From Sediminibacterium magnilacihabitans (GTDB lineage: Bacteria > Bacteroidota > Bacteroidia > Chitinophagales > Chitinophagaceae), in contig PVEQ01000002.1 of the NCBI GenBank assembly GCA_002973575.1, forward strand, positions 124,001-188,000: a stretch of 64,000 nucleotides of DNA, written 5' to 3'. Below, piece after piece: positions 1 to 64,000 of the stretch. Made by a program: the position numbers and the translations under genes. The notes beneath the pieces are model-generated. The model saw only the letters and a list, made by a program, of their open reading frames with translations, was not told where the DNA came from and made no database searches. How positions within the stretch are numbered: position 1 is the first letter of the stretch; each line of letters begins with the position of its first letter.

Positions 1-1
1 A

Positions 2-1291
2 GAATTTTACCTGTTCATGCATTTCGGTCCGAATACTTTTACCGATAAAGAATGGGGAGATGGCAAAGAAGACCCCAATGTTTTCAACCCCACCGATCTT
101 GACTGCGTGCAATGGGCAAGGATCGCCAAAAAGGCCGACGCCAAAGGCATCATCATCACCGCCAAACACCACGATGGTTTTTGTTTATGGCCCAGTAAAT
201 TCAGCACACATACCGTTCGGGAAAGTAAATGGCGCAATGGCAAGGGCGATGTGATCAAAGAACTGGCCGCTGCCTGTAAGCAGGAAGGCATTGAAATGGG
301 CGTTTACATCTCCCCCTGGGATCGCAACCATCCTGCTTATGGTACGGCTGCATACAACGATGTTTATCTTTCTACCATGAAAGAATTGCTCACTGGTTAT
401 GGCAAATACTTTGAACTCTGGTGGGATGGCGCCAATGGTGAAGGCCCCAATGGCAAAAAACAGGTATACGATTTCAAAAGATTCCAGGATTCTGTTTTTA
501 AATGGCAACCACAGTTGATTGTATTCAGCGATATTGGCCCGAGTGTACGCTGGATAGGCAATGAAAGAGGCATCATTGGCAATACCAACTGGAGCCTGCT
601 GGACACAGCCGGTTTTAAAAGAGGTCACGGCGCTCCACCCAATGACACACTGAACCAGGGAAACAGAAACGGTAAAAACTGGATACCAGCCGAAGCCGAT
701 GTCTCTATCAGACCAGGATGGTTTTACCGCGCTTCAGAAGATAGCAAAGTAAAATCGCCTCAGATACTTTTCAACATCTACCTTAAATCCGTTGGTAATG
801 GCGGCAACCTGTTGCTGAATGTGCCACCCGATACACGCGGAAAGATCGCTGATGCCGATTCTGCATCACTCATGGGATTCCTTCAATTACGCAATCAGGC
901 TTTTCAACACGATCTGCTGGAAGGTGCTTCTATTAGCACCAATGCCGGTGATGAAAAGCAATTGAAACATCTCACCGATCACAATATCCAAACTTACTGG
1001 ATAGCTCATCGGGTCGATGATGCGCAACTGGAATTCAGGCTTCCCAATAAAACATTGGTGAATACACTGGTATTGGAAGAAATGATCCGCTACGGGCAAC
1101 GGGTAGCGGCTTTTACCATTGAATTATATCAAAACGGGCAATACGAAAAAGTGTTTACCGGCACCACCATCGGCCGTAAAAAAATTGCCTCATTCGAAGG
1201 AAAAGAAACCGACCGTATCCGGATAACAGTGCAGGAAGCAAAAGCCGCTCCTGTACTAAGGAGTATTGCCGCTTATGCCATCAGCCGGTAA
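2..1291 (+). CDS. alpha-L-fucosidase (GH29), 5' truncated by window edge
   Basis: The reading frame is open from base 2, so the gene begins upstream of the window and only the C-terminal ~430 residues are seen. The opening EFYLFMHFGPNTF-type segment, the AKHHDGFCLWPS strand and the YFELWWDGANGEG segment, whose Asp fits the GH29 nucleophile, identify a family 29 fucosidase releasing terminal alpha-L-fucose from glycans. Residues after about 300 look like a beta-sandwich, discoidin-type (F5/8) module. It is probably periplasmic or surface-exposed, but the signal peptide is outside the window. No partner SusCD pair is visible here. Confidence 0.9.
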   Translation, partial: EFYLFMHFGPNTFTDKEWGDGKEDPNVFNPTDLDCVQWARIAKKADAKGIIITAKHHDGFCLWPSKFSTHTVRESKWRNGKGDVIKELAAACKQEGIEMGVYISPWDRNHPAYGTAAYNDVYLSTMKELLTGYGKYFELWWDGANGEGPNGKKQVYDFKRFQDSVFKWQPQLIVFSDIGPSVRWIGNERGIIGNTNWSLLDTAGFKRGHGAPPNDTLNQGNRNGKNWIPAEADVSIRPGWFYRASEDSKVKSPQILFNIYLKSVGNGGNLLLNVPPDTRGKIADADSASLMGFLQLRNQAFQHDLLEGASISTNAGDEKQLKHLTDHNIQTYWIAHRVDDAQLEFRLPNKTLVNTLVLEEMIRYGQRVAAFTIELYQNGQYEKVFTGTTIGRKKIASFEGKETDRIRITVQEAKAAPVLRSIAAYAISR

Positions 1292-1380
1292 CCACTCAAA
1301 CGGTTTATTGAGCATTGGTCATTTTTAGATTCCTGCCTGCATAAGGGTTATATAGTTTAGTCTTCTTAAAACTATACTGT

Positions 1381-2487
1381 ATGAAATGTTTATGTTTGGG
1401 GATATTACTATTGAGCGCTTCAGTAGCACAATCCCAACCACTTATCATGCCGCCTAACGGTGGAAACAAAAAAGCCATGGTAGGTGAAAGAATCGGCATT
1501 ACCGATGTTACCATTCACTATGACCGGCCACATGTAAAAGGCCGCGAAGGAAAAATCTGGGGGCAACTGGTACCTGCAGGTTTTACTGATCAGGGGTTTG
1601 GCAATACCAAAGAAGCTCCCTGGCGTGCCGGCGCCAATGAGTCTACCACCATTGAATTCAGCACGGATGTTAGTATTGAAGGACAACCCCTTGCAGCCGG
1701 CAAATACGGGTTCTTTGTAGCTTACGCACCCGACGCCTGTACATTGATCTTTTCGCAGGATAACAGTTCATGGGGCAGTTTTTATTACGATCCATCCAAA
1801 GATGTTTTGCGCGTTAAAGTGAAGCCTGTAGCCAATAACGAATCGACAGAATGGTTGGCTTATGAGTTCAGCAACGAAACAGATAACAGTGCTGTCGTTA
1901 ACCTGAAATGGGAAAAGCTGGTCATCCCTTTTACAGTACAGGTAGACCTGATCAAAACCCAACTCGCTTCATTCAGAAAGGAATTACGTATGGAGAAAGG
2001 CTTTATCTGGCAACCATGGCAAACGGCCGCTCAATGGTGCGTTGATCACAACACCAACCTGGAAGAGGCGCTGGCATGGGCCGACACATCCATCAACCCG
2101 CAGGTACTTGGTGACCGGAATTTTGCCACACTTTCAACCAAAGCCGCCGTGCTGGATAAGTTGAACAGGAATGCCGAGGCCAATGCCATCATGAAAGAAG
2201 CATTACCGATGGGGAATATGGGGCAAGTACATCAATATGCCCGCCAGTTACTGGTACAAAAGAAAAATAAAGAAGCACTGGAAGCATTCCAAATGAATTA
2301 TAAGAAGAATCCCGATCAATTCATGACCACCTGGGGATTGGTTCGTGGCTATTCTGCATCAGGCGACTTCAGCAAAGCCCTGGAGTATGCCGGCAAAGCA
2401 TTGCCGCTGGCTCCTCCGGGCGCCAATAAAAGCATGGTAGAGAATGGAATAGAATCATTAAAAAAAGGGAAAGACATCAATAACTAA
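1381..2487 (+). CDS. DUF2911 protein with C-terminal TPR-like region
   Basis: The 368-aa protein starts with a hydrophobic export signal ending near SVAQSQ. Residues ~25-165 match the DUF2911 pattern: an ITDVTIHYDRPHVKGR strand, a GKIWGQLVP segment, the APWRAGANESTTIEFS core and the LAAGKYGFFVAY segment. The rest (~180-365) is helical, with repeats resembling TPR units (KAAVLDKLNRNAEANA, YSASGDFSKALEYAGKAL). DUF2911 proteins are common secreted proteins of Bacteroidota with no established reaction. Its stop lies 2 bp from the end of the convergent DUF6600 gene, with no room for a separate terminator. Confidence 0.85.
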   Translation: MKCLCLGILLLSASVAQSQPLIMPPNGGNKKAMVGERIGITDVTIHYDRPHVKGREGKIWGQLVPAGFTDQGFGNTKEAPWRAGANESTTIEFSTDVSIEGQPLAAGKYGFFVAYAPDACTLIFSQDNSSWGSFYYDPSKDVLRVKVKPVANNESTEWLAYEFSNETDNSAVVNLKWEKLVIPFTVQVDLIKTQLASFRKELRMEKGFIWQPWQTAAQWCVDHNTNLEEALAWADTSINPQVLGDRNFATLSTKAAVLDKLNRNAEANAIMKEALPMGNMGQVHQYARQLLVQKKNKEALEAFQMNYKKNPDQFMTTWGLVRGYSASGDFSKALEYAGKALPLAPPGANKSMVENGIESLKKGKDINN

Positions 2488-2488
2488 A

Positions 2489-3592
2489 TCAGTCCTCTTT
2501 TTTCCTGCTTTTTCTTGTATCGTTTTCATTGCCGCGACCCTGCCCGTTACCCGATGGTACGGGTTGCGGCATTCTATTATACCTTCTGTCCTGTTGAGGA
2601 GACTGTGCTGGCGCATATCTTCTGTTATCCTGCTGCCGGGAAGCCGGAGGTACCGGATAATATCTTTTTCCCTGTTCCCGGGACTGGGGATCGTATATCC
2701 TTCTGTCCTGCTGAGGAGCCGGGTCTACTCTTCTCTCCTGTTGTGGCATTGATGACACAGGATTGTTTTGTTGTGGCTGAGCCGGCGCTACCTGTTTATT
2801 CTGTACAGGTTGATTGGTTACCGGCTGCTGCTTGGAAACATCTTCCCTGATCACCGGCCTGTAAATGGCCAGGCGTCTGTCGTTCAGCTGCTGACCCGGC
2901 TTTCCAGTTGTTTGCACAACAATAGGATTAATACGCTGTCCGGTTGCTTTCTCTACTTCATGTACTTCCGGTCCACGGTTATATACCGCTCTTCCTGATA
3001 CCTGCCTGTTATCTCCGCCAGCATAATAATTATTATTGTTGATGATGGTTACATTTTTGGTCAGGTTATTTACTACAGTAGTATTGTTGTGAACGATGTA
3101 ATTATTCACATTAACCTGGTTGATATGCTGAGACGGAACGAAATTCCAGTAGGCTGAAACAGATACCCCGCCATGCGGCATCATTGGAGACCATCCATAA
3201 TAACCATTGCAGCTGCCCCAGGTTACCCAGGCAGGCGCCCATTCGCTGCCCGGAACCCATATCCATCCATAAGGACCATCATAAAGCCAACGTCCGTAGT
3301 GGAAGGGGGCCCATCCCCAACTATAGCCCGAAGCCCACACCCATCCGTCTGCACTATATACCCAGCGGCCATTGGTAGCATAGGGACTGAACCCTATTTC
3401 CACACTGGGTGTCCATACACGTCCGTAGCCGGGGTAATCGAACCAACGGCCATAAGGACTGAGGGCGTCGTAAAATGTGCCATATCCAACCGAAGCCGAA
3501 ACCTGGTAATCAACATCGGTAGATTGAATAGACGGTCCGCAAGAACTGAGTGCCGCCATTCCAAAAATCATTGCCAGGGTCATCGTTTTCAT
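2489..3592 (-). CDS. DUF6600-type lipoprotein, aromatic-rich, Q/P-rich tail
   Basis: The 367-aa product has a lipoprotein signal with lipobox Cys (AALSSC). Residues ~35-150 are packed with Trp/Tyr/Gly repeats such as PYGRWFDYPGYGRVW and GPYGWIWVPGSEWAPAWV, typical of the DUF6600 family. An Asn-rich central segment (VNNYIVHNNTTVVNNL) follows. The last ~120 residues form a Gln/Pro/Arg low-complexity tail with repeated PQQDRR units and a basic end (TRKSRKKED). The envelope location follows from the lipobox; function is unknown. Confidence 0.75.
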   Translation of the reverse strand: MKTMTLAMIFGMAALSSCGPSIQSTDVDYQVSASVGYGTFYDALSPYGRWFDYPGYGRVWTPSVEIGFSPYATNGRWVYSADGWVWASGYSWGWAPFHYGRWLYDGPYGWIWVPGSEWAPAWVTWGSCNGYYGWSPMMPHGGVSVSAYWNFVPSQHINQVNVNNYIVHNNTTVVNNLTKNVTIINNNNYYAGGDNRQVSGRAVYNRGPEVHEVEKATGQRINPIVVQTTGKPGQQLNDRRLAIYRPVIREDVSKQQPVTNQPVQNKQVAPAQPQQNNPVSSMPQQERRVDPAPQQDRRIYDPQSREQGKRYYPVPPASRQQDNRRYAPAQSPQQDRRYNRMPQPVPSGNGQGRGNENDTRKSRKKED

Positions 3593-3766
3593 AACATACG
3601 ATTTAAAATTTGTGCTTGCTCTTCTTTACTGACAACAGCCGGCAGGAAAGGTTTATTATGCAATTGTTAAGCAATCCCCAAAGCCCATGCCAGCCCCCAT
3701 AAACTGGCATGCCAATTGTCTTATGATGTTAACTTTCCCGTTAATTTATGTCGTAAAACTGGGCTT

Positions 3767-5140
3767 ATGAACCATTTCAACACGGTCAGATCCTGCATCC
3801 GCAACAGCAATGATGCACAGTTAAAGAAAGAGCTGGAGCACACAAAATTCGGGGAAATCTTATCCATACTGAACAAACTGCAAGACCAGGACCAGGTAAA
3901 AGTATTCGAGGCATTGAATGAATATACTGCTATCAAAGCCTTCAAAGTACTCAGCTTCAAAACCAGGCAGGACCTGATCCGGGGCATGCACCACGAAAAA
4001 GCGGCGCGCCTGCTCAATGCGATACCCGACGACGACCGTACCGCTTTCCTCGAGGGACTTCCCAGCCTCATTGTGAATGAGCTCATCAAACTGCTGAGCC
4101 CCGAAGAAAGAAGCAGTACCCTGCAATTGCTGGGTTATAAAGAAGGAACCGTAGGCAGGCTCATGACGCCGCATTATGTAGCAGTGAAAAAAGACTGGAC
4201 GGTACAACAAGTGTTTGATTTCATCAAATTACATGGTCAGAATTCCGAGACCGTAAATGTGATCTATGTGATAGATGACAACGGCGTGTTGATCGATGAC
4301 ATCCGGATACGTGAATTTTTATTTGTCGATACCGGCAAAAAAGTGAGCGAGGTGATGGATAATAAATTCCTGAACCTGGTAGTTACCGACCGGCAAAAAG
4401 ATGTTATTGAAATATTCCAGAAGAACAACCGCTTTGCATTGCCCGTAACCGATGAAAAGGGCGTACTCATTGGCATTGTAACGATCGACGACGTATTGCG
4501 TTTAGCAGAAACGGAGAATACAAGAGAGATACAGAAGATAGGTGGTTCTGAAGCACTCGACGAACCTTATACACAGATCTCTTTTGTAAACCTCATCAAA
4601 AAAAGAGCGGGATGGCTGATCATCCTGTTCCTGGGAGAAATGCTGACCGCTACTGCAATGGGGCATTTTGAAGGAGAGATCAGCAGGGCTGTTGTGTTAT
4701 CACTCTTCATTCCCCTGATCATTTCCAGCGGCGGTAATTCCGGTTCCCAGGCATCATCTATCATCATCAGGGCCATGGCACTTGGTGAAGTAACATTCAG
4801 TAGTTGGTGGTATGTGATGCGGAAAGAGATCATATCCGGTTTCACACTGGGTATCATCCTCGGCATCGTGGGTTTCCTGCGCATCTTTTTGTGGCAGAAT
4901 CTTCATATTCATGATTATGGTCTGCACTGGCTGCTGATCGCCACCACCGTTGCCTTCGCCTTACTGGGCGTGGTTTTGTGGGGAACCCTGGCTGGCTCTA
5001 TGTTGCCTCTTGCATTGAAAAAGGTGGGCGCCGATCCTGCTGCATCTTCGGCTCCGTTTGTCGCTACTTTGGTAGACGTAACTGGACTGATCATTTATTT
5101 CAGCGTAGCATTCCTTATCATGCATGGCACATTGCTGTAA
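3767..5140 (+). CDS. mgtE: magnesium transporter MgtE
   Basis: The protein imports Mg2+ across the inner membrane. The ATG at 3767 gives 457 aa; a longer frame would need a TTG at 3716 and adds a region with no family resemblance. Order of domains: an N-terminal helical superhelix (MgtE_N, ~1-115), paired CBS domains (~120-245, with TVGRLMTPHYVAV and GVLIGIVTIDDVLRL), then five hydrophobic segments including the signature GGNSGSQASSIIIRAMALGE. CBS domains in this family close the pore when cytosolic Mg2+ is high. It stands alone, 48 bp before purE on the same strand. Confidence 0.95.
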   Translation: MNHFNTVRSCIRNSNDAQLKKELEHTKFGEILSILNKLQDQDQVKVFEALNEYTAIKAFKVLSFKTRQDLIRGMHHEKAARLLNAIPDDDRTAFLEGLPSLIVNELIKLLSPEERSSTLQLLGYKEGTVGRLMTPHYVAVKKDWTVQQVFDFIKLHGQNSETVNVIYVIDDNGVLIDDIRIREFLFVDTGKKVSEVMDNKFLNLVVTDRQKDVIEIFQKNNRFALPVTDEKGVLIGIVTIDDVLRLAETENTREIQKIGGSEALDEPYTQISFVNLIKKRAGWLIILFLGEMLTATAMGHFEGEISRAVVLSLFIPLIISSGGNSGSQASSIIIRAMALGEVTFSSWWYVMRKEIISGFTLGIILGIVGFLRIFLWQNLHIHDYGLHWLLIATTVAFALLGVVLWGTLAGSMLPLALKKVGADPAASSAPFVATLVDVTGLIIYFSVAFLIMHGTLL

Positions 5141-5188
5141 AAAGCATACCATAAAATCGAGTATCTTGCATTCGTTATCAACAGCAAT

Positions 5189-5710
5189 ATGACAACACCT
5201 TCTCCTCTTGTAGGCATTATCATGGGCAGCGACAGCGACCTGCACATTATGCAGGCCGCCGCCGATGTACTCAAACGATTTGATATTCCTTTTGAATTAA
5301 CAGTCGTTTCCGCTCATCGCACGCCGCTGCGTATGGTGGAATATGCTACTGTTGCCAGGGAGCGGGGCCTACACGTGATCATTGCCGGCGCAGGAGGTGC
5401 CGCACACTTACCGGGAATGGTGGCAGCGCTCACCAGTTTACCGGTGATCGGCGTTCCCATCAAATCTTCCAACTCTATCGATGGATGGGATTCCGTGCTT
5501 TCCATATTACAAATGCCCAATGGTGTTCCTGTTGCTACCGTAGCATTGAATGCAGCCAAAAACGCCGGTATCCTGGCCGCACAGATCATCGGCAGCACCA
5601 ACCGCGATGTGGCTACTGCGTTGGACACCTATAAAGCCGAGATGAACGATGAAGTATCGGGCAAAGTAAAAAAACTCAAAGGCGATTGGAATAACAAGTT
5701 TGATGTGTAA
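5189..5710 (+). CDS. purE: N5-carboxyaminoimidazole ribonucleotide mutase (PurE)
   Basis: PurE converts N5-CAIR to CAIR in de novo purine synthesis. The 173-aa length is typical. Visible motifs are the phosphate-binding [10 protein letters not shown] near residue 13, SAHRTP near 44, and [11 protein letters not shown] near 70. No purK follows, so the carboxylase partner must be encoded elsewhere. The gene ends in a strong hairpin before the convergent TonB receptor gene. Confidence 0.95.
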
Positions 5711-5722
5711 TCGATCACTAAG

Positions 5723-5756
5723 CAGAACTGGCGAATACAACGATTCGCCAGTTCTG
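5723..5756. terminator. 14-bp perfect hairpin between convergent purE and TonB receptor genes
   Basis: CAGAACTGGCGAAT pairs perfectly with ATTCGCCAGTTCTG around a 6-nt loop. It sits between the stop of purE and the stop of the minus-strand receptor gene. There is no long T-run on either side, so it is a likely bidirectional mRNA-end hairpin rather than a textbook intrinsic terminator. Confidence 0.6.
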
Positions 5757-5775
5757 TTATGTTAGTGTGATGATG

Positions 5776-8088
5776 TTAAAATTTAAAAGATATGCCTGTC
5801 ATGAAGTTCCTGCCAGGCATAGGAATGATGCCTTCCCAAAAAGCGCCTTCCCGCTTCGTAAAATACCGCTCGTCAAATACATTGTTCAATGTAAAACTGA
5901 AGCCCCATTTTTTCAATTGGTATTGCAATGAAAAGTTAACCGGATGATAAGCGTATATGGGACCATTTTGTCCATTGGCTGTTCCTGTTTCGCTATTTGC
6001 CAGATCAGTGTATTGCTTGCCTACATAAGTCATCCATGCATTGGTTGTAAACTGGCCCGCACCCAAACGGTTACTATAACGTACACCGGCTGTGTAAGTG
6101 AGTTGGGGAGCATACACCATGTATTTATCTTTAGTGGTACCGCTTGTTTGTTTAGCATCCTGGTAAGCGCCGCTTCCATACAGACTCACATTTTTTACAG
6201 GATAAAGATCCAATTCCAGTTCTACTCCCTTCTGCAATGAAGTGCCTACATTTTGCCATAGCTTGAATTGGTTATCCGGTGTCATCACCTGTACAAACTT
6301 ATTTTTATAATCAATGATGTATCCGGTAAGGTTAGCGCTGATCCATGTTGCCGGTTGTGTACGAAGACCTAATTCATAGTTCATAGAAGTTTCGGGGTTC
6401 AGCTCGCCGGCATAAGAAACCGTGTTCGCATCCAGGGCCCAGTAGATGGCAGGCGGTTGAAAACCCCTGGAAACATTCACGAATACATTGCTTTTCTCAT
6501 TGAACTTATATACAAGCCCGGTCGAAAAAACTACGGCATCGGAGTTGCTCTTTACATCCAGACCAATGTTATTGGTTAACGGGTTCTTTGCAGTAAAATC
6601 CTTCTTCTTATAATTCACCGAAGTATAACGCGCGCCTAGTGAAAAGGAAAATTGTGGTAAGAAACTGATCGTATTGTAAGCGTATACTTCTTTGATCAGG
6701 CTGGTGCCGATGCCGTAACCACTGGCCTTCCCAACTTCCTGGTTCCCCAGGCTCGCTGTCATGGTCATATCATTCAAACGATCTGTATGTAACCGGACAC
6801 CTACTACAAAATTATTTTGCAGGTTTCCGATCGGGTTGTTATTCTGATAATCAGATACGATGCCTATCAGGTGGATATCGCGGATAAATGCAACCGTTGT
6901 GTCAAAGCTGGTGCTGGCAGCGCTTTTCTTGCGTGATACAAACCAATCTCTTTTAAAGTAGTTACCATAAATAGAGGTATTGAGCTGTTGGTGCTCTGTC
7001 AATTGCTTATCCAAAGAAATGGTAGCCGTATAACGATCCGATGTAAAATGGTCAAACGGATGCTGACTGAGCTTGACATTTTGATCATATTGACTCTGGG
7101 TTAATCCACCGGGCGTTTCAGAATTTTCACTAAACCCATTCAGGTAAAAAGAAAGTTTGGTAGCAGCATCGATTTGATTGTCCAGTTTTACTGTGAGGTC
7201 GTTAACGCCGAATTGACTTCTTTCCCTAAACCCATCTCCCTGTCTCCTCACACCATTCACCATGTAACCAAACTTACCATTGCTGCCGCTGGTATTTACT
7301 TCCGCTGTCAATGCATTCCAGCTTCCATAATTTAATTTCAATAACGTTGCTGGAACTGCCGATGCTTTTTTGGAAACCAGGTTAATCACACCACCTACTG
7401 AATAACCGCCATACAATACAGAAGAACCTCCGCGGATCACTTCCACTTTTTCAATCTGCTGAAGCGGTGTCATATAATAACCACCGGGGTCGCCATAATA
7501 CATGGTACCATTGGGAATTTTGCCATCGATCAAAATCAAGGCACTTCTGTTGCGGTTGGGATCCAGTCCGCGAAGTCCGAAATTGGGTTTTAGTCCTCTG
7601 CCATCTTCATCAACAGCCACTACACCGGGAATACGGGTAATGACTTCTGTAAGGGATTGCGCGCCCGATTCACGGATGGTTCTGCCATCAATAACAGAAA
7701 TGGAGCCAGGCAGATCCGATATTTTACGACGAAGTCCGCCGGCCGTAATGGTAACTGCATCCAATTCTTTGGCTGAACTTTCCAATCCAACATTCAAAAC
7801 CGTATTTTGATTGAGCATAATTCTTCTTGAATGCGATTGTATATTCAAACCGCTGATATCAATAGTATAATTCCCGGGAGTCAGCTTCTTAAAACTATAA
7901 GCGCCGTCTTCACCTGTAATCACTATTTTGGATAATTCTTTTATCGAAACTACAATACCCTCTAAAGGATGATTGGCTTTGTCTGTAATAACCCCATGTA
8001 AGGTCAGGGTACCATTTTGTCCACGACTCATCTGTGCAATAAACGCAGCAACAAAAATGAGTACAACACGCGTAAATTTTCTCATCAT
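5776..8088 (-). CDS. TonB-dependent outer-membrane receptor, FecA-like
   Basis: The 770-aa product has a signal peptide (cleavage near AQMSRGQ), a carboxypeptidase-regulatory-like domain (~25-105, GVITDKANHPLEGIVVSI), a plug domain (~115-235, with PGSISVIDGRTIRESG, GLRGLDPNRNRSALILIDG and VEVIRGGSSVLYGG), and a 22-strand-type barrel ending in GISFKF with a terminal Phe. The plug and early barrel resemble ferric-citrate or siderophore receptors. No SusD partner follows, which argues against a polysaccharide SusCD system. The substrate is inferred to be an iron chelate; no Fur box was recognised. Confidence 0.88.
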   Translation of the reverse strand: MMRKFTRVVLIFVAAFIAQMSRGQNGTLTLHGVITDKANHPLEGIVVSIKELSKIVITGEDGAYSFKKLTPGNYTIDISGLNIQSHSRRIMLNQNTVLNVGLESSAKELDAVTITAGGLRRKISDLPGSISVIDGRTIRESGAQSLTEVITRIPGVVAVDEDGRGLKPNFGLRGLDPNRNRSALILIDGKIPNGTMYYGDPGGYYMTPLQQIEKVEVIRGGSSVLYGGYSVGGVINLVSKKASAVPATLLKLNYGSWNALTAEVNTSGSNGKFGYMVNGVRRQGDGFRERSQFGVNDLTVKLDNQIDAATKLSFYLNGFSENSETPGGLTQSQYDQNVKLSQHPFDHFTSDRYTATISLDKQLTEHQQLNTSIYGNYFKRDWFVSRKKSAASTSFDTTVAFIRDIHLIGIVSDYQNNNPIGNLQNNFVVGVRLHTDRLNDMTMTASLGNQEVGKASGYGIGTSLIKEVYAYNTISFLPQFSFSLGARYTSVNYKKKDFTAKNPLTNNIGLDVKSNSDAVVFSTGLVYKFNEKSNVFVNVSRGFQPPAIYWALDANTVSYAGELNPETSMNYELGLRTQPATWISANLTGYIIDYKNKFVQVMTPDNQFKLWQNVGTSLQKGVELELDLYPVKNVSLYGSGAYQDAKQTSGTTKDKYMVYAPQLTYTAGVRYSNRLGAGQFTTNAWMTYVGKQYTDLANSETGTANGQNGPIYAYHPVNFSLQYQLKKWGFSFTLNNVFDERYFTKREGAFWEGIIPMPGRNFMTGISFKF

Positions 8089-8212
8089 TATTCCGATTTG
8101 TTTTAAAAAATTGATTGTGGCGCAAATTAAATACGGCTTAAAATCAACTTTTTTAAAATCGGGAAAACGATTTACGCATTCAGTAATTAAACGGGATGTA
8201 GTAATGTGTGTA

Positions 8213-9052
8213 TCATTTCAGCTGATACACCCTTACATAGTCTACATACATACTGGCAGGTATACGGGTATTATCTACCTGGCTGCCGGGCCAGTTGCCT
8301 CCTACCGCCAGGTTGAAGATGATAAAGAAGGGATTGAAAAAAGCGCCGGTACTGTTGATATTGCTGTTGAGGTTAACAGTGTGATACAGTGTACCATCGA
8401 TATGCCATTGAATGGAATTCGCATCCCATTCCACATCATACACATGATAAGTGGCAGGTGAGGAAAGCATTTTATCGCCGGAAGATACATGCTGCCCATT
8501 ATCATAAGCATGTGCCGTACCATAAATAAGACTGTCGGCATTGATGTGTTCCATAATATCTATCTCACCGCATTTGGGCCAACCCACTGAACTAATGTTG
8601 GTGCCCAACAGCCAGAAAGCGGGCCAGAGTCCCTGTCCTACCGGCATTTTGATACGGGCTTCGATCCTGCCGTAAGTAAAACTTTGTTTTCCTTGCGTCT
8701 TCAGCCGGGATGAAGTATATGGGTTATTACCTACTGTTTCTTTTTTGGCAGTGATCACCAGGTTGCCATCAACCACGGTTGCATTTGCTTTCTGATAGTA
8801 TTCCAGTTCATTGTTTCCCCAACCGTTGCCTCCAATATCAAATACCCAGTTGGTGGTATCCAGACTGGCGCCATTGAACTCATCGGCCCAAACCAACTGA
8901 TAAGTCTTAGTGCCGCCCGTGCCCGGGTTGGGATTGGAAGTAGCATTGGAAGCAGGCTGCCCTTTAGAGCATCCGCTGAGCAGGAACAATATTACACAGC
9001 AGGCTGTGCGTGACAGGTGCTGCTGGTCAAAAAAACGAGTTTGTATTTTCAT
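8213..9052 (-). CDS. GH16 endo-beta-glucanase (laminarinase-like) lipoprotein
   Basis: The start at 9052 puts a lipoprotein signal (ILFLLSGCSKG) at the N-terminus; an upstream ATG at 9079 only adds nine residues. Residues ~45-275 form a GH16 jelly-roll: LVWADEFNGASLDTTNW opening, GRIEARIKMPVGQGLWPAFWLLG, the catalytic GEIDIMEHI with the E-x-D-x-x-E pair, and the YDVEWDANSIQWHIDG strand. Such enzymes hydrolyse beta-1,3 or mixed-linked glucans at the cell surface. It is a single-domain enzyme with no carbohydrate-binding module. Confidence 0.9.
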   Translation of the reverse strand: MKIQTRFFDQQHLSRTACCVILFLLSGCSKGQPASNATSNPNPGTGGTKTYQLVWADEFNGASLDTTNWVFDIGGNGWGNNELEYYQKANATVVDGNLVITAKKETVGNNPYTSSRLKTQGKQSFTYGRIEARIKMPVGQGLWPAFWLLGTNISSVGWPKCGEIDIMEHINADSLIYGTAHAYDNGQHVSSGDKMLSSPATYHVYDVEWDANSIQWHIDGTLYHTVNLNSNINSTGAFFNPFFIIFNLAVGGNWPGSQVDNTRIPASMYVDYVRVYQLK

Positions 9053-9183
9053 AGCGTGGTCAACAAAATAGTCAATCAAGTTACAATAAAATGATTATAT
9101 GGCCAGTGACCTGTTTTAGGAAAGCTTTTTCGTTTTATCTTAGGATAAGATTATACTTCATTTATCTATATCAATCGAGAGCC

Positions 9184-10731
9184 ATGAGAAAAATAATATC
9201 ATTCCTGCTGACCAGTTCTTTCAGCGCAATACAATTGTTTGCACAAACCGATCGTCCGCTGCCATCTTCGCCCAGGGTAACCATTGCCAATGGTGTGTTG
9301 GAGGGCATAGATGCATCCGGTGTGTATATTTTCAAAGGTATCCCTTATGCCGCACCTCCGGTGGGAGCTTTCCGCTGGAGGGAACCACAGCCGGTGAAGC
9401 AATGGGAAGGCGTGCGCAAAGCAGACCAGTTCGGACCCAGGGCCATGCAGCGCGGGCTGTTCGGCGATATGGTGTTTCGTTCCAATGGAATGAGTGAGGA
9501 CTGCCTTTACCTCAATGTATGGACGCCGGCTAAAACGGCCGGCAAAGCGCATTTGCCGGTATTAGTGTATTTTTTTGGCGGTGGTTTCATGGGTGGTGAT
9601 GGCTCCGAGCCCCGTTACGATGGAGAAAGTATGGCCCGCAACGGGATCGTAACTGTTACCGTCAACTACCGGCTCAATGTGTTTGGTTTCTTTGCACACC
9701 CTGAACTAACCAAAGAATCGCCACACCATGCTTCGGGTAATTATGGGTTGTTAGATCAAAGCGCCGCCTTGCAGTGGGTACAACATAATATTGCTGCTTT
9801 TGGCGGCGATCCGCATAGGGTAACCATTGCCGGTGAATCTGCAGGTTCCATTTCAGTGAGCGCACAGATGGCATCGCCATTATCCAAACAGTTGATCGCA
9901 GGAGCCATTGGTGAAAGTGGTTCATTACTGGGTACGCTATCGCCGGTATCACTGGCTGATGCAGAACAAAGCGGACTGAAATTTGCCAGCATGGCAGGTG
10001 CGGGTTCGCTTGCAGCATTGCGCAACCTGCCGGCGGACAAGCTGCTGGAAGTGGCAGCTGGCCATGAGTGGGAATTATTCCGTATAACGATAGACGGATA
10101 TTTTTTCCCAAAATCGCCTCTCAAAATATACAACGCCGGCGAACAGGCAAAGGTTCCGCTGCTGGCCGGATGGAATTCAGAAGAAATGAATTACCGCGCA
10201 CTGATGGGCAAAGACACCCTTACAAAAGAGAACTTCGCCAAAGCAGTACAAAAATTATACGGCGACCAGGCAACAGCCATATTGAATGTTTATCAGGCAA
10301 CCACACCTGAGGAACTGACACAGGCAGCTACCGACCTGGCAGGCGACCGCTTCATCGGATTCAGTACCTGGAAATGGACCGATCTGCACAGCAGTGCCGC
10401 CCAGCCGGTATACCGTTATTTTTATACACGGCCCAGGCCCGGAGCCAAAGGAGGCGCTGTACATTCTGCCGAAATCGAATATGCCATGGGAAACCTGCCC
10501 ACCAATAAAGTATTCGCCTGGCAACCGGAAGATTACAAAGTGTCTGCCATCCTGCAAAGTTATTTTGTGCATTTTATCAAATCAGGTAATCCCAACGGAG
10601 AAGGGGTACCTGCCTGGCCTGCTGTACAGAAAGGAGTACCAGCTGCAGTCATGCATATTGGCGTACATACAGCAGCTCAAACAGAAATGCACCGCAATCG
10701 CTATCTTTTGCTCAGCCGGTTGATGCATTAA
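9184..10731 (+). CDS. carboxylesterase type B (alpha/beta hydrolase)
   Basis: The start at 9184 gives 515 aa with a clear signal peptide (MRKIISFLLTSSFSAIQLFAQ). A longer frame from 9091 would bury this signal. The fold is recognisable from GVYIFKGIPYAAPPVGAFRW, the EDCLYLNVW strand, the oxyanion-hole segment VYFFGGGFMGG, the nucleophile elbow TIAGESAGS, an acidic NSEEMNYRAL segment and the His of GGAVHSAEIEYAMG. It would hydrolyse carboxylic esters in the periplasm; the substrate cannot be told. It ends 29 bp from the convergent bshC stop. Confidence 0.9.
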   Translation: MRKIISFLLTSSFSAIQLFAQTDRPLPSSPRVTIANGVLEGIDASGVYIFKGIPYAAPPVGAFRWREPQPVKQWEGVRKADQFGPRAMQRGLFGDMVFRSNGMSEDCLYLNVWTPAKTAGKAHLPVLVYFFGGGFMGGDGSEPRYDGESMARNGIVTVTVNYRLNVFGFFAHPELTKESPHHASGNYGLLDQSAALQWVQHNIAAFGGDPHRVTIAGESAGSISVSAQMASPLSKQLIAGAIGESGSLLGTLSPVSLADAEQSGLKFASMAGAGSLAALRNLPADKLLEVAAGHEWELFRITIDGYFFPKSPLKIYNAGEQAKVPLLAGWNSEEMNYRALMGKDTLTKENFAKAVQKLYGDQATAILNVYQATTPEELTQAATDLAGDRFIGFSTWKWTDLHSSAAQPVYRYFYTRPRPGAKGGAVHSAEIEYAMGNLPTNKVFAWQPEDYKVSAILQSYFVHFIKSGNPNGEGVPAWPAVQKGVPAAVMHIGVHTAAQTEMHRNRYLLLSRLMH

Positions 10732-10759
10732 ACAAAGAAGCAAAATAATTGCTGCATGG

Positions 10760-12358
10760 TTATTCGTATGCAACGATCGTAAAGTTGTTCGGAAATCCTT
10801 CCGAAACTTTATATATCATCTGCAACCATTGGGGGCCATAAGTTGCATACCAGGTGGCGAAATTTTCCACACGTTCCTGTAAACTGTTGTTGGGAAACAG
10901 ATCCTGTTTGAGTTTGGCAATCTGTTTTTGCTGCGCTTCAAATTTAGTCTTCTCTGCGCGCAGCATTTTCTTTTCCAGTTCTTTCAAACGCTTCACCGCC
11001 TTTACTTCCAATGCTTCTACATGCTGCTTCAGGGTAGCATCGATAGCGCCTGTCAACGTTTTGAGTTTTTCATAATAGGTTGCCGCCTCTTTCAATTCAT
11101 CTGTCAGACAAAGCTTTACATTCGATTCACGCATCACCAGGTCATACACCAGGTTCTGTTCTGTATTGAAAAGTGCGGTAGGGTCAAAGCCAAGCTTTTG
11201 CAGTTTCTGTTCCTGCTCGCGCTGCATCAGCAAAAAGGAATTACGCAACACCAGTACCGGATAAGGTACCTGTATGGCTTCAAAAACAGCTTTCAATTCC
11301 AACCAATAAGCCAACTCTCCTCCTCCGCCTATGAATGCGATGTTGGGCAATATGGTTTCCTGGAAAGCGCCGCGCAGGATCACATTGGGACTGAAACGCT
11401 CGGGGTGCGCATCCAGTTCAGCAAGAATAGCCTCTTTGCTGAACCGCAATCCAAGCGTCTTCACTTCATATCCACCTCCATTCCGTTCTATTCGCTCGCG
11501 CTTATCATCCAACAGGTAAAATAAGTTGATCTCTCTTCCACCGGCTTGTACTTTATAGTGTTTACTCAACGAAACAATGGTTGTTGCTACCATTTGATGG
11601 GAGAAACCTTCCAGCAATTCTTTTTTCACTACTGAACGAAAAGCCGATTTCAGTTTGGCATGATCGGGTACCAGCACTACTACACCATAAGCGCCGAAGA
11701 GTTCGTTTACCAACTCCAACGTTGCCTGTTGGATGGTCTTTCCTTCCGTATAACATCGTTTGAATAAACCAACCAGTTCTTTTCCTTTGGGCAATACGGC
11801 TATCTGCCCTTCGATAGCGTGTAATACTTTCGTGAGCGCTTTGTCTACTTTCATTCTCCCTACGGCGCCTGTTTGCCGGGTATTCCAAACCAGTTTTTGT
11901 CCGCCCAGGTTGAGGTATCCCAATTCATCCAGGTCCGCATCTTCACTGCCCATATAATAAACGGGCACGAATTTGTATTGAGGCAGTTGTCGTGATAATT
12001 CATCTGCCAGCCGAACCGTATGCATGATCTTATAAATAAAATAAAGCGGACCGGTAAATATATTGGGTTGATGGGCTGTAGTAACAGTAAAAGTATTGTT
12101 TGATGCCAGTGATGCAATATGCTGCTGGAGTTTTTCTGTTACAGGTAACCCTTTGTATTGCGCTTGCAGGGTCTCTACCAGCAAAGCACGTGGTGTATCA
12201 AAAGCCTGCCGCTCATGTATGGCTTGCTGTATGCCTTCGAGGTTGGCATTGTGTTTATAAAAAGGCTGCAGGGAGGCGGATTGGTTAAGATAATCCGAAA
12301 CGATCTTCGTAAAATATCCGGTGCGCTCGTATGGTATACGGGTGGAGGTATGGTTCAT
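10760..12358 (-). CDS. bshC: bacillithiol synthase, cysteine-adding enzyme BshC
   Basis: The 532-aa protein matches BshC, which joins cysteine to GlcN-malate in the last step of bacillithiol synthesis. Supporting segments are FTVTTAHQPNIFTGPLYFIYK (nucleotide-binding HQPN region, ~95), YYMGSEDADLDELG (~135), ILRGAFQETILPNIAFIGGGGELAYW (~330) and a long C-terminal Lys/Glu coiled coil (~430-500). bshA and bshB are not adjacent. A YpdA-type bacillithiol disulfide reductase lies 8 kb away at 20180-21154, consistent with a bacillithiol-using cell. Confidence 0.93.
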   Translation of the reverse strand: MNHTSTRIPYERTGYFTKIVSDYLNQSASLQPFYKHNANLEGIQQAIHERQAFDTPRALLVETLQAQYKGLPVTEKLQQHIASLASNNTFTVTTAHQPNIFTGPLYFIYKIMHTVRLADELSRQLPQYKFVPVYYMGSEDADLDELGYLNLGGQKLVWNTRQTGAVGRMKVDKALTKVLHAIEGQIAVLPKGKELVGLFKRCYTEGKTIQQATLELVNELFGAYGVVVLVPDHAKLKSAFRSVVKKELLEGFSHQMVATTIVSLSKHYKVQAGGREINLFYLLDDKRERIERNGGGYEVKTLGLRFSKEAILAELDAHPERFSPNVILRGAFQETILPNIAFIGGGGELAYWLELKAVFEAIQVPYPVLVLRNSFLLMQREQEQKLQKLGFDPTALFNTEQNLVYDLVMRESNVKLCLTDELKEAATYYEKLKTLTGAIDATLKQHVEALEVKAVKRLKELEKKMLRAEKTKFEAQQKQIAKLKQDLFPNNSLQERVENFATWYATYGPQWLQMIYKVSEGFPNNFTIVAYE

Positions 12359-12424
12359 ATAAGCTGCTAAATTACAACTTACTGTAAACTGCCGTTTCCG
12401 CTCCTGTAATAGGCCATTTCGAAA

Positions 12425-13675
12425 TCAGGAAAAACGGTCGGGGTTGAATGGGCGGATGTCCATGCTCGTTTCCCGCTCATCCACAACTTCACTCACCAGT
12501 TTTCCCGTTCCTGCGCCCAAACTCAGTCCCAACATGGCATGCCCCGTAGCCAACACCACATTCTTCCATTGCCGGGTGCGCCCCAGGTAGGGCAACCCAT
12601 CCGCCGAGCAAGGCCGGTAGCCATACCATATTTTATCGGCAGCAGGCATTGGCACATTGAATTCAGGGTAAAACTTTTTCACTGCATCCAGAATGCCCTG
12701 CACCCTTTTGAGGCGAGGGGGTGTTTGTGTGGAAGTAATTTCCATGGTTCCGCCCATGCGCAGCTTGTTGCCATCCATCGGCGTCATAGCCACCCTGCCT
12801 TCCACCAATATGGCCGGATAGTTGAGCCGGTAAGGTGAATCTTCCAGGGTAACCGAATATCCCCTGCCGGGCACCAATGGTATACTGACATTCATTTTGG
12901 CAGCCAGTTCACGGCTCCAGGAGCCGCCGGCTATCACAACCGTATCTGCATGGTAAGCGCCATTGGTTGTAATTAGTTGAGTGATATTTCCATTGGCATT
13001 TTCAAAACGAATCACTTCTTCATTTGTTTGTATGCGCACGCCTTTTTGTTTCAAATCGGCTATCAGTTGCTGCATCAATTTGTTGGGATAAAGATGCGCA
13101 TCACAACGAAAGAAAACAGCGCCCTGCGCGTTGATCCTTGTCTGGGGTTCCATCGCCTGCAATGCATCGTAATCCAGCAAGGCAGTATCGGTCAATCCCA
13201 GTTCGCGGGCTTTCTCTACTACGTGTTTGGCATGTTCTGCACCTTCCGGCGTTTGGAAAATCTCTAACAATCCTTTGTGCTCATAAGCGAAGTTGAACTG
13301 CGGTAATGCTGTCCATTCTTCATACATTTTTTTACTCAGGATCGCAATATCCCTAAGCGGTATGGCTGAGTCTTCCACGTGCTGTTGGGTTGCGGCTTTC
13401 ATGAATTGCATGCCCCAGTTGATCAAACTGCGACTTAGCCTCGGTTGCACATAAAAAGGACTTTTAGAATTCCACATCCATTTGAGCCCTTGCTTTACAA
13501 TACCCGGTGTGGCAAGCGGTGTAAAATGACTGGGACAAACATATCCCGCATTGCCATAAGAGCAGTTACTGCTCATATCCGTTTTATCGATGACAGTTAC
13601 TTCATGTCCGCCTGCCTGCAAATAATAAGCGCTGCTTAAACCAATGATGCCTCCTCCAATGATAACGATCCGCAT
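12425..13675 (-). CDS. FAD-dependent D-hydroxyproline / D-amino-acid dehydrogenase
   Basis: The 416-aa DadA-like flavoenzyme has an N-terminal Rossmann FAD site (IVIIGGGIIGLSSAYYLQAGG), a DMSSNCSYGNAGYVCPSHF segment, a TVVIAGGSWSREL strand, and a C-terminal YGYRPCSADGLPYLGR plus ATGHAMLGLSLGAGTGKLVSE. It follows the hydroxyproline epimerase by 24 bp, so its substrate is inferred to be cis-4-hydroxy-D-proline, oxidised to 1-pyrroline-4-hydroxy-2-carboxylate. The general DadA fold alone would not distinguish this from other D-amino acids. Confidence 0.85.
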   Translation of the reverse strand: MRIVIIGGGIIGLSSAYYLQAGGHEVTVIDKTDMSSNCSYGNAGYVCPSHFTPLATPGIVKQGLKWMWNSKSPFYVQPRLSRSLINWGMQFMKAATQQHVEDSAIPLRDIAILSKKMYEEWTALPQFNFAYEHKGLLEIFQTPEGAEHAKHVVEKARELGLTDTALLDYDALQAMEPQTRINAQGAVFFRCDAHLYPNKLMQQLIADLKQKGVRIQTNEEVIRFENANGNITQLITTNGAYHADTVVIAGGSWSRELAAKMNVSIPLVPGRGYSVTLEDSPYRLNYPAILVEGRVAMTPMDGNKLRMGGTMEITSTQTPPRLKRVQGILDAVKKFYPEFNVPMPAADKIWYGYRPCSADGLPYLGRTRQWKNVVLATGHAMLGLSLGAGTGKLVSEVVDERETSMDIRPFNPDRFS

Positions 13676-13699
13676 TTGTCTATAAATTATGATCTGGTG

Positions 13700-14749
13700 T
13701 TAAATTACCTGGAATCCGTGGGCATAAGGATCATCATTCGCATCGATGCTGATCGTATTATACCCGTAAATTTTAGCCCATCCTTCGATGCCCGGAACAA
13801 TAGCTGGCTTATCGCCTACTGTTGTTACCGCTTCGATGGTACCTGTAAATGTAGAACCTATGATGCTTTCATGCACAAACCTGTCTCCTTCTTTTAGTTT
13901 TCCTTTGGCATACCATTGTGCCATGCGTGCCGAAGTGCCCGTGCCGCAGGGCGAACGGTCGATGGCTTTATCTCCATAAAAAACCGCATTCCGTGCCGTT
14001 GAATGTTTGTCCAGCACCGCTCCTGCCCATAAAATGTGCGAGCATCCGTTGATGGTAGCATCCTGCGGGTGAACGAATGTATATTTTTCGTTGATGTTTT
14101 TTCTTAACTCGCGCGACCAGGCTACCAATTGACTGGCTGTATAATGTTCCAGTCCCGGGAAATTGGGTTGCACATCTACAATCGCATAGAAATTACCACC
14201 ATAGGCTACATCTACTGTTAATGTTCCTAAGTCAGGACAATTCGCTTGCAGTCCTTCCGAATCGAGATAGGCTGGTACGTTTTTCAGTTTAACCGATGTT
14301 ACTTTATTGCCTTCCTGACGATAAGAGATCAACACCAATCCTGCCGGCGCTTCCATGCGTACGATACCAGGCGTTTTGGGTTGAATCAATCCTTCTTCAA
14401 TGGCAATGGTAATGGTGCCGATGGTGCCATGTCCGCACATAGGGAGGCAACCGCTGGTTTCAATGAACAATACCGCCACATCGTTTTGCGGGTCGTGCGG
14501 CGGATACAATATGCCGCCGCTCATCATATCATGTCCGCGCGGTTCAAACATCAATCCCTTGCGTATCCAATCGTATTCACGGAGAAAATGTTGCCGCTTT
14601 TCGCTCATGTTCTTTCCTTCCAGCACGGGACCTCCCTGGGCTATTACCCTTACTGGATTGCCACAGGTATGCGCATCGATGCAATGGAACAAATGTCCGC
14701 TCAACTTTTCTATATGCTGCCTGGCAAAGGCAACCGGACCTGTCTTCAT
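13700..14749 (-). CDS. 4-hydroxyproline 2-epimerase (proline racemase family)
   Basis: The 349-aa protein interconverts trans-4-hydroxy-L-proline and cis-4-hydroxy-D-proline. The opening HCIDAHTCGNPVRVI and the two catalytic cysteines in SGCLPMCGHGTIG (~100) and DRSPCGTGTSARMA (~270) mark the two-Cys racemase/epimerase subgroup rather than the Ser or Thr variants (3-hydroxyproline dehydratases). Neighbouring genes for the oxidase, deaminase and semialdehyde dehydrogenase make the hydroxyproline role likely. It is separated from the upstream dehydrogenase gene by 188 bp. Confidence 0.92.
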   Translation of the reverse strand: MKTGPVAFARQHIEKLSGHLFHCIDAHTCGNPVRVIAQGGPVLEGKNMSEKRQHFLREYDWIRKGLMFEPRGHDMMSGGILYPPHDPQNDVAVLFIETSGCLPMCGHGTIGTITIAIEEGLIQPKTPGIVRMEAPAGLVLISYRQEGNKVTSVKLKNVPAYLDSEGLQANCPDLGTLTVDVAYGGNFYAIVDVQPNFPGLEHYTASQLVAWSRELRKNINEKYTFVHPQDATINGCSHILWAGAVLDKHSTARNAVFYGDKAIDRSPCGTGTSARMAQWYAKGKLKEGDRFVHESIIGSTFTGTIEAVTTVGDKPAIVPGIEGWAKIYGYNTISIDANDDPYAHGFQVI

Positions 14750-14937
14750 GTATGGATTCTTTTATTGAACAATGATGTTTAAATTTGTTATGACCCGATT
14801 GTTATATGGAAACCTATGGAAAAATATTGTTGATTGCCATGCCTGCTTTCCATGTTGGTGTGCCTGTACTTTGTATCCCGTAACAAGCAGAGCAACACAG
14901 CTGTTTCCTTATAACAATATCAAAGAGCAAATCATAT

Positions 14938-16398
14938 TTATTCTTTTCCCATTACACCATTGCGCATCCTCCAGATGTTCAAAGGATTGCCTTCCTGCAG
15001 GGCTTCGGGCAAAAGTGTTGGGGGGCAATGTTGATAGCATACAGGTCTCACCCATCGCTTCACGGCGTTGATGCCAACAGCTGTAAAACGGCTGTCGGTA
15101 GTAGCCGGGAATGGTCCGCCATGTACCATACTCGGACATACTTCCACACCGGTAGGCACTCCATTGAACACGATCCTGCCGGCAATAGAAACGGCAGTAT
15201 CCAGTAATGCGGGGTAATTAGCAAAATCTTTATCGGTACCCATTAAGCTGGTAGTCAACTGACCGGTTAGCGAGATCCACACTTTCAACAATTCATCCAT
15301 ATCCTTGCATCGCACCAGCAATGAATAGGGTCCAAATACTTCTTCGTGCAACAAAGGGTTGGCGAGGAAAGTAGTGCCGTCTACCATAGCAACAGTGGGC
15401 AATGCTTCCATCTCCTTTGGAGCGGTGGTTGCCTGTTGTATCACTGTTACATGCTGCTCGTGTAAAGCCGCTTCCATTTTTTTGTAATACGCTTTATGTA
15501 TGCCTGTATGCAACATTTTAGCGGGAGCTACTGTTTCAATCGCTGCACGAAGGGTATCGATGAAAGCGGGTAAGGCGTCCGTTTCAATGGCCAGCATCAG
15601 TCCGGGATTGGTGCAGAATTGTCCCATTCCCAATGTAATGGATGCAGCATATTGTTGCGCCAGCGCTGAGCCGTTTTGTGCAATGGCATCCGGCAGGAAT
15701 ACAACAGGATTGGTGCTACCCATTTCTGAAAAAACAGGAATGGGTTTTTCCCGCGCAATGGCGTAATCGTACAATGCCCTACCACCTTTGTAAGAACCGG
15801 TGAAACCAACGGCTGCAGTAGCCGGATGCTCTACCAGGTTTTTTCCTGCTTCAAATGAAGTATCGGTTACATGCTGAAAAACATGTTCGGGCATGCCGCA
15901 GGTTGTGATGGCTTGCTGAATGGCTTCATTCACCATTTCAGAAGTGTGCAGGTGCGCCGGGTGTGCTTTAACTACTACGGTACAGCCGGCTGCCAACGCA
16001 CTGGCAGTATCACCTCCAGCTGTGGAATAAGCAAAAGGGAAATTGCTGGCGCCGAATACCACAACAGGGCCCAATGGCAACAACATTTTACGGATATCGG
16101 GCCTGGGAGGATTCTTATCGGGTATGGCTGTATCTATCGATGCTTCCACCCAGCTTCCTTCGCGCAGCATGGTTGCGAACATGCGCAACTGCATGGTGGT
16201 TCTGCCCCGCTCTCCTGTTAACCTGGGCAAAGGCAGGTTGGTTTCTGCTGCGGCCTGGTTCAATAAACGATCGCCAAGCGCTTCTATATTGGAAGCAATG
16301 GTTTCGAGGAACCGGGCTTTATCTGTAGCGGGTATTTTTTTATAGGCCGCAAATGCTTGTGCTGCCTGCTGCATGACCTGGTTGATAGCGGCATTCAT
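14938..16398 (-). CDS. alpha-ketoglutaric semialdehyde (2,5-dioxovalerate) dehydrogenase
   Basis: This 486-aa aldehyde dehydrogenase oxidises 2,5-dioxopentanoate to 2-oxoglutarate with NAD(P)+, the last step of hydroxyproline breakdown. Visible are PVVVFGASNFPFAYSTAGGDTASALAAG, the general-base Glu in FSEMGSTNPVVF (~245) and the nucleophile Cys in TLGMGQFCTNPG (~288). The SNFP segment and short N-terminus are typical of the KGSADH branch. It lies 4 bp downstream of the deaminase gene, so translation is probably coupled. Confidence 0.9.
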   Translation of the reverse strand: MNAAINQVMQQAAQAFAAYKKIPATDKARFLETIASNIEALGDRLLNQAAAETNLPLPRLTGERGRTTMQLRMFATMLREGSWVEASIDTAIPDKNPPRPDIRKMLLPLGPVVVFGASNFPFAYSTAGGDTASALAAGCTVVVKAHPAHLHTSEMVNEAIQQAITTCGMPEHVFQHVTDTSFEAGKNLVEHPATAAVGFTGSYKGGRALYDYAIAREKPIPVFSEMGSTNPVVFLPDAIAQNGSALAQQYAASITLGMGQFCTNPGLMLAIETDALPAFIDTLRAAIETVAPAKMLHTGIHKAYYKKMEAALHEQHVTVIQQATTAPKEMEALPTVAMVDGTTFLANPLLHEEVFGPYSLLVRCKDMDELLKVWISLTGQLTTSLMGTDKDFANYPALLDTAVSIAGRIVFNGVPTGVEVCPSMVHGGPFPATTDSRFTAVGINAVKRWVRPVCYQHCPPTLLPEALQEGNPLNIWRMRNGVMGKE

Positions 16399-16402
16399 CT
16401 GA

Positions 16403-17323
16403 TTACAATTTTATTTGCAAATAATCCGGCAATACGGGGCGGGATGCGATACCATCATTGATGATCTTCAAAATCCTTTCACGCTCTGCTCCTGCCAAAC
16501 TAAGACGTGGCGCACGTACATACTCCGCACCAACACCCGCCTGCGCTGCTGCTAATTTAATGTATTGTACCAGTTTGGGGTGAATATCCAGTTCCAGCAA
16601 AGGCATGAACCAACGATAGATGGCAGTTGCTTCTGCTATACGACCTGCTTTAACCAGGCGATAAATGGCTACGGTCTCGGCGGGGAAAGCACATACCAAT
16701 CCGGCTACCCATCCATCCGCCCCCAATGCCATCTCTTCCAGTGCAATGGTATCTACACCACACAATATGCTGTATCGATTGCCAAAACGGTTACGTAGTC
16801 TTGTTACATTCGAAACATCACGGGTAGATTCTTTAATGGCGTTGATATTGCTGCTGGCAGCCAGTTCACCGAACATGTCGAGTGTTACTTCCACCCGGTA
16901 GTCTACCGGGTTATTATAGATCATGATAGGCAGGTCTGTGGCTGCTGCTATGGTTTGAAAATAATGCACGGTCTCCCTGTCGTCACTTTTGTATCGCATG
17001 GGAGGTAATAACATCAATCCATCGGCGCCCCATGATTTGGCATAGGCCGATTGTAACAAAGCTTCCCTGGTACTGCCTTCTGCAATATTGAGTATCACTG
17101 GCACTTTACCTTTCACTTTATCGATCGTGAACTTTACCAGTCTTTCTTTTTCATCGGTGGTTAATACACTGGCTTCACCTAATGTGCCGCCCAATACCAG
17201 GCCGTCTACCCCGGCATCCAGTTGTGCCTGCAGGCTTTTTTCAAACAATGGCATATCCAGTCCGTCATTTGCGGTAAACTGTGTAGTGATGGCGGGAAAA
17301 ACGCCTTTCCATGCAAACTGCAT
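16403..17323 (-). CDS. DHDPS-family 1-pyrroline-4-hydroxy-2-carboxylate deaminase
   Basis: The 306-aa (beta/alpha)8 enzyme has the Schiff-base Lys in NINAIKESTRD (~165) and the Tyr of LPIMIYNNPVDYR (~137). The GVDGLVLGGTLGEASVLT segment is the DHDPS signature. By context it deaminates Pyr4H2C to alpha-ketoglutaric semialdehyde; sequence alone would allow another DHDPS-like aldolase or deaminase. It is the first gene of the minus-strand hydroxyproline operon, divergent from the AraC regulator. Confidence 0.87.
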   Translation of the reverse strand: MQFAWKGVFPAITTQFTANDGLDMPLFEKSLQAQLDAGVDGLVLGGTLGEASVLTTDEKERLVKFTIDKVKGKVPVILNIAEGSTREALLQSAYAKSWGADGLMLLPPMRYKSDDRETVHYFQTIAAATDLPIMIYNNPVDYRVEVTLDMFGELAASSNINAIKESTRDVSNVTRLRNRFGNRYSILCGVDTIALEEMALGADGWVAGLVCAFPAETVAIYRLVKAGRIAEATAIYRWFMPLLELDIHPKLVQYIKLAAAQAGVGAEYVRAPRLSLAGAERERILKIINDGIASRPVLPDYLQIKL

Positions 17324-17340
17324 ACGTATAAAATTTGAAT

Positions 17341-17388
17341 CAAAGGTAGTTCTCGCCGGGTAGCGCTTATTGATCGCAATTCATCAAT
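17341..17388 (-). promoter_or_regulatory. promoter and inverted repeat of the hydroxyproline operon
   Basis: On the minus strand a perfect Bacteroidota -7 box TACCTTTG (17341-17348) lies 17 bp before the deaminase start. No TTG is seen at the usual -33 distance. Instead an inverted repeat ATTGAT-N8-ATCAAT occupies 17369-17388. A weak -33 with a repeat just upstream fits activation by the divergent AraC protein; this is inference. Confidence 0.5.
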
Positions 17389-17471
17389 ACTGATACTATT
17401 TTATCCATTTTTTAAATAAATATTTCATAATTGAATTAATTTAGGATCACTAATCGACTCCAAGGCCCTTT

Positions 17472-18326
17472 ATGAAAATCGTTCCCTTTAAAATTCCCCG
17501 CTCAGGAAATGAAGCCATTCGTGTGCAGGTAGATGCCATGCCGCATCTTTATAACCATCTTCACCAGCATCCTGAGATACAGCTTACACTGGTGGTGGAA
17601 AGCCATGGCACACTGGTTGCCAGTGATTATGTAGGCAGGTTTAGAGAGGGGGATGTATTTGTGATCGGCTCCAACCAACCACATGTATTCAGGAATGATG
17701 CGGTATATTTCAAGAAGAAACTAAAAGCCAAAGCCATTACATTATTCTTCGATGAAAGTACATTGGGCAACCTGTTTTGGCAGCAGGAAGAAGTAAAATC
17801 ATTCCTTCCTTTTTTCAGGAACAGTTTGGGCGGGTATCGTTTCAAAGGAAAGAAACAGGAGCAGTTGCGCAATTTATTATTGCAAATAGCCGGCGCCGAA
17901 AAAATGGATAAGATCATCCTGTTCATGGAAATGATCAAACTACTGTCTTCTAAAAAAGAAACGACGGCTTTGTCCCATGCCGTTGTACAAAGACCTATCC
18001 GCGATTTCGATGGCAGCCGGCTCAATGCCGTACTGGAATATACATTCCGGGAAAGCCATCGTACCATCCGGCTGGAAGAGATTGCCGCTGTGGCTAATAT
18101 GACAGTGGTGGCGTTCTGCAAATATTTCAAGACCAGGACCCGTAAAACCTATACGCATTTCCTGAACGAGATCCGCATCAACAATGCCTGCAAGTTATTA
18201 CTGGCCGGCGACCAGCCTATATCAACGGTTTGTTATGAAACGGGGTTTAGCAACCTTTCGCATTTCAACCGGATATTCAAAAAGATCACAGGAAAAACAC
18301 CCGGGCATTACCGGGCATCGGTATGA
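17472..18326 (+). CDS. AraC-family transcriptional regulator of hydroxyproline use
   Basis: The 284-aa protein has an N-terminal cupin-like sensor (~10-100, HLYNHLHQHPEIQLTLVVE, GDVFVIGSNQPHVF) and a C-terminal double HTH (~190-284, IRLEEIAAVANMTVVAFCKYF; ISTVCYETGFSNLSHFNRIF; KKITGKTPGHYR). It is divergent from the hydroxyproline operon across a 148-bp gap and is its likely regulator. It abuts rimO end to end on the opposite strand, with no gap. Confidence 0.88.
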   Translation: MKIVPFKIPRSGNEAIRVQVDAMPHLYNHLHQHPEIQLTLVVESHGTLVASDYVGRFREGDVFVIGSNQPHVFRNDAVYFKKKLKAKAITLFFDESTLGNLFWQQEEVKSFLPFFRNSLGGYRFKGKKQEQLRNLLLQIAGAEKMDKIILFMEMIKLLSSKKETTALSHAVVQRPIRDFDGSRLNAVLEYTFRESHRTIRLEEIAAVANMTVVAFCKYFKTRTRKTYTHFLNEIRINNACKLLLAGDQPISTVCYETGFSNLSHFNRIFKKITGKTPGHYRASV

Positions 18327-19634
18327 TCAGATCACTTCTCCTTCGAGATCGTAATCGTAAGCTTTGGTAATTTTCACCTGTACAAATTCGCCGATGGTGA
18401 GTTTTTTACCCGCATGTACCACCACTTCATTATCAACCTCCACACTATCGAATTCTGTTCTGCCTAAATAGCGGCCCGCTTCTTTTTTATCGATCAGCAC
18501 TTTGAATACCTTTCCTACTTTTTCCTGGTTCTTTTCAAAGCTGATCTCCTGCTGCACTTCCATGATCTCCTGTGCACGTCTTGATTTTTCATCGGCCGGC
18601 ACATCATCAACCATATCATAGGCCGATGTATTTTCTTCGTGACTGTAATTGAAAATACCTACGCGATCGAAACGATGTTCCTGTAAAAATGCTTTCAACG
18701 CTGACACATCGGCTTCTGTTTCACCGGGGAAGCCTGCGATCAGTGTGGTACGTAAACAAATACCCGGCACTTTTTCCCTGATCTGTTGGATCAGTTCGGT
18801 CATTTCTTCACGGGTGATGTTCCTGCGCATGGCTTTGAGCATGTTGTTGCTGGCATGCTGCAACGGCATATCGAGGTATTTGCAGATATTATCGCGCTCA
18901 CGCATTACATCCAGTATTTCCAGAGGAAACTTACTGGGATACGCGTAATGCAGCCTGATCCATTCCAGCCCCTTTACATCGGCCAGGGCATTCAGCAAGC
19001 TGGGCAATTCCCTTTTCTTGTAAATATCGAGTCCGTAATAAGTGAGTTCCTGTGCAATGAGCATGATCTCTTTCACCCCTTTCTTCACCAATGCCTCTGC
19101 TTCAGCTACCAGTTCTTCAACAGGCCTGCTCACATGTTGTCCGCGCATGAGCGGGATAGCGCAAAAAGCGCAGGTTCGGTTACACCCTTCGCTGATCTTC
19201 AGGTACGCATAGTGCTGGGGTGTACTCAATAAACGCTCACCCAATAATTCGCTTTTATAATCGGCTTCAAATTTTTTCAGTATCAGGGGCAATTCCATGG
19301 TGCCGAACCAGGCATCTACTTCGGGGATTTCAGATTCCAGATCGCCACGATAACGTTCACTCAGGCAACCGGTCACGTATACTTTATCCAGTTCCCCTCT
19401 TCGTTTCAATTCTACCTGGTCGAGGATGGTGTTGATGCTTTCTTCTTTGGCTTTGTCGATAAAACCGCAAGTGTTCACCACCACGATGTTATGGTCCAGT
19501 TTTTTGTTTTCATGCACCACCGCAATATCATTGGCAGCGAGTTGTCCGCTCAACACTTCACTGTCTACCAGGTTCTTGCTGCAACCCAGCGTAATGATAT
19601 TGACCTTATCCTTTTTTAAACTCCGAACTTTCAT
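18327..19634 (-). CDS. rimO: ribosomal protein S12 methylthiotransferase RimO
   Basis: RimO adds a methylthio group to Asp of ribosomal protein S12 using radical SAM chemistry and two Fe-S clusters. The start at 19634 gives 435 aa. The UPF0004 domain (~10-100) carries TLGCSKNLVDSEV and further Cys at VVNTCGF and VTGCLSERY. The radical SAM motif is ISEGCNRTCAFCAIP (~150, CxxxCxxC), and a TRAM domain closes the protein (~370-435). The SKN version of the first motif separates RimO from MiaB. Confidence 0.93.
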   Translation of the reverse strand: MKVRSLKKDKVNIITLGCSKNLVDSEVLSGQLAANDIAVVHENKKLDHNIVVVNTCGFIDKAKEESINTILDQVELKRRGELDKVYVTGCLSERYRGDLESEIPEVDAWFGTMELPLILKKFEADYKSELLGERLLSTPQHYAYLKISEGCNRTCAFCAIPLMRGQHVSRPVEELVAEAEALVKKGVKEIMLIAQELTYYGLDIYKKRELPSLLNALADVKGLEWIRLHYAYPSKFPLEILDVMRERDNICKYLDMPLQHASNNMLKAMRRNITREEMTELIQQIREKVPGICLRTTLIAGFPGETEADVSALKAFLQEHRFDRVGIFNYSHEENTSAYDMVDDVPADEKSRRAQEIMEVQQEISFEKNQEKVGKVFKVLIDKKEAGRYLGRTEFDSVEVDNEVVVHAGKKLTIGEFVQVKITKAYDYDLEGEVI

Positions 19635-19663
19635 AAGCGGCAAAAATACCGCAAAAAGGCGAG

Positions 19664-20176
19664 TCAGGCCCGGTAATCTTCCCTGTTCATATAGAAGAGG
19701 TCCAGCGGTTTTTGCTGTTGTGTTACAGGTACTTTGCGCATAAAGCCCGCTTTTTCCAACACTTTGCGGGAAGCGGTATTAGCGGGTTCGGTAATGGCAA
19801 AAATGACAGCACGTTTCGTATTATTAAAAAAATACCCAATGCCTGCTTTCAGTAATTCCACCGCATAGCCACGGCCCCAGCATTCCGGCATCAGTCCGTA
19901 CCCGATATGAATATCATCGGTGCCCGACATATAAAGAAGAGAAAAAGTACCCACAAAATGACCTGTATGTTTATCTGCTACAAAATAACGACCTAAACAG
20001 GAGCCCGGCTGGTACAGGTTGAGATTCTCTGTGAGAAAGGCATCGCATTCGGTTCGGTTCTTCACCGGCCTGATATACTGCATAACAACCGGGTGGCTGT
20101 TGAAGCGGTAAAAGTCTTCAGCGTCTTCCTGAGCAAAATGCCTGACCGTTAGTCGTGCTGTCTCAAATATTTGCAT
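19664..20176 (-). CDS. GNAT N-acetyltransferase, RimJ/RimL type
   Basis: The 170-aa protein shows ARLTVRHFAQEDAEDFYRF, the IHIGYGLMPECWGRGYAVELL acetyl-CoA binding region (~95, with the R/Q-x-x-G-x-G/A loop as CWGRGYA) and EPANTASRKVLEKAGF (~135). Members acetylate N-termini of ribosomal proteins or small amines; the substrate is not predictable. It ends 29 bp from the rimO start and begins 3 bp after the reductase stop, so it is probably co-transcribed with its neighbours. Confidence 0.85.
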   Translation of the reverse strand: MQIFETARLTVRHFAQEDAEDFYRFNSHPVVMQYIRPVKNRTECDAFLTENLNLYQPGSCLGRYFVADKHTGHFVGTFSLLYMSGTDDIHIGYGLMPECWGRGYAVELLKAGIGYFFNNTKRAVIFAITEPANTASRKVLEKAGFMRKVPVTQQQKPLDLFYMNREDYRA

Positions 20177-20179
20177 AGG

Positions 20180-21154
20180 TTATGAAAGGTTGCCGGCAAT
20201 ATGATCCATGATCTTTATTGCATGCTCCCTTGAGTTCTCAATAAAAAGGCTATGCGTATCCATGCCACCACAGATCACACCTGCCAGGTATATTCCCGGC
20301 ACATTCGTTTCATGGGTGACGGGGTCGTAGCTGGGCTTTCGCACTACATCCTCCGATAATTCAATGCCCAGTTTTTGCAGGAAAGACAGGTCAGGCTGGT
20401 ATCCTGTAGCGGCGATCACGCAGTCATTGGCCAGGGTGATCTTCCCTTCTGGTGTAAAGATATCCACTTCCTGTTCTCTTATTTCACTAATACAGGAATT
20501 GAAATAAGCTTTGATGGAACCTTCCTGTATGCGGTTTACAATATCCGGCCGCACCCAGTATTTCACACGGGTACCGATCTCTTCCTGCCGTACCACCATT
20601 GTGACTGCCGCGCCTTTGCGCCAGGTTTCCAGTGCTGCGTCTACTGCCGAATTGTTCGCTCCTACTACCAGCACTTTCCGGAAAGCATAAAAATGCGGAT
20701 CGTTATAATAGTGTGTTACTTTGGGCAGGTCCTCTCCGGGCACATTCAGCAGAAAAGGTATATCGTAAAAACCGGTTGCCATTACAATATATTTCGCCTG
20801 GTATGAATGCCCACTGGATGTATGCACTTCGAAACCATTTGCGTTTTTTCCGACTGTTTCCACTTTTTCAAACAAGCGGATATCCAATGCCGCAGCAACA
20901 GTCACCCGCCTGTAATATTCCAGCGCTTCGTTCCTCGTGGGTTTGGCATTGTTGCTTACAAAAGGAACACCCCCAATTTCCAGCCGCTCCGAAGTGGAGA
21001 AAAAAGTCATGTTCACCGGGTAATGATACAGGGAGTTCACCAGGCAGCCTTTCTCCAGGATCATATAACGCAATCCCCTGACTTTCGCTTCCAGTCCGCA
21101 ACAAAGACCAATAGGCCCTGCCCCTACAATGATGATGTCCAGTGTTTCCTGCAT
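20180..21154 (-). CDS. YpdA/Bdr-type bacillithiol disulfide reductase
   Basis: The 324-aa single-domain flavoprotein has an FAD Rossmann site (DIIIVGAGPIGLCCGLEA), an NADPH site (KVLVVGANNSAVDAALETWRKG, ~165) and an ATGYQPDLSFLQKLGI segment, ending with GVICGGMDTHSLFIENSREHA. The MTFFSTSERLEIGG segment is characteristic of the YpdA family, which reduces bacillithiol disulfide. The presence of bshC in the same window supports this over a generic monooxygenase or thioredoxin reductase. Confidence 0.85.
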   Translation of the reverse strand: MQETLDIIIVGAGPIGLCCGLEAKVRGLRYMILEKGCLVNSLYHYPVNMTFFSTSERLEIGGVPFVSNNAKPTRNEALEYYRRVTVAAALDIRLFEKVETVGKNANGFEVHTSSGHSYQAKYIVMATGFYDIPFLLNVPGEDLPKVTHYYNDPHFYAFRKVLVVGANNSAVDAALETWRKGAAVTMVVRQEEIGTRVKYWVRPDIVNRIQEGSIKAYFNSCISEIREQEVDIFTPEGKITLANDCVIAATGYQPDLSFLQKLGIELSEDVVRKPSYDPVTHETNVPGIYLAGVICGGMDTHSLFIENSREHAIKIMDHIAGNLS

Positions 21155-21184
21155 ATATCTCTACGCTATCAAACCTCGTTTTTA

Positions 21185-22771
21185 TTATTTGTGCACCTCG
21201 CTTGAGAAATGGAATTGAATATCGGGATTATTGGTGATTTCCGTATTCAAAAACCATTCGCTTTGCGCCAGGTACACCGGGTGGCCGTCTTTGTCTTCGG
21301 CTGAATTCTGCTGTTTGAAACGCAGGAAATCGTCGAGTTTCTTTTGATCATTGCTGGTAAGCCAGCAAGCTTTGTAAAAAGGCATGGCCCTGAATTCACA
21401 GGCTGCACCGTATTCCTGCAACAAACGATATTGGATCACTTCAAACTGGAGTTCTCCCACGCAACCTATGATCTTCTTATTGCCGCCGAATTGGGTGAAC
21501 AATTGCGCCACGCCTTCATCGGTGAGCTGACTGATGCCCTTTTCCAGTTGTTTGGTCTTCATGGGATCTTTGTTCACCAGTTCCTTGAATATCTCCGGTG
21601 AGAAAGTGGGAATGCCCGTGAAGAAAAAATCTTCTCCTTCCGTGAGGGTATCTCCTATTTTAAAATTGCCTGTATCGAACAAACCTACTACGTCCCCGGC
21701 ATACGCATCTTCAATCACATCTTTACTGCGCGCCATAAAACTGTACGGGTTGCTGAAGCGTATGTCTTTATCGAGGCGTACGTGATGATAATATTTGTTC
21801 CGCTCAAAACGCCCGCTGCACACACGCATGAATGCAATACGGTCGCGGTGTTTGGGATCGAGGTTGGCATGGATCTTAAATACAAAGCCGCTGAACTTGT
21901 CTTCATCCACACTTACTTTCCTGACAGATGTTTCCCTGTCGCGCGGCGTGGGGGCGATCTGAATAAAAGTGTCGAGCATTTCCTTCACACCAAAATTATT
22001 CACGGCGCTTCCGAAGAATACCGGCGCCACTTTACCCGACAGGTAATCGGGTACATTCAGTTCACCGTGTACGCCATCGATCAGTTCCACATCTTCTCTT
22101 AATTGTTCGGCATCTCTATCTCCCACTTTGGTATCGAGCAAAGGATCGGAAAGGTCACTGATGGCAATGGTATCGTCTTCTTCCGCCTTGGTACTTGCTG
22201 TGAAAAGGCGCAGGTTTTTTTCATGCAGGTTGTATACGCCCTTGAATTCTTTACCGCTGTTGATGGCCCAGGTCATGGGGTGCAATGAAATGCGCAGTTC
22301 TTTTTCTATTTCTTCCAGCAGATCGAACCGGTTCTTTCCGTCGCGGTCCATTTTGTTGATGAAAACGATCACGGGTGTATCCCGCATGCGGCAGACTTCC
22401 ATCAAGCGGCGTGTTTGTTCCTCTACCCCGTTTACGCTGTCCACCACCAGTATAACGCTGTCTACCGCCGTAAGTGTGCGGTAAGTATCTTCTGCAAAGT
22501 CTTTGTGACCGGGGGTATCGAGCAGGTTGATGAGGGTGTTTTCGTATTCGAAGGTCATCACCGAAGTGGCCACCGAGATACCACGCTGCCTTTCGATTTC
22601 CATGAAGTCGCTGGTAGCATGTTTTTTAATTTTATTGCTTTTCACTGCGCCGGCCGTTTGTATGGCGCCGCCGAACAGGAGCAATTTCTCTGTGAGGGTT
22701 GTCTTACCCGCATCGGGGTGTGATATAATCGCAAATGTTTTGCGCCGGTTGATCTCCTTCTCGTATTTCAT
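21185..22771 (-). CDS. prfC: peptide chain release factor 3 (RF3)
   Basis: RF3 is a GTPase that recycles RF1/RF2 from the ribosome. The 528-aa length is typical. G1 is [13 protein letters not shown] (~17), G2 is in the [12 protein letters not shown] region (~60), G3 is [16 protein letters not shown] (~90) and G4 is [17 protein letters not shown] (~140). Domain II and III follow, with the RF3-specific [17 protein letters not shown] near 445. Confidence 0.95.
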
Positions 22772-22817
22772 ATAATGGGCGCAAAAGTACGAGGGAATAG
22801 GTGATTTCTAATACATA

Positions 22818-22908
22818 ATCGTCACCCTGAGCGAACGGAGTGAGTCGAAGGGCCTACCGAAAGCTTCAGCAGGTCCCTCGGCTCGCTTCGCTCGCTCGGG
22901 ATGACGAT
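22818..22908. repeat. 91-bp imperfect palindrome (REP/MITE-like) between prfC and lpdA
   Basis: The arms run from ATCGTCACCCTGAGCG to CGCTCGGGATGACGAT, and nearly the whole element folds on itself around an AAGCTT centre near 22863. Mismatches are mostly transitions (for example ACCCTGAGCGAACGG against ATCCCGAGCGAGCGA). Only one copy occurs in the window. It could act as a terminator for prfC-side or lpdA-side transcripts, or be a dispersed palindromic repeat of the host genome. Confidence 0.75.
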
Positions 22909-22919
22909 AGAAAGAGAAG

Positions 22920-24326
22920 TTAAATATCAATGGCTTCTCCATAAGCGGCGGCGGTAGCTTCTTTCAAGCCTTCGCTCATAGTGGGGTGCGGATGCACCGC
23001 ATTGAGTATCTCGTGGGCTGTGGTTTCCAGTTTACGGGCTACCACCGCTTCAGCGATTATCTCAGTTACATTGGTGCCGATCATGTGGCAACCCAGGAAT
23101 TCGCCGTATTTGGCATCGTAAATCACTTTTACAAAACCTTCGGTAGCGCCGGCTGCGCTGGCCTTACCGCTGGCCATGAAGGGGAACTTGCCCACTTTAA
23201 TATCATAACCGGCTTCTTTAGCAGCTTTCTCTGTGTAACCAACGCTGGCGATCTCTGGTGTACAATAAGTACAACCGGGGATATTGTTGTAATCGAGCGG
23301 ATCGGGCAGGTGATTGTGTTTTTTCTCCAGGTAAGCCATGTGCTCGGCAGCATTGATACCTTCTTTAGAAGCTACGTGCGCGAGCGCTTGTCCCGGTGAG
23401 CAGTCACCAATTGCATAGATACCAGGAACAGAAGTTTGCTGGTATTGATCCACGATGACCTTACCTTTTTCTGTTTTGATAGCATTCTCTTCCAATCCGA
23501 TGTTCTCAATATTGGCTACTACACCTACTGCACTCAATACCACATCTGCTTCCAGCGTAACGGCGCTGCCATCCTGTTTTTTAACCAGGGCTTTCACACC
23601 GGCGCCACTGGTATCTACCGATTCCACAGAAGCGTTGGTCATGATCTCGATGCCTTGCTTCTTGTATTGTTTTTCCAGTTCTTTTGAAATCTCTTCGTCT
23701 TCCACCGGAACCACGCGCGGCATGAATTCTACGATAGTCACTTTGGTGCCCATGCTGTTATACACATAGGCGAACTCAACACCGATGGCGCCACTGCCTA
23801 CCACGATCATGCTCTTGGGCTGATTGGGTAATACCATGGCTTCGCGGTAGCCGATCACTTTCTGGCCATCCTGTTTGAGGTTGGGCAGTTCGCGACTGCG
23901 GCCGCCTGTTGCAATAACAATGTATTTGGCTTCCACTACCTGCTTGCTGCCATCGGCGGCGGTAACTTCTACCTGGCCTTTGGCTTTGATCTTACCATAG
24001 CCCATGATCACGTCGATCTTGTTCTTCTTCATCAGGAACTGAACGCCTTTGCTCATTTTATCGGCCACACCGCGGCTGCGTTTGATCACAGCGCCAAAAT
24101 CGGCTGTTCCGGTGGCATTGATACCATAATTGGTACTGTGTTTTATGTATTCGTACACCTGCGCACTTTTCAGCAGGGCCTTGGTGGGAATACATCCCCA
24201 GTTGAGGCAAATGCCGCCCAGGCTTTCCTTTTCAATGATCGCTACTTTAAATCCTAACTGAGATGCACGGATGGCCGCTGGGTAACCACCCGGACCGCTA
24301 CCAATGACAATGACGTCGTATGCCAT
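22920..24326 (-). CDS. lpdA: dihydrolipoyl dehydrogenase (E3)
   Basis: E3 reoxidises dihydrolipoamide of 2-oxoacid dehydrogenase complexes with NAD+. The 468-aa protein has the FAD site VIVIGSGPGGYPAAIRASQLG, the redox disulfide GGICLNWGCIPTK (~40), the NAD site IVVGSGAIGVEFAYVYNSMG (~180), GIYAIGDCSPG (~310) and the catalytic dyad region VHPHPTMSEGL (~445). It is not next to E1/E2 genes. Confidence 0.95.
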   Translation of the reverse strand: MAYDVIVIGSGPGGYPAAIRASQLGFKVAIIEKESLGGICLNWGCIPTKALLKSAQVYEYIKHSTNYGINATGTADFGAVIKRSRGVADKMSKGVQFLMKKNKIDVIMGYGKIKAKGQVEVTAADGSKQVVEAKYIVIATGGRSRELPNLKQDGQKVIGYREAMVLPNQPKSMIVVGSGAIGVEFAYVYNSMGTKVTIVEFMPRVVPVEDEEISKELEKQYKKQGIEIMTNASVESVDTSGAGVKALVKKQDGSAVTLEADVVLSAVGVVANIENIGLEENAIKTEKGKVIVDQYQQTSVPGIYAIGDCSPGQALAHVASKEGINAAEHMAYLEKKHNHLPDPLDYNNIPGCTYCTPEIASVGYTEKAAKEAGYDIKVGKFPFMASGKASAAGATEGFVKVIYDAKYGEFLGCHMIGTNVTEIIAEAVVARKLETTAHEILNAVHPHPTMSEGLKEATAAAYGEAIDI

Positions 24327-24419
24327 AAGATGTTGATTGTTGAATTAAACAGATATGCAAACATGGATTTGCGGATGCGAAAATACTGCAAATCAGGATA
24401 AAATCAGTCACGGGGTATT

Positions 24420-25241
24420 TTATTCGAAAAACACCCTTACCGTCTGGTAAAACCATTTATTGTGGCTCTGGCTTCCACCCGATTGCTGCATTTGCTCGTT
24501 AAAGCCCTGGAGACCGAACAGACCGGCCATATTGCCGTTTCGGAGCGCTATTTCGAGGTAACCGGCCGAATTAAACCAGGCCAGTTTTTCCGTTTCGGGA
24601 ACGGCAGCATAGTTATCGCTGATGGTATCGATGACTTCATTGCGCTTGAAAACAATTTTGAAGCGCCGGCCCTTGCAGTGGTCGTTGAATTCTTTTTGGG
24701 TGATGTTGATGACCACATTCTCGAAATTGTCGATGAACAGTATCTGTCCTTCGATCCAATCCGGACCATAAGTAGGCCGCAAAGGATACTTCTCAACGAT
24801 CTCCCCGGCAGCCACCTCCCCTGCCAGGCCACCCCGCTGGATGATACGTGTGATAGCCGTGGCGGCCAGTTGGGTGAGTTCCAGTAATGTGCGTTGGCCG
24901 CCGGCAGGTATACGAACGATCTCATGGGGCTTTTCCGCGGTGATCATGGTAAGCAGGCCATTATCCGGGCAGGTAATGAATTGATCATTGAATTTCGCTA
25001 CCAGCAGATGCGTGACTGGTGTCTCGAATACATTCACCAGGATAAAATGATGCGTGCCTGCCGGAAAATAACGGATAGCATTGCCGCAGATATAAGCGGC
25101 CTGCGGGAAATTGGTCTGCGAAAGCTGGTGCGTGATATCGCATACCTGCAACGCAGGATCCAGAGACAGGAACTGGCCCTTGATGGCGCCTACGAGAAAG
25201 TCGCGCTGGCCTATATCGGTTGACAACGTTAAGATGGGCAT
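24420..25241 (-). CDS. SAM hydroxide adenosyltransferase family (DUF62)
   Basis: The 273-aa protein belongs to the family that includes SAM-dependent chlorinase and fluorinase; most bacterial members hydrolyse SAM to adenosine and methionine. Visible are LSTDIGQRDFLVGAIKG with the conserved Asp near the N-terminus, GTHHFILVN (~83), CPDNGLLT (~110) and IEGQILFIDNFENVVINI (~165). Nothing in the context suggests halogenation. Confidence 0.85.
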   Translation of the reverse strand: MPILTLSTDIGQRDFLVGAIKGQFLSLDPALQVCDITHQLSQTNFPQAAYICGNAIRYFPAGTHHFILVNVFETPVTHLLVAKFNDQFITCPDNGLLTMITAEKPHEIVRIPAGGQRTLLELTQLAATAITRIIQRGGLAGEVAAGEIVEKYPLRPTYGPDWIEGQILFIDNFENVVINITQKEFNDHCKGRRFKIVFKRNEVIDTISDNYAAVPETEKLAWFNSAGYLEIALRNGNMAGLFGLQGFNEQMQQSGGSQSHNKWFYQTVRVFFE

Positions 25242-25270
25242 GCCGGATGATAAACGTCTGGAAAGATGAG

Positions 25271-26077
25271 TTATTTCACCAATCTTCCATTTTTAAAGAA
25301 AAAACGATGCACCAGTTTATCGGCCAGGGAGGGCAGGAACCGGTTGAGGAACACAGTTTCTTTTCCCCGGAAAGTGAGCACCAGGGTCCTTTTCCTTTTG
25401 TTGATCGCTTTCAAAATATGCCTGGCACATGCTTCGGCGGTCATCATTTTTTTTTCGTCCATCGGTGATTCTCCCTGTGCTTGTCCGTCTTTGTTGAGCG
25501 CCGCATTGCGGATATTAGAAGCAGTGAAGCCCGGACAAACCCACATCACATTCACACCGCTGTGCAGCAGTTCAGTGCGAAGGGCTTCCAGGAAGCCGTT
25601 GACGGCATATTTGGAAGCGGAATAGCCGCTGCGACCGGGCAATCCGCGGAACCCGGCGATGGATGAAACCCCTACGATAGTTCCTTTGTTTTTGAGGATA
25701 TGCGGCAGTGCGAATTTGGTGCAGGAAACCGTGCCCCAAAAATTCACGTCCATCACTTTGCGGATGGTCTCCAATTCTACATCCTGTACCATAGCGCGCA
25801 TAGAAACACCTGCGTTATTGATCAGTATATCGATGGTGCCGAAATTTTTAACCACGGCATCGATAAAGCTTTTGCTTTCCTGCTCTTTGCTCACATCGGC
25901 CGTATGGATCATGAGGGGTTTACCGGGATAAGAAGCCTGCAAATGATAGAGTTTATCGTAATTACGGCCGCAGGTAGCCACTTTGGCTCCCTGGTATAAA
26001 AAAGCGTCTACCAATGCCTTTCCAATTCCTTCAGAACCGCCCGTGATAACGACTACCTTGTTTGTGAAGTCCGACAT
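25271..26077 (-). CDS. short-chain dehydrogenase/reductase
   Basis: The 268-aa SDR shows the cofactor motif VVVITGGSEGIGKALVDA, DILINNAGVSMRAM (~85), the catalytic Ser in IVGVSSIAGFRG (~135) and YSASKYAVNGF (~152, Y-x-x-x-K). The GGSEGIG variant and the C-terminal basic and hydrophobic tail recall 3-ketodihydrosphingosine reductase-like SDRs, but that is not certain. It is the last host gene before the tRNA/ICE junction. Confidence 0.87.
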   Translation of the reverse strand: MSDFTNKVVVITGGSEGIGKALVDAFLYQGAKVATCGRNYDKLYHLQASYPGKPLMIHTADVSKEQESKSFIDAVVKNFGTIDILINNAGVSMRAMVQDVELETIRKVMDVNFWGTVSCTKFALPHILKNKGTIVGVSSIAGFRGLPGRSGYSASKYAVNGFLEALRTELLHSGVNVMWVCPGFTASNIRNAALNKDGQAQGESPMDEKKMMTAEACARHILKAINKRKRTLVLTFRGKETVFLNRFLPSLADKLVHRFFFKNGRLVK

Positions 26078-26168
26078 ATTATGCTTGTTGTTACTGCAAA
26101 AATAGGCATAACTGAAACAGTTATCAGCAGTAATGTGGGTAACTGGCTGAAAAAAGATTTATAAAAAT

Positions 26169-26198
26169 TTGGCCATTTTTTTATTTCTCCTATTTTTG
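26169..26198 (+). promoter_or_regulatory. promoter of tRNA-Lys
   Basis: TTG at 26169-26171 and TATTTTTG at 26191-26198 are separated by 19 bp, a full match to the Bacteroidota housekeeping promoter (TTG-N19-21-TAnnTTTG). Transcription should start about 40 bp before the tRNA. Confidence 0.75.
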
Positions 26199-26244
26199 CA
26201 CTCCCAAATCAAACACGGGGTATTCATCGAAGGGTGAATGGTTC

Positions 26245-26317
26245 GATTCCGTAGCTCAGTTGGTAGAGCAATACACTTTTAATGTATGGGTCCTGGGTTC
26301 GAGTCCCAGCGGGATCA
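26245..26317 (+). tRNA. tRNA-Lys (anticodon TTT)
   Basis: All stems were folded by hand. The 7-bp acceptor pairs GATTCCG with CGGGATC (one G-T wobble), D stem GCTC/GAGC, anticodon stem ATACA/TGTAT with loop CTTTTAA (anticodon 26278-26280), and T stem CTGGG/CCCAG with loop TTCGAGT. The discriminator is A and no CCA is encoded. The gene appears intact. It is the left junction of the ICE: the minus-strand recombinase frame runs through 62 of its 73 bases. Confidence 0.97.
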
Positions 26318-27836
26318 CTTCTTGGGACAAGTCTAAAATATTGAGGCTTGTCCCATTTTTTTTGTCCTCTAACTTATTGTCAATTAAGCACATAAGGTTA
26401 ATCGCTTGGTTCACACGATTAGTTCGATATTGAAATCCGTCAAAAGTCAATTTTTCGGGGAACATCGAACTAATAATCTTCCGCTGCTGTGTTATTGTCC
26501 CTTCTGAGTACAAAACATCTAATTGCGAGATATTGCTAATAGCTTTATCCCACAAAGGTTCGATATTGGTTGTGTCGGTTACCGAAGCTGTTAATTGCGC
26601 CTCTAAGCGGTTAATTCTTTCTTCACACTCGGATTTTATTGTACGATAATCATCAGCTTCAATATCCCCCGCCAGTAATAAGTCTCTTGCCTTTGATAGC
26701 CTTTTGTTTGCCTCATCAAGCAGTGTTTTCATTTGCTGAACATCATTCCGCTGTAAACGTGTTTTTGCCTTGAAAACGGATACAATAACCTCTTTATAAA
26801 GCTGTAATTTAGGCAATGGCTTCACATACTTTCTAATCTCATCTACGATGCCAACATTTACTTTGCTTGCGTTGTATCTTACTCCGCAGGAAGAACTACA
26901 ATGATAATAATGGTAATATTTCTTTTTACAGCCCTTAGAGGCACTTCCGGTGAGCATTCTTCCGCATTTAGGGCAAATTAAAAAGCCTCTTAAGGGTAAA
27001 GCATCATCAACAGTTAGTTTAGTACGTTGTGCCTTTTTACGTCCATTTAAAACATCCTGTACTTCATAAAACAGTGCTTCAGAAATCAATGGCTCATGTT
27101 GTCCTTGCACTAAACAGCTTTCTTCATCTTTGAACTTTGGAATAAATATTTTGCCACAATACAAGGGATTGCGGATGGCAACCCAAAAATTATTTTTGCT
27201 ACCTCTGCGTAATCCTTTTTCTTTGGCCAATTTCCAAACCTGTTCTGTATTCAACCTGCCCGATGCTAATTCCTGAAATACCCATTTCAAAATGTTAGCT
27301 TCATCTTCTCTTGGTGCTATGTATTTTTTCCCGTTTTCACTTACCTTGTTTATATAGCCTAAAGGAGCAGTGCCCATGTACCGCCCTTCTTTTTTTGCCC
27401 TCCTCATTCCATGAAATACATTTAAAGCCCTACGGTCATTTTCTACTTCAGGTGCCGCTAAATAAAAAGCAAGCATCATTTTATTTTCAGGAATAGAAAG
27501 GTCTAATGGTTGTTCCACAGCTTGTGGTTCTATCCCTAACTTCCTCAACGTGCTAATCATTTGGTAGGCATCTCCGGCGTTGCGGCTAAAGCGATCCCAT
27601 TTTGTAAATAAAATAAGATCGGATTGCCCTCTGTGCTTACGCAAGTCAACTAATAATTTACACCACTGAGGGCGATTGAAGGTTTTGGCAGAATGATCTT
27701 CAAAGATCACTTTGCGCACCTTTATTGAGTTGATCGCACAATATTTGCGTAAGCGTTCTTCCTGGTCTCTTTGCGAGTATCCTTTATCAGCTTGTTCGTC
27801 GGTACTTACACGGATATATAAGTCGGCTGTCTTCAT
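26256..27836 (-). CDS. large serine recombinase (ICE integrase) with tRNA-derived C-terminus
   Basis: The ATG at 27836 gives 526 aa. The resolvase catalytic domain (~1-150) opens with ADLYIRVSTDEQADKGYS, with the Ser in IRVSTDEQ as nucleophile, and contains LILFTKWDRFSRNAGDAYQ. A recombinase domain follows (~165-270), then a zinc ribbon (LICPKCGRMLTGS ... CSSSCGVRY, ~295-330) and a coiled coil (~360-450). The last ~20 residues (LGLEPRTHTLKVYCSTN region) are the antisense of tRNA-Lys, and the ~14 before them are the antisense of its terminator. It should catalyse integration and excision at this tRNA. The tail suggests the attachment crossover can change the C-terminus. Confidence 0.9.
   Translation of the reverse strand: MKTADLYIRVSTDEQADKGYSQRDQEERLRKYCAINSIKVRKVIFEDHSAKTFNRPQWCKLLVDLRKHRGQSDLILFTKWDRFSRNAGDAYQMISTLRKLGIEPQAVEQPLDLSIPENKMMLAFYLAAPEVENDRRALNVFHGMRRAKKEGRYMGTAPLGYINKVSENGKKYIAPREDEANILKWVFQELASGRLNTEQVWKLAKEKGLRRGSKNNFWVAIRNPLYCGKIFIPKFKDEESCLVQGQHEPLISEALFYEVQDVLNGRKKAQRTKLTVDDALPLRGFLICPKCGRMLTGSASKGCKKKYYHYYHCSSSCGVRYNASKVNVGIVDEIRKYVKPLPKLQLYKEVIVSVFKAKTRLQRNDVQQMKTLLDEANKRLSKARDLLLAGDIEADDYRTIKSECEERINRLEAQLTASVTDTTNIEPLWDKAISNISQLDVLYSEGTITQQRKIISSMFPEKLTFDGFQYRTNRVNQAINLMCLIDNKLEDKKNGTSLNILDLSQEVIPLGLEPRTHTLKVYCSTN
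26323..26363 (+). terminator. intrinsic terminator of tRNA-Lys
   Basis: TGGGACAAG (26323-26331) pairs with CTTGTCCCA (26347-26355), followed by eight T residues. It lies 5 bp after the tRNA and is also read, on the other strand, as codons of the recombinase. Confidence 0.85.
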
Positions 27837-27960
27837 GATTATCTCTTTAATTTTAACCAGCAAAAGCTATAAGTAGGGTTACAGAAATAATTGATAACTA
27901 AAGCTTTTACTGTTAATGCAAGATAACTAAATTTCTTAGCATCGTAAAATCTTTGCGTAT

Positions 27961-28119
27961 CTAACTTGCCTTTTTTAAATGTTGTTCTACAACAATTTCC
28001 GCCATCCCATATAAAAAATCCAAGATGATTTTTGCCTCTTCTAAGGTGACTTCAACACCGTCCCTCTTTAAAATTTCAATTGCCTTTTCAGGGGATATTC
28101 TTTCTGCTTCAGATACCAT
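27961..28119 (-). CDS. small acidic helical protein of ICE
   Basis: The 52-aa frame starting at 28119 is chosen because GGGAGGTG sits 6-7 nt before this ATG, an unusually strong Shine-Dalgarno for Bacteroidota. A longer frame from 28179 would start inside a hairpin and has no such signal. The sequence (ISPEKAIEILKRDGVEVTLEEAKIILDFLYGMA) looks like two helices, a type seen in small mobile-element proteins of unknown role. It lies between the wHTH gene and the recombinase. Confidence 0.6.
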   Translation of the reverse strand: MVSEAERISPEKAIEILKRDGVEVTLEEAKIILDFLYGMAEIVVEQHLKKAS

Positions 28120-28143
28120 TTCACACCTCCCTTTATGACAGCA

Positions 28144-28162
28144 AAAGCCCGTGAAGGGCTTT
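28144..28162 (-). other. hairpin just upstream of the small ORF's ribosome site
   Basis: AAAGCCC and GGGCTTT form a perfect 7-bp stem around a 5-nt loop, 13 bp upstream (minus strand) of the GGGAGGTG ribosome site. It may end the upstream transcript or shape a leader for the small protein; the T-run on the minus strand is only four bases. Confidence 0.5.
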
Positions 28163-28195
28163 GGCACATTATGTTTCAAAATTCATTTTACCATA

Positions 28196-28486
28196 TTAAT
28201 CAGTTGTATTGAAATACACTTTACTTCCTTTGTTTCGCTTGTAAGATGGTTCATAACGGATATACCCGTAACTACTTAAATCCTTAATGCTTTTATGGTA
28301 AGTTGTCTTCGTAGATATTTTAGCAATCTTCATTATTTCATAGCTAAACACATGCACCGGATTTTCAAAGCCATGTTCACTCCAATACTGAAGCAACGCC
28401 GCATAAAGACCTATATGCGTAATGCTGATACGAGGGTCTTTATCAATGGCTGTGAAGAAATCCGATAATGGCTTGATCTGATCCAT
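28196..28486 (-). CDS. small winged-helix DNA-binding protein
   Basis: The 96-aa protein has the pattern of winged-helix proteins common in Bacteroidota ICEs: LYAALLQYWSEHGFENP, then VFSYEIMKIAKISTKTTYHKSIKDL as the helix-turn-helix with recognition helix, and SSYGYIRYEPSYKRNKGSKVYF as the wing. A role in element regulation or excision is inferred. No sensory domain is present. Confidence 0.7.
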   Translation of the reverse strand: MDQIKPLSDFFTAIDKDPRISITHIGLYAALLQYWSEHGFENPVHVFSYEIMKIAKISTKTTYHKSIKDLSSYGYIRYEPSYKRNKGSKVYFNTTD

Positions 28487-28540
28487 TCAACCGCTTACAA
28501 ACGTGTTATCAATCATAGTAAGTTTATATCAGCCTATTCC

Positions 28541-30913
28541 TTAGCTGATAGAATTGCTTTGCTTCTTTCTTCTTTTGTTCGATGCCTTTGGCATCTCATC
28601 GCTATCATCCGCAGCACTTTGCTTCTGGCTTTCGTTTTTAGATGCTTGTTTTGCAGTGTTGTTTTCGCCTTGTCCCTGCTTTTCATTTTGCCCTTGCTTA
28701 CTATGAAGGCGCTGCATATTGCTGTCATATACATTGATGGTTTTGAATTGCGGATTAGCTTCGATAAAATGTTTTTGCTCGGTACCATTTTGCACAAACG
28801 TTACCGATTGCCGGTTGCCCTTTTGCAAGGCCTCCACCAGTCTGGTTTTATCCTGTTCGTTGGTTAGTTCCTTGATAGGATGCTTTTCCAATGCATTTAC
28901 TAAGTCGTATCCATAGTTCTGATGATACTGCTTAAGCTTGTAATTCCCGTTGTTATCCGTTTGTTTAAAATCCATTTGCATCCAGGCATTGTAAACCTGT
29001 CCTTCTTTGTTGGTTAGGTCTTTATTCACCGTCCTTCCATTCATCAAGTTATAGGCTTCTTTAAGTGTGATGCTGCCTTCTTTGTTGATGTAGAACGTTT
29101 GCTCCATCCTGTCCTTCGATTGTTCAGGCGTTAGGGATACCTGATAGCGGTTGAAGAAATACATATCCGTCTGATCTGATTTTTTAAAATGCAAAGAAGC
29201 TTTTACATCATCATTGCCAAACTTTGTGTTATGAGCTAATTGAAATTCTGGAGTTTGCTTCTGCATTTTTTCTTTCAATTCGTTTTCCAGCCCTTCGCCG
29301 AAGCCGGTAAACTTTACCTGATCACACAGGTACTCAAAATTTTTCTGGTTCATAAAATTTGTTTTTGAAGTGAATGAAATTGTTTCGTTTGATGGTGATA
29401 CTTCAGCAGTTGTTTTCAACATATCATAAACCGCTGTTTTATCAACCATCTTATTAGCTGGTATAGCGCAGGTGAACTGATACTGTTGCTTTAAATAGTC
29501 CAAGGAGAATTGATTAGGCTCATAAGGTCCATCAAGCCAATATTTGAACATTAGTTTCTCCGCTATTTCTTTCCCGTCTGGAGTAGTATGTAGTTTAGTA
29601 ATATTGCGAATGATGTTGTCAATTAGTTTTAACTCTTCCTTTCCTTTTTTCGATTGCATTCGTACTTCTACTAAAGCTTCTGTGTGATGGTCAATTGACC
29701 AATCGAATTGGCGCATGGCATTATCCAGCTTTGTAGCATCAATCCCCTGGATAGAAATATTAGGCACATCAGGAAGTATGCGTAAAGTGGCTTCGCAACC
29801 AGCAAGCTTGTAGTTACCAGGTCTTCCATTTTGTTCAAAATGTAACCAGTACTCAATCGCCTCCTTTTCGTTTCTTTCCTTTATAGGCAATTGAAATTGC
29901 GCTTGCGGATACATCTCATAAAATGAGATTGCTGTATTCAACCTATTACCAAAACCTAACTCTTCCAATCGTGTATATAGGGCGCTATTGTCTATAGATA
30001 CTAAGGATTGATTTATTTTATTATTATTGATAATACTTTCTTCTTGCAGTGTCTGTTTAAGTGAATTAGCTAAAGCCTTTATTTCTATAACCTTGTAATT
30101 GTCAAACTCGCTTATATTGCCTTCTGCAAAATCATATGCTTCATCTTTGCCGTTGAAGAAATACACATCGTGCTTCTCTAAAAAATATGGAACAGTATTG
30201 TAAGCTATCCATTGATTACCTTGGAAAAGTTCTAAATCTATTTGATGTAAGACTTCATCTGATATGATGTGACCAGCAAGAGCATCAATTTGAATGTTTG
30301 GTTTTAAATGATCGATTTCAGTCTTTATAAACTCATAAGCTTCCATTGCAGTTAAAGCCTTATCGTCATCTACAGGAAATACATGTTTGTGTTCATGAAG
30401 CTTTTGCATTTCCTTATAGTCCTGAAAATACTTTTCATACTCACTTTCAGGAAGATGTTTGTACATTAAAAGTTTTGCAACATCTTTTCCTTCTTCTACT
30501 CTAACCAGAGTATATAAATCACTGTTCGTAGCATTTATGAAGTCAGTAGCTTGTCGATATTCTTGCCTTGACATCGTATTTTCAATGTCCTCACCGTAGA
30601 ACTTGTCATACCAACCACTTACTTCCTTCAGCTTTGTATCTAATTCCTTAGTATTTATACCTTGAATGTTTAGATTGGGAATATTTACATGCTTACACGT
30701 TAATTCATATTCCTTAAGCTGATAGGCGTTGTTTGAACTTTTGATAAAATGTAAGTCATACATTAAGGCATCTTCGTTGATTTGATTACTGTAATAGACA
30801 TGAAACGGCTCCTTATTCGCCTTCATGTAATACTCTACTTCTTCCGCAACCCTCAAGGGAAAACCAAGTGCTTGTAATTGACCTTTGAGGTATTCAAGAT
30901 TTTTCTCGTCCAT
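28541..30913 (-). CDS. three-module DUF3945-like ICE protein
   Basis: The 790-aa protein has no signal peptide or membrane segment. It is built of three related units, each opening with a YLKGQLQALGF or YLCDQVKFTGF type helix and followed by a FHFIKS/LHFKKS strand: ~1-200, ~300-510 and ~525-700. The last unit has TFYINKEGSITLKEAYNLMNGR and NAWMQMDFKQTDNNGNYKLKQ, as in DUF3945/DUF4099-type proteins frequent on Bacteroidota elements. The C-terminal ~80 residues are Gln/Lys/Ser-rich and basic (NKRRKKQSNS), possibly nucleic-acid binding. Function is unknown. Confidence 0.7.
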   Translation of the reverse strand: MDEKNLEYLKGQLQALGFPLRVAEEVEYYMKANKEPFHVYYSNQINEDALMYDLHFIKSSNNAYQLKEYELTCKHVNIPNLNIQGINTKELDTKLKEVSGWYDKFYGEDIENTMSRQEYRQATDFINATNSDLYTLVRVEEGKDVAKLLMYKHLPESEYEKYFQDYKEMQKLHEHKHVFPVDDDKALTAMEAYEFIKTEIDHLKPNIQIDALAGHIISDEVLHQIDLELFQGNQWIAYNTVPYFLEKHDVYFFNGKDEAYDFAEGNISEFDNYKVIEIKALANSLKQTLQEESIINNNKINQSLVSIDNSALYTRLEELGFGNRLNTAISFYEMYPQAQFQLPIKERNEKEAIEYWLHFEQNGRPGNYKLAGCEATLRILPDVPNISIQGIDATKLDNAMRQFDWSIDHHTEALVEVRMQSKKGKEELKLIDNIIRNITKLHTTPDGKEIAEKLMFKYWLDGPYEPNQFSLDYLKQQYQFTCAIPANKMVDKTAVYDMLKTTAEVSPSNETISFTSKTNFMNQKNFEYLCDQVKFTGFGEGLENELKEKMQKQTPEFQLAHNTKFGNDDVKASLHFKKSDQTDMYFFNRYQVSLTPEQSKDRMEQTFYINKEGSITLKEAYNLMNGRTVNKDLTNKEGQVYNAWMQMDFKQTDNNGNYKLKQYHQNYGYDLVNALEKHPIKELTNEQDKTRLVEALQKGNRQSVTFVQNGTEQKHFIEANPQFKTINVYDSNMQRLHSKQGQNEKQGQGENNTAKQASKNESQKQSAADDSDEMPKASNKRRKKQSNSIS

Positions 30914-30943
30914 ATCTGAAGCTTTTAATAACGTATAACTTTC

Positions 30944-31531
30944 TTAGTCCGGTAATTTTATAGAGCTGCTAACTTCATTGCCAAACACATCCCATCCTTC
31001 AAATTCTTCATTAGGAAACAAGCTCTCACAACTTCTGGCAAATAGTTCTACCCGTGGCACGTCACCGAAGAGGTTGACAATTCGCTCTCTGATTTCTCTG
31101 GGTTTCTTGGAGTGTTTATCTCTTTTGGATATAAGAACTTGTTCAACATTCCGGCAAATCCTTTTCAATGGTTTCCCTTTGGTAAAAAGAAGAACAACTT
31201 CTGCATTCGCCCTTGTGTAGTATCCCATTCCTTTGAAAAGCTTTTCGTTGTTTTTATTCTGTTTTATCCAGGTGAAGGCGACGGTTTTATAAACAAACCC
31301 CCACGCTTCTGCTAATTCTAAAGCACCTTTTAAACAAGGAAAAGTTGCCCACATAAGAAGCACACAGTCATTCTCGCAAATAGCTGGAATATTGAATGCT
31401 GTTAAGCTTTGGAGGGACTGTGTTGAGTAGTGGTTTTCCGCACTTCTGCTCATACCTCTGTTGCTCCAGACCTTGAATTGCCAGGGCGGATCTGCATAAA
31501 TAATGTTGTACTTCTTGCCCACACTTTCCAT
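30944..31531 (-). CDS. MT-A70 family adenine-N6 methyltransferase
   Basis: The 195-aa protein has the catalytic DPPW motif in NIIYADPPWQFKVW at the N-terminus, CVLLMWATFPCL and AFTWIKQNKNNEKLFKGMGYYTRANAEVVLLFTKG in the core, and SRKPREIRERI-like KHSKKPREIRERIVNL near 140. It should methylate adenine N6 in DNA. It has no cognate restriction gene and lies 30 bp upstream of the three-module protein, so a role in modifying element DNA is inferred. Confidence 0.88.
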   Translation of the reverse strand: MESVGKKYNIIYADPPWQFKVWSNRGMSRSAENHYSTQSLQSLTAFNIPAICENDCVLLMWATFPCLKGALELAEAWGFVYKTVAFTWIKQNKNNEKLFKGMGYYTRANAEVVLLFTKGKPLKRICRNVEQVLISKRDKHSKKPREIRERIVNLFGDVPRVELFARSCESLFPNEEFEGWDVFGNEVSSSIKLPD

Positions 31532-31566
31532 GCTACACTAACATTTAATATTTGCAATAAGGAAGG

Positions 31567-32412
31567 CTACTGGAGTAACTTTGCCCGGATGATAGTTTTA
31601 TTATGCACATGAATTTTTAAGTGCCTGCCACCAGATTTTTCCATGAGTTCGATGGCTAAATATTTCTTATCTGGTATGGTGAACTTGGGGAGCGCATACA
31701 CAAACACTTTTTCCGATTGTCCAACTATAACTGATGTATCACCTGTTACATAGAGCGGGTTTATTTCAAGTTCCTGTGTAGCGGTGCGTTTTGCTTTTTT
31801 CTGATCCCGGATATAAAAGCGGAGTTGGTCAATATCATAGTTGATATTGGTATAATTCTGCAGGGTAAGACGACAAAATAGGACATCACCTTTGATGTAC
31901 AACCCACTTAATTTCAGCCTCATGCCATAGCTCTTATCCTTAATACTATGAATGGTTTCTTTTGCTATAGCTACAGTATCTGCATCAGCTTTTACCTGTG
32001 CTTCATTGATAGTGATGTTTGAAAAGAAAGCCACCGGATAAAGGGTTGCTGAATTGTCAAACCGAATATTCAGCACACTTGGCGTATCGGTATAATTGAG
32101 AATATAGGAATATAGCCTACCATCAGCCGTAATAACGGTGAGGTTGGTTTGGTCAAATCCAAGCCTGCCTGCTTTTACCTGTAAGATATTCTCGACACCT
32201 TTGGCTTTCTGCACTAAAATATCTTTGCTTCCTCTATCCACACTTTTTATGGCGTAGGGGAAAACAAGGTTTGTAGTTTTATAAAAGGTAATAGGAAGTA
32301 CATACGGTTTAATCACCGTTACTTTGGGTTCAGCGTTGTTTTGAGCAAATAGTTGAATGCTTAATAAAAGGAGGAGAATTCCGGTTGCCACGCTTGCACT
32401 TGTCTTTTTCAT
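31567..32412 (-). CDS. traN: conjugative transposon protein TraN (VirB9-like)
   Basis: The 281-aa protein carries a signal peptide (LLLLLSIQLFAQN) and beta-rich sequence: PYVLPITFYKTTNLVFPYAIKSVDRGSKDILVQKA is the characteristic TraN opening, followed by VITADGRLYSYILNY and LSGLYIKGDVLFCRLTLQNYTNINYDID. In Bacteroidota mating channels TraN is the outer-membrane core component, interacting with TraM. It sits directly after traM as expected. Confidence 0.9.
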   Translation of the reverse strand: MKKTSASVATGILLLLLSIQLFAQNNAEPKVTVIKPYVLPITFYKTTNLVFPYAIKSVDRGSKDILVQKAKGVENILQVKAGRLGFDQTNLTVITADGRLYSYILNYTDTPSVLNIRFDNSATLYPVAFFSNITINEAQVKADADTVAIAKETIHSIKDKSYGMRLKLSGLYIKGDVLFCRLTLQNYTNINYDIDQLRFYIRDQKKAKRTATQELEINPLYVTGDTSVIVGQSEKVFVYALPKFTIPDKKYLAIELMEKSGGRHLKIHVHNKTIIRAKLLQ

Positions 32413-32469
32413 ACACTTGGGAATTTTGTAAAATGAATAAATTGTTTACTGGAATTGATGGATAGATTA

Positions 32470-33795
32470 TCAGTTCTCCTGTTTTTGCTTTTCGTCACGT
32501 AGTAGTACCTGATAACCTGCTTTCACGGTTACTTTGACCAGCTTGACCTTTCGACTAAGCAACGTTTTAGCAGCTTCGATGCCGGCACCCGCAGCTTGAG
32601 CGCCTATTGAGGAATTTAAAGTGGTAAAATCAAGTGCCTGTGCGGAACGGTCTAAAGATTGTTTCGCTACATCACGGGTAATTGCTCCGGGAATATAGAT
32701 ACCATCCATGCCATCCATATCACATACCGTCAGGTTCACAGGGAAAAGGCAATTGCGATAACGAATGCTGTTGATTTTGATGCTTAATCTTTCTCCATTC
32801 AGATCTGCTATGCCAAATACGAAATTGTCTTTTGGTATCAATACGCCATTGATAAAAATATCATTCGTCAACCGCAACTTCACTGTAGAGCCATTTACCA
32901 AGGTCTGTGTTTCATGAATAACTGCTTGTATGGAGTTTTGACCTTCGTTTAAAGAGGCTTCATCATCCAAGGAGTAAAAACCGTTAGATTGAAGGGCATA
33001 ATTTGTGTTGGTACTTTTCCGGTTTTTTGTTCCTCTATTATCCAGCAGCGAGATAGAATTATTCTCATTATTTACAGCCACTGCAAATACCTGTCCCTTC
33101 TTGGTTTCTGATGTTTGCTTTATCTTTTCACGCACACGGTCGGGATGTTGTATATCCAATATCTTTTCCAACATGCCGTTCAATTGCTGCATCTCCGGGT
33201 CTTCGCCCTCCTTTTGGTTCATGCCTTGCATCATTTGTTCCAATCGGTCAATATCACCGCTATTAACCGAAGTGTTAATGTGCATCGTTTTTACGGTGCT
33301 TATGTTCTCCTCGGCGTTTGTTCGAGATGAAGAAGCATTATTTAATGCAGCATCCAGTTGAGCGAGTTTTTGATACACCTTTGTTTCATTGGGGTCCGTA
33401 TAAGTGCTGTTATGATTTATGATTGAACTTTTTCTTGCAACCATATTGTTATCGAACTTGCGGCTCGTAAGAGAGGTATCTGCGGGTGGAACAACAGAGG
33501 TATCTATATGATGCCTGTAGTACGGATCATTTTCCATGAGTTGTTGCAACTTCATGGAGTCCGAAGCTGCCTTTTCATAATAGCTTAATTTATCAAGCGG
33601 TTTATCATCTTTCAGATTGGCACCGGGCAGTTGCATGTTCAACCCATTTTGTGCTTGTTGCGCATCGGCATGGTTTACGCTGCCACCTCCTAATGCCCAA
33701 AACATCAAAGTCATGAAAGGCAGCACCAATAAGGGCAGCACCAGTAAAAATTTGCGCTGCCGCAGAAACTTTTGTGAATGTGTTTTCTGTTCCAT
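32470..33795 (-). CDS. traM: conjugative transposon protein TraM (VirB10-like)
   Basis: The 441-aa protein has a short cytoplasmic N-terminus (HSQKFLRQRKF), one membrane segment (LLVLPLLVLPFMTLMFWALGGG), a disordered periplasmic linker (~50-230) and a C-terminal domain (~260-435) with VNGSTVKLRLTNDIFINGVLIPKDNFVFG and CDMDGMDGIYIPGAI, typical of TraM. It spans the envelope and links the inner-membrane complex to TraN. Confidence 0.92.
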   Translation of the reverse strand: MEQKTHSQKFLRQRKFLLVLPLLVLPFMTLMFWALGGGSVNHADAQQAQNGLNMQLPGANLKDDKPLDKLSYYEKAASDSMKLQQLMENDPYYRHHIDTSVVPPADTSLTSRKFDNNMVARKSSIINHNSTYTDPNETKVYQKLAQLDAALNNASSSRTNAEENISTVKTMHINTSVNSGDIDRLEQMMQGMNQKEGEDPEMQQLNGMLEKILDIQHPDRVREKIKQTSETKKGQVFAVAVNNENNSISLLDNRGTKNRKSTNTNYALQSNGFYSLDDEASLNEGQNSIQAVIHETQTLVNGSTVKLRLTNDIFINGVLIPKDNFVFGIADLNGERLSIKINSIRYRNCLFPVNLTVCDMDGMDGIYIPGAITRDVAKQSLDRSAQALDFTTLNSSIGAQAAGAGIEAAKTLLSRKVKLVKVTVKAGYQVLLRDEKQKQEN

Positions 33796-33803
33796 AAACT
33801 GTT

Positions 33804-34301
33804 TTACTTTTTATTTTGTGATTGGTAAATCGTTTCAAGAAGAAGAATGCTATCCATTAAACCGGGTCGGTTAGTAAGGATACTGTCATGTACTTTTTTG
33901 GCGGAAGGACTTCTGGCCAGGCTATCCATATAAAACCGGAAACGTTGAATTTTTTCGTATTCCGCTTTCGATACGATTACGAAAGCTTTTGTGTTTTCAT
34001 CACCCGATTTATTGGCATATGGAGGCTTTGTAAGGGGAGCAACGGTAAATGAAGAAGCTTTTCGGCTCAGCAAACTGTTTGCGATGAAATATATGCTTAT
34101 GCTTCCTGCTGTCAGACAGAACAAAGAAAGTAGGATAAGTTTACCATTGCGGGAGAGGCGCTCTGTATGGCGCTGCATGAAGTTTGCCCACCTTTGCTGC
34201 AGGCGAATGCAGGCAGAAACAATACTGCTCGCAACTCTTTCCTGTGCAACATTTCGTTTACCTGAACCTTTGGTTTTCCTTTTTCTGAATAGTGATAACA
34301 T
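33804..34301 (-). CDS. TraL-position single-pass membrane protein
   Basis: The 165-aa protein has a very basic N-terminus (FRKRKTKGSGKRN), a helical region, one transmembrane segment (LILLSLFCLTAGSISIYFIANSL, ~75-97) and a soluble C-terminal part. It lies between traK and traM exactly where TraL (DUF3989) occurs, but it is longer than usual TraL and motif resemblance is weak. It overlaps neither neighbour (3-bp and 8-bp gaps). Confidence 0.6.
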   Translation of the reverse strand: MLSLFRKRKTKGSGKRNVAQERVASSIVSACIRLQQRWANFMQRHTERLSRNGKLILLSLFCLTAGSISIYFIANSLLSRKASSFTVAPLTKPPYANKSGDENTKAFVIVSKAEYEKIQRFRFYMDSLARSPSAKKVHDSILTNRPGLMDSILLLETIYQSQNKK

Positions 34302-34304
34302 GAT

Positions 34305-34922
34305 TTAGCGATTTTCAATTTTTAAATCCCTGTTTTCTATAGTAGTCCAACGTTCGATAAGGAAGCCATGCGGGTTATTATCCGAACGGCTCACGTTTCG
34401 CATGTAACCTTCCGTAATTAAGCTTCGTGATACAGTGCTTGTAGTCCTTATGATGTTTTGTGTAGCATAGCACCGGAAATAATACGGGTACTCGTTTGTG
34501 TTTACCATTACGCTATCTACTTTGATTTGCTGGCTGATATTACCGGCAATGATGTTGGCGTAGTATCCATTCTCTTTTAGATTATCATATTCCCGTTTGG
34601 CAGAAGCATCGGCGAGATAAAGCGCTTTGGTAATGTTTGCCTGTATTACTTTTTCATCAGGGTCAAGTGTAAAAAAGTATTGATGAAACATCCTGACATG
34701 ATCCCTGGCTTCAACAGGAATATTTTCTTTCCTATCCGACGCATAGGCTTCCAAAGCTTTCCCGTTAGCGAGAATGTATATCTTGTTTTGCATTTCAGCA
34801 ACCAGCCTGAAACTCTTGTACAGTGTAAAACCACAAAGGGAAACAGAACCGATTACGACAATGACGGCAAAACTGCGTATGCTGCGAAAGGCTGTATCTA
34901 TGTTTTTCATTTGTTGAAACAT
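34305..34922 (-). CDS. traK: conjugative transposon protein TraK (VirB8-like)
   Basis: The first ATG at 34922 gives 205 aa. The N-terminal MKNIDTAFRSIRSFAVIV segment leads into one membrane helix (~17-40), then a periplasmic VirB8-like domain with LANGKALEAYASDRKENIPVEARDHVRMFHQYFFTLDPDE. This is the standard TraK opening. The C-terminus ends with an odd near-repeat IENRDLKIENR. TraK is an inner-membrane scaffold of the mating channel. Confidence 0.92.
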   Translation of the reverse strand: MFQQMKNIDTAFRSIRSFAVIVVIGSVSLCGFTLYKSFRLVAEMQNKIYILANGKALEAYASDRKENIPVEARDHVRMFHQYFFTLDPDEKVIQANITKALYLADASAKREYDNLKENGYYANIIAGNISQQIKVDSVMVNTNEYPYYFRCYATQNIIRTTSTVSRSLITEGYMRNVSRSDNNPHGFLIERWTTIENRDLKIENR

Positions 34923-34972
34923 GACCAATTAGATTGTTGTTTTCAAAAAGTTGTATTTTGTGTTACAGGTTT

Positions 34973-36193
34973 TCAGGTTGAAGATTTACCTGAAATTTTA
35001 TCCTGCATGTAACTGGAATTGCCGGTAGAGCCGCTTTCATTGAAATAACCCGAATTCATTCCGTAGCTGCTCATACTGCTGCTTATCCTACCAGCAGCAT
35101 TGCCCATTGCATCCGCTACCATACCGGCACTGCCTGACATCGTATTTACCGCTGTCCTGGATGTAGTGCTGAACAGACTTGTTACTTTTTGTACCATTGC
35201 TCCGCCACCACCTGCATTCACGATATAGTTGGCAACAGAAGGAACAGTGAAATACCCCACGATACCAATAATGAGGAAAATGAGATATGCGGCGTCGGTT
35301 GAACTGAAGAAAGTATCGCCATTCCATTGTATCTGGCTAAGGTCAACTTTCAGCATTTTCTCTTGTATCTTGCCGATGATAGCACCAAATATGTTGGCGA
35401 CGGGCAACCACAAGAAAATGTTTATGTAGCGGGCTAACCATACAGTTAGTGTATGCTGAAATCCGTCAAAGACAGCAATACCAAACACCAAAGGGCCCAA
35501 TATGGCCAGTACGATGAGCTGAAACGTTCGTAAGGTATTGATGCAAAGTGCAGCCGCTTCAAATAGTACCCGTAACACTTCGCTCATCCATTCTTTAATG
35601 GAATTACGAAAATTGTAAGAGGCTTTGGACATGGCAAACTTGATGTCATTGCCAATGCCTTCAAAGATGCCCTCATTTGCACCCGTAGGGTCATCGGGAT
35701 GCGTGTACTTATACCATTTATCCCTATCGCCGCTGCCTGTCTCACCCACATACATTTGCCAGGCTTTGGTTGTTTTAATGGCTTCTTCCTTTTGCTTTAA
35801 GAGTTCTGCAATAGCTTTATCCGAGTCCGTTACCATACTTGCTGTAGCAGTAACCGTTGGCTTCATGACGCCGTTAATCATTCCTAAAACAGAGGGGAAA
35901 ATCATTACTGCAAATCCAATCACGAAGGGCCGGAACAAGGGATAGAAATCAATCGGCTCTGCATTGGCAATATGCCGCCATACTCTTGAAGCGATGTACC
36001 AGGTTGCTGCAAACCCTGCAATGCCTTGCCCTACGCCTATGAGCTTACTGCATAACGGCAACATCTCATCGTATAGCTGATCCAAAACGCTCTGAAGTCC
36101 GTGTATCTCGTCCGCAACACCCTGCGCATGCGAAAATTGAGGCAATACCATTCCCACTGCTGCTATTAAAGCAGCTCTTATCCACTTTGTCAT
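34973..36193 (-). CDS. traJ: conjugative transposon protein TraJ (VirB6-like)
   Basis: The 406-aa polytopic membrane protein has a signal-like start (AVGMVLPQFSHAQGV), an early DEIHGLQSVLDQLYDEMLPLCSKL segment typical of TraJ, and several hydrophobic helices (~45-130, ~210-330) including LIVLAILGPLVFGIAVFDGFQHTLTVWLARYINIFLWLPVANIFG. The C-terminal ~80 residues are Ser/Gly/Met-rich. VirB6-like proteins form part of the DNA path across the inner membrane. Confidence 0.92.
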   Translation of the reverse strand: MTKWIRAALIAAVGMVLPQFSHAQGVADEIHGLQSVLDQLYDEMLPLCSKLIGVGQGIAGFAATWYIASRVWRHIANAEPIDFYPLFRPFVIGFAVMIFPSVLGMINGVMKPTVTATASMVTDSDKAIAELLKQKEEAIKTTKAWQMYVGETGSGDRDKWYKYTHPDDPTGANEGIFEGIGNDIKFAMSKASYNFRNSIKEWMSEVLRVLFEAAALCINTLRTFQLIVLAILGPLVFGIAVFDGFQHTLTVWLARYINIFLWLPVANIFGAIIGKIQEKMLKVDLSQIQWNGDTFFSSTDAAYLIFLIIGIVGYFTVPSVANYIVNAGGGGAMVQKVTSLFSTTSRTAVNTMSGSAGMVADAMGNAAGRISSSMSSYGMNSGYFNESGSTGNSSYMQDKISGKSST

Positions 36194-36203
36194 ATGTAAA
36201 AGT

Positions 36204-36836
36204 TTACTTGTTTATACCATAGATTTTCTGCATAGTGGCTGCATCGTTCTTTTCCCTGGCTCTTTGCAATGCCAGTATCGTTGTATTGTTATTAAAATGC
36301 CGCAGAAACAGCAGCTTGTCCTGCATTTTGCTAAAAACCTGGTCTATTGCCTCCAACCGTTCATCATCTGACATCCGTAGCTTACTATCGGTTATAATCA
36401 TCATTAGTTCATCAAGGTCGTTCATACTTTGTTTAAACAAATTGCCATATACTTTGCCCAAGTACTCAATCTCTCCGGGATTGAAGTTGCCATCCTGTTT
36501 AAAGCGATTAAAAGCAGTTTTGTACTCTTTTACAATTAGTAGTTGATTATTGATAATATCGGCTATCCGTTTGTACTTTCTTACAGTGGGACTTACCATC
36601 ATTAGCCCATCTAAAAAAGTTTTATGCAGATTGAAATTCCCCTGCGACAAATCTTTTATGGTAGAATAACCAACACTGACTATTTGATAGCCTTTCTTAA
36701 GATCACTAAGGATTTGCTTGAATTGTGCCAGCTTCTCGACATTTAGTAACAACTGTTGCACTTCTTCGCTTTGTGCAGATAGCTTAAGTGTTAGGCATGT
36801 GCTTAATAAAATAAAAATGAGAATTATCTTTTTCAT
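36204..36836 (-). CDS. DUF4141/TraI-like secreted protein, copy 3
   Basis: The 210-aa protein has a signal peptide (ILLSTCLTLKLSAQ) and is all helical. The conserved block is YQIVSVGYSTIKDLSQGNFNLHKTFLDGL, then KRIADIINNQLLIVKEYKTAFNRFKQDGNFNPGEIEYLGKVYGNLF, and an end motif KIYGINK. It is a clear paralogue of the two upstream genes. By position and helical architecture it belongs to the VirB5-like TraI group, thought to be minor pilus components. It lies 10 bp before traJ. Confidence 0.8.
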   Translation of the reverse strand: MKKIILIFILLSTCLTLKLSAQSEEVQQLLLNVEKLAQFKQILSDLKKGYQIVSVGYSTIKDLSQGNFNLHKTFLDGLMMVSPTVRKYKRIADIINNQLLIVKEYKTAFNRFKQDGNFNPGEIEYLGKVYGNLFKQSMNDLDELMMIITDSKLRMSDDERLEAIDQVFSKMQDKLLFLRHFNNNTTILALQRAREKNDAATMQKIYGINK

Positions 36837-36840
36837 ACCA

Positions 36841-37485
36841 TTAGTTTTTTATACCATTGAGAATACGCATTGTTTGAATGTCGCTTTGCTCCCTGATGCG
36901 TAAAGCTGCAAGCAGCTTTGCTTCATTGGAAAAGGCTTGTACAAATGTGTATTTATCTTGCATGTCGCTATAAAGTGCATCTATTCGTTTCAATCGTTCA
37001 TCGTCTTTCATCTCCAATTCGCCGCTTGTCGTAACTGCTATTAGTGCATCTATCGTTTTGGTACAGTCATCCAGCAACCGTTCAAAAACACCGTTTACAT
37101 AGCTGATTTCATCTGCATTAAATGCCCCGCTTTGTCTTACCTGTTTTACTGCTTCTTTGTAAGTTTTTACAATGTTTACCTGCAATGCAATAATGTCCGC
37201 AACCTTGCTATAATTTTTGATTTTAGGATTAACGGCTTTTAGCGAGTTGAAATAATCTTTGTGAAGGTTGAATTCGCCGTTCTTAATATCACTAATCGCA
37301 TTTAATCCTTCTTTGGCTATAGAATAGCCCTTTTGCACATAGCCGATGTACACCTGTAAGGCGGCTATCTGTTGTAACAGATACTTCTTCTGAGTTGCTT
37401 TTTGCCGGAACCATTCGGCAAATGTTTGTGCCTTTGTGCCCGAAGAAAGGATGGCGAACAATAGTAAAATGAGTAGCCTTTTCAT
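36841..37485 (-). CDS. DUF4141/TraI-like secreted protein, copy 2
   Basis: The 214-aa protein has a signal peptide (LLLFAILSSGTKAQ) and shares with copy 3 the block YSIAKEGLNAISDIKNGEFNLHKDYFNSL, KVADIIALQVNIVKTYKEAVKQVRQSGAFNADEISYV and an end ILNGIKN. The gap to copy 3 is 4 bp. Copies 2 and 3 are closer to each other than to copy 1, suggesting a more recent duplication of this pair. Confidence 0.8.
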   Translation of the reverse strand: MKRLLILLLFAILSSGTKAQTFAEWFRQKATQKKYLLQQIAALQVYIGYVQKGYSIAKEGLNAISDIKNGEFNLHKDYFNSLKAVNPKIKNYSKVADIIALQVNIVKTYKEAVKQVRQSGAFNADEISYVNGVFERLLDDCTKTIDALIAVTTSGELEMKDDERLKRIDALYSDMQDKYTFVQAFSNEAKLLAALRIREQSDIQTMRILNGIKN

Positions 37486-37504
37486 ACAACTTATTTTATA
37501 ACTA

Positions 37505-38182
37505 TTATTGAATGCCGTAAAGTTTCTTTACTACGTCCACGTCGTTTTGCGATTTTGCTCTTTGAAGACTAATGACAATACCTTGCTGATTAAATGTTTT
37601 CAAATCGTTGTAATTAACCTCTATCCGGTCAGCGGCTGCATTGATGATTTCAAGACGTTTTGCATCGCTCATTTGCGTTTGAAAAGAGTTGATGACTACG
37701 AATATTTGGTCAAGGTTCTTCACACTTTCATCAAGAATACCGGAATAAACCCTACTCATGTAGGAAAGCTCTTCGGCTGAAAAATGGTTATCCTGCTTAA
37801 ACAATCCCCAGGCTCTTTTGTATTCCTCCACTAAGTGCACCTGCTTTTCCGTGATTTCTTTAATTCGTTTGTAATAGGAGATAATCGCTTTTACCTTTTG
37901 CAGTTCTTCATAATAATCCTTGTACAATTGCTTCTGCCTCTCAACCCAATTGGTAATTTCATCCAGCTTTAGCTTTGACATGGTATTTTCCAGTGTCTTC
38001 TGTGCATTCTGCAGCCAAATAGTTTTATTCTGCAACCGTTGAATTTTCAAGTCAACAGCTTTAATAACTTTTACAACGGCTGCTTTAATAATTTCCGCAA
38101 TCGGAATTTGGGCCTGTGATCGGTACGTGGGTGCCATGGTTGCTATTCCCAGTAATACCAATACGAACAATAGCTTTTTCAT
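37505..38182 (-). CDS. traI: TraI (DUF4141, VirB5-like), copy 1
   Basis: The 225-aa protein is the most TraI-like of the three: signal peptide (LFVLVLLGIATMAPTYRSQAQ), IAEIIKAAVVKVIKAVDLKIQRLQNKTIWLQNAQKTLEN, then ELQKVKAIISYYKRIKEITEKQVHLVEEYKRAWGLFKQDNHFSAEELSYMSRVYSGI and the end motif KLYGIQ. It follows traG directly. TraI proteins are exported components of the mating channel with a proposed pilus or contact role. Confidence 0.85.
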   Translation of the reverse strand: MKKLLFVLVLLGIATMAPTYRSQAQIPIAEIIKAAVVKVIKAVDLKIQRLQNKTIWLQNAQKTLENTMSKLKLDEITNWVERQKQLYKDYYEELQKVKAIISYYKRIKEITEKQVHLVEEYKRAWGLFKQDNHFSAEELSYMSRVYSGILDESVKNLDQIFVVINSFQTQMSDAKRLEIINAAADRIEVNYNDLKTFNQQGIVISLQRAKSQNDVDVVKKLYGIQ

Positions 38183-38206
38183 TATTACAAATTTTAAATG
38201 TTAGTA

Positions 38207-40672
38207 TTACTTGCTTGTTTTCATATCTCTTGTCAATGCGGCAATTCCTTTTTGAATACTGCCATACTTTTTGGCATATTGCATTACTTTTACTTTTTCC
38301 GTTTCTTCGGTTGTATATGCGAGGTATTCTTCAGGTGATACTTCTGTACGATACACCTTTGAAAGCATACCGCCGAGTGAAACAAAAACCTCTTTATACT
38401 TTTTGGTAGGGTCGTTCGCTTTATTCACTGAAAGAACCAAAGCTTTTTCTTTTTCAGTCAACCCTAATAGCTCCTGTATTTGCTCAAACTTGTTTTGGTA
38501 CTTACTTTGGTCTAATAAGATTTTGCAGTCGCTGTTATTGATAATGGCCTGCTTGACTACGGGTGAGCTAATAATGTCTTCCACTTCCTGCGTTACAACA
38601 ACAGCTTCTCCAAAGAATTTCCGTACCGTTTTGAATAAATACTTGATGTATTCTGCCATCCCTTCCTTTGCTATTGCTTTCCACGCTTCCTCAATGAGTA
38701 TCATTTTTCGAACGCCTTTCAGCTTTCGCATTTTGGAAATAAAAACCTCCATAATGATGATGGTAACAACCGGAAACAGGATAGGATGGTCTTTGATATT
38801 GTCTAATTCAAAAACGATAAAGCGTTCAGTGAGTAGCTCTAAATTTTCGGTGGCATTTAGCAGGTAATCAAACTCACCATCTTTGTAGTAGGGTCTCAAT
38901 ACATACAGGAAATTATTGACATCAAAATCTTTCTCTTTCACGTTATCAGTTGCCAGTTTCTGTACGAACTCATCTCTTAAAAAATCATAGAAACTGTTGA
39001 AACAGGGAAAGATGCTCGTGTTCTTTTCTAACTTTTCGTAGTAAAGCTGCAGGGCATTGGACAGGGCTACATATTCCGAGCGGTTAAATGTTTCATTGTC
39101 CTTTTTCCACAGTGCCAGAAGCAACGTCTTAATGCTTTCCTTTTTCTCTGTATCCAGGCTATCGCCTTCACTGATATAGAAAGGGTTAAAGCGGATAGGG
39201 TTCTTTTCATCATAGGTGAAGTAGTATCCGTTCACCATGTCGCATAATCCTTTGTAACTATGCCCAACGTCCACCAAGACAATATGGGTTCCTTGCTCAT
39301 AATAGCTTCTAACCATGTGGTTGGTAAAAAAAGATTTACCACTACCGGAGGGACCCAATATGAATTTATTCCGGTTCGTGCATAACCCTCTTTTCACCGG
39401 CTCATCGCTGATGTCCACATGCACCGGCTTACCTGTTAATCTATCTCCCAAGCGGATGCCTATGGGACTTAAAGAGGAACGGTAGTTTGTTTCAAGGTTC
39501 AGAAAGCAGGTAGCTTGTTCAGCGAACGTATCGAAGGTGTCGTTCATGGGAAAATCAGCTTCGTTGCCGGGAATGCCTGCCCACCATATTTGCGGAGCAC
39601 CTGCTGTCTCTTGTTTAGCAGCGGCGTCCATCTGTGCCAAAGCAGAGGAAACAAGGTTCTTTAAATCCTTTAATTCCTCTTTTTTATCCGTCCATACCTG
39701 CACATTAAAATGCGCTTTCACAGGAAGTCTTTGCTGGCTGATGGCTTCATTTAGGAAATCATTGGTTGCATCCCTGGCGATTGAATTTTCCCTTGAATAA
39801 GCAGATAGCGATTGCAACCGTAACCGTTTACTTTCCAGCTTTTGCAGGGTTTTCTGTGCATCTTCGATAAAAATATACTGGTTGTAAATATGGTTGCACG
39901 ATAGCAGTTGTCCTAATGTTGAAGCAAAACCCACACTGAATTTTGTCTTGTCTGTGGAGTACCGGTCAAAGTTTATCCGTGAACCACACAACGCTGGCAA
40001 ATCCTCAGCATCACCCAACGTGTAAAGCTGAGAATATTGATCACCGACCTGTAACCCGTTCTCTAATTTTATGTCCTTGAACACGATGCTGTTCTCCTTT
40101 TCGCATAGGTAGCAGTACCGCTCAATCAACCCCATTTTACGGCTATGGCTTTGTAGTTCGTCACTTTTAAGCCGGCTAAGCTGCACAAAGCCGCTGTCTT
40201 CCAAAATGCGTTTAAACTGCCCGGCACTGTCAAGGAAGTCCTGTAATAATTGAGGTTTAAGCGTTTGTTCTGGGACGATGGATTTACGAAGCAGGTTCGA
40301 GAAAAGAGAACTGGACAATTTTCTGCCAGTAGGCTTTTTCGTGAGCATGATGTAACAGCTATGATCTAAAAAGGGACGTTCCGTAAAAAACCGTTCGCTG
40401 CTTTGTGTTAAAAAACTAACATCATCTTTGGTGAAGTCGGGTTTATACTTGCTATCTATAAACCAGTCCTGTTTGTGAAATACAGACAACTTCGGCAACA
40501 CCTTGATGGCTTTCACCCATGCCTGATGAAAAGCTTCGTATTCTTGGTCAGATAAGGTGAATATCTCCGGTAACTCTGCACGGAACACAATGGTTATATC
40601 ACCCTGTTTGGAAAGGATACAATCATGTTCCACACCAAGAATTGGTAAAATTTCATGCAACTGCTTTTCCAT
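38207..40672 (-). CDS. traG: conjugation ATPase TraG (VirB4-like)
   Basis: The first ATG at 40672 gives 821 aa. The N-terminal domain opens with LHEILPILGVEHDCILSKQGDIT, typical of TraG. The ATPase domain has Walker A ILGPSGSGKSFFTNHM (~445), a Walker B region RKMILIEEAWKAIAKEGM (~665) and AVVVTQEVEDIISSPVVKQAIINNSDCKILLDQ (~700). It energises assembly of the mating channel at the inner membrane. It is the largest of the core tra genes and its order relative to traF and traI is standard. Confidence 0.95.
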   Translation of the reverse strand: MEKQLHEILPILGVEHDCILSKQGDITIVFRAELPEIFTLSDQEYEAFHQAWVKAIKVLPKLSVFHKQDWFIDSKYKPDFTKDDVSFLTQSSERFFTERPFLDHSCYIMLTKKPTGRKLSSSLFSNLLRKSIVPEQTLKPQLLQDFLDSAGQFKRILEDSGFVQLSRLKSDELQSHSRKMGLIERYCYLCEKENSIVFKDIKLENGLQVGDQYSQLYTLGDAEDLPALCGSRINFDRYSTDKTKFSVGFASTLGQLLSCNHIYNQYIFIEDAQKTLQKLESKRLRLQSLSAYSRENSIARDATNDFLNEAISQQRLPVKAHFNVQVWTDKKEELKDLKNLVSSALAQMDAAAKQETAGAPQIWWAGIPGNEADFPMNDTFDTFAEQATCFLNLETNYRSSLSPIGIRLGDRLTGKPVHVDISDEPVKRGLCTNRNKFILGPSGSGKSFFTNHMVRSYYEQGTHIVLVDVGHSYKGLCDMVNGYYFTYDEKNPIRFNPFYISEGDSLDTEKKESIKTLLLALWKKDNETFNRSEYVALSNALQLYYEKLEKNTSIFPCFNSFYDFLRDEFVQKLATDNVKEKDFDVNNFLYVLRPYYKDGEFDYLLNATENLELLTERFIVFELDNIKDHPILFPVVTIIIMEVFISKMRKLKGVRKMILIEEAWKAIAKEGMAEYIKYLFKTVRKFFGEAVVVTQEVEDIISSPVVKQAIINNSDCKILLDQSKYQNKFEQIQELLGLTEKEKALVLSVNKANDPTKKYKEVFVSLGGMLSKVYRTEVSPEEYLAYTTEETEKVKVMQYAKKYGSIQKGIAALTRDMKTSK

Positions 40673-40712
40673 ACTCACTGATTTACCTTTTAATAATTTC
40701 CTCTTTGTTGCT

Positions 40713-41030
40713 TTATTTTCTATGCAGGAAAGCGGACCTGCTTTTAGATTTAATTACTTTGGGAATACTTCGCTTTGCCAGCTTTTTCATCATTCCGTAT
40801 TCGCCGTAGGTGTTGCTTAATGCATAGATTTTTATGGTTAGTATAGTTCCGAGGATTAGTATAATGCCAATGCACACAAACGAGTTTATACCAATAATGT
40901 ACAGAATGGCGAACAAGATGAGTAAGGCAATTACACCCCCACCGAAATACCAGATATACTGTGCCTTTAAACCTTTGAATTCAATGCTTTTGTTAATGCC
41001 TTTATTGATTGAATAAACACTGTTGCTCAT
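40713..41030 (-). CDS. traF: conjugative transposon protein TraF (DUF4133)
   Basis: The 105-aa protein shows the DUF4133 pattern: SVYSINKGINKSIEFKGLKAQYIWYFGGG, two membrane helices (IALLILFAILYIIGI and CIGIILILGTILTIKIY), then YGEYGMMKKLAKRSIPKVI. It is the VirB3-like inner-membrane component, placed upstream of traG. Confidence 0.92.
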   Translation of the reverse strand: MSNSVYSINKGINKSIEFKGLKAQYIWYFGGGVIALLILFAILYIIGINSFVCIGIILILGTILTIKIYALSNTYGEYGMMKKLAKRSIPKVIKSKSRSAFLHRK

Positions 41031-41042
41031 AGCTTCTTTATT

Positions 41043-44000
41043 TTAAAGTTTAAATCTATTACTGCGTTTTATGTATGTCTGCTCCATTTGATTTTCCCCG
41101 TAATGCTCTTTACCATTTACTGCAGCTCCGTTCACTTTTGCCATCGCTACTTGCAGCGGTGTAGCCCCTTTGGGCATCATTTGTATGATCGGCGTTTCTT
41201 TAGGTAAAGTATTTTCCTGCTGTGGCTTATTCGTGTCCGGCAAGCTATTTTGCTTCATTTGGTTTTCCTGTATTTTGATAGCTATCTCTCTTTCCATTTT
41301 CGATAATTCGCTTTTCATCTGTACGAGTTGAGTTTCCTTCTCGAAGAGTTTAGTAGCCAGGGCTGCCACCATCGGAATATTTTTTTCCAATTCGTTCAAG
41401 TGGTTCTGGTATTTTTCTTTCAATGCTTCTACACGGTCAATGGCATTAAGAAAGTAACGTGCAGCAAGCTTTGGATTATCGGTATTAGGATGCCCGTTGT
41501 TATAGGTGTATTTAATACCGCTTTCGGCACGTTCTGCGTACAGCGTATTATAGTATCTATATCCAAACCCATCTTTTTCTTCAACAGCTTCCCGTTGCTG
41601 ACGGATATACAAATCAAATTCGTACAGGCTGCCAATCTTTGCCTCATCCGTTGGCTTCCAGTTTTGATAGAGCTTTATTAGGTGTTTGCCAATGGCTTCG
41701 GGATCGGCTGTGTTGATGCCTGTAAGCTGGACAGGATTTTCTTTTATGCCTTCTTTGTCGTAGCGCAGGTTGTCTTTATAAACCTTACCGTCTGCAGTTA
41801 GCTTTTGCAATGTTTCTATGGTGCTTTCTTTTTCATGATGAAGATTTTCCAGTTGAAACTTGGAACGGGATACTTCACGGTAATGAGCAGTTTTCAGGCT
41901 TTCCATCACCGCCACTTTCTTTTCCAGTTTTGATTTTTCCAGCAGCGAAGTATCACCCGAAAGAATAGCGATGTATTCAGAAAAATTCATCCCGCTTTTC
42001 TCATCTATAACTCCTTCATCAATGGTGCGGATGTTTAGTTCACAATTCTTCATCTGGCTGATGAAGGTTTGCTTGTTTTTGAGCAGGTTGAACTTGTAAT
42101 TATCCAATGATTGTTCTACGGCATAGATGAAGTTTTGCACCTTGTTGTCATAGTAATCCCTTGCTATGACATTACCCTGCCTTGCACCTCGTCCGTTGCG
42201 CTGTTCCAGTTCGGCAGGCTTCCAGGGAATATCCAAGTGGTGCATGGCAATCACACGGTGCTGTACGTTTAAACCCGTACCTGCTTTCTCCGTACTGCCA
42301 ATCAGTATTCTGATTTGCCCGCTGTTCATTTTGCGGAACAGTTCCGGCTTTTGTTTGTCTGTCCAGTCATGAATGAAAGTGATTTCGTGTGCCGGTATAT
42401 TGAAGTCCCTGATTAGCTTCTCTTTCAGAGCATCATAGATATTGAACTCGTTTGGCTTAGGTGTGCCAATATCACTAAAGACGATTTGTGTTCCTTTGTG
42501 CTCTGCACTTTGCCTGTGTAGTTCCGCTACTTTGCGGGTACATACACTTACCTTACTATCCGGATGGTCTGTATAAGTATGGCTGTCTATCAACCGCATA
42601 TCGGCAGCCATTTTCTTGGCATAATTGGTGGCAATTAGCATCCTGCCCTTGTCTTCTTCAGCAGTAAGCGGCGCCCTGCCTATAAGAGTGGCATCACCGG
42701 TTTTAGCAAATTGCATCAGCTTTCCAATGAAGGCAGTTTGTTCCGGTGTAGGTTTGATGTTAACGAGAGTTTCATCCAAATTAGGTTTAGCTAAGTTGAT
42801 ATGCTTTGCTGTTTTATAATCGGTAATCTCATTATAAAACAAAGCCAGTTCCGGTACTTTAATGAAATGGCGAAAACGTTCTTTGGCAATGATTTCGTTG
42901 GTAACGGAAAATTCAAAGTCCGTTGTCTTTCTTGCAAATACCGCAGCCCAGCCATCAAAGTTTTCAATATGCTGCTTTTCCATTTCCTTAGGACGGAGAT
43001 ATTTAAACAGCAAATACATTTCGGTAAGGCTATTAGAAATGGGCGTACCGGATAAGAACGTAACACACAAATCGGCATCAAACTTTTGTTGTAAAGTGCG
43101 AACCGCAAAAAGCATATTGAGTGCTTTTTGGCTGCCTTCCATATTGCCGATGCCGGCAACCCGGTCATGTCTTGTGGTAAAAGTCAGGTTCTTAAACTTG
43201 TGAGCTTCATCTACAAACAAGTGGTCAACACCTAATTCCTTAAAGTTGATGCCTACATCCTTCTTTTGCTCGATGTCATTGATGATTGTCTTTAACTTTC
43301 CCTGTAGATTATTCTTTCTTACTTCCAGCCCTTTGAGCATCTTCTTGGATATGTCGCCGCCCAAATCCTTCAGTGTTTCCAAATCACGTTCTACATTATC
43401 CAACTCGTTTTGGAAAATTTGCCGTTGTATCTCTAGTGATTGTGGTATTTTACCAAACTGGTCATGTGTCAAAATGATGCAGTCCCAATTGTTGTTTTTA
43501 ATTTCATGAAACAGGCGCATTCTTTTTTGAGGTGTAAAGTCGTTTTCACCTGGTGCTAAAATTTTCGCATTGGGATAAGCTTTGCGGTACGTTTCGGTAA
43601 TCTGGTTGATGTTCGCTTTTAGAGCCAGTATCATTGGCTTGTGTACAATACCCAATCGTTTCATCTCGTGGGCAGAAACAATCATGGTAAGCGTTTTGCC
43701 TAATCCTACTTCGTGATCTATTAAGGCACCACGATTTTGAATAATACGCCATGCTGCATTTTTCTGCGAGCTGTATAAATCCTCAATTCCCAAATTCTTT
43801 TTCTCTAAACCGGGAAAGGTCAGGTGTTCTCCGTTATACTGGCGAAGCACATAGCAATTGAATGTATTGTTATAAAGTGTTTCTAAGTGCTTTTTATCTG
43901 CTTGGGGCAAGTCCTGTAACCAGGTGATAAAGCCGTTACGAATGGTTTCAATTTTCTGGTGGGCAAGTTGTATCGCTTCATTGTCCGGTAAACGAATAGT

Positions 44001-46628
44001 TTTGTCATCCGGTCCCTTTACTTCATAAGTAAAGAAAGGTGTTGTGTTCTCCAGGGCATGTTCCAGAAGGGCATTTCCATAGGTTGTCCTGCCACTCTTA
44101 GGGGTAACTGCATATTCTTGTGATACTTTGGCATTATATCCCTGTGTATTGACTTTGAAAGTATCTACCGATTGAAAATAATTAACGCTGGTATTTAGCT
44201 CGAACAGTTCGGAAGCAAAACGATTATAATAAGAAGTAGGTATCCAGCGTTCGCCTAAGTTAAAATCAAGCAGCTCAAAAGGTATTTTTTCCGGTTGAAT
44301 TTTGGTAATGGCCTCAAGGCTCTTTTGTATTTGAACATCATCCGGATATACAGACGCTTTTTCTTGCGCAATACGAAGTTTCTCTACTACATTGCCGGAT
44401 AAATATTGGTCAACTGTTTCCCACGCATTTTGTAACGGATTGAGGTAGATATGCCCTTCCAGTTTGGCGATGATTTCTGCTTCGGATAAACCTGTAGCCG
44501 CTTCAATAAAACGAATTTCAACTTTACCGTTTTCATTCAAACATTGGGCAAGAGCTTCAATAGGATTGTCGGTACGAAATTGTTCATCCTTGTGATGAAG
44601 CGACTGCGTTAATACATCGGCGGGCAAGTAGCGTTCGCCTTCTTTGCGTTCCAAAGAGGAAAGAATGCCAAAGCCAAAGGCGGTATCATTTGCAATTAAT
44701 TTGCGGTTGTTAGGATAATTGAGTAATCCATATTGACTAACAAACGTTTCATAGCTATTCCGTAAAGTTTCTCGTAAGCTGGCATACTCCACATTATTTG
44801 AAGCTTCTTTTTGGGATAACTCTAAATAGCCATCTCTGATAGTTATATATTGCTCATAAAATCCCTTATCCCGCTGACCGGAGAAAAAAGGTTGAAAACT
44901 TGCCTGCTTGAATTCAGCATCTGGATGACCAATACTTCCAATTTCACCATTATGGACAACGAGGGTTCCTGCCTTATAGAAAGGTTTCAGATTGGTAAAT
45001 AGTTCCGGCTGGTTGCGTTCCAACCCAAAAGCTGCTTGAAGCGCTTTGTCTCCTTCGTAGCTATAGCCATGACCATAATCCTGTAGTTTTAAAGCAAGCC
45101 CTCTTAATTCATAGCTTATGCCTGCCGCATTCTGCCAGTTTGCCGGGAAAGCAATTTCTTCAACGTTAGAATAAAGTTTATAGACATATTGCTTGGAAGC
45201 AAAGGCTTTAGCAGTAACGAAAACTATGCTTTCGTGTTCAGGTTTTGCAGTAGTCTTAACCATACTGACGATGCGTGCCGTGTCTTTTTGAACCACCTTA
45301 CTGTCCAGCTCACTCACGTATGCCATTGCCCGGTTAATACTTTCAGCGGGTGTGCTGTCGAACAAGCCTAACTGCACATTCGCCCTTTGGGTTCTGTCTT
45401 CAGGCACAGGCAAGAAAGTAAGCTGCTTACGTGCAGTTTCTGTCCCTGCCATAGAAAGGGATAGAGCTTGTTTGAATAAACTTTGATTGAAACGAGCCTC
45501 AACACCTTTCCCGATTGTTTCGGAGAGTTTAGTAGCAATGGCGTTAATGTCTCCATGTTGCCATACGCTTTGGTTGGCATTGCCGTATTGATTTTTACCT
45601 GCTTTTACTTCATCACCGGCGATAATTTCGGGGTGGCGGTGTATGTATTGATTTAGGTGATAATAGCCAAATTCATTTTCCTGTGCAATCGTAGCAACCA
45701 GGTATTTTTCTTCTATTGATAATGCTTGCTTGCCTTCATTCTTTTGAACAATCAGTAAATGGCTGGGCGCTTCCGTATTGCCGGTATTTTTCATTAGGTT
45801 GTCCGGCATTACGGTGAGAGAAATAAAATCAGCCTTGTTAAACAGGTATTCCCTGGCAATGTGATTAGAAGGGTTGTTTAAAAAACCATCCGTTGTGATG
45901 TAGGCAAGCAACCCACCCTTCGCAATCTTATCCAATCCTTTTGCAAAAAAGTAGTTGTGTATTTTACCGGAAAGCTCTTTGTCGGGTAATGCCCGATCAT
46001 AAACGGAGAAGTTTCCAAAGGGAATATTACTGACAATGATATCATACTTGCCGTTATCATTTACCGGAGTTTGTTCAAAACCGGCAATGTGCGTACTTAC
46101 AGAAACACCTAAGGAACTGTTTAACGCAGCCAGTACCTGACCGGTAAGTATATCTTTTTCAACAGCCGTTATATTTTCAAGGGAAGGGAAGGATTTAACT
46201 GCTTCCGTTATAAAAATGCCCGCACCGCTGCTGGGTTCGTATAGCCTTTTAGGTTCAATGCCGTGCTCTTTTAGTGTTGCGTATAAGGTTTGCGGTACAA
46301 CTGGCGGTGTGTAGAAAGCTGTAAGGACACTGTTTTTTATTGAGCCGATTGCTTCTTTATATTGATGGCCTGATAAGTTATTTTGAAGCAGTTCATGCAA
46401 CTCTATTATTTTAGGGTGCAATCGCAGGTCTTCGTCTGTCGCATTTAGTTTAATCCATTCCTCTTTGGCTGCATTAGGGTATAAGATGGCTTTTATCCCA
46501 CCGAAGCCGGAATACTTTTGTAAGGCTTCTACCTGTGCTCTGTCCAATGCTTTTTCTTTATCCCATGCCAGTGCAATGCGAATAGCCGCTATGTTATCAT
46601 TAAGCTTTTGTAATTGATTATAAGCCAT
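41043..46628 (-). CDS. giant N6-adenine methylase / SNF2-type helicase fusion
   Basis: The 1861-aa protein fuses a methylase to a helicase. The methylase region (~100-300) has an SAM motif [16 protein letters not shown] (~130) and a catalytic NIPFG (~202) in place of the usual NPPF/Y. A long middle region has no recognised motif. The SNF2-like helicase has [15 protein letters not shown] (~970), [12 protein letters not shown] (~1138), LSGTPISNS (~1200) and [13 protein letters not shown] (~1480). The C-terminal ~300 residues are coiled coil. Related proteins ride on Bacteroidota ICEs and phages, and roles in antirestriction or DNA modification during transfer are suspected but unproven. It sits inside the tra operon between traE and traF. 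Confidence 0.88.
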
Positions 46629-46644
46629 ACTTCACTTTTCACTC

Positions 46645-47082
46645 TCACTGCTTGTTTTCAATATATTCTTTTACGGCACCGATAATGGCATAGCGCAGAT
46701 ACCGGTTGTTTTCATTTTCAAGGGTAAAACCAAAGGTTTCAAATACTGGTATGCAGCTTTCGATAAGGTTTATCACCTCATAGGTGAGCAATCCACCTTC
46801 TTTAAGCTTGTAATAGACTTGTTCAAATTCTTCTTCTATAATTGAAATCAGGTAATTGAACTTTGATGGGCGTAGCTCTTTTGTGAGTGCATCCATGCAT
46901 CGTTCTTCTATGATGTATGCAGGAGTACCAACGGCAAGTAATTCATTCACCAACAGATCAACTCCGGCAATCTTTTCCTTCAAATAGCCACTTACATTAC
47001 CATCCTGTTGAAGCGTAATTAGTAAATCAAGATTGTTGTCGGCGATATACTGGTGCAGCTTTGCAATTAATACTTCCTGCAT
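46645..47082 (-). CDS. DUF1896-like protein
   Basis: The first ATG at 47082 gives 145 aa; a longer frame needs a TTG overlapping the traE end. The helical sequence LIAKLHQYIADNNLDLLITL, VGTPAYIIEERCMDALTKEL and RPSKFNYLISIIEEEFEQVYYKL follows the DUF1896 pattern, a family commonly found beside large methylase/helicase genes in Bacteroidota elements. It is 16 bp upstream of the giant gene and may work with it. Confidence 0.6.
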   Translation of the reverse strand: MQEVLIAKLHQYIADNNLDLLITLQQDGNVSGYLKEKIAGVDLLVNELLAVGTPAYIIEERCMDALTKELRPSKFNYLISIIEEEFEQVYYKLKEGGLLTYEVINLIESCIPVFETFGFTLENENNRYLRYAIIGAVKEYIENKQ

Positions 47083-47107
47083 AAAAACATAGAAATTTGT
47101 TAGGCTC

Positions 47108-47446
47108 TTAAACGCCAAAGAAAGATTTGATAACGGTAGCCACCACTACAAGAAAGACACAGCTACCAAACCAGGCAGCCGCAACTTTACCAGTGTCCTG
47201 ATCGCCTGCATTCCACTTTTGATATACTTTTACTGCTCCAATCAGTCCGACCAAAGCACCTACTGCATACATCAGGTTTGTACCTGCCGCAAAGTAACTT
47301 CGCACCTTAGTGTTGGCTTCGTTGATACCTGCATTACCATCTTGTGCTAATAGGGTAAGATGTACAGAGGTTAAGATTAGCGCCGCACAGATGCTTAACC
47401 ATTGTTTTCGGGTAAGACTTTTAAAATTCACTCGCTTCATTTTCAT
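47108..47446 (-). CDS. traE: conjugative transposon protein TraE (DUF4134)
   Basis: The protein (~112 aa from the ATG at 47446) has a signal segment (SICAALILTSVHLTLLAQDGNAGINEANTKV) and two membrane helices with the diagnostic YFAAGTNLMYAVGALVGLIGAVKVYQKWNAGD and AAAWFGSCVFLVVVATVIKSFFG. DUF4134/TraE is the VirB2-like pilin candidate of Bacteroidota conjugation systems. Confidence 0.93.
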   Translation of the reverse strand: MKMKRVNFKSLTRKQWLSICAALILTSVHLTLLAQDGNAGINEANTKVRSYFAAGTNLMYAVGALVGLIGAVKVYQKWNAGDQDTGKVAAAWFGSCVFLVVVATVIKSFFGV

Positions 47447-47497
47447 AATACACACTATTTAAAAGTTGAACGTTTACACTATATAAACTTCCCGAAG

Positions 47498-47523
47498 CCT
47501 CTCCGTCACCACGGACGGAGAGG
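47498..47523 (-). other. 10-bp GC-rich hairpin ahead of traE
   Basis: CCTCTCCGTC pairs perfectly with GACGGAGAGG around a 6-nt loop, just after the stop of the upstream membrane-protein gene and about 50 bp before the traE start. No T-run follows on the minus strand, so it looks more like an RNA-stabilising or processing hairpin for the pilin message than a terminator. Confidence 0.6.
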
Positions 47524-47540
47524 GAGGAAGCTGGCCACCA

Positions 47541-48005
47541 CTACGCAACCTCTTTCCATAACATCACTTGCTCTTCAGCACTGAGGTGGATGGAGCCATA
47601 TTTTTCACATTCGGATATAATAAGATTATTTATGGCTACCTGGTATGGTGAGCCTTTCAAATGAGGGTATTCCTTTAAGGTCAATTGCAGTAAGAAGATG
47701 AATTCTTCTCTGTGGTAATTTTTAGAAGAAGCATCTGCAATTGTTTCTTTTAGCTTCGTTGTCAGGTTCTCCACTTCATGGTAAAGACTGTCGGTGTCTG
47801 AAACTTCCGTTTGTTCGGATGTAAATTCAGCGTTTGGCGTTGAGTAGCTCTCGTCATGGGCAAGTTCTACGTCCCGTTTCCCTTTTCGTGCCAAAAGATT
47901 TTGTAGGTCATTGAAATAAAACCGCAGACCTATAAACAGATACCATACTGCTAAAAGGAGGATAACAACAAAAATGTAGGTTGTCCAGGAAATGTTTGTA
48001 AACAT
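47541..48005 (-). CDS. single-pass membrane protein at head of tra operon
   Basis: The 154-aa protein begins with a membrane helix (IFVVILLLAVWYLFIGLRFYF, ~10-30), then a basic patch (LLARKGKRD), an acidic linker and a helical C-terminal domain (FIFLLQLTLKEYPHLKGSPYQVAINNLIISECEKYG). It occupies the place before traE where Bacteroidota elements have variable TraC/TraD-type genes. No family could be recognised with confidence. Confidence 0.65.
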   Translation of the reverse strand: MFTNISWTTYIFVVILLLAVWYLFIGLRFYFNDLQNLLARKGKRDVELAHDESYSTPNAEFTSEQTEVSDTDSLYHEVENLTTKLKETIADASSKNYHREEFIFLLQLTLKEYPHLKGSPYQVAINNLIISECEKYGSIHLSAEEQVMLWKEVA

Positions 48006-48079
48006 ACGCTTCGCTTTTGCGTTCTCACTAATGATCCGGATAATTAAGTTGTTAATCCGGCTTGTCTGTAATGACTACA

Positions 48080-48150
48080 CAAAAGAACATCAGCACAAAT
48101 CGCCTATCAAGTACAACTTTGATTGTATTTTTTTGTACCCCGTTGTACCC
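48080..48150 (-). promoter_or_regulatory. putative tra-operon promoter with tandem activator sites
   Basis: On the minus strand TTG (48108-48110) and TTCTTTTG (48080-48087) are 20 bp apart, one mismatch from TAnnTTTG. Upstream lie two direct repeats of TTGTACCC at 48133-48140 and 48143-48150, spaced exactly 10 bp, and an opposite-facing GTACAA at 48111-48116 next to the -33 box. One-turn spacing upstream of an imperfect promoter fits an activator site. Confidence 0.45.
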
Positions 48151-48182
48151 TATTGATAATCAGAAAGAAAAAAAGATACAGA

Positions 48183-48210
48183 AAATAAAAAAATCCTCAT
48201 TATTGAGGAT
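48183..48210 (-). terminator. intrinsic terminator after the RteC-like gene
   Basis: On the minus strand ATCCTCA and TGAGGAT form a 7-bp stem with a 4-nt loop, directly followed by TTTTTTATTTTC. It would end the RteC-like transcript about 210 bp past its stop and insulate the tra promoter. Confidence 0.7.
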
Positions 48211-48416
48211 GTTACAAGATAAAAAAGGTTCTTATGGTAATGCTTATGTCATGTTTTTGAAACATAGCTTACCCGCTGCAATCAAATTGTTCAACACCTG
48301 CAATAGACTTGCAGCCGGTAAAGCTAAAAGTATTGTGCCCCGTCTTATTTCTTAATTCAATTCACATCCTTCATTTCATTCATCCATTCGACAAGGCGCT
48401 TTTTTTAAAGAATTGT

Positions 48417-49628
48417 TTAATACTCCCTTATCTTTTTAATGACTTGTTGAAGCGTTTGGATAATGATCTCCTTATCTCTTGTTTCAGCCGTATAGGATTT
48501 ACTGCGCATGCTATCGTACGATATATTTTCCTGATAAGGAGTAGATAAATGCGGAACGATGTTTTTAAACACAGCATTGAGACTACGAGCCGTTATAATC
48601 TTTAAATCATCTGCAGCACGTAACAAAAGTGCCATTTGGTCCACCGATAATATACACAACAGTTTTTGCGGTTCATTCTTTGGGGAAACGCTTCCTGAGC
48701 CTTTTTGTTCTGTGCCGCCGTTTATGGGCACGATGGTTAAATGCAGCCTTTTTTCGAGGTAGAATATCTCCTGTGCAAACCAGTTGCTTAATTCGGTTTT
48801 CAGGTCGCCGTATTGCGGATTTAGGATAACTCCTGGCTTCCGATGCATTTGGTTGAACTGCTTGTAATGAAATAGCAACATTTCCAGCTTATCGGCAATA
48901 TCCTCATTTGGATTGAGCCTTTCAGCAAGCCTTCTCGTAAAATAACCGATGTAAGACTTGCTATTGAAGTTCAGGAAGATAAGCAGTTCGTCCAAAGTGG
49001 TAAAAAGGCAAGTTTCGCAGTGGGGAAGTTCTAATAGTTCCAATTCTTTAAGCAGATCTTTTTGATACAATAACTCCCGGAAAGTAACGGGAAAGTCTTC
49101 TTTTAGACGGTTTATGAAGCCATATAAGCTATTTAAAACGATATCGGCAAGCTCCTTATTGGTTTCCTGACCTAACAACTTGGTTTTCAGCTTATCTACC
49201 CTTTGTTTTAGCTCCTTGCCTGTTACAGCAAGGTAGGTTACCGGCACCCGTTCATTTAGGCTTAAATACGCAAAAAAGCGTACTTCTATAAATGAAAGTA
49301 GTTCTTCCAGACTCGTAATCAGGATGTTATATAGGTCTTTAAGGCGTCTTTTGTTTAATGTTTGCTCCTTCCGGTACTTCAATACCTGATCCAGTAGGAT
49401 AATTAACAAGGAATGGGATTGGTTAACAAGTAGAGCAATCCGCTTTTCCTTTGTCAAGCCAAATATTTGTTTTTTTAGAATGGTTAACAGCTTCTCCTTC
49501 TCCTCACTTATCTTAGAGATAACAGAGCAAATTTCTTCATCTGAAAGGGTATTCAGATCGGTTTTCTCAGGATTAAGCGAAACAGTAATCAGAGAATCCA
49601 GCCACCCCAATGTATATCCTCCACACAT
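48417..49628 (-). CDS. ICE protein upstream of tra operon, possibly RteC-like
   Basis: The 403-aa soluble, mostly helical protein has a Leu/Lys-rich first half. From ~215 there is LIFLNFNSKSYIGYFTRRLAERL followed by a helical region, and the C-terminal ~85 residues (LSVDQMALLLRAADDLKII ... SYDSMRSKSYTAETRDKEIIIQTLQQVIKKI) resemble the HTH-like end of RteC-type proteins, which regulate excision in CTnDOT-like elements. The resemblance is faint and the family call is tentative. Its position, between the sensor-regulator and the tra promoter, fits an element regulator. Confidence 0.5.
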   Translation of the reverse strand: MCGGYTLGWLDSLITVSLNPEKTDLNTLSDEEICSVISKISEEKEKLLTILKKQIFGLTKEKRIALLVNQSHSLLIILLDQVLKYRKEQTLNKRRLKDLYNILITSLEELLSFIEVRFFAYLSLNERVPVTYLAVTGKELKQRVDKLKTKLLGQETNKELADIVLNSLYGFINRLKEDFPVTFRELLYQKDLLKELELLELPHCETCLFTTLDELLIFLNFNSKSYIGYFTRRLAERLNPNEDIADKLEMLLFHYKQFNQMHRKPGVILNPQYGDLKTELSNWFAQEIFYLEKRLHLTIVPINGGTEQKGSGSVSPKNEPQKLLCILSVDQMALLLRAADDLKIITARSLNAVFKNIVPHLSTPYQENISYDSMRSKSYTAETRDKEIIIQTLQQVIKKIREY

Positions 49629-49897
49629 AGCTGAAAATTTGGGTAGAATTAGTACTCATCTGCCAAATTTCCCGATTTAGCCCTGTCCAAAGAATACGGC
49701 ATTTCTACTAATTTTCTAAGTAAAAAGAAGTATTTTAAGTGCTTTCGAGGCAAATAGTATTGCAATCCAGTCGTTTAGAAAGTATTTCGCTAAAGTGCCC
49801 CTATTGAAACCAGTTAATTCAGGCGGCTGAGAAAAAATGTTCCCGGCTTAGGATTTTTTAGATTTTCGGGTGCCCGCCAATGAGGTCAGTTGGAGGG

Positions 49898-52108
49898 TTA
49901 TTCCTTGTCGCTGAGCTTATTAATCATTTCAACCTTGTTGGAAACCCCAATTTTTTCAAAGATGTTTTGAATATGCGTTGCAACCGTCTTGTCAGCAATA
50001 AATAAGGTCTTTGCTATCTCCTTGTATTTGGTTCCCTTTAATACAAGTTTCACTATTTCTATTTCCCGGTTAGTAAGATTGTACGATTTACATTTCTGCT
50101 CAAGGTTAAAAGAGAGCTTTACATCTTCAGGAACTGCCTTTACATTGCCGAGGTTCTTGAGATTAGCTATTGATAAGTTCAGGATTGCTTTTTTCTGCTT
50201 ACCAATGTTTTTCAGCACGGTGTCAATCTTTTGGTTCAACTCCTCAAAGGAAAACGGCTTTGGAATAAAGTCAATAGCTCCTAAGCGTAAGCCTTTAAGC
50301 TTATCAGTTGGCGTGGATTTGGCTGTTAAAAATATGATCGGGATATGGTTATATTCGTCCTGCTCAGAAATAACCTTTGCAAAAGCAAATCCATCCATCT
50401 TATCCATCATAATATCGGATAAAATTAAATCTGGTACAACGGGTAATTCATGTAGTTTTTTCAATGCTTCCGCTCCATTCAAAGAACAAAAGATGTTGTA
50501 CTTGCCACTTAGCTTTTTTGAAAGAAAATGAAGCATAGCTTTGTTGTCTTCTATTAACAAAATCGAAGGTCGGTTGGAAAGGAAAGGTGTATCTGCTATC
50601 TCAAAGCGTTCGGTATTAGGAATGCGGAATTTTGATTCTAAAGGATTGGCAGCCGGAAACTCATTTTCTGCCGGAACGTACTTATTTAAAATAATGGTCA
50701 CTTCAGTGCCGGGAGCTTCGGCAGGATTGCTTTTAATATGGACTTGTCCTCCCAAGCTATCTACCACCTTTTTTACAATCGGCAGCCCAAGCCCCATGCC
50801 TTGCAGTCCTGTCTTCTTATGATTTATCTGATAATAGGGCTCAAATATCTTCTTTTGCAAATCAGGTGGTATGCCGATGCCGGCATCTTTGACCGAGAAA
50901 TGAATTTTATCGCCAACGGTTCCTAAGCTTATTTCAATCTTCCCTTCATTATTAGAAAATTTAATTGCGTTTTCTATCACATTATTGACAATGCGGTCAA
51001 TAGCGTTTGGATCTGCTTTTATGAAGACATTTTCCTCGATGTTCTTATGACATGAAATGATTTGCTTCTTGCAGTAGTATTCAAACAACACCAGGCTACT
51101 TTTGATGATTTCAGTAAAATTCGTTACCTGATTATGATTATATACATCAATTCCTTTTGTAAATCTTTCAATATCGAATAAGCTAATTACATCTCTTGTA
51201 AGCTTATCTACACCGCCCTTAATGATCTCTAATTCTTCAACCGAACCGTACTTGTTTATATACTCTTCCAAATAATTATTTACCAGAGTTAAAGGGGTTT
51301 TTGTCTCGTGAACGAGATTAATAAAATTATTTGTCTTTTGTTCGTTTGCCTTTTCAAGTTCCTTTGTTCTTTTATCTACCTCGTTTTGCAGGCTGGTATT
51401 CCAGTTCAAAAGCTGACGTTCCGACTCTATCAGCCTTTGATGTTCAGTCCTCGTTTGCTTAATATGTCTCGATACCTGGAGAGCCAACAAAAGTAAAAAC
51501 CCTGTATTGGTAACAGAGGCTTCTACAACTTGCCCTAACTCGAAGTAATCAATGATGGGCAAACCAACCCAGGGGGTTAAACTTAAAAAGAGAACAGCCA
51601 CTTCTTCCTTTGATTCTTTACTTGTAAGAAGACTGCCGTATTTATATTTGATGGCTTTAACCAAAGTGAAAATCACCCATAAAGCATAAAGCACCGGAAG
51701 AATTAGCACGTTTTGTGCGGTTTGTAAACTATTTGCTATAGCAAATACCACAATGAAAATGATATATGGTATTACTAAGAATAAAAAAACGCCTCTATAA
51801 GCATGAAACTTCATCTTCTCCAAGCCAAACGCCTTGTAAACATAATAGGGGAAATAGCACGGCGTAATAAATCCTGTAGCATAGGCAATGACTTCCTGAG
51901 TAAAGAAAGAACCCGGCATATTGGGATCAGGCAATAACCCGCCGGTAATGTTATAGGTTATCAGCAGGAAGATCAGAATAATATTCAGGAAAGCTATCTT
52001 ATCATCCGGTCGGGCTAACTTATAAATTAGCAGGTAGAAAAAGATAACTATTTCTATGCTCACAAAAATAAATGTGACAATGTGCATTTGTGTTCCAAAT
52101 ACCAGCAT
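49898..52108 (-). CDS. one-protein sensor kinase / receiver / LuxR regulator
   Basis: The 736-aa protein carries a whole signalling path. Residues ~1-210 contain about seven hydrophobic helices. A short coiled coil leads to a HisKA domain with phospho-acceptor His in NFINLVHETKTPLTL (~268) and a HATPase with NVIENAIKFSNN and GMGLGLPIVKKVVDSLGG (~365-460). A receiver follows with Asp in DLILSDIMMDKMDGF (~565), then a LuxR-type HTH (LTNREIEIVKLVLKGTKYKEIAKTLFIADKTVATHIQNIFEKIGV, ~675-730). The DNA-binding domain is on a membrane-tethered kinase, as in Bacteroidota hybrid systems. It ends the copper gene run and may control it or the ICE. Confidence 0.88.
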   Translation of the reverse strand: MLVFGTQMHIVTFIFVSIEIVIFFYLLIYKLARPDDKIAFLNIILIFLLITYNITGGLLPDPNMPGSFFTQEVIAYATGFITPCYFPYYVYKAFGLEKMKFHAYRGVFLFLVIPYIIFIVVFAIANSLQTAQNVLILPVLYALWVIFTLVKAIKYKYGSLLTSKESKEEVAVLFLSLTPWVGLPIIDYFELGQVVEASVTNTGFLLLLALQVSRHIKQTRTEHQRLIESERQLLNWNTSLQNEVDKRTKELEKANEQKTNNFINLVHETKTPLTLVNNYLEEYINKYGSVEELEIIKGGVDKLTRDVISLFDIERFTKGIDVYNHNQVTNFTEIIKSSLVLFEYYCKKQIISCHKNIEENVFIKADPNAIDRIVNNVIENAIKFSNNEGKIEISLGTVGDKIHFSVKDAGIGIPPDLQKKIFEPYYQINHKKTGLQGMGLGLPIVKKVVDSLGGQVHIKSNPAEAPGTEVTIILNKYVPAENEFPAANPLESKFRIPNTERFEIADTPFLSNRPSILLIEDNKAMLHFLSKKLSGKYNIFCSLNGAEALKKLHELPVVPDLILSDIMMDKMDGFAFAKVISEQDEYNHIPIIFLTAKSTPTDKLKGLRLGAIDFIPKPFSFEELNQKIDTVLKNIGKQKKAILNLSIANLKNLGNVKAVPEDVKLSFNLEQKCKSYNLTNREIEIVKLVLKGTKYKEIAKTLFIADKTVATHIQNIFEKIGVSNKVEMINKLSDKE

Positions 52109-52113
52109 CCGAT

Positions 52114-52695
52114 TTATTTTTTACTCAACTCTCTTTTTAGAAAAAATAACTTGTAGCTTAAATCAAGCTCATTGTATATCTGAAAGCCGAACTTCTTATA
52201 CCAGGGTAAATTTTTCACAGTCGAAGTTTCCAGGTAGATTGGTCTTTGCTTTTGTTCACTATCCTCAATGATTTCATCCAGCAGAATACTACCAATGCCT
52301 TCATTTTGATGTTCGGGATCAACACCAATAAACCATAAGTAATACTTTGGCTCTTTTGACTGTAGCTCGTTTATCTTGGCTTCCCTTGCAAGCGTTTTCT
52401 TAATATTCTTTAAACCAACTGCCGAAAGGATCAACTTAACATCCAGCAGGATGGATTTGAGAGTAGTCTTTTTCTTATCAGGATAGGTTATCAGCGCACA
52501 GCCTTTCTTATCGTCCGATAAAAACACATCCCCAAATAAATAACAGACCTCAAAAGAATAATCCATTAACGAGCGAACCCGTTGTACTCGTTTTTCATCC
52601 TGCTTTACGATGTAGTTAACACTTTGGTTGGCGTCAAACGATTTGGTAAGTATGTCAACTACCAAGTCCTTGTCTTTATGTTCTGCTTTTATCAT
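52114..52695 (-). CDS. GNAT N-acetyltransferase
   Basis: The 193-aa protein has the GNAT core: PKYYLWFIGVDPEHQNEGIGSILLDEII (~110-140, with the acetyl-CoA loop QNEGIG) and LETSTVKNLPWYKKFGFQIYNEL (~155). The opening DKDLVVDILTKSFDANQSVNYIV is typical of a subgroup found near Bacteroidota regulators. It is 5 bp upstream of the sensor-regulator gene, so the two are probably co-translated. The substrate is unknown. Confidence 0.8.
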   Translation of the reverse strand: MIKAEHKDKDLVVDILTKSFDANQSVNYIVKQDEKRVQRVRSLMDYSFEVCYLFGDVFLSDDKKGCALITYPDKKKTTLKSILLDVKLILSAVGLKNIKKTLAREAKINELQSKEPKYYLWFIGVDPEHQNEGIGSILLDEIIEDSEQKQRPIYLETSTVKNLPWYKKFGFQIYNELDLSYKLFFLKRELSKK

Positions 52696-52709
52696 AATTT
52701 CTTGTCTTT

Positions 52710-53141
52710 TTAATGTAATATGACAACTCTGTCAGAATTAAGTGTATCACTATTGTTACCTGCACGATCAACCGCAACAAACCGGAAATAAAAAGTATCA
52801 TTCTCAACTGGACTGCGGTTTAAATAATTCCACGGTAATTTGAGTTGCAGGAAGCCGCTTGTGTTGCCGGGAGATTGTGGTATTGTGGAAGCTACCGGAG
52901 CTAAAACTAAATCAGGTGGTAATGGACGCCTATTCGTATGAATGGGTATATAAACAAACTTGCCTCCCGAAATATCACCATCCTTATTTCTAAACTTTAA
53001 CTGGATAACTAAATCCTGCTGAGGGGCTATAACCTTGGTATTATAAGAAGCTACTTCAATTTGCAAATGAGCTTTGAGTTTGTCTTTGCTACACGCAAAA
53101 AGAAATGAACAAGGAAGCAAAACCATTAAAATGTGTTTCAT
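52710..53141 (-). CDS. lipoprotein with Ig-like fold (unknown function)
   Basis: The 143-aa protein has a lipobox (LPCSFLFACSKD). The rest is beta-rich, with VIQLKFRNKDGDISGGKFVYIP and DTFYFRFVAVDRAGNNSDTLNS resembling an immunoglobulin-like domain. It starts 5 bp after the P-type ATPase stop. No metal-binding motif is seen. Envelope location is inferred from the lipobox. Confidence 0.7.
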   Translation of the reverse strand: MKHILMVLLPCSFLFACSKDKLKAHLQIEVASYNTKVIAPQQDLVIQLKFRNKDGDISGGKFVYIPIHTNRRPLPPDLVLAPVASTIPQSPGNTSGFLQLKLPWNYLNRSPVENDTFYFRFVAVDRAGNNSDTLNSDRVVILH

Positions 53142-53146
53142 ACCTG

Positions 53147-55243
53147 TTATTTAGTTAGACCGTTATTCACTTTAAGTAAACTTGCATTGATAGCCACGAT
53201 AATAGTGCTCAAACTCATTAACACAGCACCCATTGCCGGACTTAGGGTAAAATAGGGGTACAACACGCCGGCTGCTAACGGAATTGCTACCACATTATAC
53301 CCCACCGCCCAAGCCAAATTTTGTATCATCTTCTTATAGGTAGCCTTGCCAAAAGAAATCATTTGCACTACATCTTTTGGCTCACTATTAACAAGGATAA
53401 TATCTGCTGTTTCTGCCGCTACATCGGTTCCTGAACCTACAGCTATACCAACGTCTGCCTGTGCTAAAGCAGGTGCATCATTCACCCCATCACCAGTCAT
53501 GGCCACTATTTCACCTTTATCCTGAAACTCCTTTACTTTTACTTGTTTTTCGTGGGGCAGTACATTAGCCAAATAGCCATACATTCCTAACTTGTTGGCT
53601 ACTGCTGTGGCAATCTTTTCGTTATCGCCTGTAAGCAGAAAGGATTTGATGTGCATTTGCTTTAGTGCATTTACTGCTTCTGCCGATGTCTCTCTTATGC
53701 TATCCGCCAGAGTAATGATACCTACGGGCTTATCATTAATCAGAACAAAATTTACCGTTTCTACATCTTGGTCAACTGTAGATGGAATGGCAGGAAGGGA
53801 GAGGTGATTTTGTTTAAAATAATTTGGACCGGCAGCTACTACATGCTTGCCGTTGACAGTTCCTGTAACGCCTACACCTTGTATGTATTTGAAGTTTTCT
53901 GACTTCCATAACGGTAGGTTCTTTTCTTTCAATTTCCGCATTATACCGTGTGCAATATGGTGTTCGGAATTTTGCTGAATGGCAGCAGCATACTGCAACA
54001 CCTCGTCGGCAGAAACCTCATTGCTTAGTGCAATCACTTGTTCTACTTCGTGAGAGCCTTTGGTAAGAGTTCCGGTTTTATCAAAAATGATAGTAGTGAG
54101 CTTCCTTGCCATTTCAAACGCTGTGCGGTTGCGTATCAATAAGCCGTGTGTTGCAGACAGGGTAGTTGATAAAGCCACCACCAATGGGATAGCTACACCC
54201 AAAGCATGAGGACAGGATGTAACCATTACTGTTACCATCCTTTCCAAAGCAAAGGACAAATCTTTTTCCACGCTAAGCCAATAAATCAGAGTGCCTACGC
54301 CTACGAGTATAGAAATTATGGTAAGCCATTTGGCAACTTTGTCTGCAAGGTTTTGAGTAGTTGATTTGGCTGCCTGTGCAGATTGTACCAGGTTGATAAC
54401 TTTGTTCAAATAACTATCGCTTCCGGTTCCGGTTACTTTAACTCTCAAAGAACCATCGCCGTTTACCGAGCCGCCAATTACTTTGACATCTTTTTCTTTT
54501 TTCACCGGCACACTTTCACCAGTTAGCATACTTTCGTTTACATAGGTGCTGCCTTCCAATACAATTCCATCAGCCGGAACTTTTTCGCCCGGTTTTATGA
54601 TGATAATGTCATTCGTTTTTAACTCTTTCAAACTTACATCATGCACTTCATCAGCACTTTCAACGTGTACTATCGAGGGAAGCAATGCCACCAAACTTTC
54701 CAATGCCCTTGACGCTGTCATTTGCGAACGCATCTCAAGCCAATGCCCAAGCAGCATAATGTCAATCAAGGTGGCTAACTCCCAAAAGAAATCCATACCG
54801 GGTAAGCCAAATACAACGGCTACACTATAAATAAAAGCAACAGAGATGGCTAAAGCCACTAATGTCATCATTCCTATTGCTTTATCCCTTATTTCACCGA
54901 CCATTCCCGCCAGGAAAGGCCAGCCGCCATAGAAGTAGATAACACTGCTTAATGCCAGAAGCACATAGTTATCGAATGGAAAATTTATGCGAAAACCTAA
55001 CCATTGCTGTATCATGTGCGATAGCAATAGTACCGGAATGGTAAGCACAAGGCAAACCCAAAACCGCTTTAGAAAATCTTCTGTATGATGACCTGCATGT
55101 TTATCGTGCATATTGCCATGCTGCATTTCTTCACTATGCTCATGCTGATGTGCATGATGGCTGTGGTTCATTTCCCGAACTTTAGCAGCATCAGTGTGTT
55201 GATGGCCAGAGTGCTCCTCGTGATAGTGATGGTTATGTTCCAT
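53147..55243 (-). CDS. copB: copper-translocating P1B ATPase, CopB type (CPH)
   Basis: The 698-aa pump exports copper from the cytoplasm. The N-terminus is a His/Met-rich metal-binding stretch (~1-55) rather than a CxxC domain. Core motifs are TGESVPVKKEKD (~240), the transmembrane CPH in VMVTSCPHALGVAIPLV (~344), phosphorylation site DKTGTLTKG (~390), SEHHIAHG (~435) and MTGDGVNDAPALAQADVG (~580). The late membrane segment has NLAWAVGYNVVAIPLAAG and the SPAMGAVLMSLSTIIVAINA pattern of the P1B-3 group. Its start overlaps the lgt stop by 11 bp. Confidence 0.93.
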   Translation of the reverse strand: MEHNHHYHEEHSGHQHTDAAKVREMNHSHHAHQHEHSEEMQHGNMHDKHAGHHTEDFLKRFWVCLVLTIPVLLLSHMIQQWLGFRINFPFDNYVLLALSSVIYFYGGWPFLAGMVGEIRDKAIGMMTLVALAISVAFIYSVAVVFGLPGMDFFWELATLIDIMLLGHWLEMRSQMTASRALESLVALLPSIVHVESADEVHDVSLKELKTNDIIIIKPGEKVPADGIVLEGSTYVNESMLTGESVPVKKEKDVKVIGGSVNGDGSLRVKVTGTGSDSYLNKVINLVQSAQAAKSTTQNLADKVAKWLTIISILVGVGTLIYWLSVEKDLSFALERMVTVMVTSCPHALGVAIPLVVALSTTLSATHGLLIRNRTAFEMARKLTTIIFDKTGTLTKGSHEVEQVIALSNEVSADEVLQYAAAIQQNSEHHIAHGIMRKLKEKNLPLWKSENFKYIQGVGVTGTVNGKHVVAAGPNYFKQNHLSLPAIPSTVDQDVETVNFVLINDKPVGIITLADSIRETSAEAVNALKQMHIKSFLLTGDNEKIATAVANKLGMYGYLANVLPHEKQVKVKEFQDKGEIVAMTGDGVNDAPALAQADVGIAVGSGTDVAAETADIILVNSEPKDVVQMISFGKATYKKMIQNLAWAVGYNVVAIPLAAGVLYPYFTLSPAMGAVLMSLSTIIVAINASLLKVNNGLTK

Positions 55244-56090
55244 AAAATATCTTTTTTGAACTGTTTTTTCTTATTTTATTCATCCGTTCCTTTCTAAGAA
55301 GGAAATAGGTGCCTATAATGATAAAAGGCAAGCTTAGAATTTGACCCATGTTTATGGGTAGCGTTCTTTCAAAAGCTTCCTGAGCCTCTTTTGTAAATTC
55401 TATAAGAAAACGGGCAGAAAACACAAGCACAAGGAACAAACCAAATAAAAACCCTCTTTTAAGATGAGCGCTTTTGTTTCGATACAAGCTCCATAAGATA
55501 AAAAAGATGAGAAGGTAAGCTACAGCTTCATAAACCTGCGATGGATGACGGGGCAATAAGTCAACTCTCTTAAATATGAAAGCCCAGGGAACATCAGTGG
55601 GCTTACCAATTATTTCAGAATTAAAAAGATTGCCTGTTCTGATAAAAAAACCTGCAAGAGCTACCGCAATTACAATTTTGTCCAATACACTTAAGAAGTT
55701 GTGATGGTATTTTTTACAGTACAATGCAAGTGCGATGAGAATACCAATGGCACCGCCATGACTGGCTAACCCCTGATAGCCCGTCCATTCAAACCCTTTG
55801 TTGCTGATACGAAAAGGGAAAATAATTTCTAAGAGATGAGTTTTGAAATAACTAAACTCGTAGATAAACACCTGCCCAAGACGTGCACCGATTATTGTAC
55901 CTGCAATAAGGTAAAGCAAAAGCGGGTTTAGTTCTTCCTGATTTAAATGCTCTTTTTGGTACATGCTTTTGAGTAAAACATAACCAAGGAGAAAAGCAAT
56001 AGCAAACATCACAGAATAGTACCTGAGTGCAAACCCACCTATCCGAAAGATTTCAGGGTTAACATTCCATTTGATGTAAAGTAGATGCAT
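55233..56090 (-). CDS. lgt: prolipoprotein diacylglyceryl transferase (Lgt), cargo copy
   Basis: The 285-aa polytopic inner-membrane protein transfers diacylglycerol to the lipobox Cys of prelipoproteins. Visible are FALRYYSVMFAIAFLLGY, GARLGQVFIYEFSYF (~75), GYQGLASHGGAIGIL (~108), FFIRTGNLFNSEIIGKPTDVPWAFIF (~148) and RHPSQVYEAVAYLLIFF (~178), all Lgt signatures. An essential host lgt presumably exists elsewhere, so this is likely a second, cargo-linked copy serving the many lipoproteins of this operon (inference). Confidence 0.92.
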   Translation of the reverse strand: MHLLYIKWNVNPEIFRIGGFALRYYSVMFAIAFLLGYVLLKSMYQKEHLNQEELNPLLLYLIAGTIIGARLGQVFIYEFSYFKTHLLEIIFPFRISNKGFEWTGYQGLASHGGAIGILIALALYCKKYHHNFLSVLDKIVIAVALAGFFIRTGNLFNSEIIGKPTDVPWAFIFKRVDLLPRHPSQVYEAVAYLLIFFILWSLYRNKSAHLKRGFLFGLFLVLVFSARFLIEFTKEAQEAFERTLPINMGQILSLPFIIIGTYFLLRKERMNKIRKNSSKKIFYGT

Positions 56091-56113
56091 ATTGCTTTTT
56101 TAATTTAATACTA

Positions 56114-56731
56114 CTAATGACCGTGTAATCCGCCGCCCATAAGATGTATGATAAACAGTATCACGAAAACGATGATACCGATAACAATAAACCGTCCTTT
56201 TGATTTTCGGTTTTGCTGATCGCTTCTTTTCTTCAATTTATCTAAACCATAGAAAGTCATACCCCAGGGTTTGTAAACCGAAATGGTTGTAGTGGCAAGC
56301 AACACGAGCAAGGCGGCGGCGGCATCTGCAACCAGTTGAATTTGCAAGCCCCTGTGTTCCGTACCCATCAGTGGTCCTTGAGATACAATGCCTGCCATAA
56401 AGGTTATCGGCTGCATGTGTACTAACAAGAGAACCGTGGCACCAATAGTCAATAATAACTTAACGACCACCCAATAGTATTTGAACAACCCCCATTGTGT
56501 ACCTACTGATTGAAAAATTCCAGTTAGTAAAGCGCCTACGCAGGCAGGTAGAATAATTACCCATGCACTCAAATTCATGGCGAGATAAGCAGTGCGTACT
56601 GTAAGTGTATCCGCACTCAATAAACCTGCTATAGAATGCGCCAGAAATACAGCAACCGCACCAAGCCATCCGACTGAAAAAGTAATATGCGCAGTAAGCA
56701 TAAGCCTGCGCAAGTGTGGTGTCATTAACAT
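56114..56731 (-). CDS. DUF2269-like four/five-helix membrane protein with His-rich end
   Basis: The 205-aa protein has about five hydrophobic helices and opens with LRRLMLTAHITFSVGWLGAVAVFLAHS, a pattern of DUF2269-like (copper-resistance D-related) membrane proteins with conserved His/Trp in helix 1. It ends in HLMGGGLHGH. Gap to lgt is 23 bp. The metal role is inferred from context and His content. Confidence 0.65.
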   Translation of the reverse strand: MLMTPHLRRLMLTAHITFSVGWLGAVAVFLAHSIAGLLSADTLTVRTAYLAMNLSAWVIILPACVGALLTGIFQSVGTQWGLFKYYWVVVKLLLTIGATVLLLVHMQPITFMAGIVSQGPLMGTEHRGLQIQLVADAAAALLVLLATTTISVYKPWGMTFYGLDKLKKRSDQQNRKSKGRFIVIGIIVFVILFIIHLMGGGLHGH

Positions 56732-56767
56732 AAACCTTCTTTTATATTATTTGATAAGCCATAACAA

Positions 56768-57670
56768 TCATTCTTTAGGTTGCATATTTTCCATCTTGTG
56801 CATTTCATCTTTAGGTCGCATGGAGAAATCGCCGTAATGGCCAGCTATCGAAACACCTATGCTTAATACTACTACCGAAAGAATTGCAAATACTACTTTG
56901 CTTTTAGTAGTTACTTTACTTTCCATACCATCCTTGTGTGCTACATACATTCCGTGTTTTGAATGCTTTAACCTTGTCATATCCATTTTGTTATTCGCTT
57001 CAGTTCCCCCTTTGCCCAATACTCTTTCTGTACCCATTCCATGTTTCAGCTTATTCTTTACTAACCACCAATTGATTGGAACGGCAAGTACGCCCCCTAC
57101 CAGAGATGCCAATGACATAATGCCCCAAAAGCGTAAGGAAGTAGCTTCCATGTTTTGCATATCATCTGTCATCAGGATAATCATTACCGGTATCATACCT
57201 GCCATTACGAAGTTCATAGACAACCATTCGGGATACCACGTTCTTTTAACTGCTTGCAGGTAATTTCCTCCAAGCATATCTTTCATAAAGAGCGCCTGAA
57301 AAATGAATAAGCCAAAAGCAAATCCGGCAACGTACTCTAAAATGCTATCCATTGCCATTGGCAAATTGAGCAATGCTGTTATAAAGGCTACAAGGATAAT
57401 TCCTGTTGCATCACCTGCCATGCAGTGTATGGTAGAACCAACAGTTTGTTTCCAAAGGGGCGCTACAAACTTTTCATGTGTATTTGGAGCATGTTCACGA
57501 CAGGAAAGGATGTAAACAACCAGCCCGAAAATACCCGTGTATAACGTTACCAGAACCCATCCCCATTTCATAACTTTCATTTCCGGTGTATTGGTAATTA
57601 AATCATGGGCAACATAAATCACCGATAATGCCGTTAATGAAAACCAGATTATTAGGAAGATATTCAGCAT
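56768..57670 (-). CDS. DUF4396 membrane protein
   Basis: The 300-aa protein has seven or so hydrophobic helices and the DUF4396 features: VLVTLYTGIFGLVVYILSCREHAP, GSTIHCMAGDATGIILVAFI with Cys/His (~98), MKDMLGGNYLQAVKRTWYPEWLSMNFVMAGMIPVM and AVPINWWLVKNKLKHGMGTERVLG (~205). A further helix and a Met/His tail (MRPKDEMHKMENMQP) follow. DUF4396 genes often sit in copper or silver resistance islands; function is unknown. Confidence 0.8.
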   Translation of the reverse strand: MLNIFLIIWFSLTALSVIYVAHDLITNTPEMKVMKWGWVLVTLYTGIFGLVVYILSCREHAPNTHEKFVAPLWKQTVGSTIHCMAGDATGIILVAFITALLNLPMAMDSILEYVAGFAFGLFIFQALFMKDMLGGNYLQAVKRTWYPEWLSMNFVMAGMIPVMIILMTDDMQNMEATSLRFWGIMSLASLVGGVLAVPINWWLVKNKLKHGMGTERVLGKGGTEANNKMDMTRLKHSKHGMYVAHKDGMESKVTTKSKVVFAILSVVVLSIGVSIAGHYGDFSMRPKDEMHKMENMQPKE

Positions 57671-57689
57671 ACGCTTTAACTCAAATGCT

Positions 57690-58370
57690 TTATTTTTTCC
57701 CTGAAAGCCATTGTTTAAATTCCTTTATGTCCTTTTCCTGATCCGTTATACTTTTCTGTGCCATTTTTTTTAGTTCATCATTCATTCCGTTTTTGACTTC
57801 CATCGCTGCCATTGCTATTCCATGCTCATGATGGTGCATCATCATAGTTGCAAAATCTTTATCAACATCGCCACTCATTTTCATAGCCTGCATTGTGTTC
57901 ATCATGTCGTTCATGTGCTTTTCCAGTTCGCCTTCGCCGTGCTTCATGCCCGAAGACTTATAGCTGCTAACAATGTCTTTTAATTTCTGTTGTTCGTCCT
58001 TTTGCTTCGTGATAATCTCCTGTGCTTTTGATTTCATTTTTTCGTCCTTACCTTGGGAAAGCTCTACCTGTGCCATATCAATGCCTCCCTGATGATGCTC
58101 TATCATCATATTCGCCCAATTCACGTCAAAATCGCCGGTCATTTTCATGGAGTGCATTTTGTTCATCATGCTATTCATTACACTCATCAAGTCAGTACCG
58201 GTATTGCCTGTAGTGCTCTGAGTGGTAGTATGTTCATGAGCAATAGTATCGGTATGCTCATGGGTTGTGCTGCTGTCTTTTTTATCACTTTCTGTTGATG
58301 TTGAACCGTTGCAGCTTGCAAAAAGATAAACGACTGCTATCAGTACTAAGGATTTGACTTTTAAATTCAT
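57690..58370 (-). CDS. double DUF305 lipoprotein (periplasmic metal-binding candidate)
   Basis: The ATG at 58370 gives 226 aa with a lipobox (YLFASCNGS); upstream frame to 58547 overlaps the preceding gene and lacks a signal. After a His/Thr-rich linker come two DUF305 units (~75-140 and ~145-220). Each has the MKMTGDFDVNWANMMIEHHQGGIDMA or MKMSGDVDKDFATMMMHHHEHGIAMA type helix pair, rich in Met and His. Such proteins are ferritin-like helical bundles; copper binding is inferred. Confidence 0.88.
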   Translation of the reverse strand: MNLKVKSLVLIAVVYLFASCNGSTSTESDKKDSSTTHEHTDTIAHEHTTTQSTTGNTGTDLMSVMNSMMNKMHSMKMTGDFDVNWANMMIEHHQGGIDMAQVELSQGKDEKMKSKAQEIITKQKDEQQKLKDIVSSYKSSGMKHGEGELEKHMNDMMNTMQAMKMSGDVDKDFATMMMHHHEHGIAMAAMEVKNGMNDELKKMAQKSITDQEKDIKEFKQWLSGKK

Positions 58371-58447
58371 GGTTTCAGTTTTTATGATTTGATAAAATGT
58401 TTGATAATGAAAGAAAGGATGCCGAATATTCAGCATCCTTGTTGCTC

Positions 58448-58789
58448 TTACGCTGCCACTCCTGAATGGCAGGCTTCGGCACAAGCCCTGCAAGCTTCTG
58501 CACACCTTCTGCAATGCTCCATTCCCATGCTTGCATGCTTTTCGCATTCTTCAGCACAGGCTTCGCAGATGTCAGCACATTCATGCAGCAGGTGCTGTGC
58601 ATGTTCAGAACCCCTTGCCACAAAGGATGCAGCAAGTGAACAGATTTCTGCACAATCAATGTCTAATTTGATGCAGCGGGCAAGCATCTTTACATCCTGT
58701 TCTTCAAGACAGGCTGCTGCACAATGGTTACATTCTTCTGCGCATTTCGTGAGAGCGTCTAACAAGCCCCGGTTTTGTTCATGACTCAT
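58448..58789 (-). CDS. four-helix-bundle copper-storage type protein (Csp-like, DUF326)
   Basis: The 113-aa protein has about 17 cysteines, mostly as CxxxC pairs along helices: KCAEECNHCAAACLEE, ARCIKLDIDCAEICSLAAS, HECADICEACAEECEKH and HCRRCAEACRACAEACHS. This is the pattern of Csp-type bundles that load many Cu(I) ions into their core. No export signal is seen, so it should act in the cytosol (a Csp3-like role). It lies between the oxidase and the DUF305 lipoprotein. Confidence 0.9.
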   Translation of the reverse strand: MSHEQNRGLLDALTKCAEECNHCAAACLEEQDVKMLARCIKLDIDCAEICSLAASFVARGSEHAQHLLHECADICEACAEECEKHASMGMEHCRRCAEACRACAEACHSGVAA

Positions 58790-58826
58790 AATTGTCCGAT
58801 TTTATTGGTTAAGAAATATTGGCTCT

Positions 58827-61490
58827 TTAATAAGTAAGGGTTATACCTGCTCCTAAGCCCATATCACTATCATAGTGAGTTGAGGCTGCCAACCATTTGG
58901 ATATGATGTATCGAAAACCGGCTGCATATTCTTTGTCCGTATTCCACATGAAGTTCATGCGAAGCCGTTGTGTAACAGGAATATCTTCCCGGCTCAATTG
59001 AAAGCGGAATTTCCCATTACCGTCCACCCGTGCATCAGCCAGTACCAGCATAGGCAAAGTGTATTGAACGCCGGCAACAAAAGTTTTCCGATTGTTCTTG
59101 TTGCTTATTTGTCCAAAGGAATTTTTATCTACTCCATCTTTACCTACTTTTTTATAGTGATAATCAAATCCTACATAGGGGAATAACCATTGCATTTTTC
59201 CAATGAACCTTCCAAAGTTTAATTCGCCTTCATAGCCGTGCTCTGGATGTAAGCCGAGGTGCCATATCCCTTGCAGAGCATACCGGTTTGATGAAAGCAT
59301 TAGTTCTCCGTCACTGCCATTACTTTCAAAGCCGGCTCTAATCATTGGATGATACATATTGTTATCTCTTTTAAACATCCTGTATGCCTTTGCGGGATCA
59401 GGCAGTTCCGGATTTGGCGGCGAGTTTTCATAAGTAAATACCCGTCCCATACCTGCCATCATATGGAATAGGATATGACAATGGAAAAACCAATTGCCGC
59501 TTTGGTTAGCAGCAAACTCAATGGTATCTGTCTCCATCGGCATGATGTCAATCACATTCTTCAAAGGAGAGTAATCACCTTGTGAATTCAACACCCTGAA
59601 GTCATGCCCATGCAGATGCATGGGATGGCGCATCATTGAGTTATTGGTGAGGATGAGCCGTACGTTTTCACCTTGTTTAATTAAGATTTTATCAGCTTCG
59701 TTTACTGTCTTGTTATCTATAGTCCACACATATCGGTTCATATTTCCGGTAAGGGTAAAGTGAAGAACTCTGGTTGGACCGTCAGGTAAGGTTGTTTTTA
59801 CCGGAGAACGGAGCATGTCATAATTGAGGGTTACAATGCCAGAACTGCTATTCATGTTCATGCCCTGCATATCGTTCATGTTGTCCATCTTCATTTCCTG
59901 CATGCTGTCTTTCTTAGGCTCATTCATATTCATATGTCCTGAATGATCCATGTCCATTTTGTCGCTGCCATCACCAGTTATTTCCGGGTACATCACTGAA
60001 TTCATATCCATTCTTTGCAGGCTCATGTTCATCCCCATGTCTTTCATGTCGCCGTTGGTTTTCATCATGTCGTTCATCATCTTCATGCCTTCAAAGTATT
60101 TTAGGCGTGGAAGCACAGGAGCAGGCATTTTCATACCTGTTCCTAACCATAGTGATGTTGCTTTTGTACGGTCTTCCGGTGTAGCTCTAAACTCGTAACT
60201 CATGTTTTCAGGAATGGTTACAATGAGGTCATAAGTTTCGGCAGTACCTACAATCAGCCGATCCACTTCTACTGGTTCCATATCATTTCCGTCATTTCCC
60301 ACTACGGTTATTTTGCCACCTCCATATTGCAACCAGAAGTAACTGGACGCTCCGCCATTTACTACATGCAGCTTTACTTTATCACCTGCTTTAAACTGTG
60401 GTGCAGCATTCTCGGGTCTGCCATTAGAAAGAAAACGGTCGTAATAAACATCACTTACATCCATTGCCTTCATTCGCTTCCATTCATTGACAACCTTTGT
60501 TTTAAAGTAGCCTTCCTTTATGGCTTCTATATAGCTTTGTGTACTGCCTTTTTTAATCGAGTACCAGTCATTAGCCGTGCGTAAACGGCGTTGCACCTGA
60601 GCAGGGTTTTCATCCGTCCATTCGCTTAATACAAGCGTATATTCTTTGTTGAATAAACTATTTTGCATGTGCATAGAAGAACCTGCCATAGTTTTATCGG
60701 ACATCTGTGGATCTTCTCTCTTTTTAAATATCAATGCCCCATACATACCTGATTGTTCCTGCAGCGCACTATGGGAATGATACCAATACGTTCCGTTTTG
60801 CACAACAGCAAATTTGTATAGATGGGTTTCTCCGGGACCTATTCTTGCTGTAGTTAAATAGGGTACACCATCAAAGCGGTTAGGAAGTATCACGCCATGC
60901 CAGTGCAGCGAGGTTTCCTCTTTCTTTAAATTGTTGTGCAGGTAAATTTCAGCAGTATCACCTTCCGTGAAAGTGAGTGTGGGTGCAGGTATAGAACCAT
61001 TGATGGCAATGGCACGTTTCGTTTTGCCCGTAAAGTTTACCATAGTATCCGTTACATACAGGTCGTATCGAACTGTTTTACCAGGAATAAGGTTGACATT
61101 CGCAGGAATTTGATTTGCCATATCTGTTTCATCACTATCAGATGTCATTTTATGTTCGTTCATTGGCATGTCCATCTTCATGTCCATATCGGGCATACCT
61201 TTTTTCTGCGGCATAGTATCTTTCGACATGGGCATTGCCTTTTGCTTTGGCGTCTGCGTTTGCGGCGTTGGAGCCGTAGTTTTTATTGTCTTCTTTACTA
61301 ATGTCATTCCGCACTTAGGACACTTTCCCGGCTTTGACATTTGCACTTCAGGGTGCATAACACAAGTGTATATTACTTTCTGTGTCTGTTGGTTACTTGG
61401 CTTTTGAGCAGGCATGTTGTGCCCTTCATGCTGTGCAAATGCTGTTGTAAGCCAAAAAACCTGCATAAGCATCAGAAATACTGTTTTCAT
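58827..61490 (-). CDS. copA: multicopper oxidase fused to HMBD and a CopB-like outer-membrane barrel
   Basis: The ATG at 61490 follows AAGGAGAAAAAG, a Shine-Dalgarno-like site, and opens the signal peptide (LTTAFAQH); length is 887 aa. Order: heavy-metal-binding domain with VIYTCVMHPEVQMSKPGKCPKCGM (~37-75), Met/Lys linker (~85-140), cupredoxin 1 with LHWHGV and YWYHSHSALQEQSGMYG (~195-250), cupredoxin 2, a very Met-rich insert (~480-570), cupredoxin 3 with HPMHLHGHDFRVL and WFFHCHILFHMMAGMGR (~640-700). The last ~170 residues look like CopB barrel strands (HLGLHPEHGYEGELNF; LDYHYKK-type YVGFDYHYKK; RLRMNFMWNTDKEYAAGFRY; terminal GAGITLTY). It should oxidise Cu(I) outside the cytoplasm while anchored to the outer membrane. 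Confidence 0.9.
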   Translation of the reverse strand: MKTVFLMLMQVFWLTTAFAQHEGHNMPAQKPSNQQTQKVIYTCVMHPEVQMSKPGKCPKCGMTLVKKTIKTTAPTPQTQTPKQKAMPMSKDTMPQKKGMPDMDMKMDMPMNEHKMTSDSDETDMANQIPANVNLIPGKTVRYDLYVTDTMVNFTGKTKRAIAINGSIPAPTLTFTEGDTAEIYLHNNLKKEETSLHWHGVILPNRFDGVPYLTTARIGPGETHLYKFAVVQNGTYWYHSHSALQEQSGMYGALIFKKREDPQMSDKTMAGSSMHMQNSLFNKEYTLVLSEWTDENPAQVQRRLRTANDWYSIKKGSTQSYIEAIKEGYFKTKVVNEWKRMKAMDVSDVYYDRFLSNGRPENAAPQFKAGDKVKLHVVNGGASSYFWLQYGGGKITVVGNDGNDMEPVEVDRLIVGTAETYDLIVTIPENMSYEFRATPEDRTKATSLWLGTGMKMPAPVLPRLKYFEGMKMMNDMMKTNGDMKDMGMNMSLQRMDMNSVMYPEITGDGSDKMDMDHSGHMNMNEPKKDSMQEMKMDNMNDMQGMNMNSSSGIVTLNYDMLRSPVKTTLPDGPTRVLHFTLTGNMNRYVWTIDNKTVNEADKILIKQGENVRLILTNNSMMRHPMHLHGHDFRVLNSQGDYSPLKNVIDIMPMETDTIEFAANQSGNWFFHCHILFHMMAGMGRVFTYENSPPNPELPDPAKAYRMFKRDNNMYHPMIRAGFESNGSDGELMLSSNRYALQGIWHLGLHPEHGYEGELNFGRFIGKMQWLFPYVGFDYHYKKVGKDGVDKNSFGQISNKNNRKTFVAGVQYTLPMLVLADARVDGNGKFRFQLSREDIPVTQRLRMNFMWNTDKEYAAGFRYIISKWLAASTHYDSDMGLGAGITLTY

Positions 61491-61504
61491 CTTTTTCTCC
61501 TTTT

Positions 61505-61582
61505 TTATTGACAACACTTTTTCTTGCGGATGAAAACCGCTTTTAAAAATCTTACTGTCAGTTTGCCAATTCGTTTCAACAT
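61505..61582 (-). CDS. candidate 25-residue basic peptide ending in CCQ
   Basis: An ATG 4 nt after the haem-protein stop opens a 25-codon frame whose product begins MLKRIGKLTV and ends RKKKCCQ. Its stop is 14 nt before the oxidase ATG, so it fills the gap exactly. The peptide is basic, with a hydrophobic middle and a terminal Cys pair that could bind Cu(I). Tight spacing on both sides suggests a real gene; coding status is unproven. Confidence 0.4.
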   Translation of the reverse strand: MLKRIGKLTVRFLKAVFIRKKKCCQ

Positions 61583-61586
61583 TGTT

Positions 61587-62051
61587 TTATTCGTTTTGTG
61601 TGAGGCTGTCTCTTGTTCTCCTTACCCAGTCAATGATTTCCGTTTTATCTGTTTCAGTAAGCCGGGCGTCCTTGTGTAGCAAGAGGTATGATGACAAGGG
61701 CATCGTACCGTCCTTAATGCTATTTTCAATAGCACGAAGTTTATTAGCCTGCCGTCTTGGAGAGTATGAGCCAAATTCACTGAAATTCAGTTCAGCTTTA
61801 CCTTCCTTAACATGCCTGGCTAAAAGCCATCCCATAGGCTGCACATTGGCGTACCAGGGATAGCGTGTGTTGTTGCTATGACAATCGTAGCAGGCTGTTT
61901 TTAAAACAGTTTGTACGCTTTGCGGAACGTTAGAGACCTTTACGATGTCCGTCTGCAATACCTGCCCACTTGTATTGCGGGCAGGTTGTATAAACTGAAT
62001 AACAATCAGTACAATTAGAATAGCCAACAATATTTTTTTCGTGCTGCTCAT
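61587..62051 (-). CDS. haem-binding domain protein (mono-haem, CxxCH)
   Basis: The ATG at 62051 gives 154 aa, starting 2 nt after the stop of the DUF3347 gene. An N-terminal helix (ILLAILIVLIVIQFIQPA) anchors the protein. Then come TACYDCHSNNTRYPWYANVQPMGWLLARHVKEGKAELN (~50-85) with the CxxCH haem site and a C-terminal LHKDARLTETDKTEIIDWV. This is the Haem_bd (PF14376-type) family. A periplasmic electron-transfer role next to the oxidase is inferred. Confidence 0.88.
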   Translation of the reverse strand: MSSTKKILLAILIVLIVIQFIQPARNTSGQVLQTDIVKVSNVPQSVQTVLKTACYDCHSNNTRYPWYANVQPMGWLLARHVKEGKAELNFSEFGSYSPRRQANKLRAIENSIKDGTMPLSSYLLLHKDARLTETDKTEIIDWVRRTRDSLTQNE

Positions 62052-62053
62052 GC

Positions 62054-62635
62054 TCACTGTTTAATTTCTTCTTTCACTTCGCCGCAGGTAGGCATTTGCT
62101 TACCGAGATAAGGGTTCTTTATTTCCTTTGTTTCACTTATCCAGTAAACGCCTTTATTATCGTTATACATGGGGCAAAAATCACGGTACAAGGTTTGACC
62201 CGTTCCAAATGCTTTTACCAGGTCATACATATCACTGCTAAGCATATCAAAGTGCTCTCGTTGGTGATCAATCTTATCAGCACTCTTGCTGATGTGTTCT
62301 GCCATTTCTTTGGCATCATCCGCAACGTCAGCATACACTTTCTTTTGCCCCTCTGTTAAAGATGATTTGTCTATCTTGTTCAATGCCTCTAAAAATTCAT
62401 TTGCTGCATTAGCTGCCGCCTGACTATTATCGTTAGCCAAAGCATTTTTTAGATTGAGGTAAGCACTTACAATTCCTTTAATGGGCGTTGCCTCTCCGGT
62501 CGGGTTTGAAGAAGGCGTCGTTGTCGAAGTTTGGTTGTTCTCTGCGTTATTGTTTTCAGCAGATTTGTTATTGCTACTGTTGCATGCTGTAAAAGCAATT
62601 GAAGTAGTCATTATAGCTATTATTATCGTTTTCAT
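62054..62635 (-). CDS. DUF3347 lipoprotein, copy 2
   Basis: The 193-aa protein has a lipobox (SIAFTACNSS), a Ser/Thr/Asn-rich linker, and a DUF3347 helical domain (~55-190, AYLNLKNALANDNSQAAANAANEFLEAL). It ends with FCPMYNDNKGVYWISETKEIKNPYLGKQMPTCGEVKEEI, where CPM and TCG cysteines could bind Cu. It resembles the next gene upstream and is translationally close to the haem protein. Confidence 0.88.
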   Translation of the reverse strand: MKTIIIAIMTTSIAFTACNSSNNKSAENNNAENNQTSTTTPSSNPTGEATPIKGIVSAYLNLKNALANDNSQAAANAANEFLEALNKIDKSSLTEGQKKVYADVADDAKEMAEHISKSADKIDHQREHFDMLSSDMYDLVKAFGTGQTLYRDFCPMYNDNKGVYWISETKEIKNPYLGKQMPTCGEVKEEIKQ

Positions 62636-62706
62636 TCGCTTAATTTTAATGTGAATAAAGCCGAGGTTTGGAGCAAGCCAACCCCATTATTGCTTTGGCA
62701 GAAGAG

Positions 62707-63228
62707 TTACTTCAAGGTTTCTGTTACCTTGCCGCAGGTAAGCATGCTGCTACCGAAATAGGGATTTTTGATTGCCTGCTCGCTGCTTAACCAGTATGCT
62801 TTTTTCATTGGGCAATACTGTTGATAAACAGGCTGGTCGGTAAGCTTTACGGCTTTCGCCAAAGCTGCCATATTGGTTGAGAGATTAGCAAAGAGGTTAC
62901 GTTGCTGTTTGATGTCTTTGGTTTCGGAAATCCGTCCTGCATCCTTCAGCAAAGCATTAATGTTACCCTCAGATATTACTTTGTAATCTATGCTATTGGC
63001 TGTCTTTACAAATTCGGCTGCCTGGGCAGAAGCTGCATTGGCGTTATCTGCTACCAAAGCGTCTTTGATGCTAAAATATAAGGTGAGTAGTTGCGACACA
63101 TTTTTATTGTCGCTTGCAGTGGTAGTGGAAACAGAAGGCTCAGTTTTATGGACACTATGGTCATGTTGAGCGGAAACTGAAACAGAAGTAAGACAAAATA
63201 ACGTTGCTATTACGATTAGCTTTTTCAT
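62707..63228 (-). CDS. DUF3347 secreted protein, copy 1
   Basis: The ATG at 63228 gives 173 aa with a signal peptide (LFCLTSVSVSAQ), an early His patch (HDHSVHKTEPSVS) and a DUF3347 domain (~50-170). It shares with copy 2 the end QYCPMKKAYWLSSEQAIKNPYFGSSMLTCGKVTETL, including the CPM/TCG cysteines. Unlike copy 2 it has no lipobox, so one is probably soluble and the other anchored. Confidence 0.87.
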   Translation of the reverse strand: MKKLIVIATLFCLTSVSVSAQHDHSVHKTEPSVSTTTASDNKNVSQLLTLYFSIKDALVADNANAASAQAAEFVKTANSIDYKVISEGNINALLKDAGRISETKDIKQQRNLFANLSTNMAALAKAVKLTDQPVYQQYCPMKKAYWLSSEQAIKNPYFGSSMLTCGKVTETLK

Positions 63229-63249
63229 TTGAAATGATTTAATGTTTAG

Positions 63250-63278
63250 AAAAAAGTACAGGCATGACAAATAATGCC
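63250..63278 (-). terminator. weak hairpin with T-run between first two cargo genes
   Basis: On the minus strand GGCAT and ATGCC pair around an 8-nt loop, and TTTTTT follows 5 nt later. The 5-bp stem is marginal; it could attenuate rather than end transcription. Confidence 0.3.
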
Positions 63279-63299
63279 ATGCAGAAATGAAACATTAAA

Positions 63300-63785
63300 T
63301 CAAATCTGAAAGCTCTGAATAGCTATGCGAATGTCCGATATGGGAGGATGGTAACTTCGGACAAAATGTTTGATATTCGGAACGACCTGCGAAGCAAATA
63401 AGAGGTCAAAATCAAAGTATGTAGAAAGAAATGCTGCAAAGAATACAGGATTAATTACAGCATTTACGGATTGGGGGACGGTCTTTTCAAGCTGGGCAAA
63501 TTTTGTTACTCCGTCATTGCAGCAATTGTCTTTATCACCTTTTGATTTATGCTGATGCCCTGCTTGATTGTGGTTTTTCCCTTGATGATTATGTTGATGG
63601 TGGTGCTGATGTTTTTTACCATCAGCATGTACGTGTGTTGAAGACTGCGTTGCTTCCTCGTGATGATGAGAAGCGTTAAAGCCTAAATCCAAACCAACAG
63701 AACAAGCAAATCCAATAACCGTATTCAGGGAGAACACGATTAACAGAAAAACCGCTTTTAGTTGTATGGATTTATTTGTTTTCAT
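63300..63785 (-). CDS. HYC_CC_PP-type His-rich protein
   Basis: The ATG at 63785 gives 161 aa. A hydrophobic N-terminus (AVFLLIVFSLNTVIGFACSV) is followed by a His-rich stretch (~35-70, repeated HQHH/HQHN), the Cys pair in KDNCCNDGVTKFAQLEKTV (~85) and a terminal SYHPPISDIRIAIQSFQI. These three signatures fit the HYC_CC_PP family seen at the head of Bacteroidota metal-resistance operons. It is the first gene of the cargo and probably binds metal in the periplasm. Confidence 0.8.
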   Translation of the reverse strand: MKTNKSIQLKAVFLLIVFSLNTVIGFACSVGLDLGFNASHHHEEATQSSTHVHADGKKHQHHHQHNHQGKNHNQAGHQHKSKGDKDNCCNDGVTKFAQLEKTVPQSVNAVINPVFFAAFLSTYFDFDLLFASQVVPNIKHFVRSYHPPISDIRIAIQSFQI

Positions 63786-63837
63786 CACCTTTTATCATAG
63801 AAGAACTCCATTATATTCAGAGTAATTTTAAGACATA

Positions 63838-63867
63838 CAAAGGTAGCCAGTCAAAAGTTTTCGACTG
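63838..63867 (-). promoter_or_regulatory. promoter and palindromic operator of the copper operon
   Basis: On the minus strand a perfect -7 box TACCTTTG (63838-63845) lies ~52 bp before the first ATG. A 20-bp palindrome CAGTCGAAAACTTTTGACTG (63848-63867), with one mismatched pair, ends 2 bp before it and fills the usual spacer. No good -33 TTG is present. A regulator bound in the spacer, as MerR-type activators do, is the natural reading. Confidence 0.5.
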
Positions 63868-64000
63868 TTACATAATTTTTACTAAGATTTACAGAATTTT
63901 TAGATTGTAGGGGCAGAAGCAAGTTTTTACCTCTGCCTTAACAATCTCAACTGATTGCGTCAGTTATCACTCTTCAGTATAACAACCTGCTAATGGCTGA

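Follow-up and report, generated by a model that had tools for sequence, protein, structure and literature searches.

The locus raises the question of what a large serine recombinase (LSR) gene encodes when its 3' end runs out of the mobile element that carries it and into a host tRNA gene, and whether the enzyme read from the integrated copy is the same as that of the free element. The window, that is, the whole stretch of 64,000 nucleotides from Sediminibacterium magnilacihabitans that was analysed, holds the following features at this junction.

26245..26318, plus strand: tRNA-Lys (TTT), the integration target, predicted by ARAGORN; it contributes its 3' half to attL as the host half-site, as judged from left-flank identity with the relative G216.
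26256..27836, minus strand: LSR, integrated form, 526 aa from the ATG at 27836 (Pfam Resolvase, Recombinase and Zn_ribbon_recom).
26256..26315, minus strand: host-written tail, 19 codons IPLGLEPRTHTLKVYCSTN and a stop, antisense to tRNA-Lys.
26297..26302, plus strand: T-loop GTTCGA in the host half-site, the proposed zinc-ribbon recognition motif, 16 nt from the first Val-codon base.
26315..26318, no strand: crossover core TCAC (GTGA on the recombinase strand), common to attL and attR.
26319..26343, no strand: putative P' arm, the half-site contributed by the element at its left end, with a near-fixed layout beside the core in relatives; its length of 25 bp follows the A118 case (PMC3783163).
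26323..26355, plus strand: terminator-like hairpin 3' of tRNA-Lys, supplied by the element and coding for ..GTSLNILDLS.. (individual folds compared with shuffles).

The recombinase frame is open on the minus strand from the ATG at 27836 to a stop at 26256–26258 inside tRNA-Lys, traversing the hairpin and reading 63 of the 74 tRNA bases (stop counted) in antisense; the stop corresponds to tRNA nucleotides 12–14, in the D arm. The first-pass annotation had described a frame free of stops through the terminator and most of the tRNA and ending in the D arm, and this description held. A 535-aa form with a TTG start is a mechanical ORF, and the 526 aa are counted from the ATG. The openness of the tail was rejected as informative by itself: 101 of the 112 distinct tRNA genes in the loci had a recognisable T-loop, and the antisense strand of all 101 stays open for at least eight codons in the frame used by the LSRs (median 21 sense codons). 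It is the fixed register in which the recombinase enters the antisense tRNA, not the open frame, that exceeds chance. A terminator-consensus scan of the recombinase strand returned one match, at 27166–27184 inside the gene, with 1.9 expected from shuffles, a result that points neither way. The first-pass annotation had also proposed that the convergent tRNA and recombinase transcripts might repress each other, a possibility for which this analysis gave no support.

The enzyme carries the Resolvase N-terminal, Recombinase and zinc ribbon domains (PF00239, PF07508 and PF13408, all above cut-off), and its family profile matches structures of the A118 integrase C-terminal domain (4kis and 6dnw), a combination that identifies it as an LSR. 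Residues R9, S11, R82 and R85 are invariant across 17 aligned sequences, and by analogy Ser11 would be the nucleophile. The AlphaFold model (mean pLDDT 72.9, pTM 0.34) shows two long helices, 341–389 and 394–418, possible candidates for the coiled coil that LSRs have in the C-terminal domain; confidence drops under 50 at residue 476 and beyond for the integrated form and at residue 487 and beyond for an attP-like relative (L037), and the models gave no confident fold for the tail of either.

The point at which host DNA ends can be judged from relatives. A query of the left flank and tRNA matched 59 of the 61 genomes of the genus, many via the tRNA only, and 19 of the relatives' loci were inspected. 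Four end at or within tRNA-Lys; in the other 15, the DNA after the tRNA-Lys 3' end is unlike that of the window, mostly unlike each other, and carries other terminator-like sequences. The left flank of the closest relative, G216, is 97% identical to the window up to 26318, after which identity is lost, and LSR relatives at other tRNAs retain the hairpin and codons of the ...DLSxxV type. Judged by these alignments, the left boundary of the element is the tRNA-Lys 3' end, at 26318, which makes the host-written residues 19 in number and the terminator element DNA. A host-derived terminator was rejected because relatives' tRNA-Lys genes have other terminators and a like hairpin is present at other tRNAs. 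The first-pass annotation had put the host-written residues at about 34, an extent that must be reduced to 19 since host identity in relatives stops at 26318, and had assigned the terminator to the host, which fails because the hairpin belongs to the element. What stands of its proposal is that the C-terminus is partly host-written, at the sequence level for 19 residues, and that excision should replace the host tail, as is predicted from both ends.

Of 37 non-redundant relatives, each compared with 100 mononucleotide shuffles, 36 form a stable hairpin followed by T's downstream of the tRNA (L015, L043, L044 and L047, with the wrong anchor, were left out of this set). A consensus fold at fixed register (RNAalifold) gave zero common pairs across relatives, apparently because the stems shift by one base between sequences, and each sequence was hence folded singly; the hairpin at 26323–26355 is absent from the output of a simple terminator-consensus scan. 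About 45 bases of the left end hold recombinase codons, the hairpin that follows the tRNA and the element half of attP together, and in the proposed mechanism this one stretch would serve as coding sequence, as attP half-site and as replacement tRNA terminator. In 41 non-redundant left ends from diverged members of the main family, no stop precedes the core in 779 codons, while the other frames have 34 and 69 stops in 738 codons; the comparison is weak, given that the set was selected by open frame and contains four wrongly anchored rows. Broken LSR copies occur at L011, L048, L063 and L191. At three tRNA-Lys loci of genus relatives (L119, L124 and L125), the sequence GGTGTCAAAAxTxGGTGTC recurs after the hairpin, 3' of tRNA-Lys, as if another integrase family also used the 3' end of this tRNA.

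The recombinase lies at the left end of a long element, of which the window holds the following parts.

26319..64000, no strand, and on to about G000:C2:248,420 (window position about 124,420): integrative and conjugative element (ICE).
32470..33795, minus strand: conjugative transposon TraM (PF12508).
34973..36193, minus strand: CTnDOT-type TraJ (PF07863).
38207..40678, minus strand: TraG-type conjugation ATPase (PF19044).

The element runs about 60 kb past the window, and with conjugation genes of the TraG, TraJ and TraM families and an integrase in one element it is, by its genes, a Bacteroidota ICE. Between 53147 and 61517 the window encodes a P-type ATPase and a multicopper oxidase with a heavy-metal binding domain, a cargo that suggests copper or other metal resistance.

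A right end inside the window was rejected, as there is no exact repeat of at least 15 bp between 26200–26500 and the rest of the window. Searched with the left-end query, the window's own genome (G000) gave a second stretch, 79% similar, 98 kb rightwards, and the right end lies at G000:C2:248397-248423, on the same contig as the window. There the core TCAC has GTTCGAGTTTTGTACCAATGGGT before it and, directly after it, the left end of another LSR copy that has decayed, so that the right-end site holds a tandem remnant. This decayed copy (L011, G000:C2:248449-248823; about 1449-1823 in L007) has its own hairpin and is what is left of an earlier family member inserted at this tRNA-Lys, a case of tandem accretion. 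Comparison of L007 with G216 (L183 and L184) gave no host match past the G000 right end, where the flank holds L011. Elsewhere in the same genome, tRNA-Leu(CAG) is occupied by another member of this LSR family, 60% identical and with another antisense tail (L009, G000:C1:74709-76241). In at least eight genomes the element bears another LSR gene, about 3 kb inward of the first and about 65% identical to the window LSR; these inner genes have an unrelated C-terminus of their own (e.g., SVHLNRKHAVTALRNRM) and their own stop.

G029:C8:121343-122788, G619:C5:184569-186014 and others: examples of inner second LSRs (L200-L204; L016-L018).

The right end encodes, in the recombinase frame, a native tail that differs from the host tail, NPLVQNSNSLMEDLRLLCDLLAA (G000:C2:248349-248423, Val codon and stop counted). 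It is likely that attP lies within the LSR gene, that integration swaps the C-terminus of the enzyme and that excision restores the native tail. In this mechanism attP would lie 23 codons before the native stop; integration would cut the gene at Val507, the codon of which (26316–26318) is inside the crossover core, and append the tRNA-antisense tail, and excision would return the native one. The excised junction is predicted to read GTGAACCCATTGG, continuous with the recombinase gene, and the gene of the circular form to end ...DLSQEV-NPLVQNSNSLMEDLRLLCDLLAA, at 530 aa. Joining the ends by script gave this 530-aa protein, ending DLSQEV-NPLVQNSNSLMEDLRLLCDLLAA, vs the integrated 526 aa ending DLSQEV-IPLGLEPRTHTLKVYCSTN; as predicted from both ends, the integrase thus differs in form between the integrated and the free state, 526 vs 530 aa. 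The two ends, the two tails, the conservation of the native tail and the 5-bp shift described below are read from sequence, and formation of the circular junction itself is something that we infer. No free circle was found among 98 plasmid and 417 phage records, in which no match reached 60% identity and the best among the matches listed had 20–32%.

The same right end occurs in other genomes. The pattern GTTCGANNNNNGTACCANTGGGTTCAC, with two mismatches allowed, was found in 24 of 294 genomes of the bacterial family, and the reversed pattern in none; one of these (G058) was judged a chance match, leaving 23. An exact, looser pattern matched 15 of the 396 genomes of the order, and its reversed form matched none. 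Leu- and Pro-type right ends, searched with patterns that end within codon 9, were found in 2 and 5 of the 294 genomes, with one reversed-control match in all. Right end and LSR, the latter counted when at least 50% identical over most of its length, share a contig in 11 genomes. Eight of these pairs (G000, G029, G589, G619, G284, G625, G188 and G042) are in the expected order and orientation, spanning 18–107 kb. In G065 the two form the joined attP-like junction, and in G216 and G229 they are unpaired, lying 1.3 and 1.7 Mb apart; G629, in which only an LSR fragment lies beside the right end, was left out of the pairing. Across the 29 genomes that remain when G000 and G058 are taken from the 31 with right ends, an LSR match at E ≤ 1e-20 is present in 20 and absent from nine, showing that orphan right ends exist. 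Contiguous attP-like genes are present at L037 (the same contig as L181), L035, L045 and L099.

The LSR family uses many tRNA genes. At 82 of the 116 unique LSR loci the recombinase frame continues into an antisense tRNA, whose T-arm is translated as GFEP or GLEP; these tRNAs belong to at least eight isotypes (Lys, Leu, Pro, Arg, Val, Gln, Glu and Asn), and five further loci have T-loop variants with the same frame in their tails. Four stop before a tRNA and three are in other frames. At the remaining 22 loci the 700 nt scanned contain no tRNA, these being contig ends, attP-like joints, second LSR copies, tRNA remnants or other joints, and distant LSRs. LSRs identical at 479–484 of 486 residues occupy tRNA-Arg TCT, ACG and TCG and differ in their tails, so that the choice of target is loose. 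This agrees with the expectation in the first-pass annotation that relatives at other tRNAs would bear other tails, since with near-identical LSRs at three tRNA-Arg genes the tail follows the tRNA; the comparison of recombinase termini at different tRNAs, which it had proposed as a check, gave no shared tail at unrelated sites, and the left boundary maps to the tRNA 3' end rather than well outside the tRNA.

The distance of the T-loop motif from the core offers evidence on the crossover itself. Among 96 loci with at least 50% identity and a locatable core, the motif stands 16 nt from the first Val-codon base in 87 and 21 nt from it in five, all joined to no tRNA, and is absent in four; because L037 and L181 are one contig, the five rows at 21 nt represent four distinct junctions. 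Right ends found by pattern were excluded as independent evidence for the 5-bp shift, since the pattern fixes the spacing of the T-loop. In serine integrases, the zinc-ribbon motif lies 5 bp farther from the crossover in attP than in attB (PMC3783163). The spacings of 16 vs 21 nt show this 5-bp shift and fit the attB/attP rule, which supports a crossover centred on GTG/A, the proposed centre lying between the G and A of the GTGA core; bases 3–4 of the core are GA in 54 of 92 loci with the T-loop motif. By analogy, the zinc ribbon of the LSR probably reads the near-universal T-loop GTTCGA, which would explain the use of many tRNAs by relatives. Two distant LSRs, 27–29% identical (L196, G102:C4:15351, and L197, G030:C38:42371), enter antisense tRNAs, Glu and Met, in another frame, and tRNA overlap may therefore have arisen repeatedly in serine recombinases.

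In the recombinase frame, the right ends encode V-NP(L/V/M)VQNSNxxxxDL(K/R)LLxxL and variants of it. Since the att half-site should span codons 2–9 (25 bp) and the search patterns fix SN at codons 8–9, constraint was tested beyond these positions. The Lys-type ends (21 non-redundant) gave a pN/pS of 0.64 and 2 stops in 168 codons at codons 10–17, and the remaining two frames gave 1.18 with 24 stops and 1.37 with 9 stops; in 1000 column permutations, one had as low a pN/pS, 32 had stops as low and none had both. With Leu- and Pro-type ends included (27 non-redundant right ends in all), codons 10–18 gave a pN/pS of 0.64 and 4 stops in 243 codons, the other frames of the same strand had 40 and 13 stops, and of 1000 column permutations 0 had as low a pN/pS, 0 as high a BLOSUM score and 22 stops as low. 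One opposite-strand frame is also low (pN/pS 0.67, 2 stops), wobble positions being shared, with BLOSUM 0.38 vs 1.17. The motif SNxxxx[DE][LF] is present in 18 of the 27 tails and absent in nine, and in Leu- and Pro-type tails (e.g., VPLSGQISNQFIEDLKRLAVLFSQ and VGMAGQISNHFWTDLRNGVSLI) xFxx[DE]L follows in five of seven, two of the five being near-identical. The codon tests leave out L153 (G058), judged a chance two-mismatch match; L143 and L148, left out of a preliminary codon test, are part of both tests given here. By these sequence measures, constraint at the protein level acts on the native tail past the stretch that the att half-site covers. Some tails past the V are short, with 9 residues in L143, 14 in L148, 11 in L045, 12 in L227 and 5 in L224 (a viral contig), so that a long tail is not indispensable everywhere.

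One diverged LSR subfamily is arranged differently at this end.

L209 5020-5520; L210 2150-2650; L211 2480-2980; L212 4600-5230: diverged LSR subfamily.

The LSRs of these four loci, 41–46% identical, have their own stop about 280–330 nt before the core, and the right-end tail is therefore not joined to their LSR. The gap between LSR stop and core holds extra GGTTCGA-type motifs (e.g., GGTTCGAGTCCC), and a short frame lies over the core in three of the four loci. This frame, MKNFILSLFV, crosses the core into the tRNA in L209 and L212 and enters the conserved tail in L211.

What the exchange of tails does to the enzyme can be read in two ways that we judge about equally likely. Loss of the native tail may leave the integrated enzyme less, or differently, able to recombine and so stabilise the integrated element, a suggestion made tentatively; selection on the native tail beyond the att site favours such a functional difference between the two forms. 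Alternatively, and with a similar degree of reserve, attP may merely overlap the 3' end of the gene, any tail of about 20 residues being tolerated with no regulatory effect. AlphaFold confidence below 50 over both tails (from 476 or 487) and the shortness of some native tails are consistent with this passive exchange, as is the natural openness of antisense tRNA (101/101, at least eight codons), by which a host tail needs no adaptation, but the protein-level constraint on the native tail extends past the att half-site and argues against it. It is also conceivable, although doubt somewhat outweighs confidence, that a Bacteroidota-wide LSR family combines T-loop recognition, attP in its own gene and tail loss, which would together act as a one-way switch built into the gene. 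An integrated element could then no longer make the form of the enzyme that had carried out its integration, and only the circle or tandem arrays would bring the native form back.

Other explanations concern the peptide itself. A reading of the right-end peptide as a small ORF of its own and not the recombinase C-terminus, or of its DNA as a site bound by protein, either of them in frame by chance, would suit the diverged loci, where a 41–46% identical LSR stops about 280–330 nt before the core and MKNFILSLFV runs over the core into the tRNA (L209, L212) or the conserved tail (L211); it is nevertheless unlikely, as the LSR frame of the main family enters the tail at a fixed distance from the core, contiguous joined genes occur and the in-frame constraint on right-end codons counts against a pure DNA site. 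Degradation tags affect integrase lifetime in some mycobacteriophages, and the native tail of the window element, which ends ...LLCDLLAA, might be such a tag, with integration altering the lifetime of the enzyme. An LAA end is shared with L150 and some other tails end in small residues, but an AA end is present in only 2 of 33 listed tails, the others ending LCEL, LSEL, SIK or in longer stretches, and this role is very improbable. Antisense ORFs of tRNA genes are common spurious ORFs, and translation might end upstream, or the antisense tail might never be made, leaving the two enzyme forms identical; the frame stays open up to the core in diverged members (0 stops in 779 codons vs 34 and 69 in 738, in a weak set), and an annotation artefact of this kind is the least probable of the readings.

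How serine integrases avoid undoing integration is a central question, to which the known answer is directionality factors. With attP inside the recombinase gene and its C-terminus exchanged on integration, as we prefer to read the locus, gene layout itself may contribute to serine-integrase directionality. If T-loop recognition is true, many tRNA genes would be potential landing sites, possibly useful for genome insertion. Gene calls on integrated copies have a C-terminus that is host tRNA antisense and may misrepresent the native enzyme.

The analysis adds a large serine-recombinase group in tRNA genes. A 2011 survey calls serine recombinases in tRNA genes rare (excerpt of PMC3218068), and the Islander paper (2014/2015) describes serine integrases as not known to target tRNA genes (PMC4383910); among the papers listed in the literature searches, no account of this tRNA-targeting LSR family was found. 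The window LSR resembles A118/LI-type integrases in its three domains, its match to the A118 C-terminal domain structures and the 5-bp motif shift (as given in part of PMC3783163), but differs from them in its tRNA targets and in the overlap between attP and the 3' end of its gene. Serine recombinases are described at tRNA-Leu in mycobacterial AICEs (passage in PMC3218068) and at the tRNA-Ser 3' end in phage phiRSM1, where, unlike here, attP lies between ORF14 and ORF15 and the enzyme is termed resolvase-like (passage in PMC3816273). What the window LSR has in common with AICEs and phiRSM1 is a serine recombinase that inserts into a tRNA gene.

The integrase gene of the archaeal virus SSV splits into two large parts, whereas here the exchange would be limited to the last 23 codons. 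Integrases of the SSV type extend across attP (according to a section of PMC4383910), and the likeness is that of an integrase gene that spans attP and would be altered on integration. In the domain search, only serine recombinase domains were found in the window enzyme. Mx8 Int is a tyrosine integrase, and the window enzyme, as a serine recombinase, would therefore work like Mx8 without being a member of the Mx8 Int family. In phage Mx8 of Myxococcus (Tojo 1996; Magrini 1999), attP lies within int and integration leaves a recombinant int whose 3' end is new, and the Int made from it is reported to be still active with changed specificity (as summarised in part of PMC6070905). The window element is like Mx8 in that attP would lie within the integrase coding sequence and the form of the integrase would be altered by integration, as predicted here from sequence; it is unlike Mx8 in that the enzyme is the LSR of an ICE, the tail comes from tRNA antisense, and the arrangement is family-wide and spread over many tRNAs.
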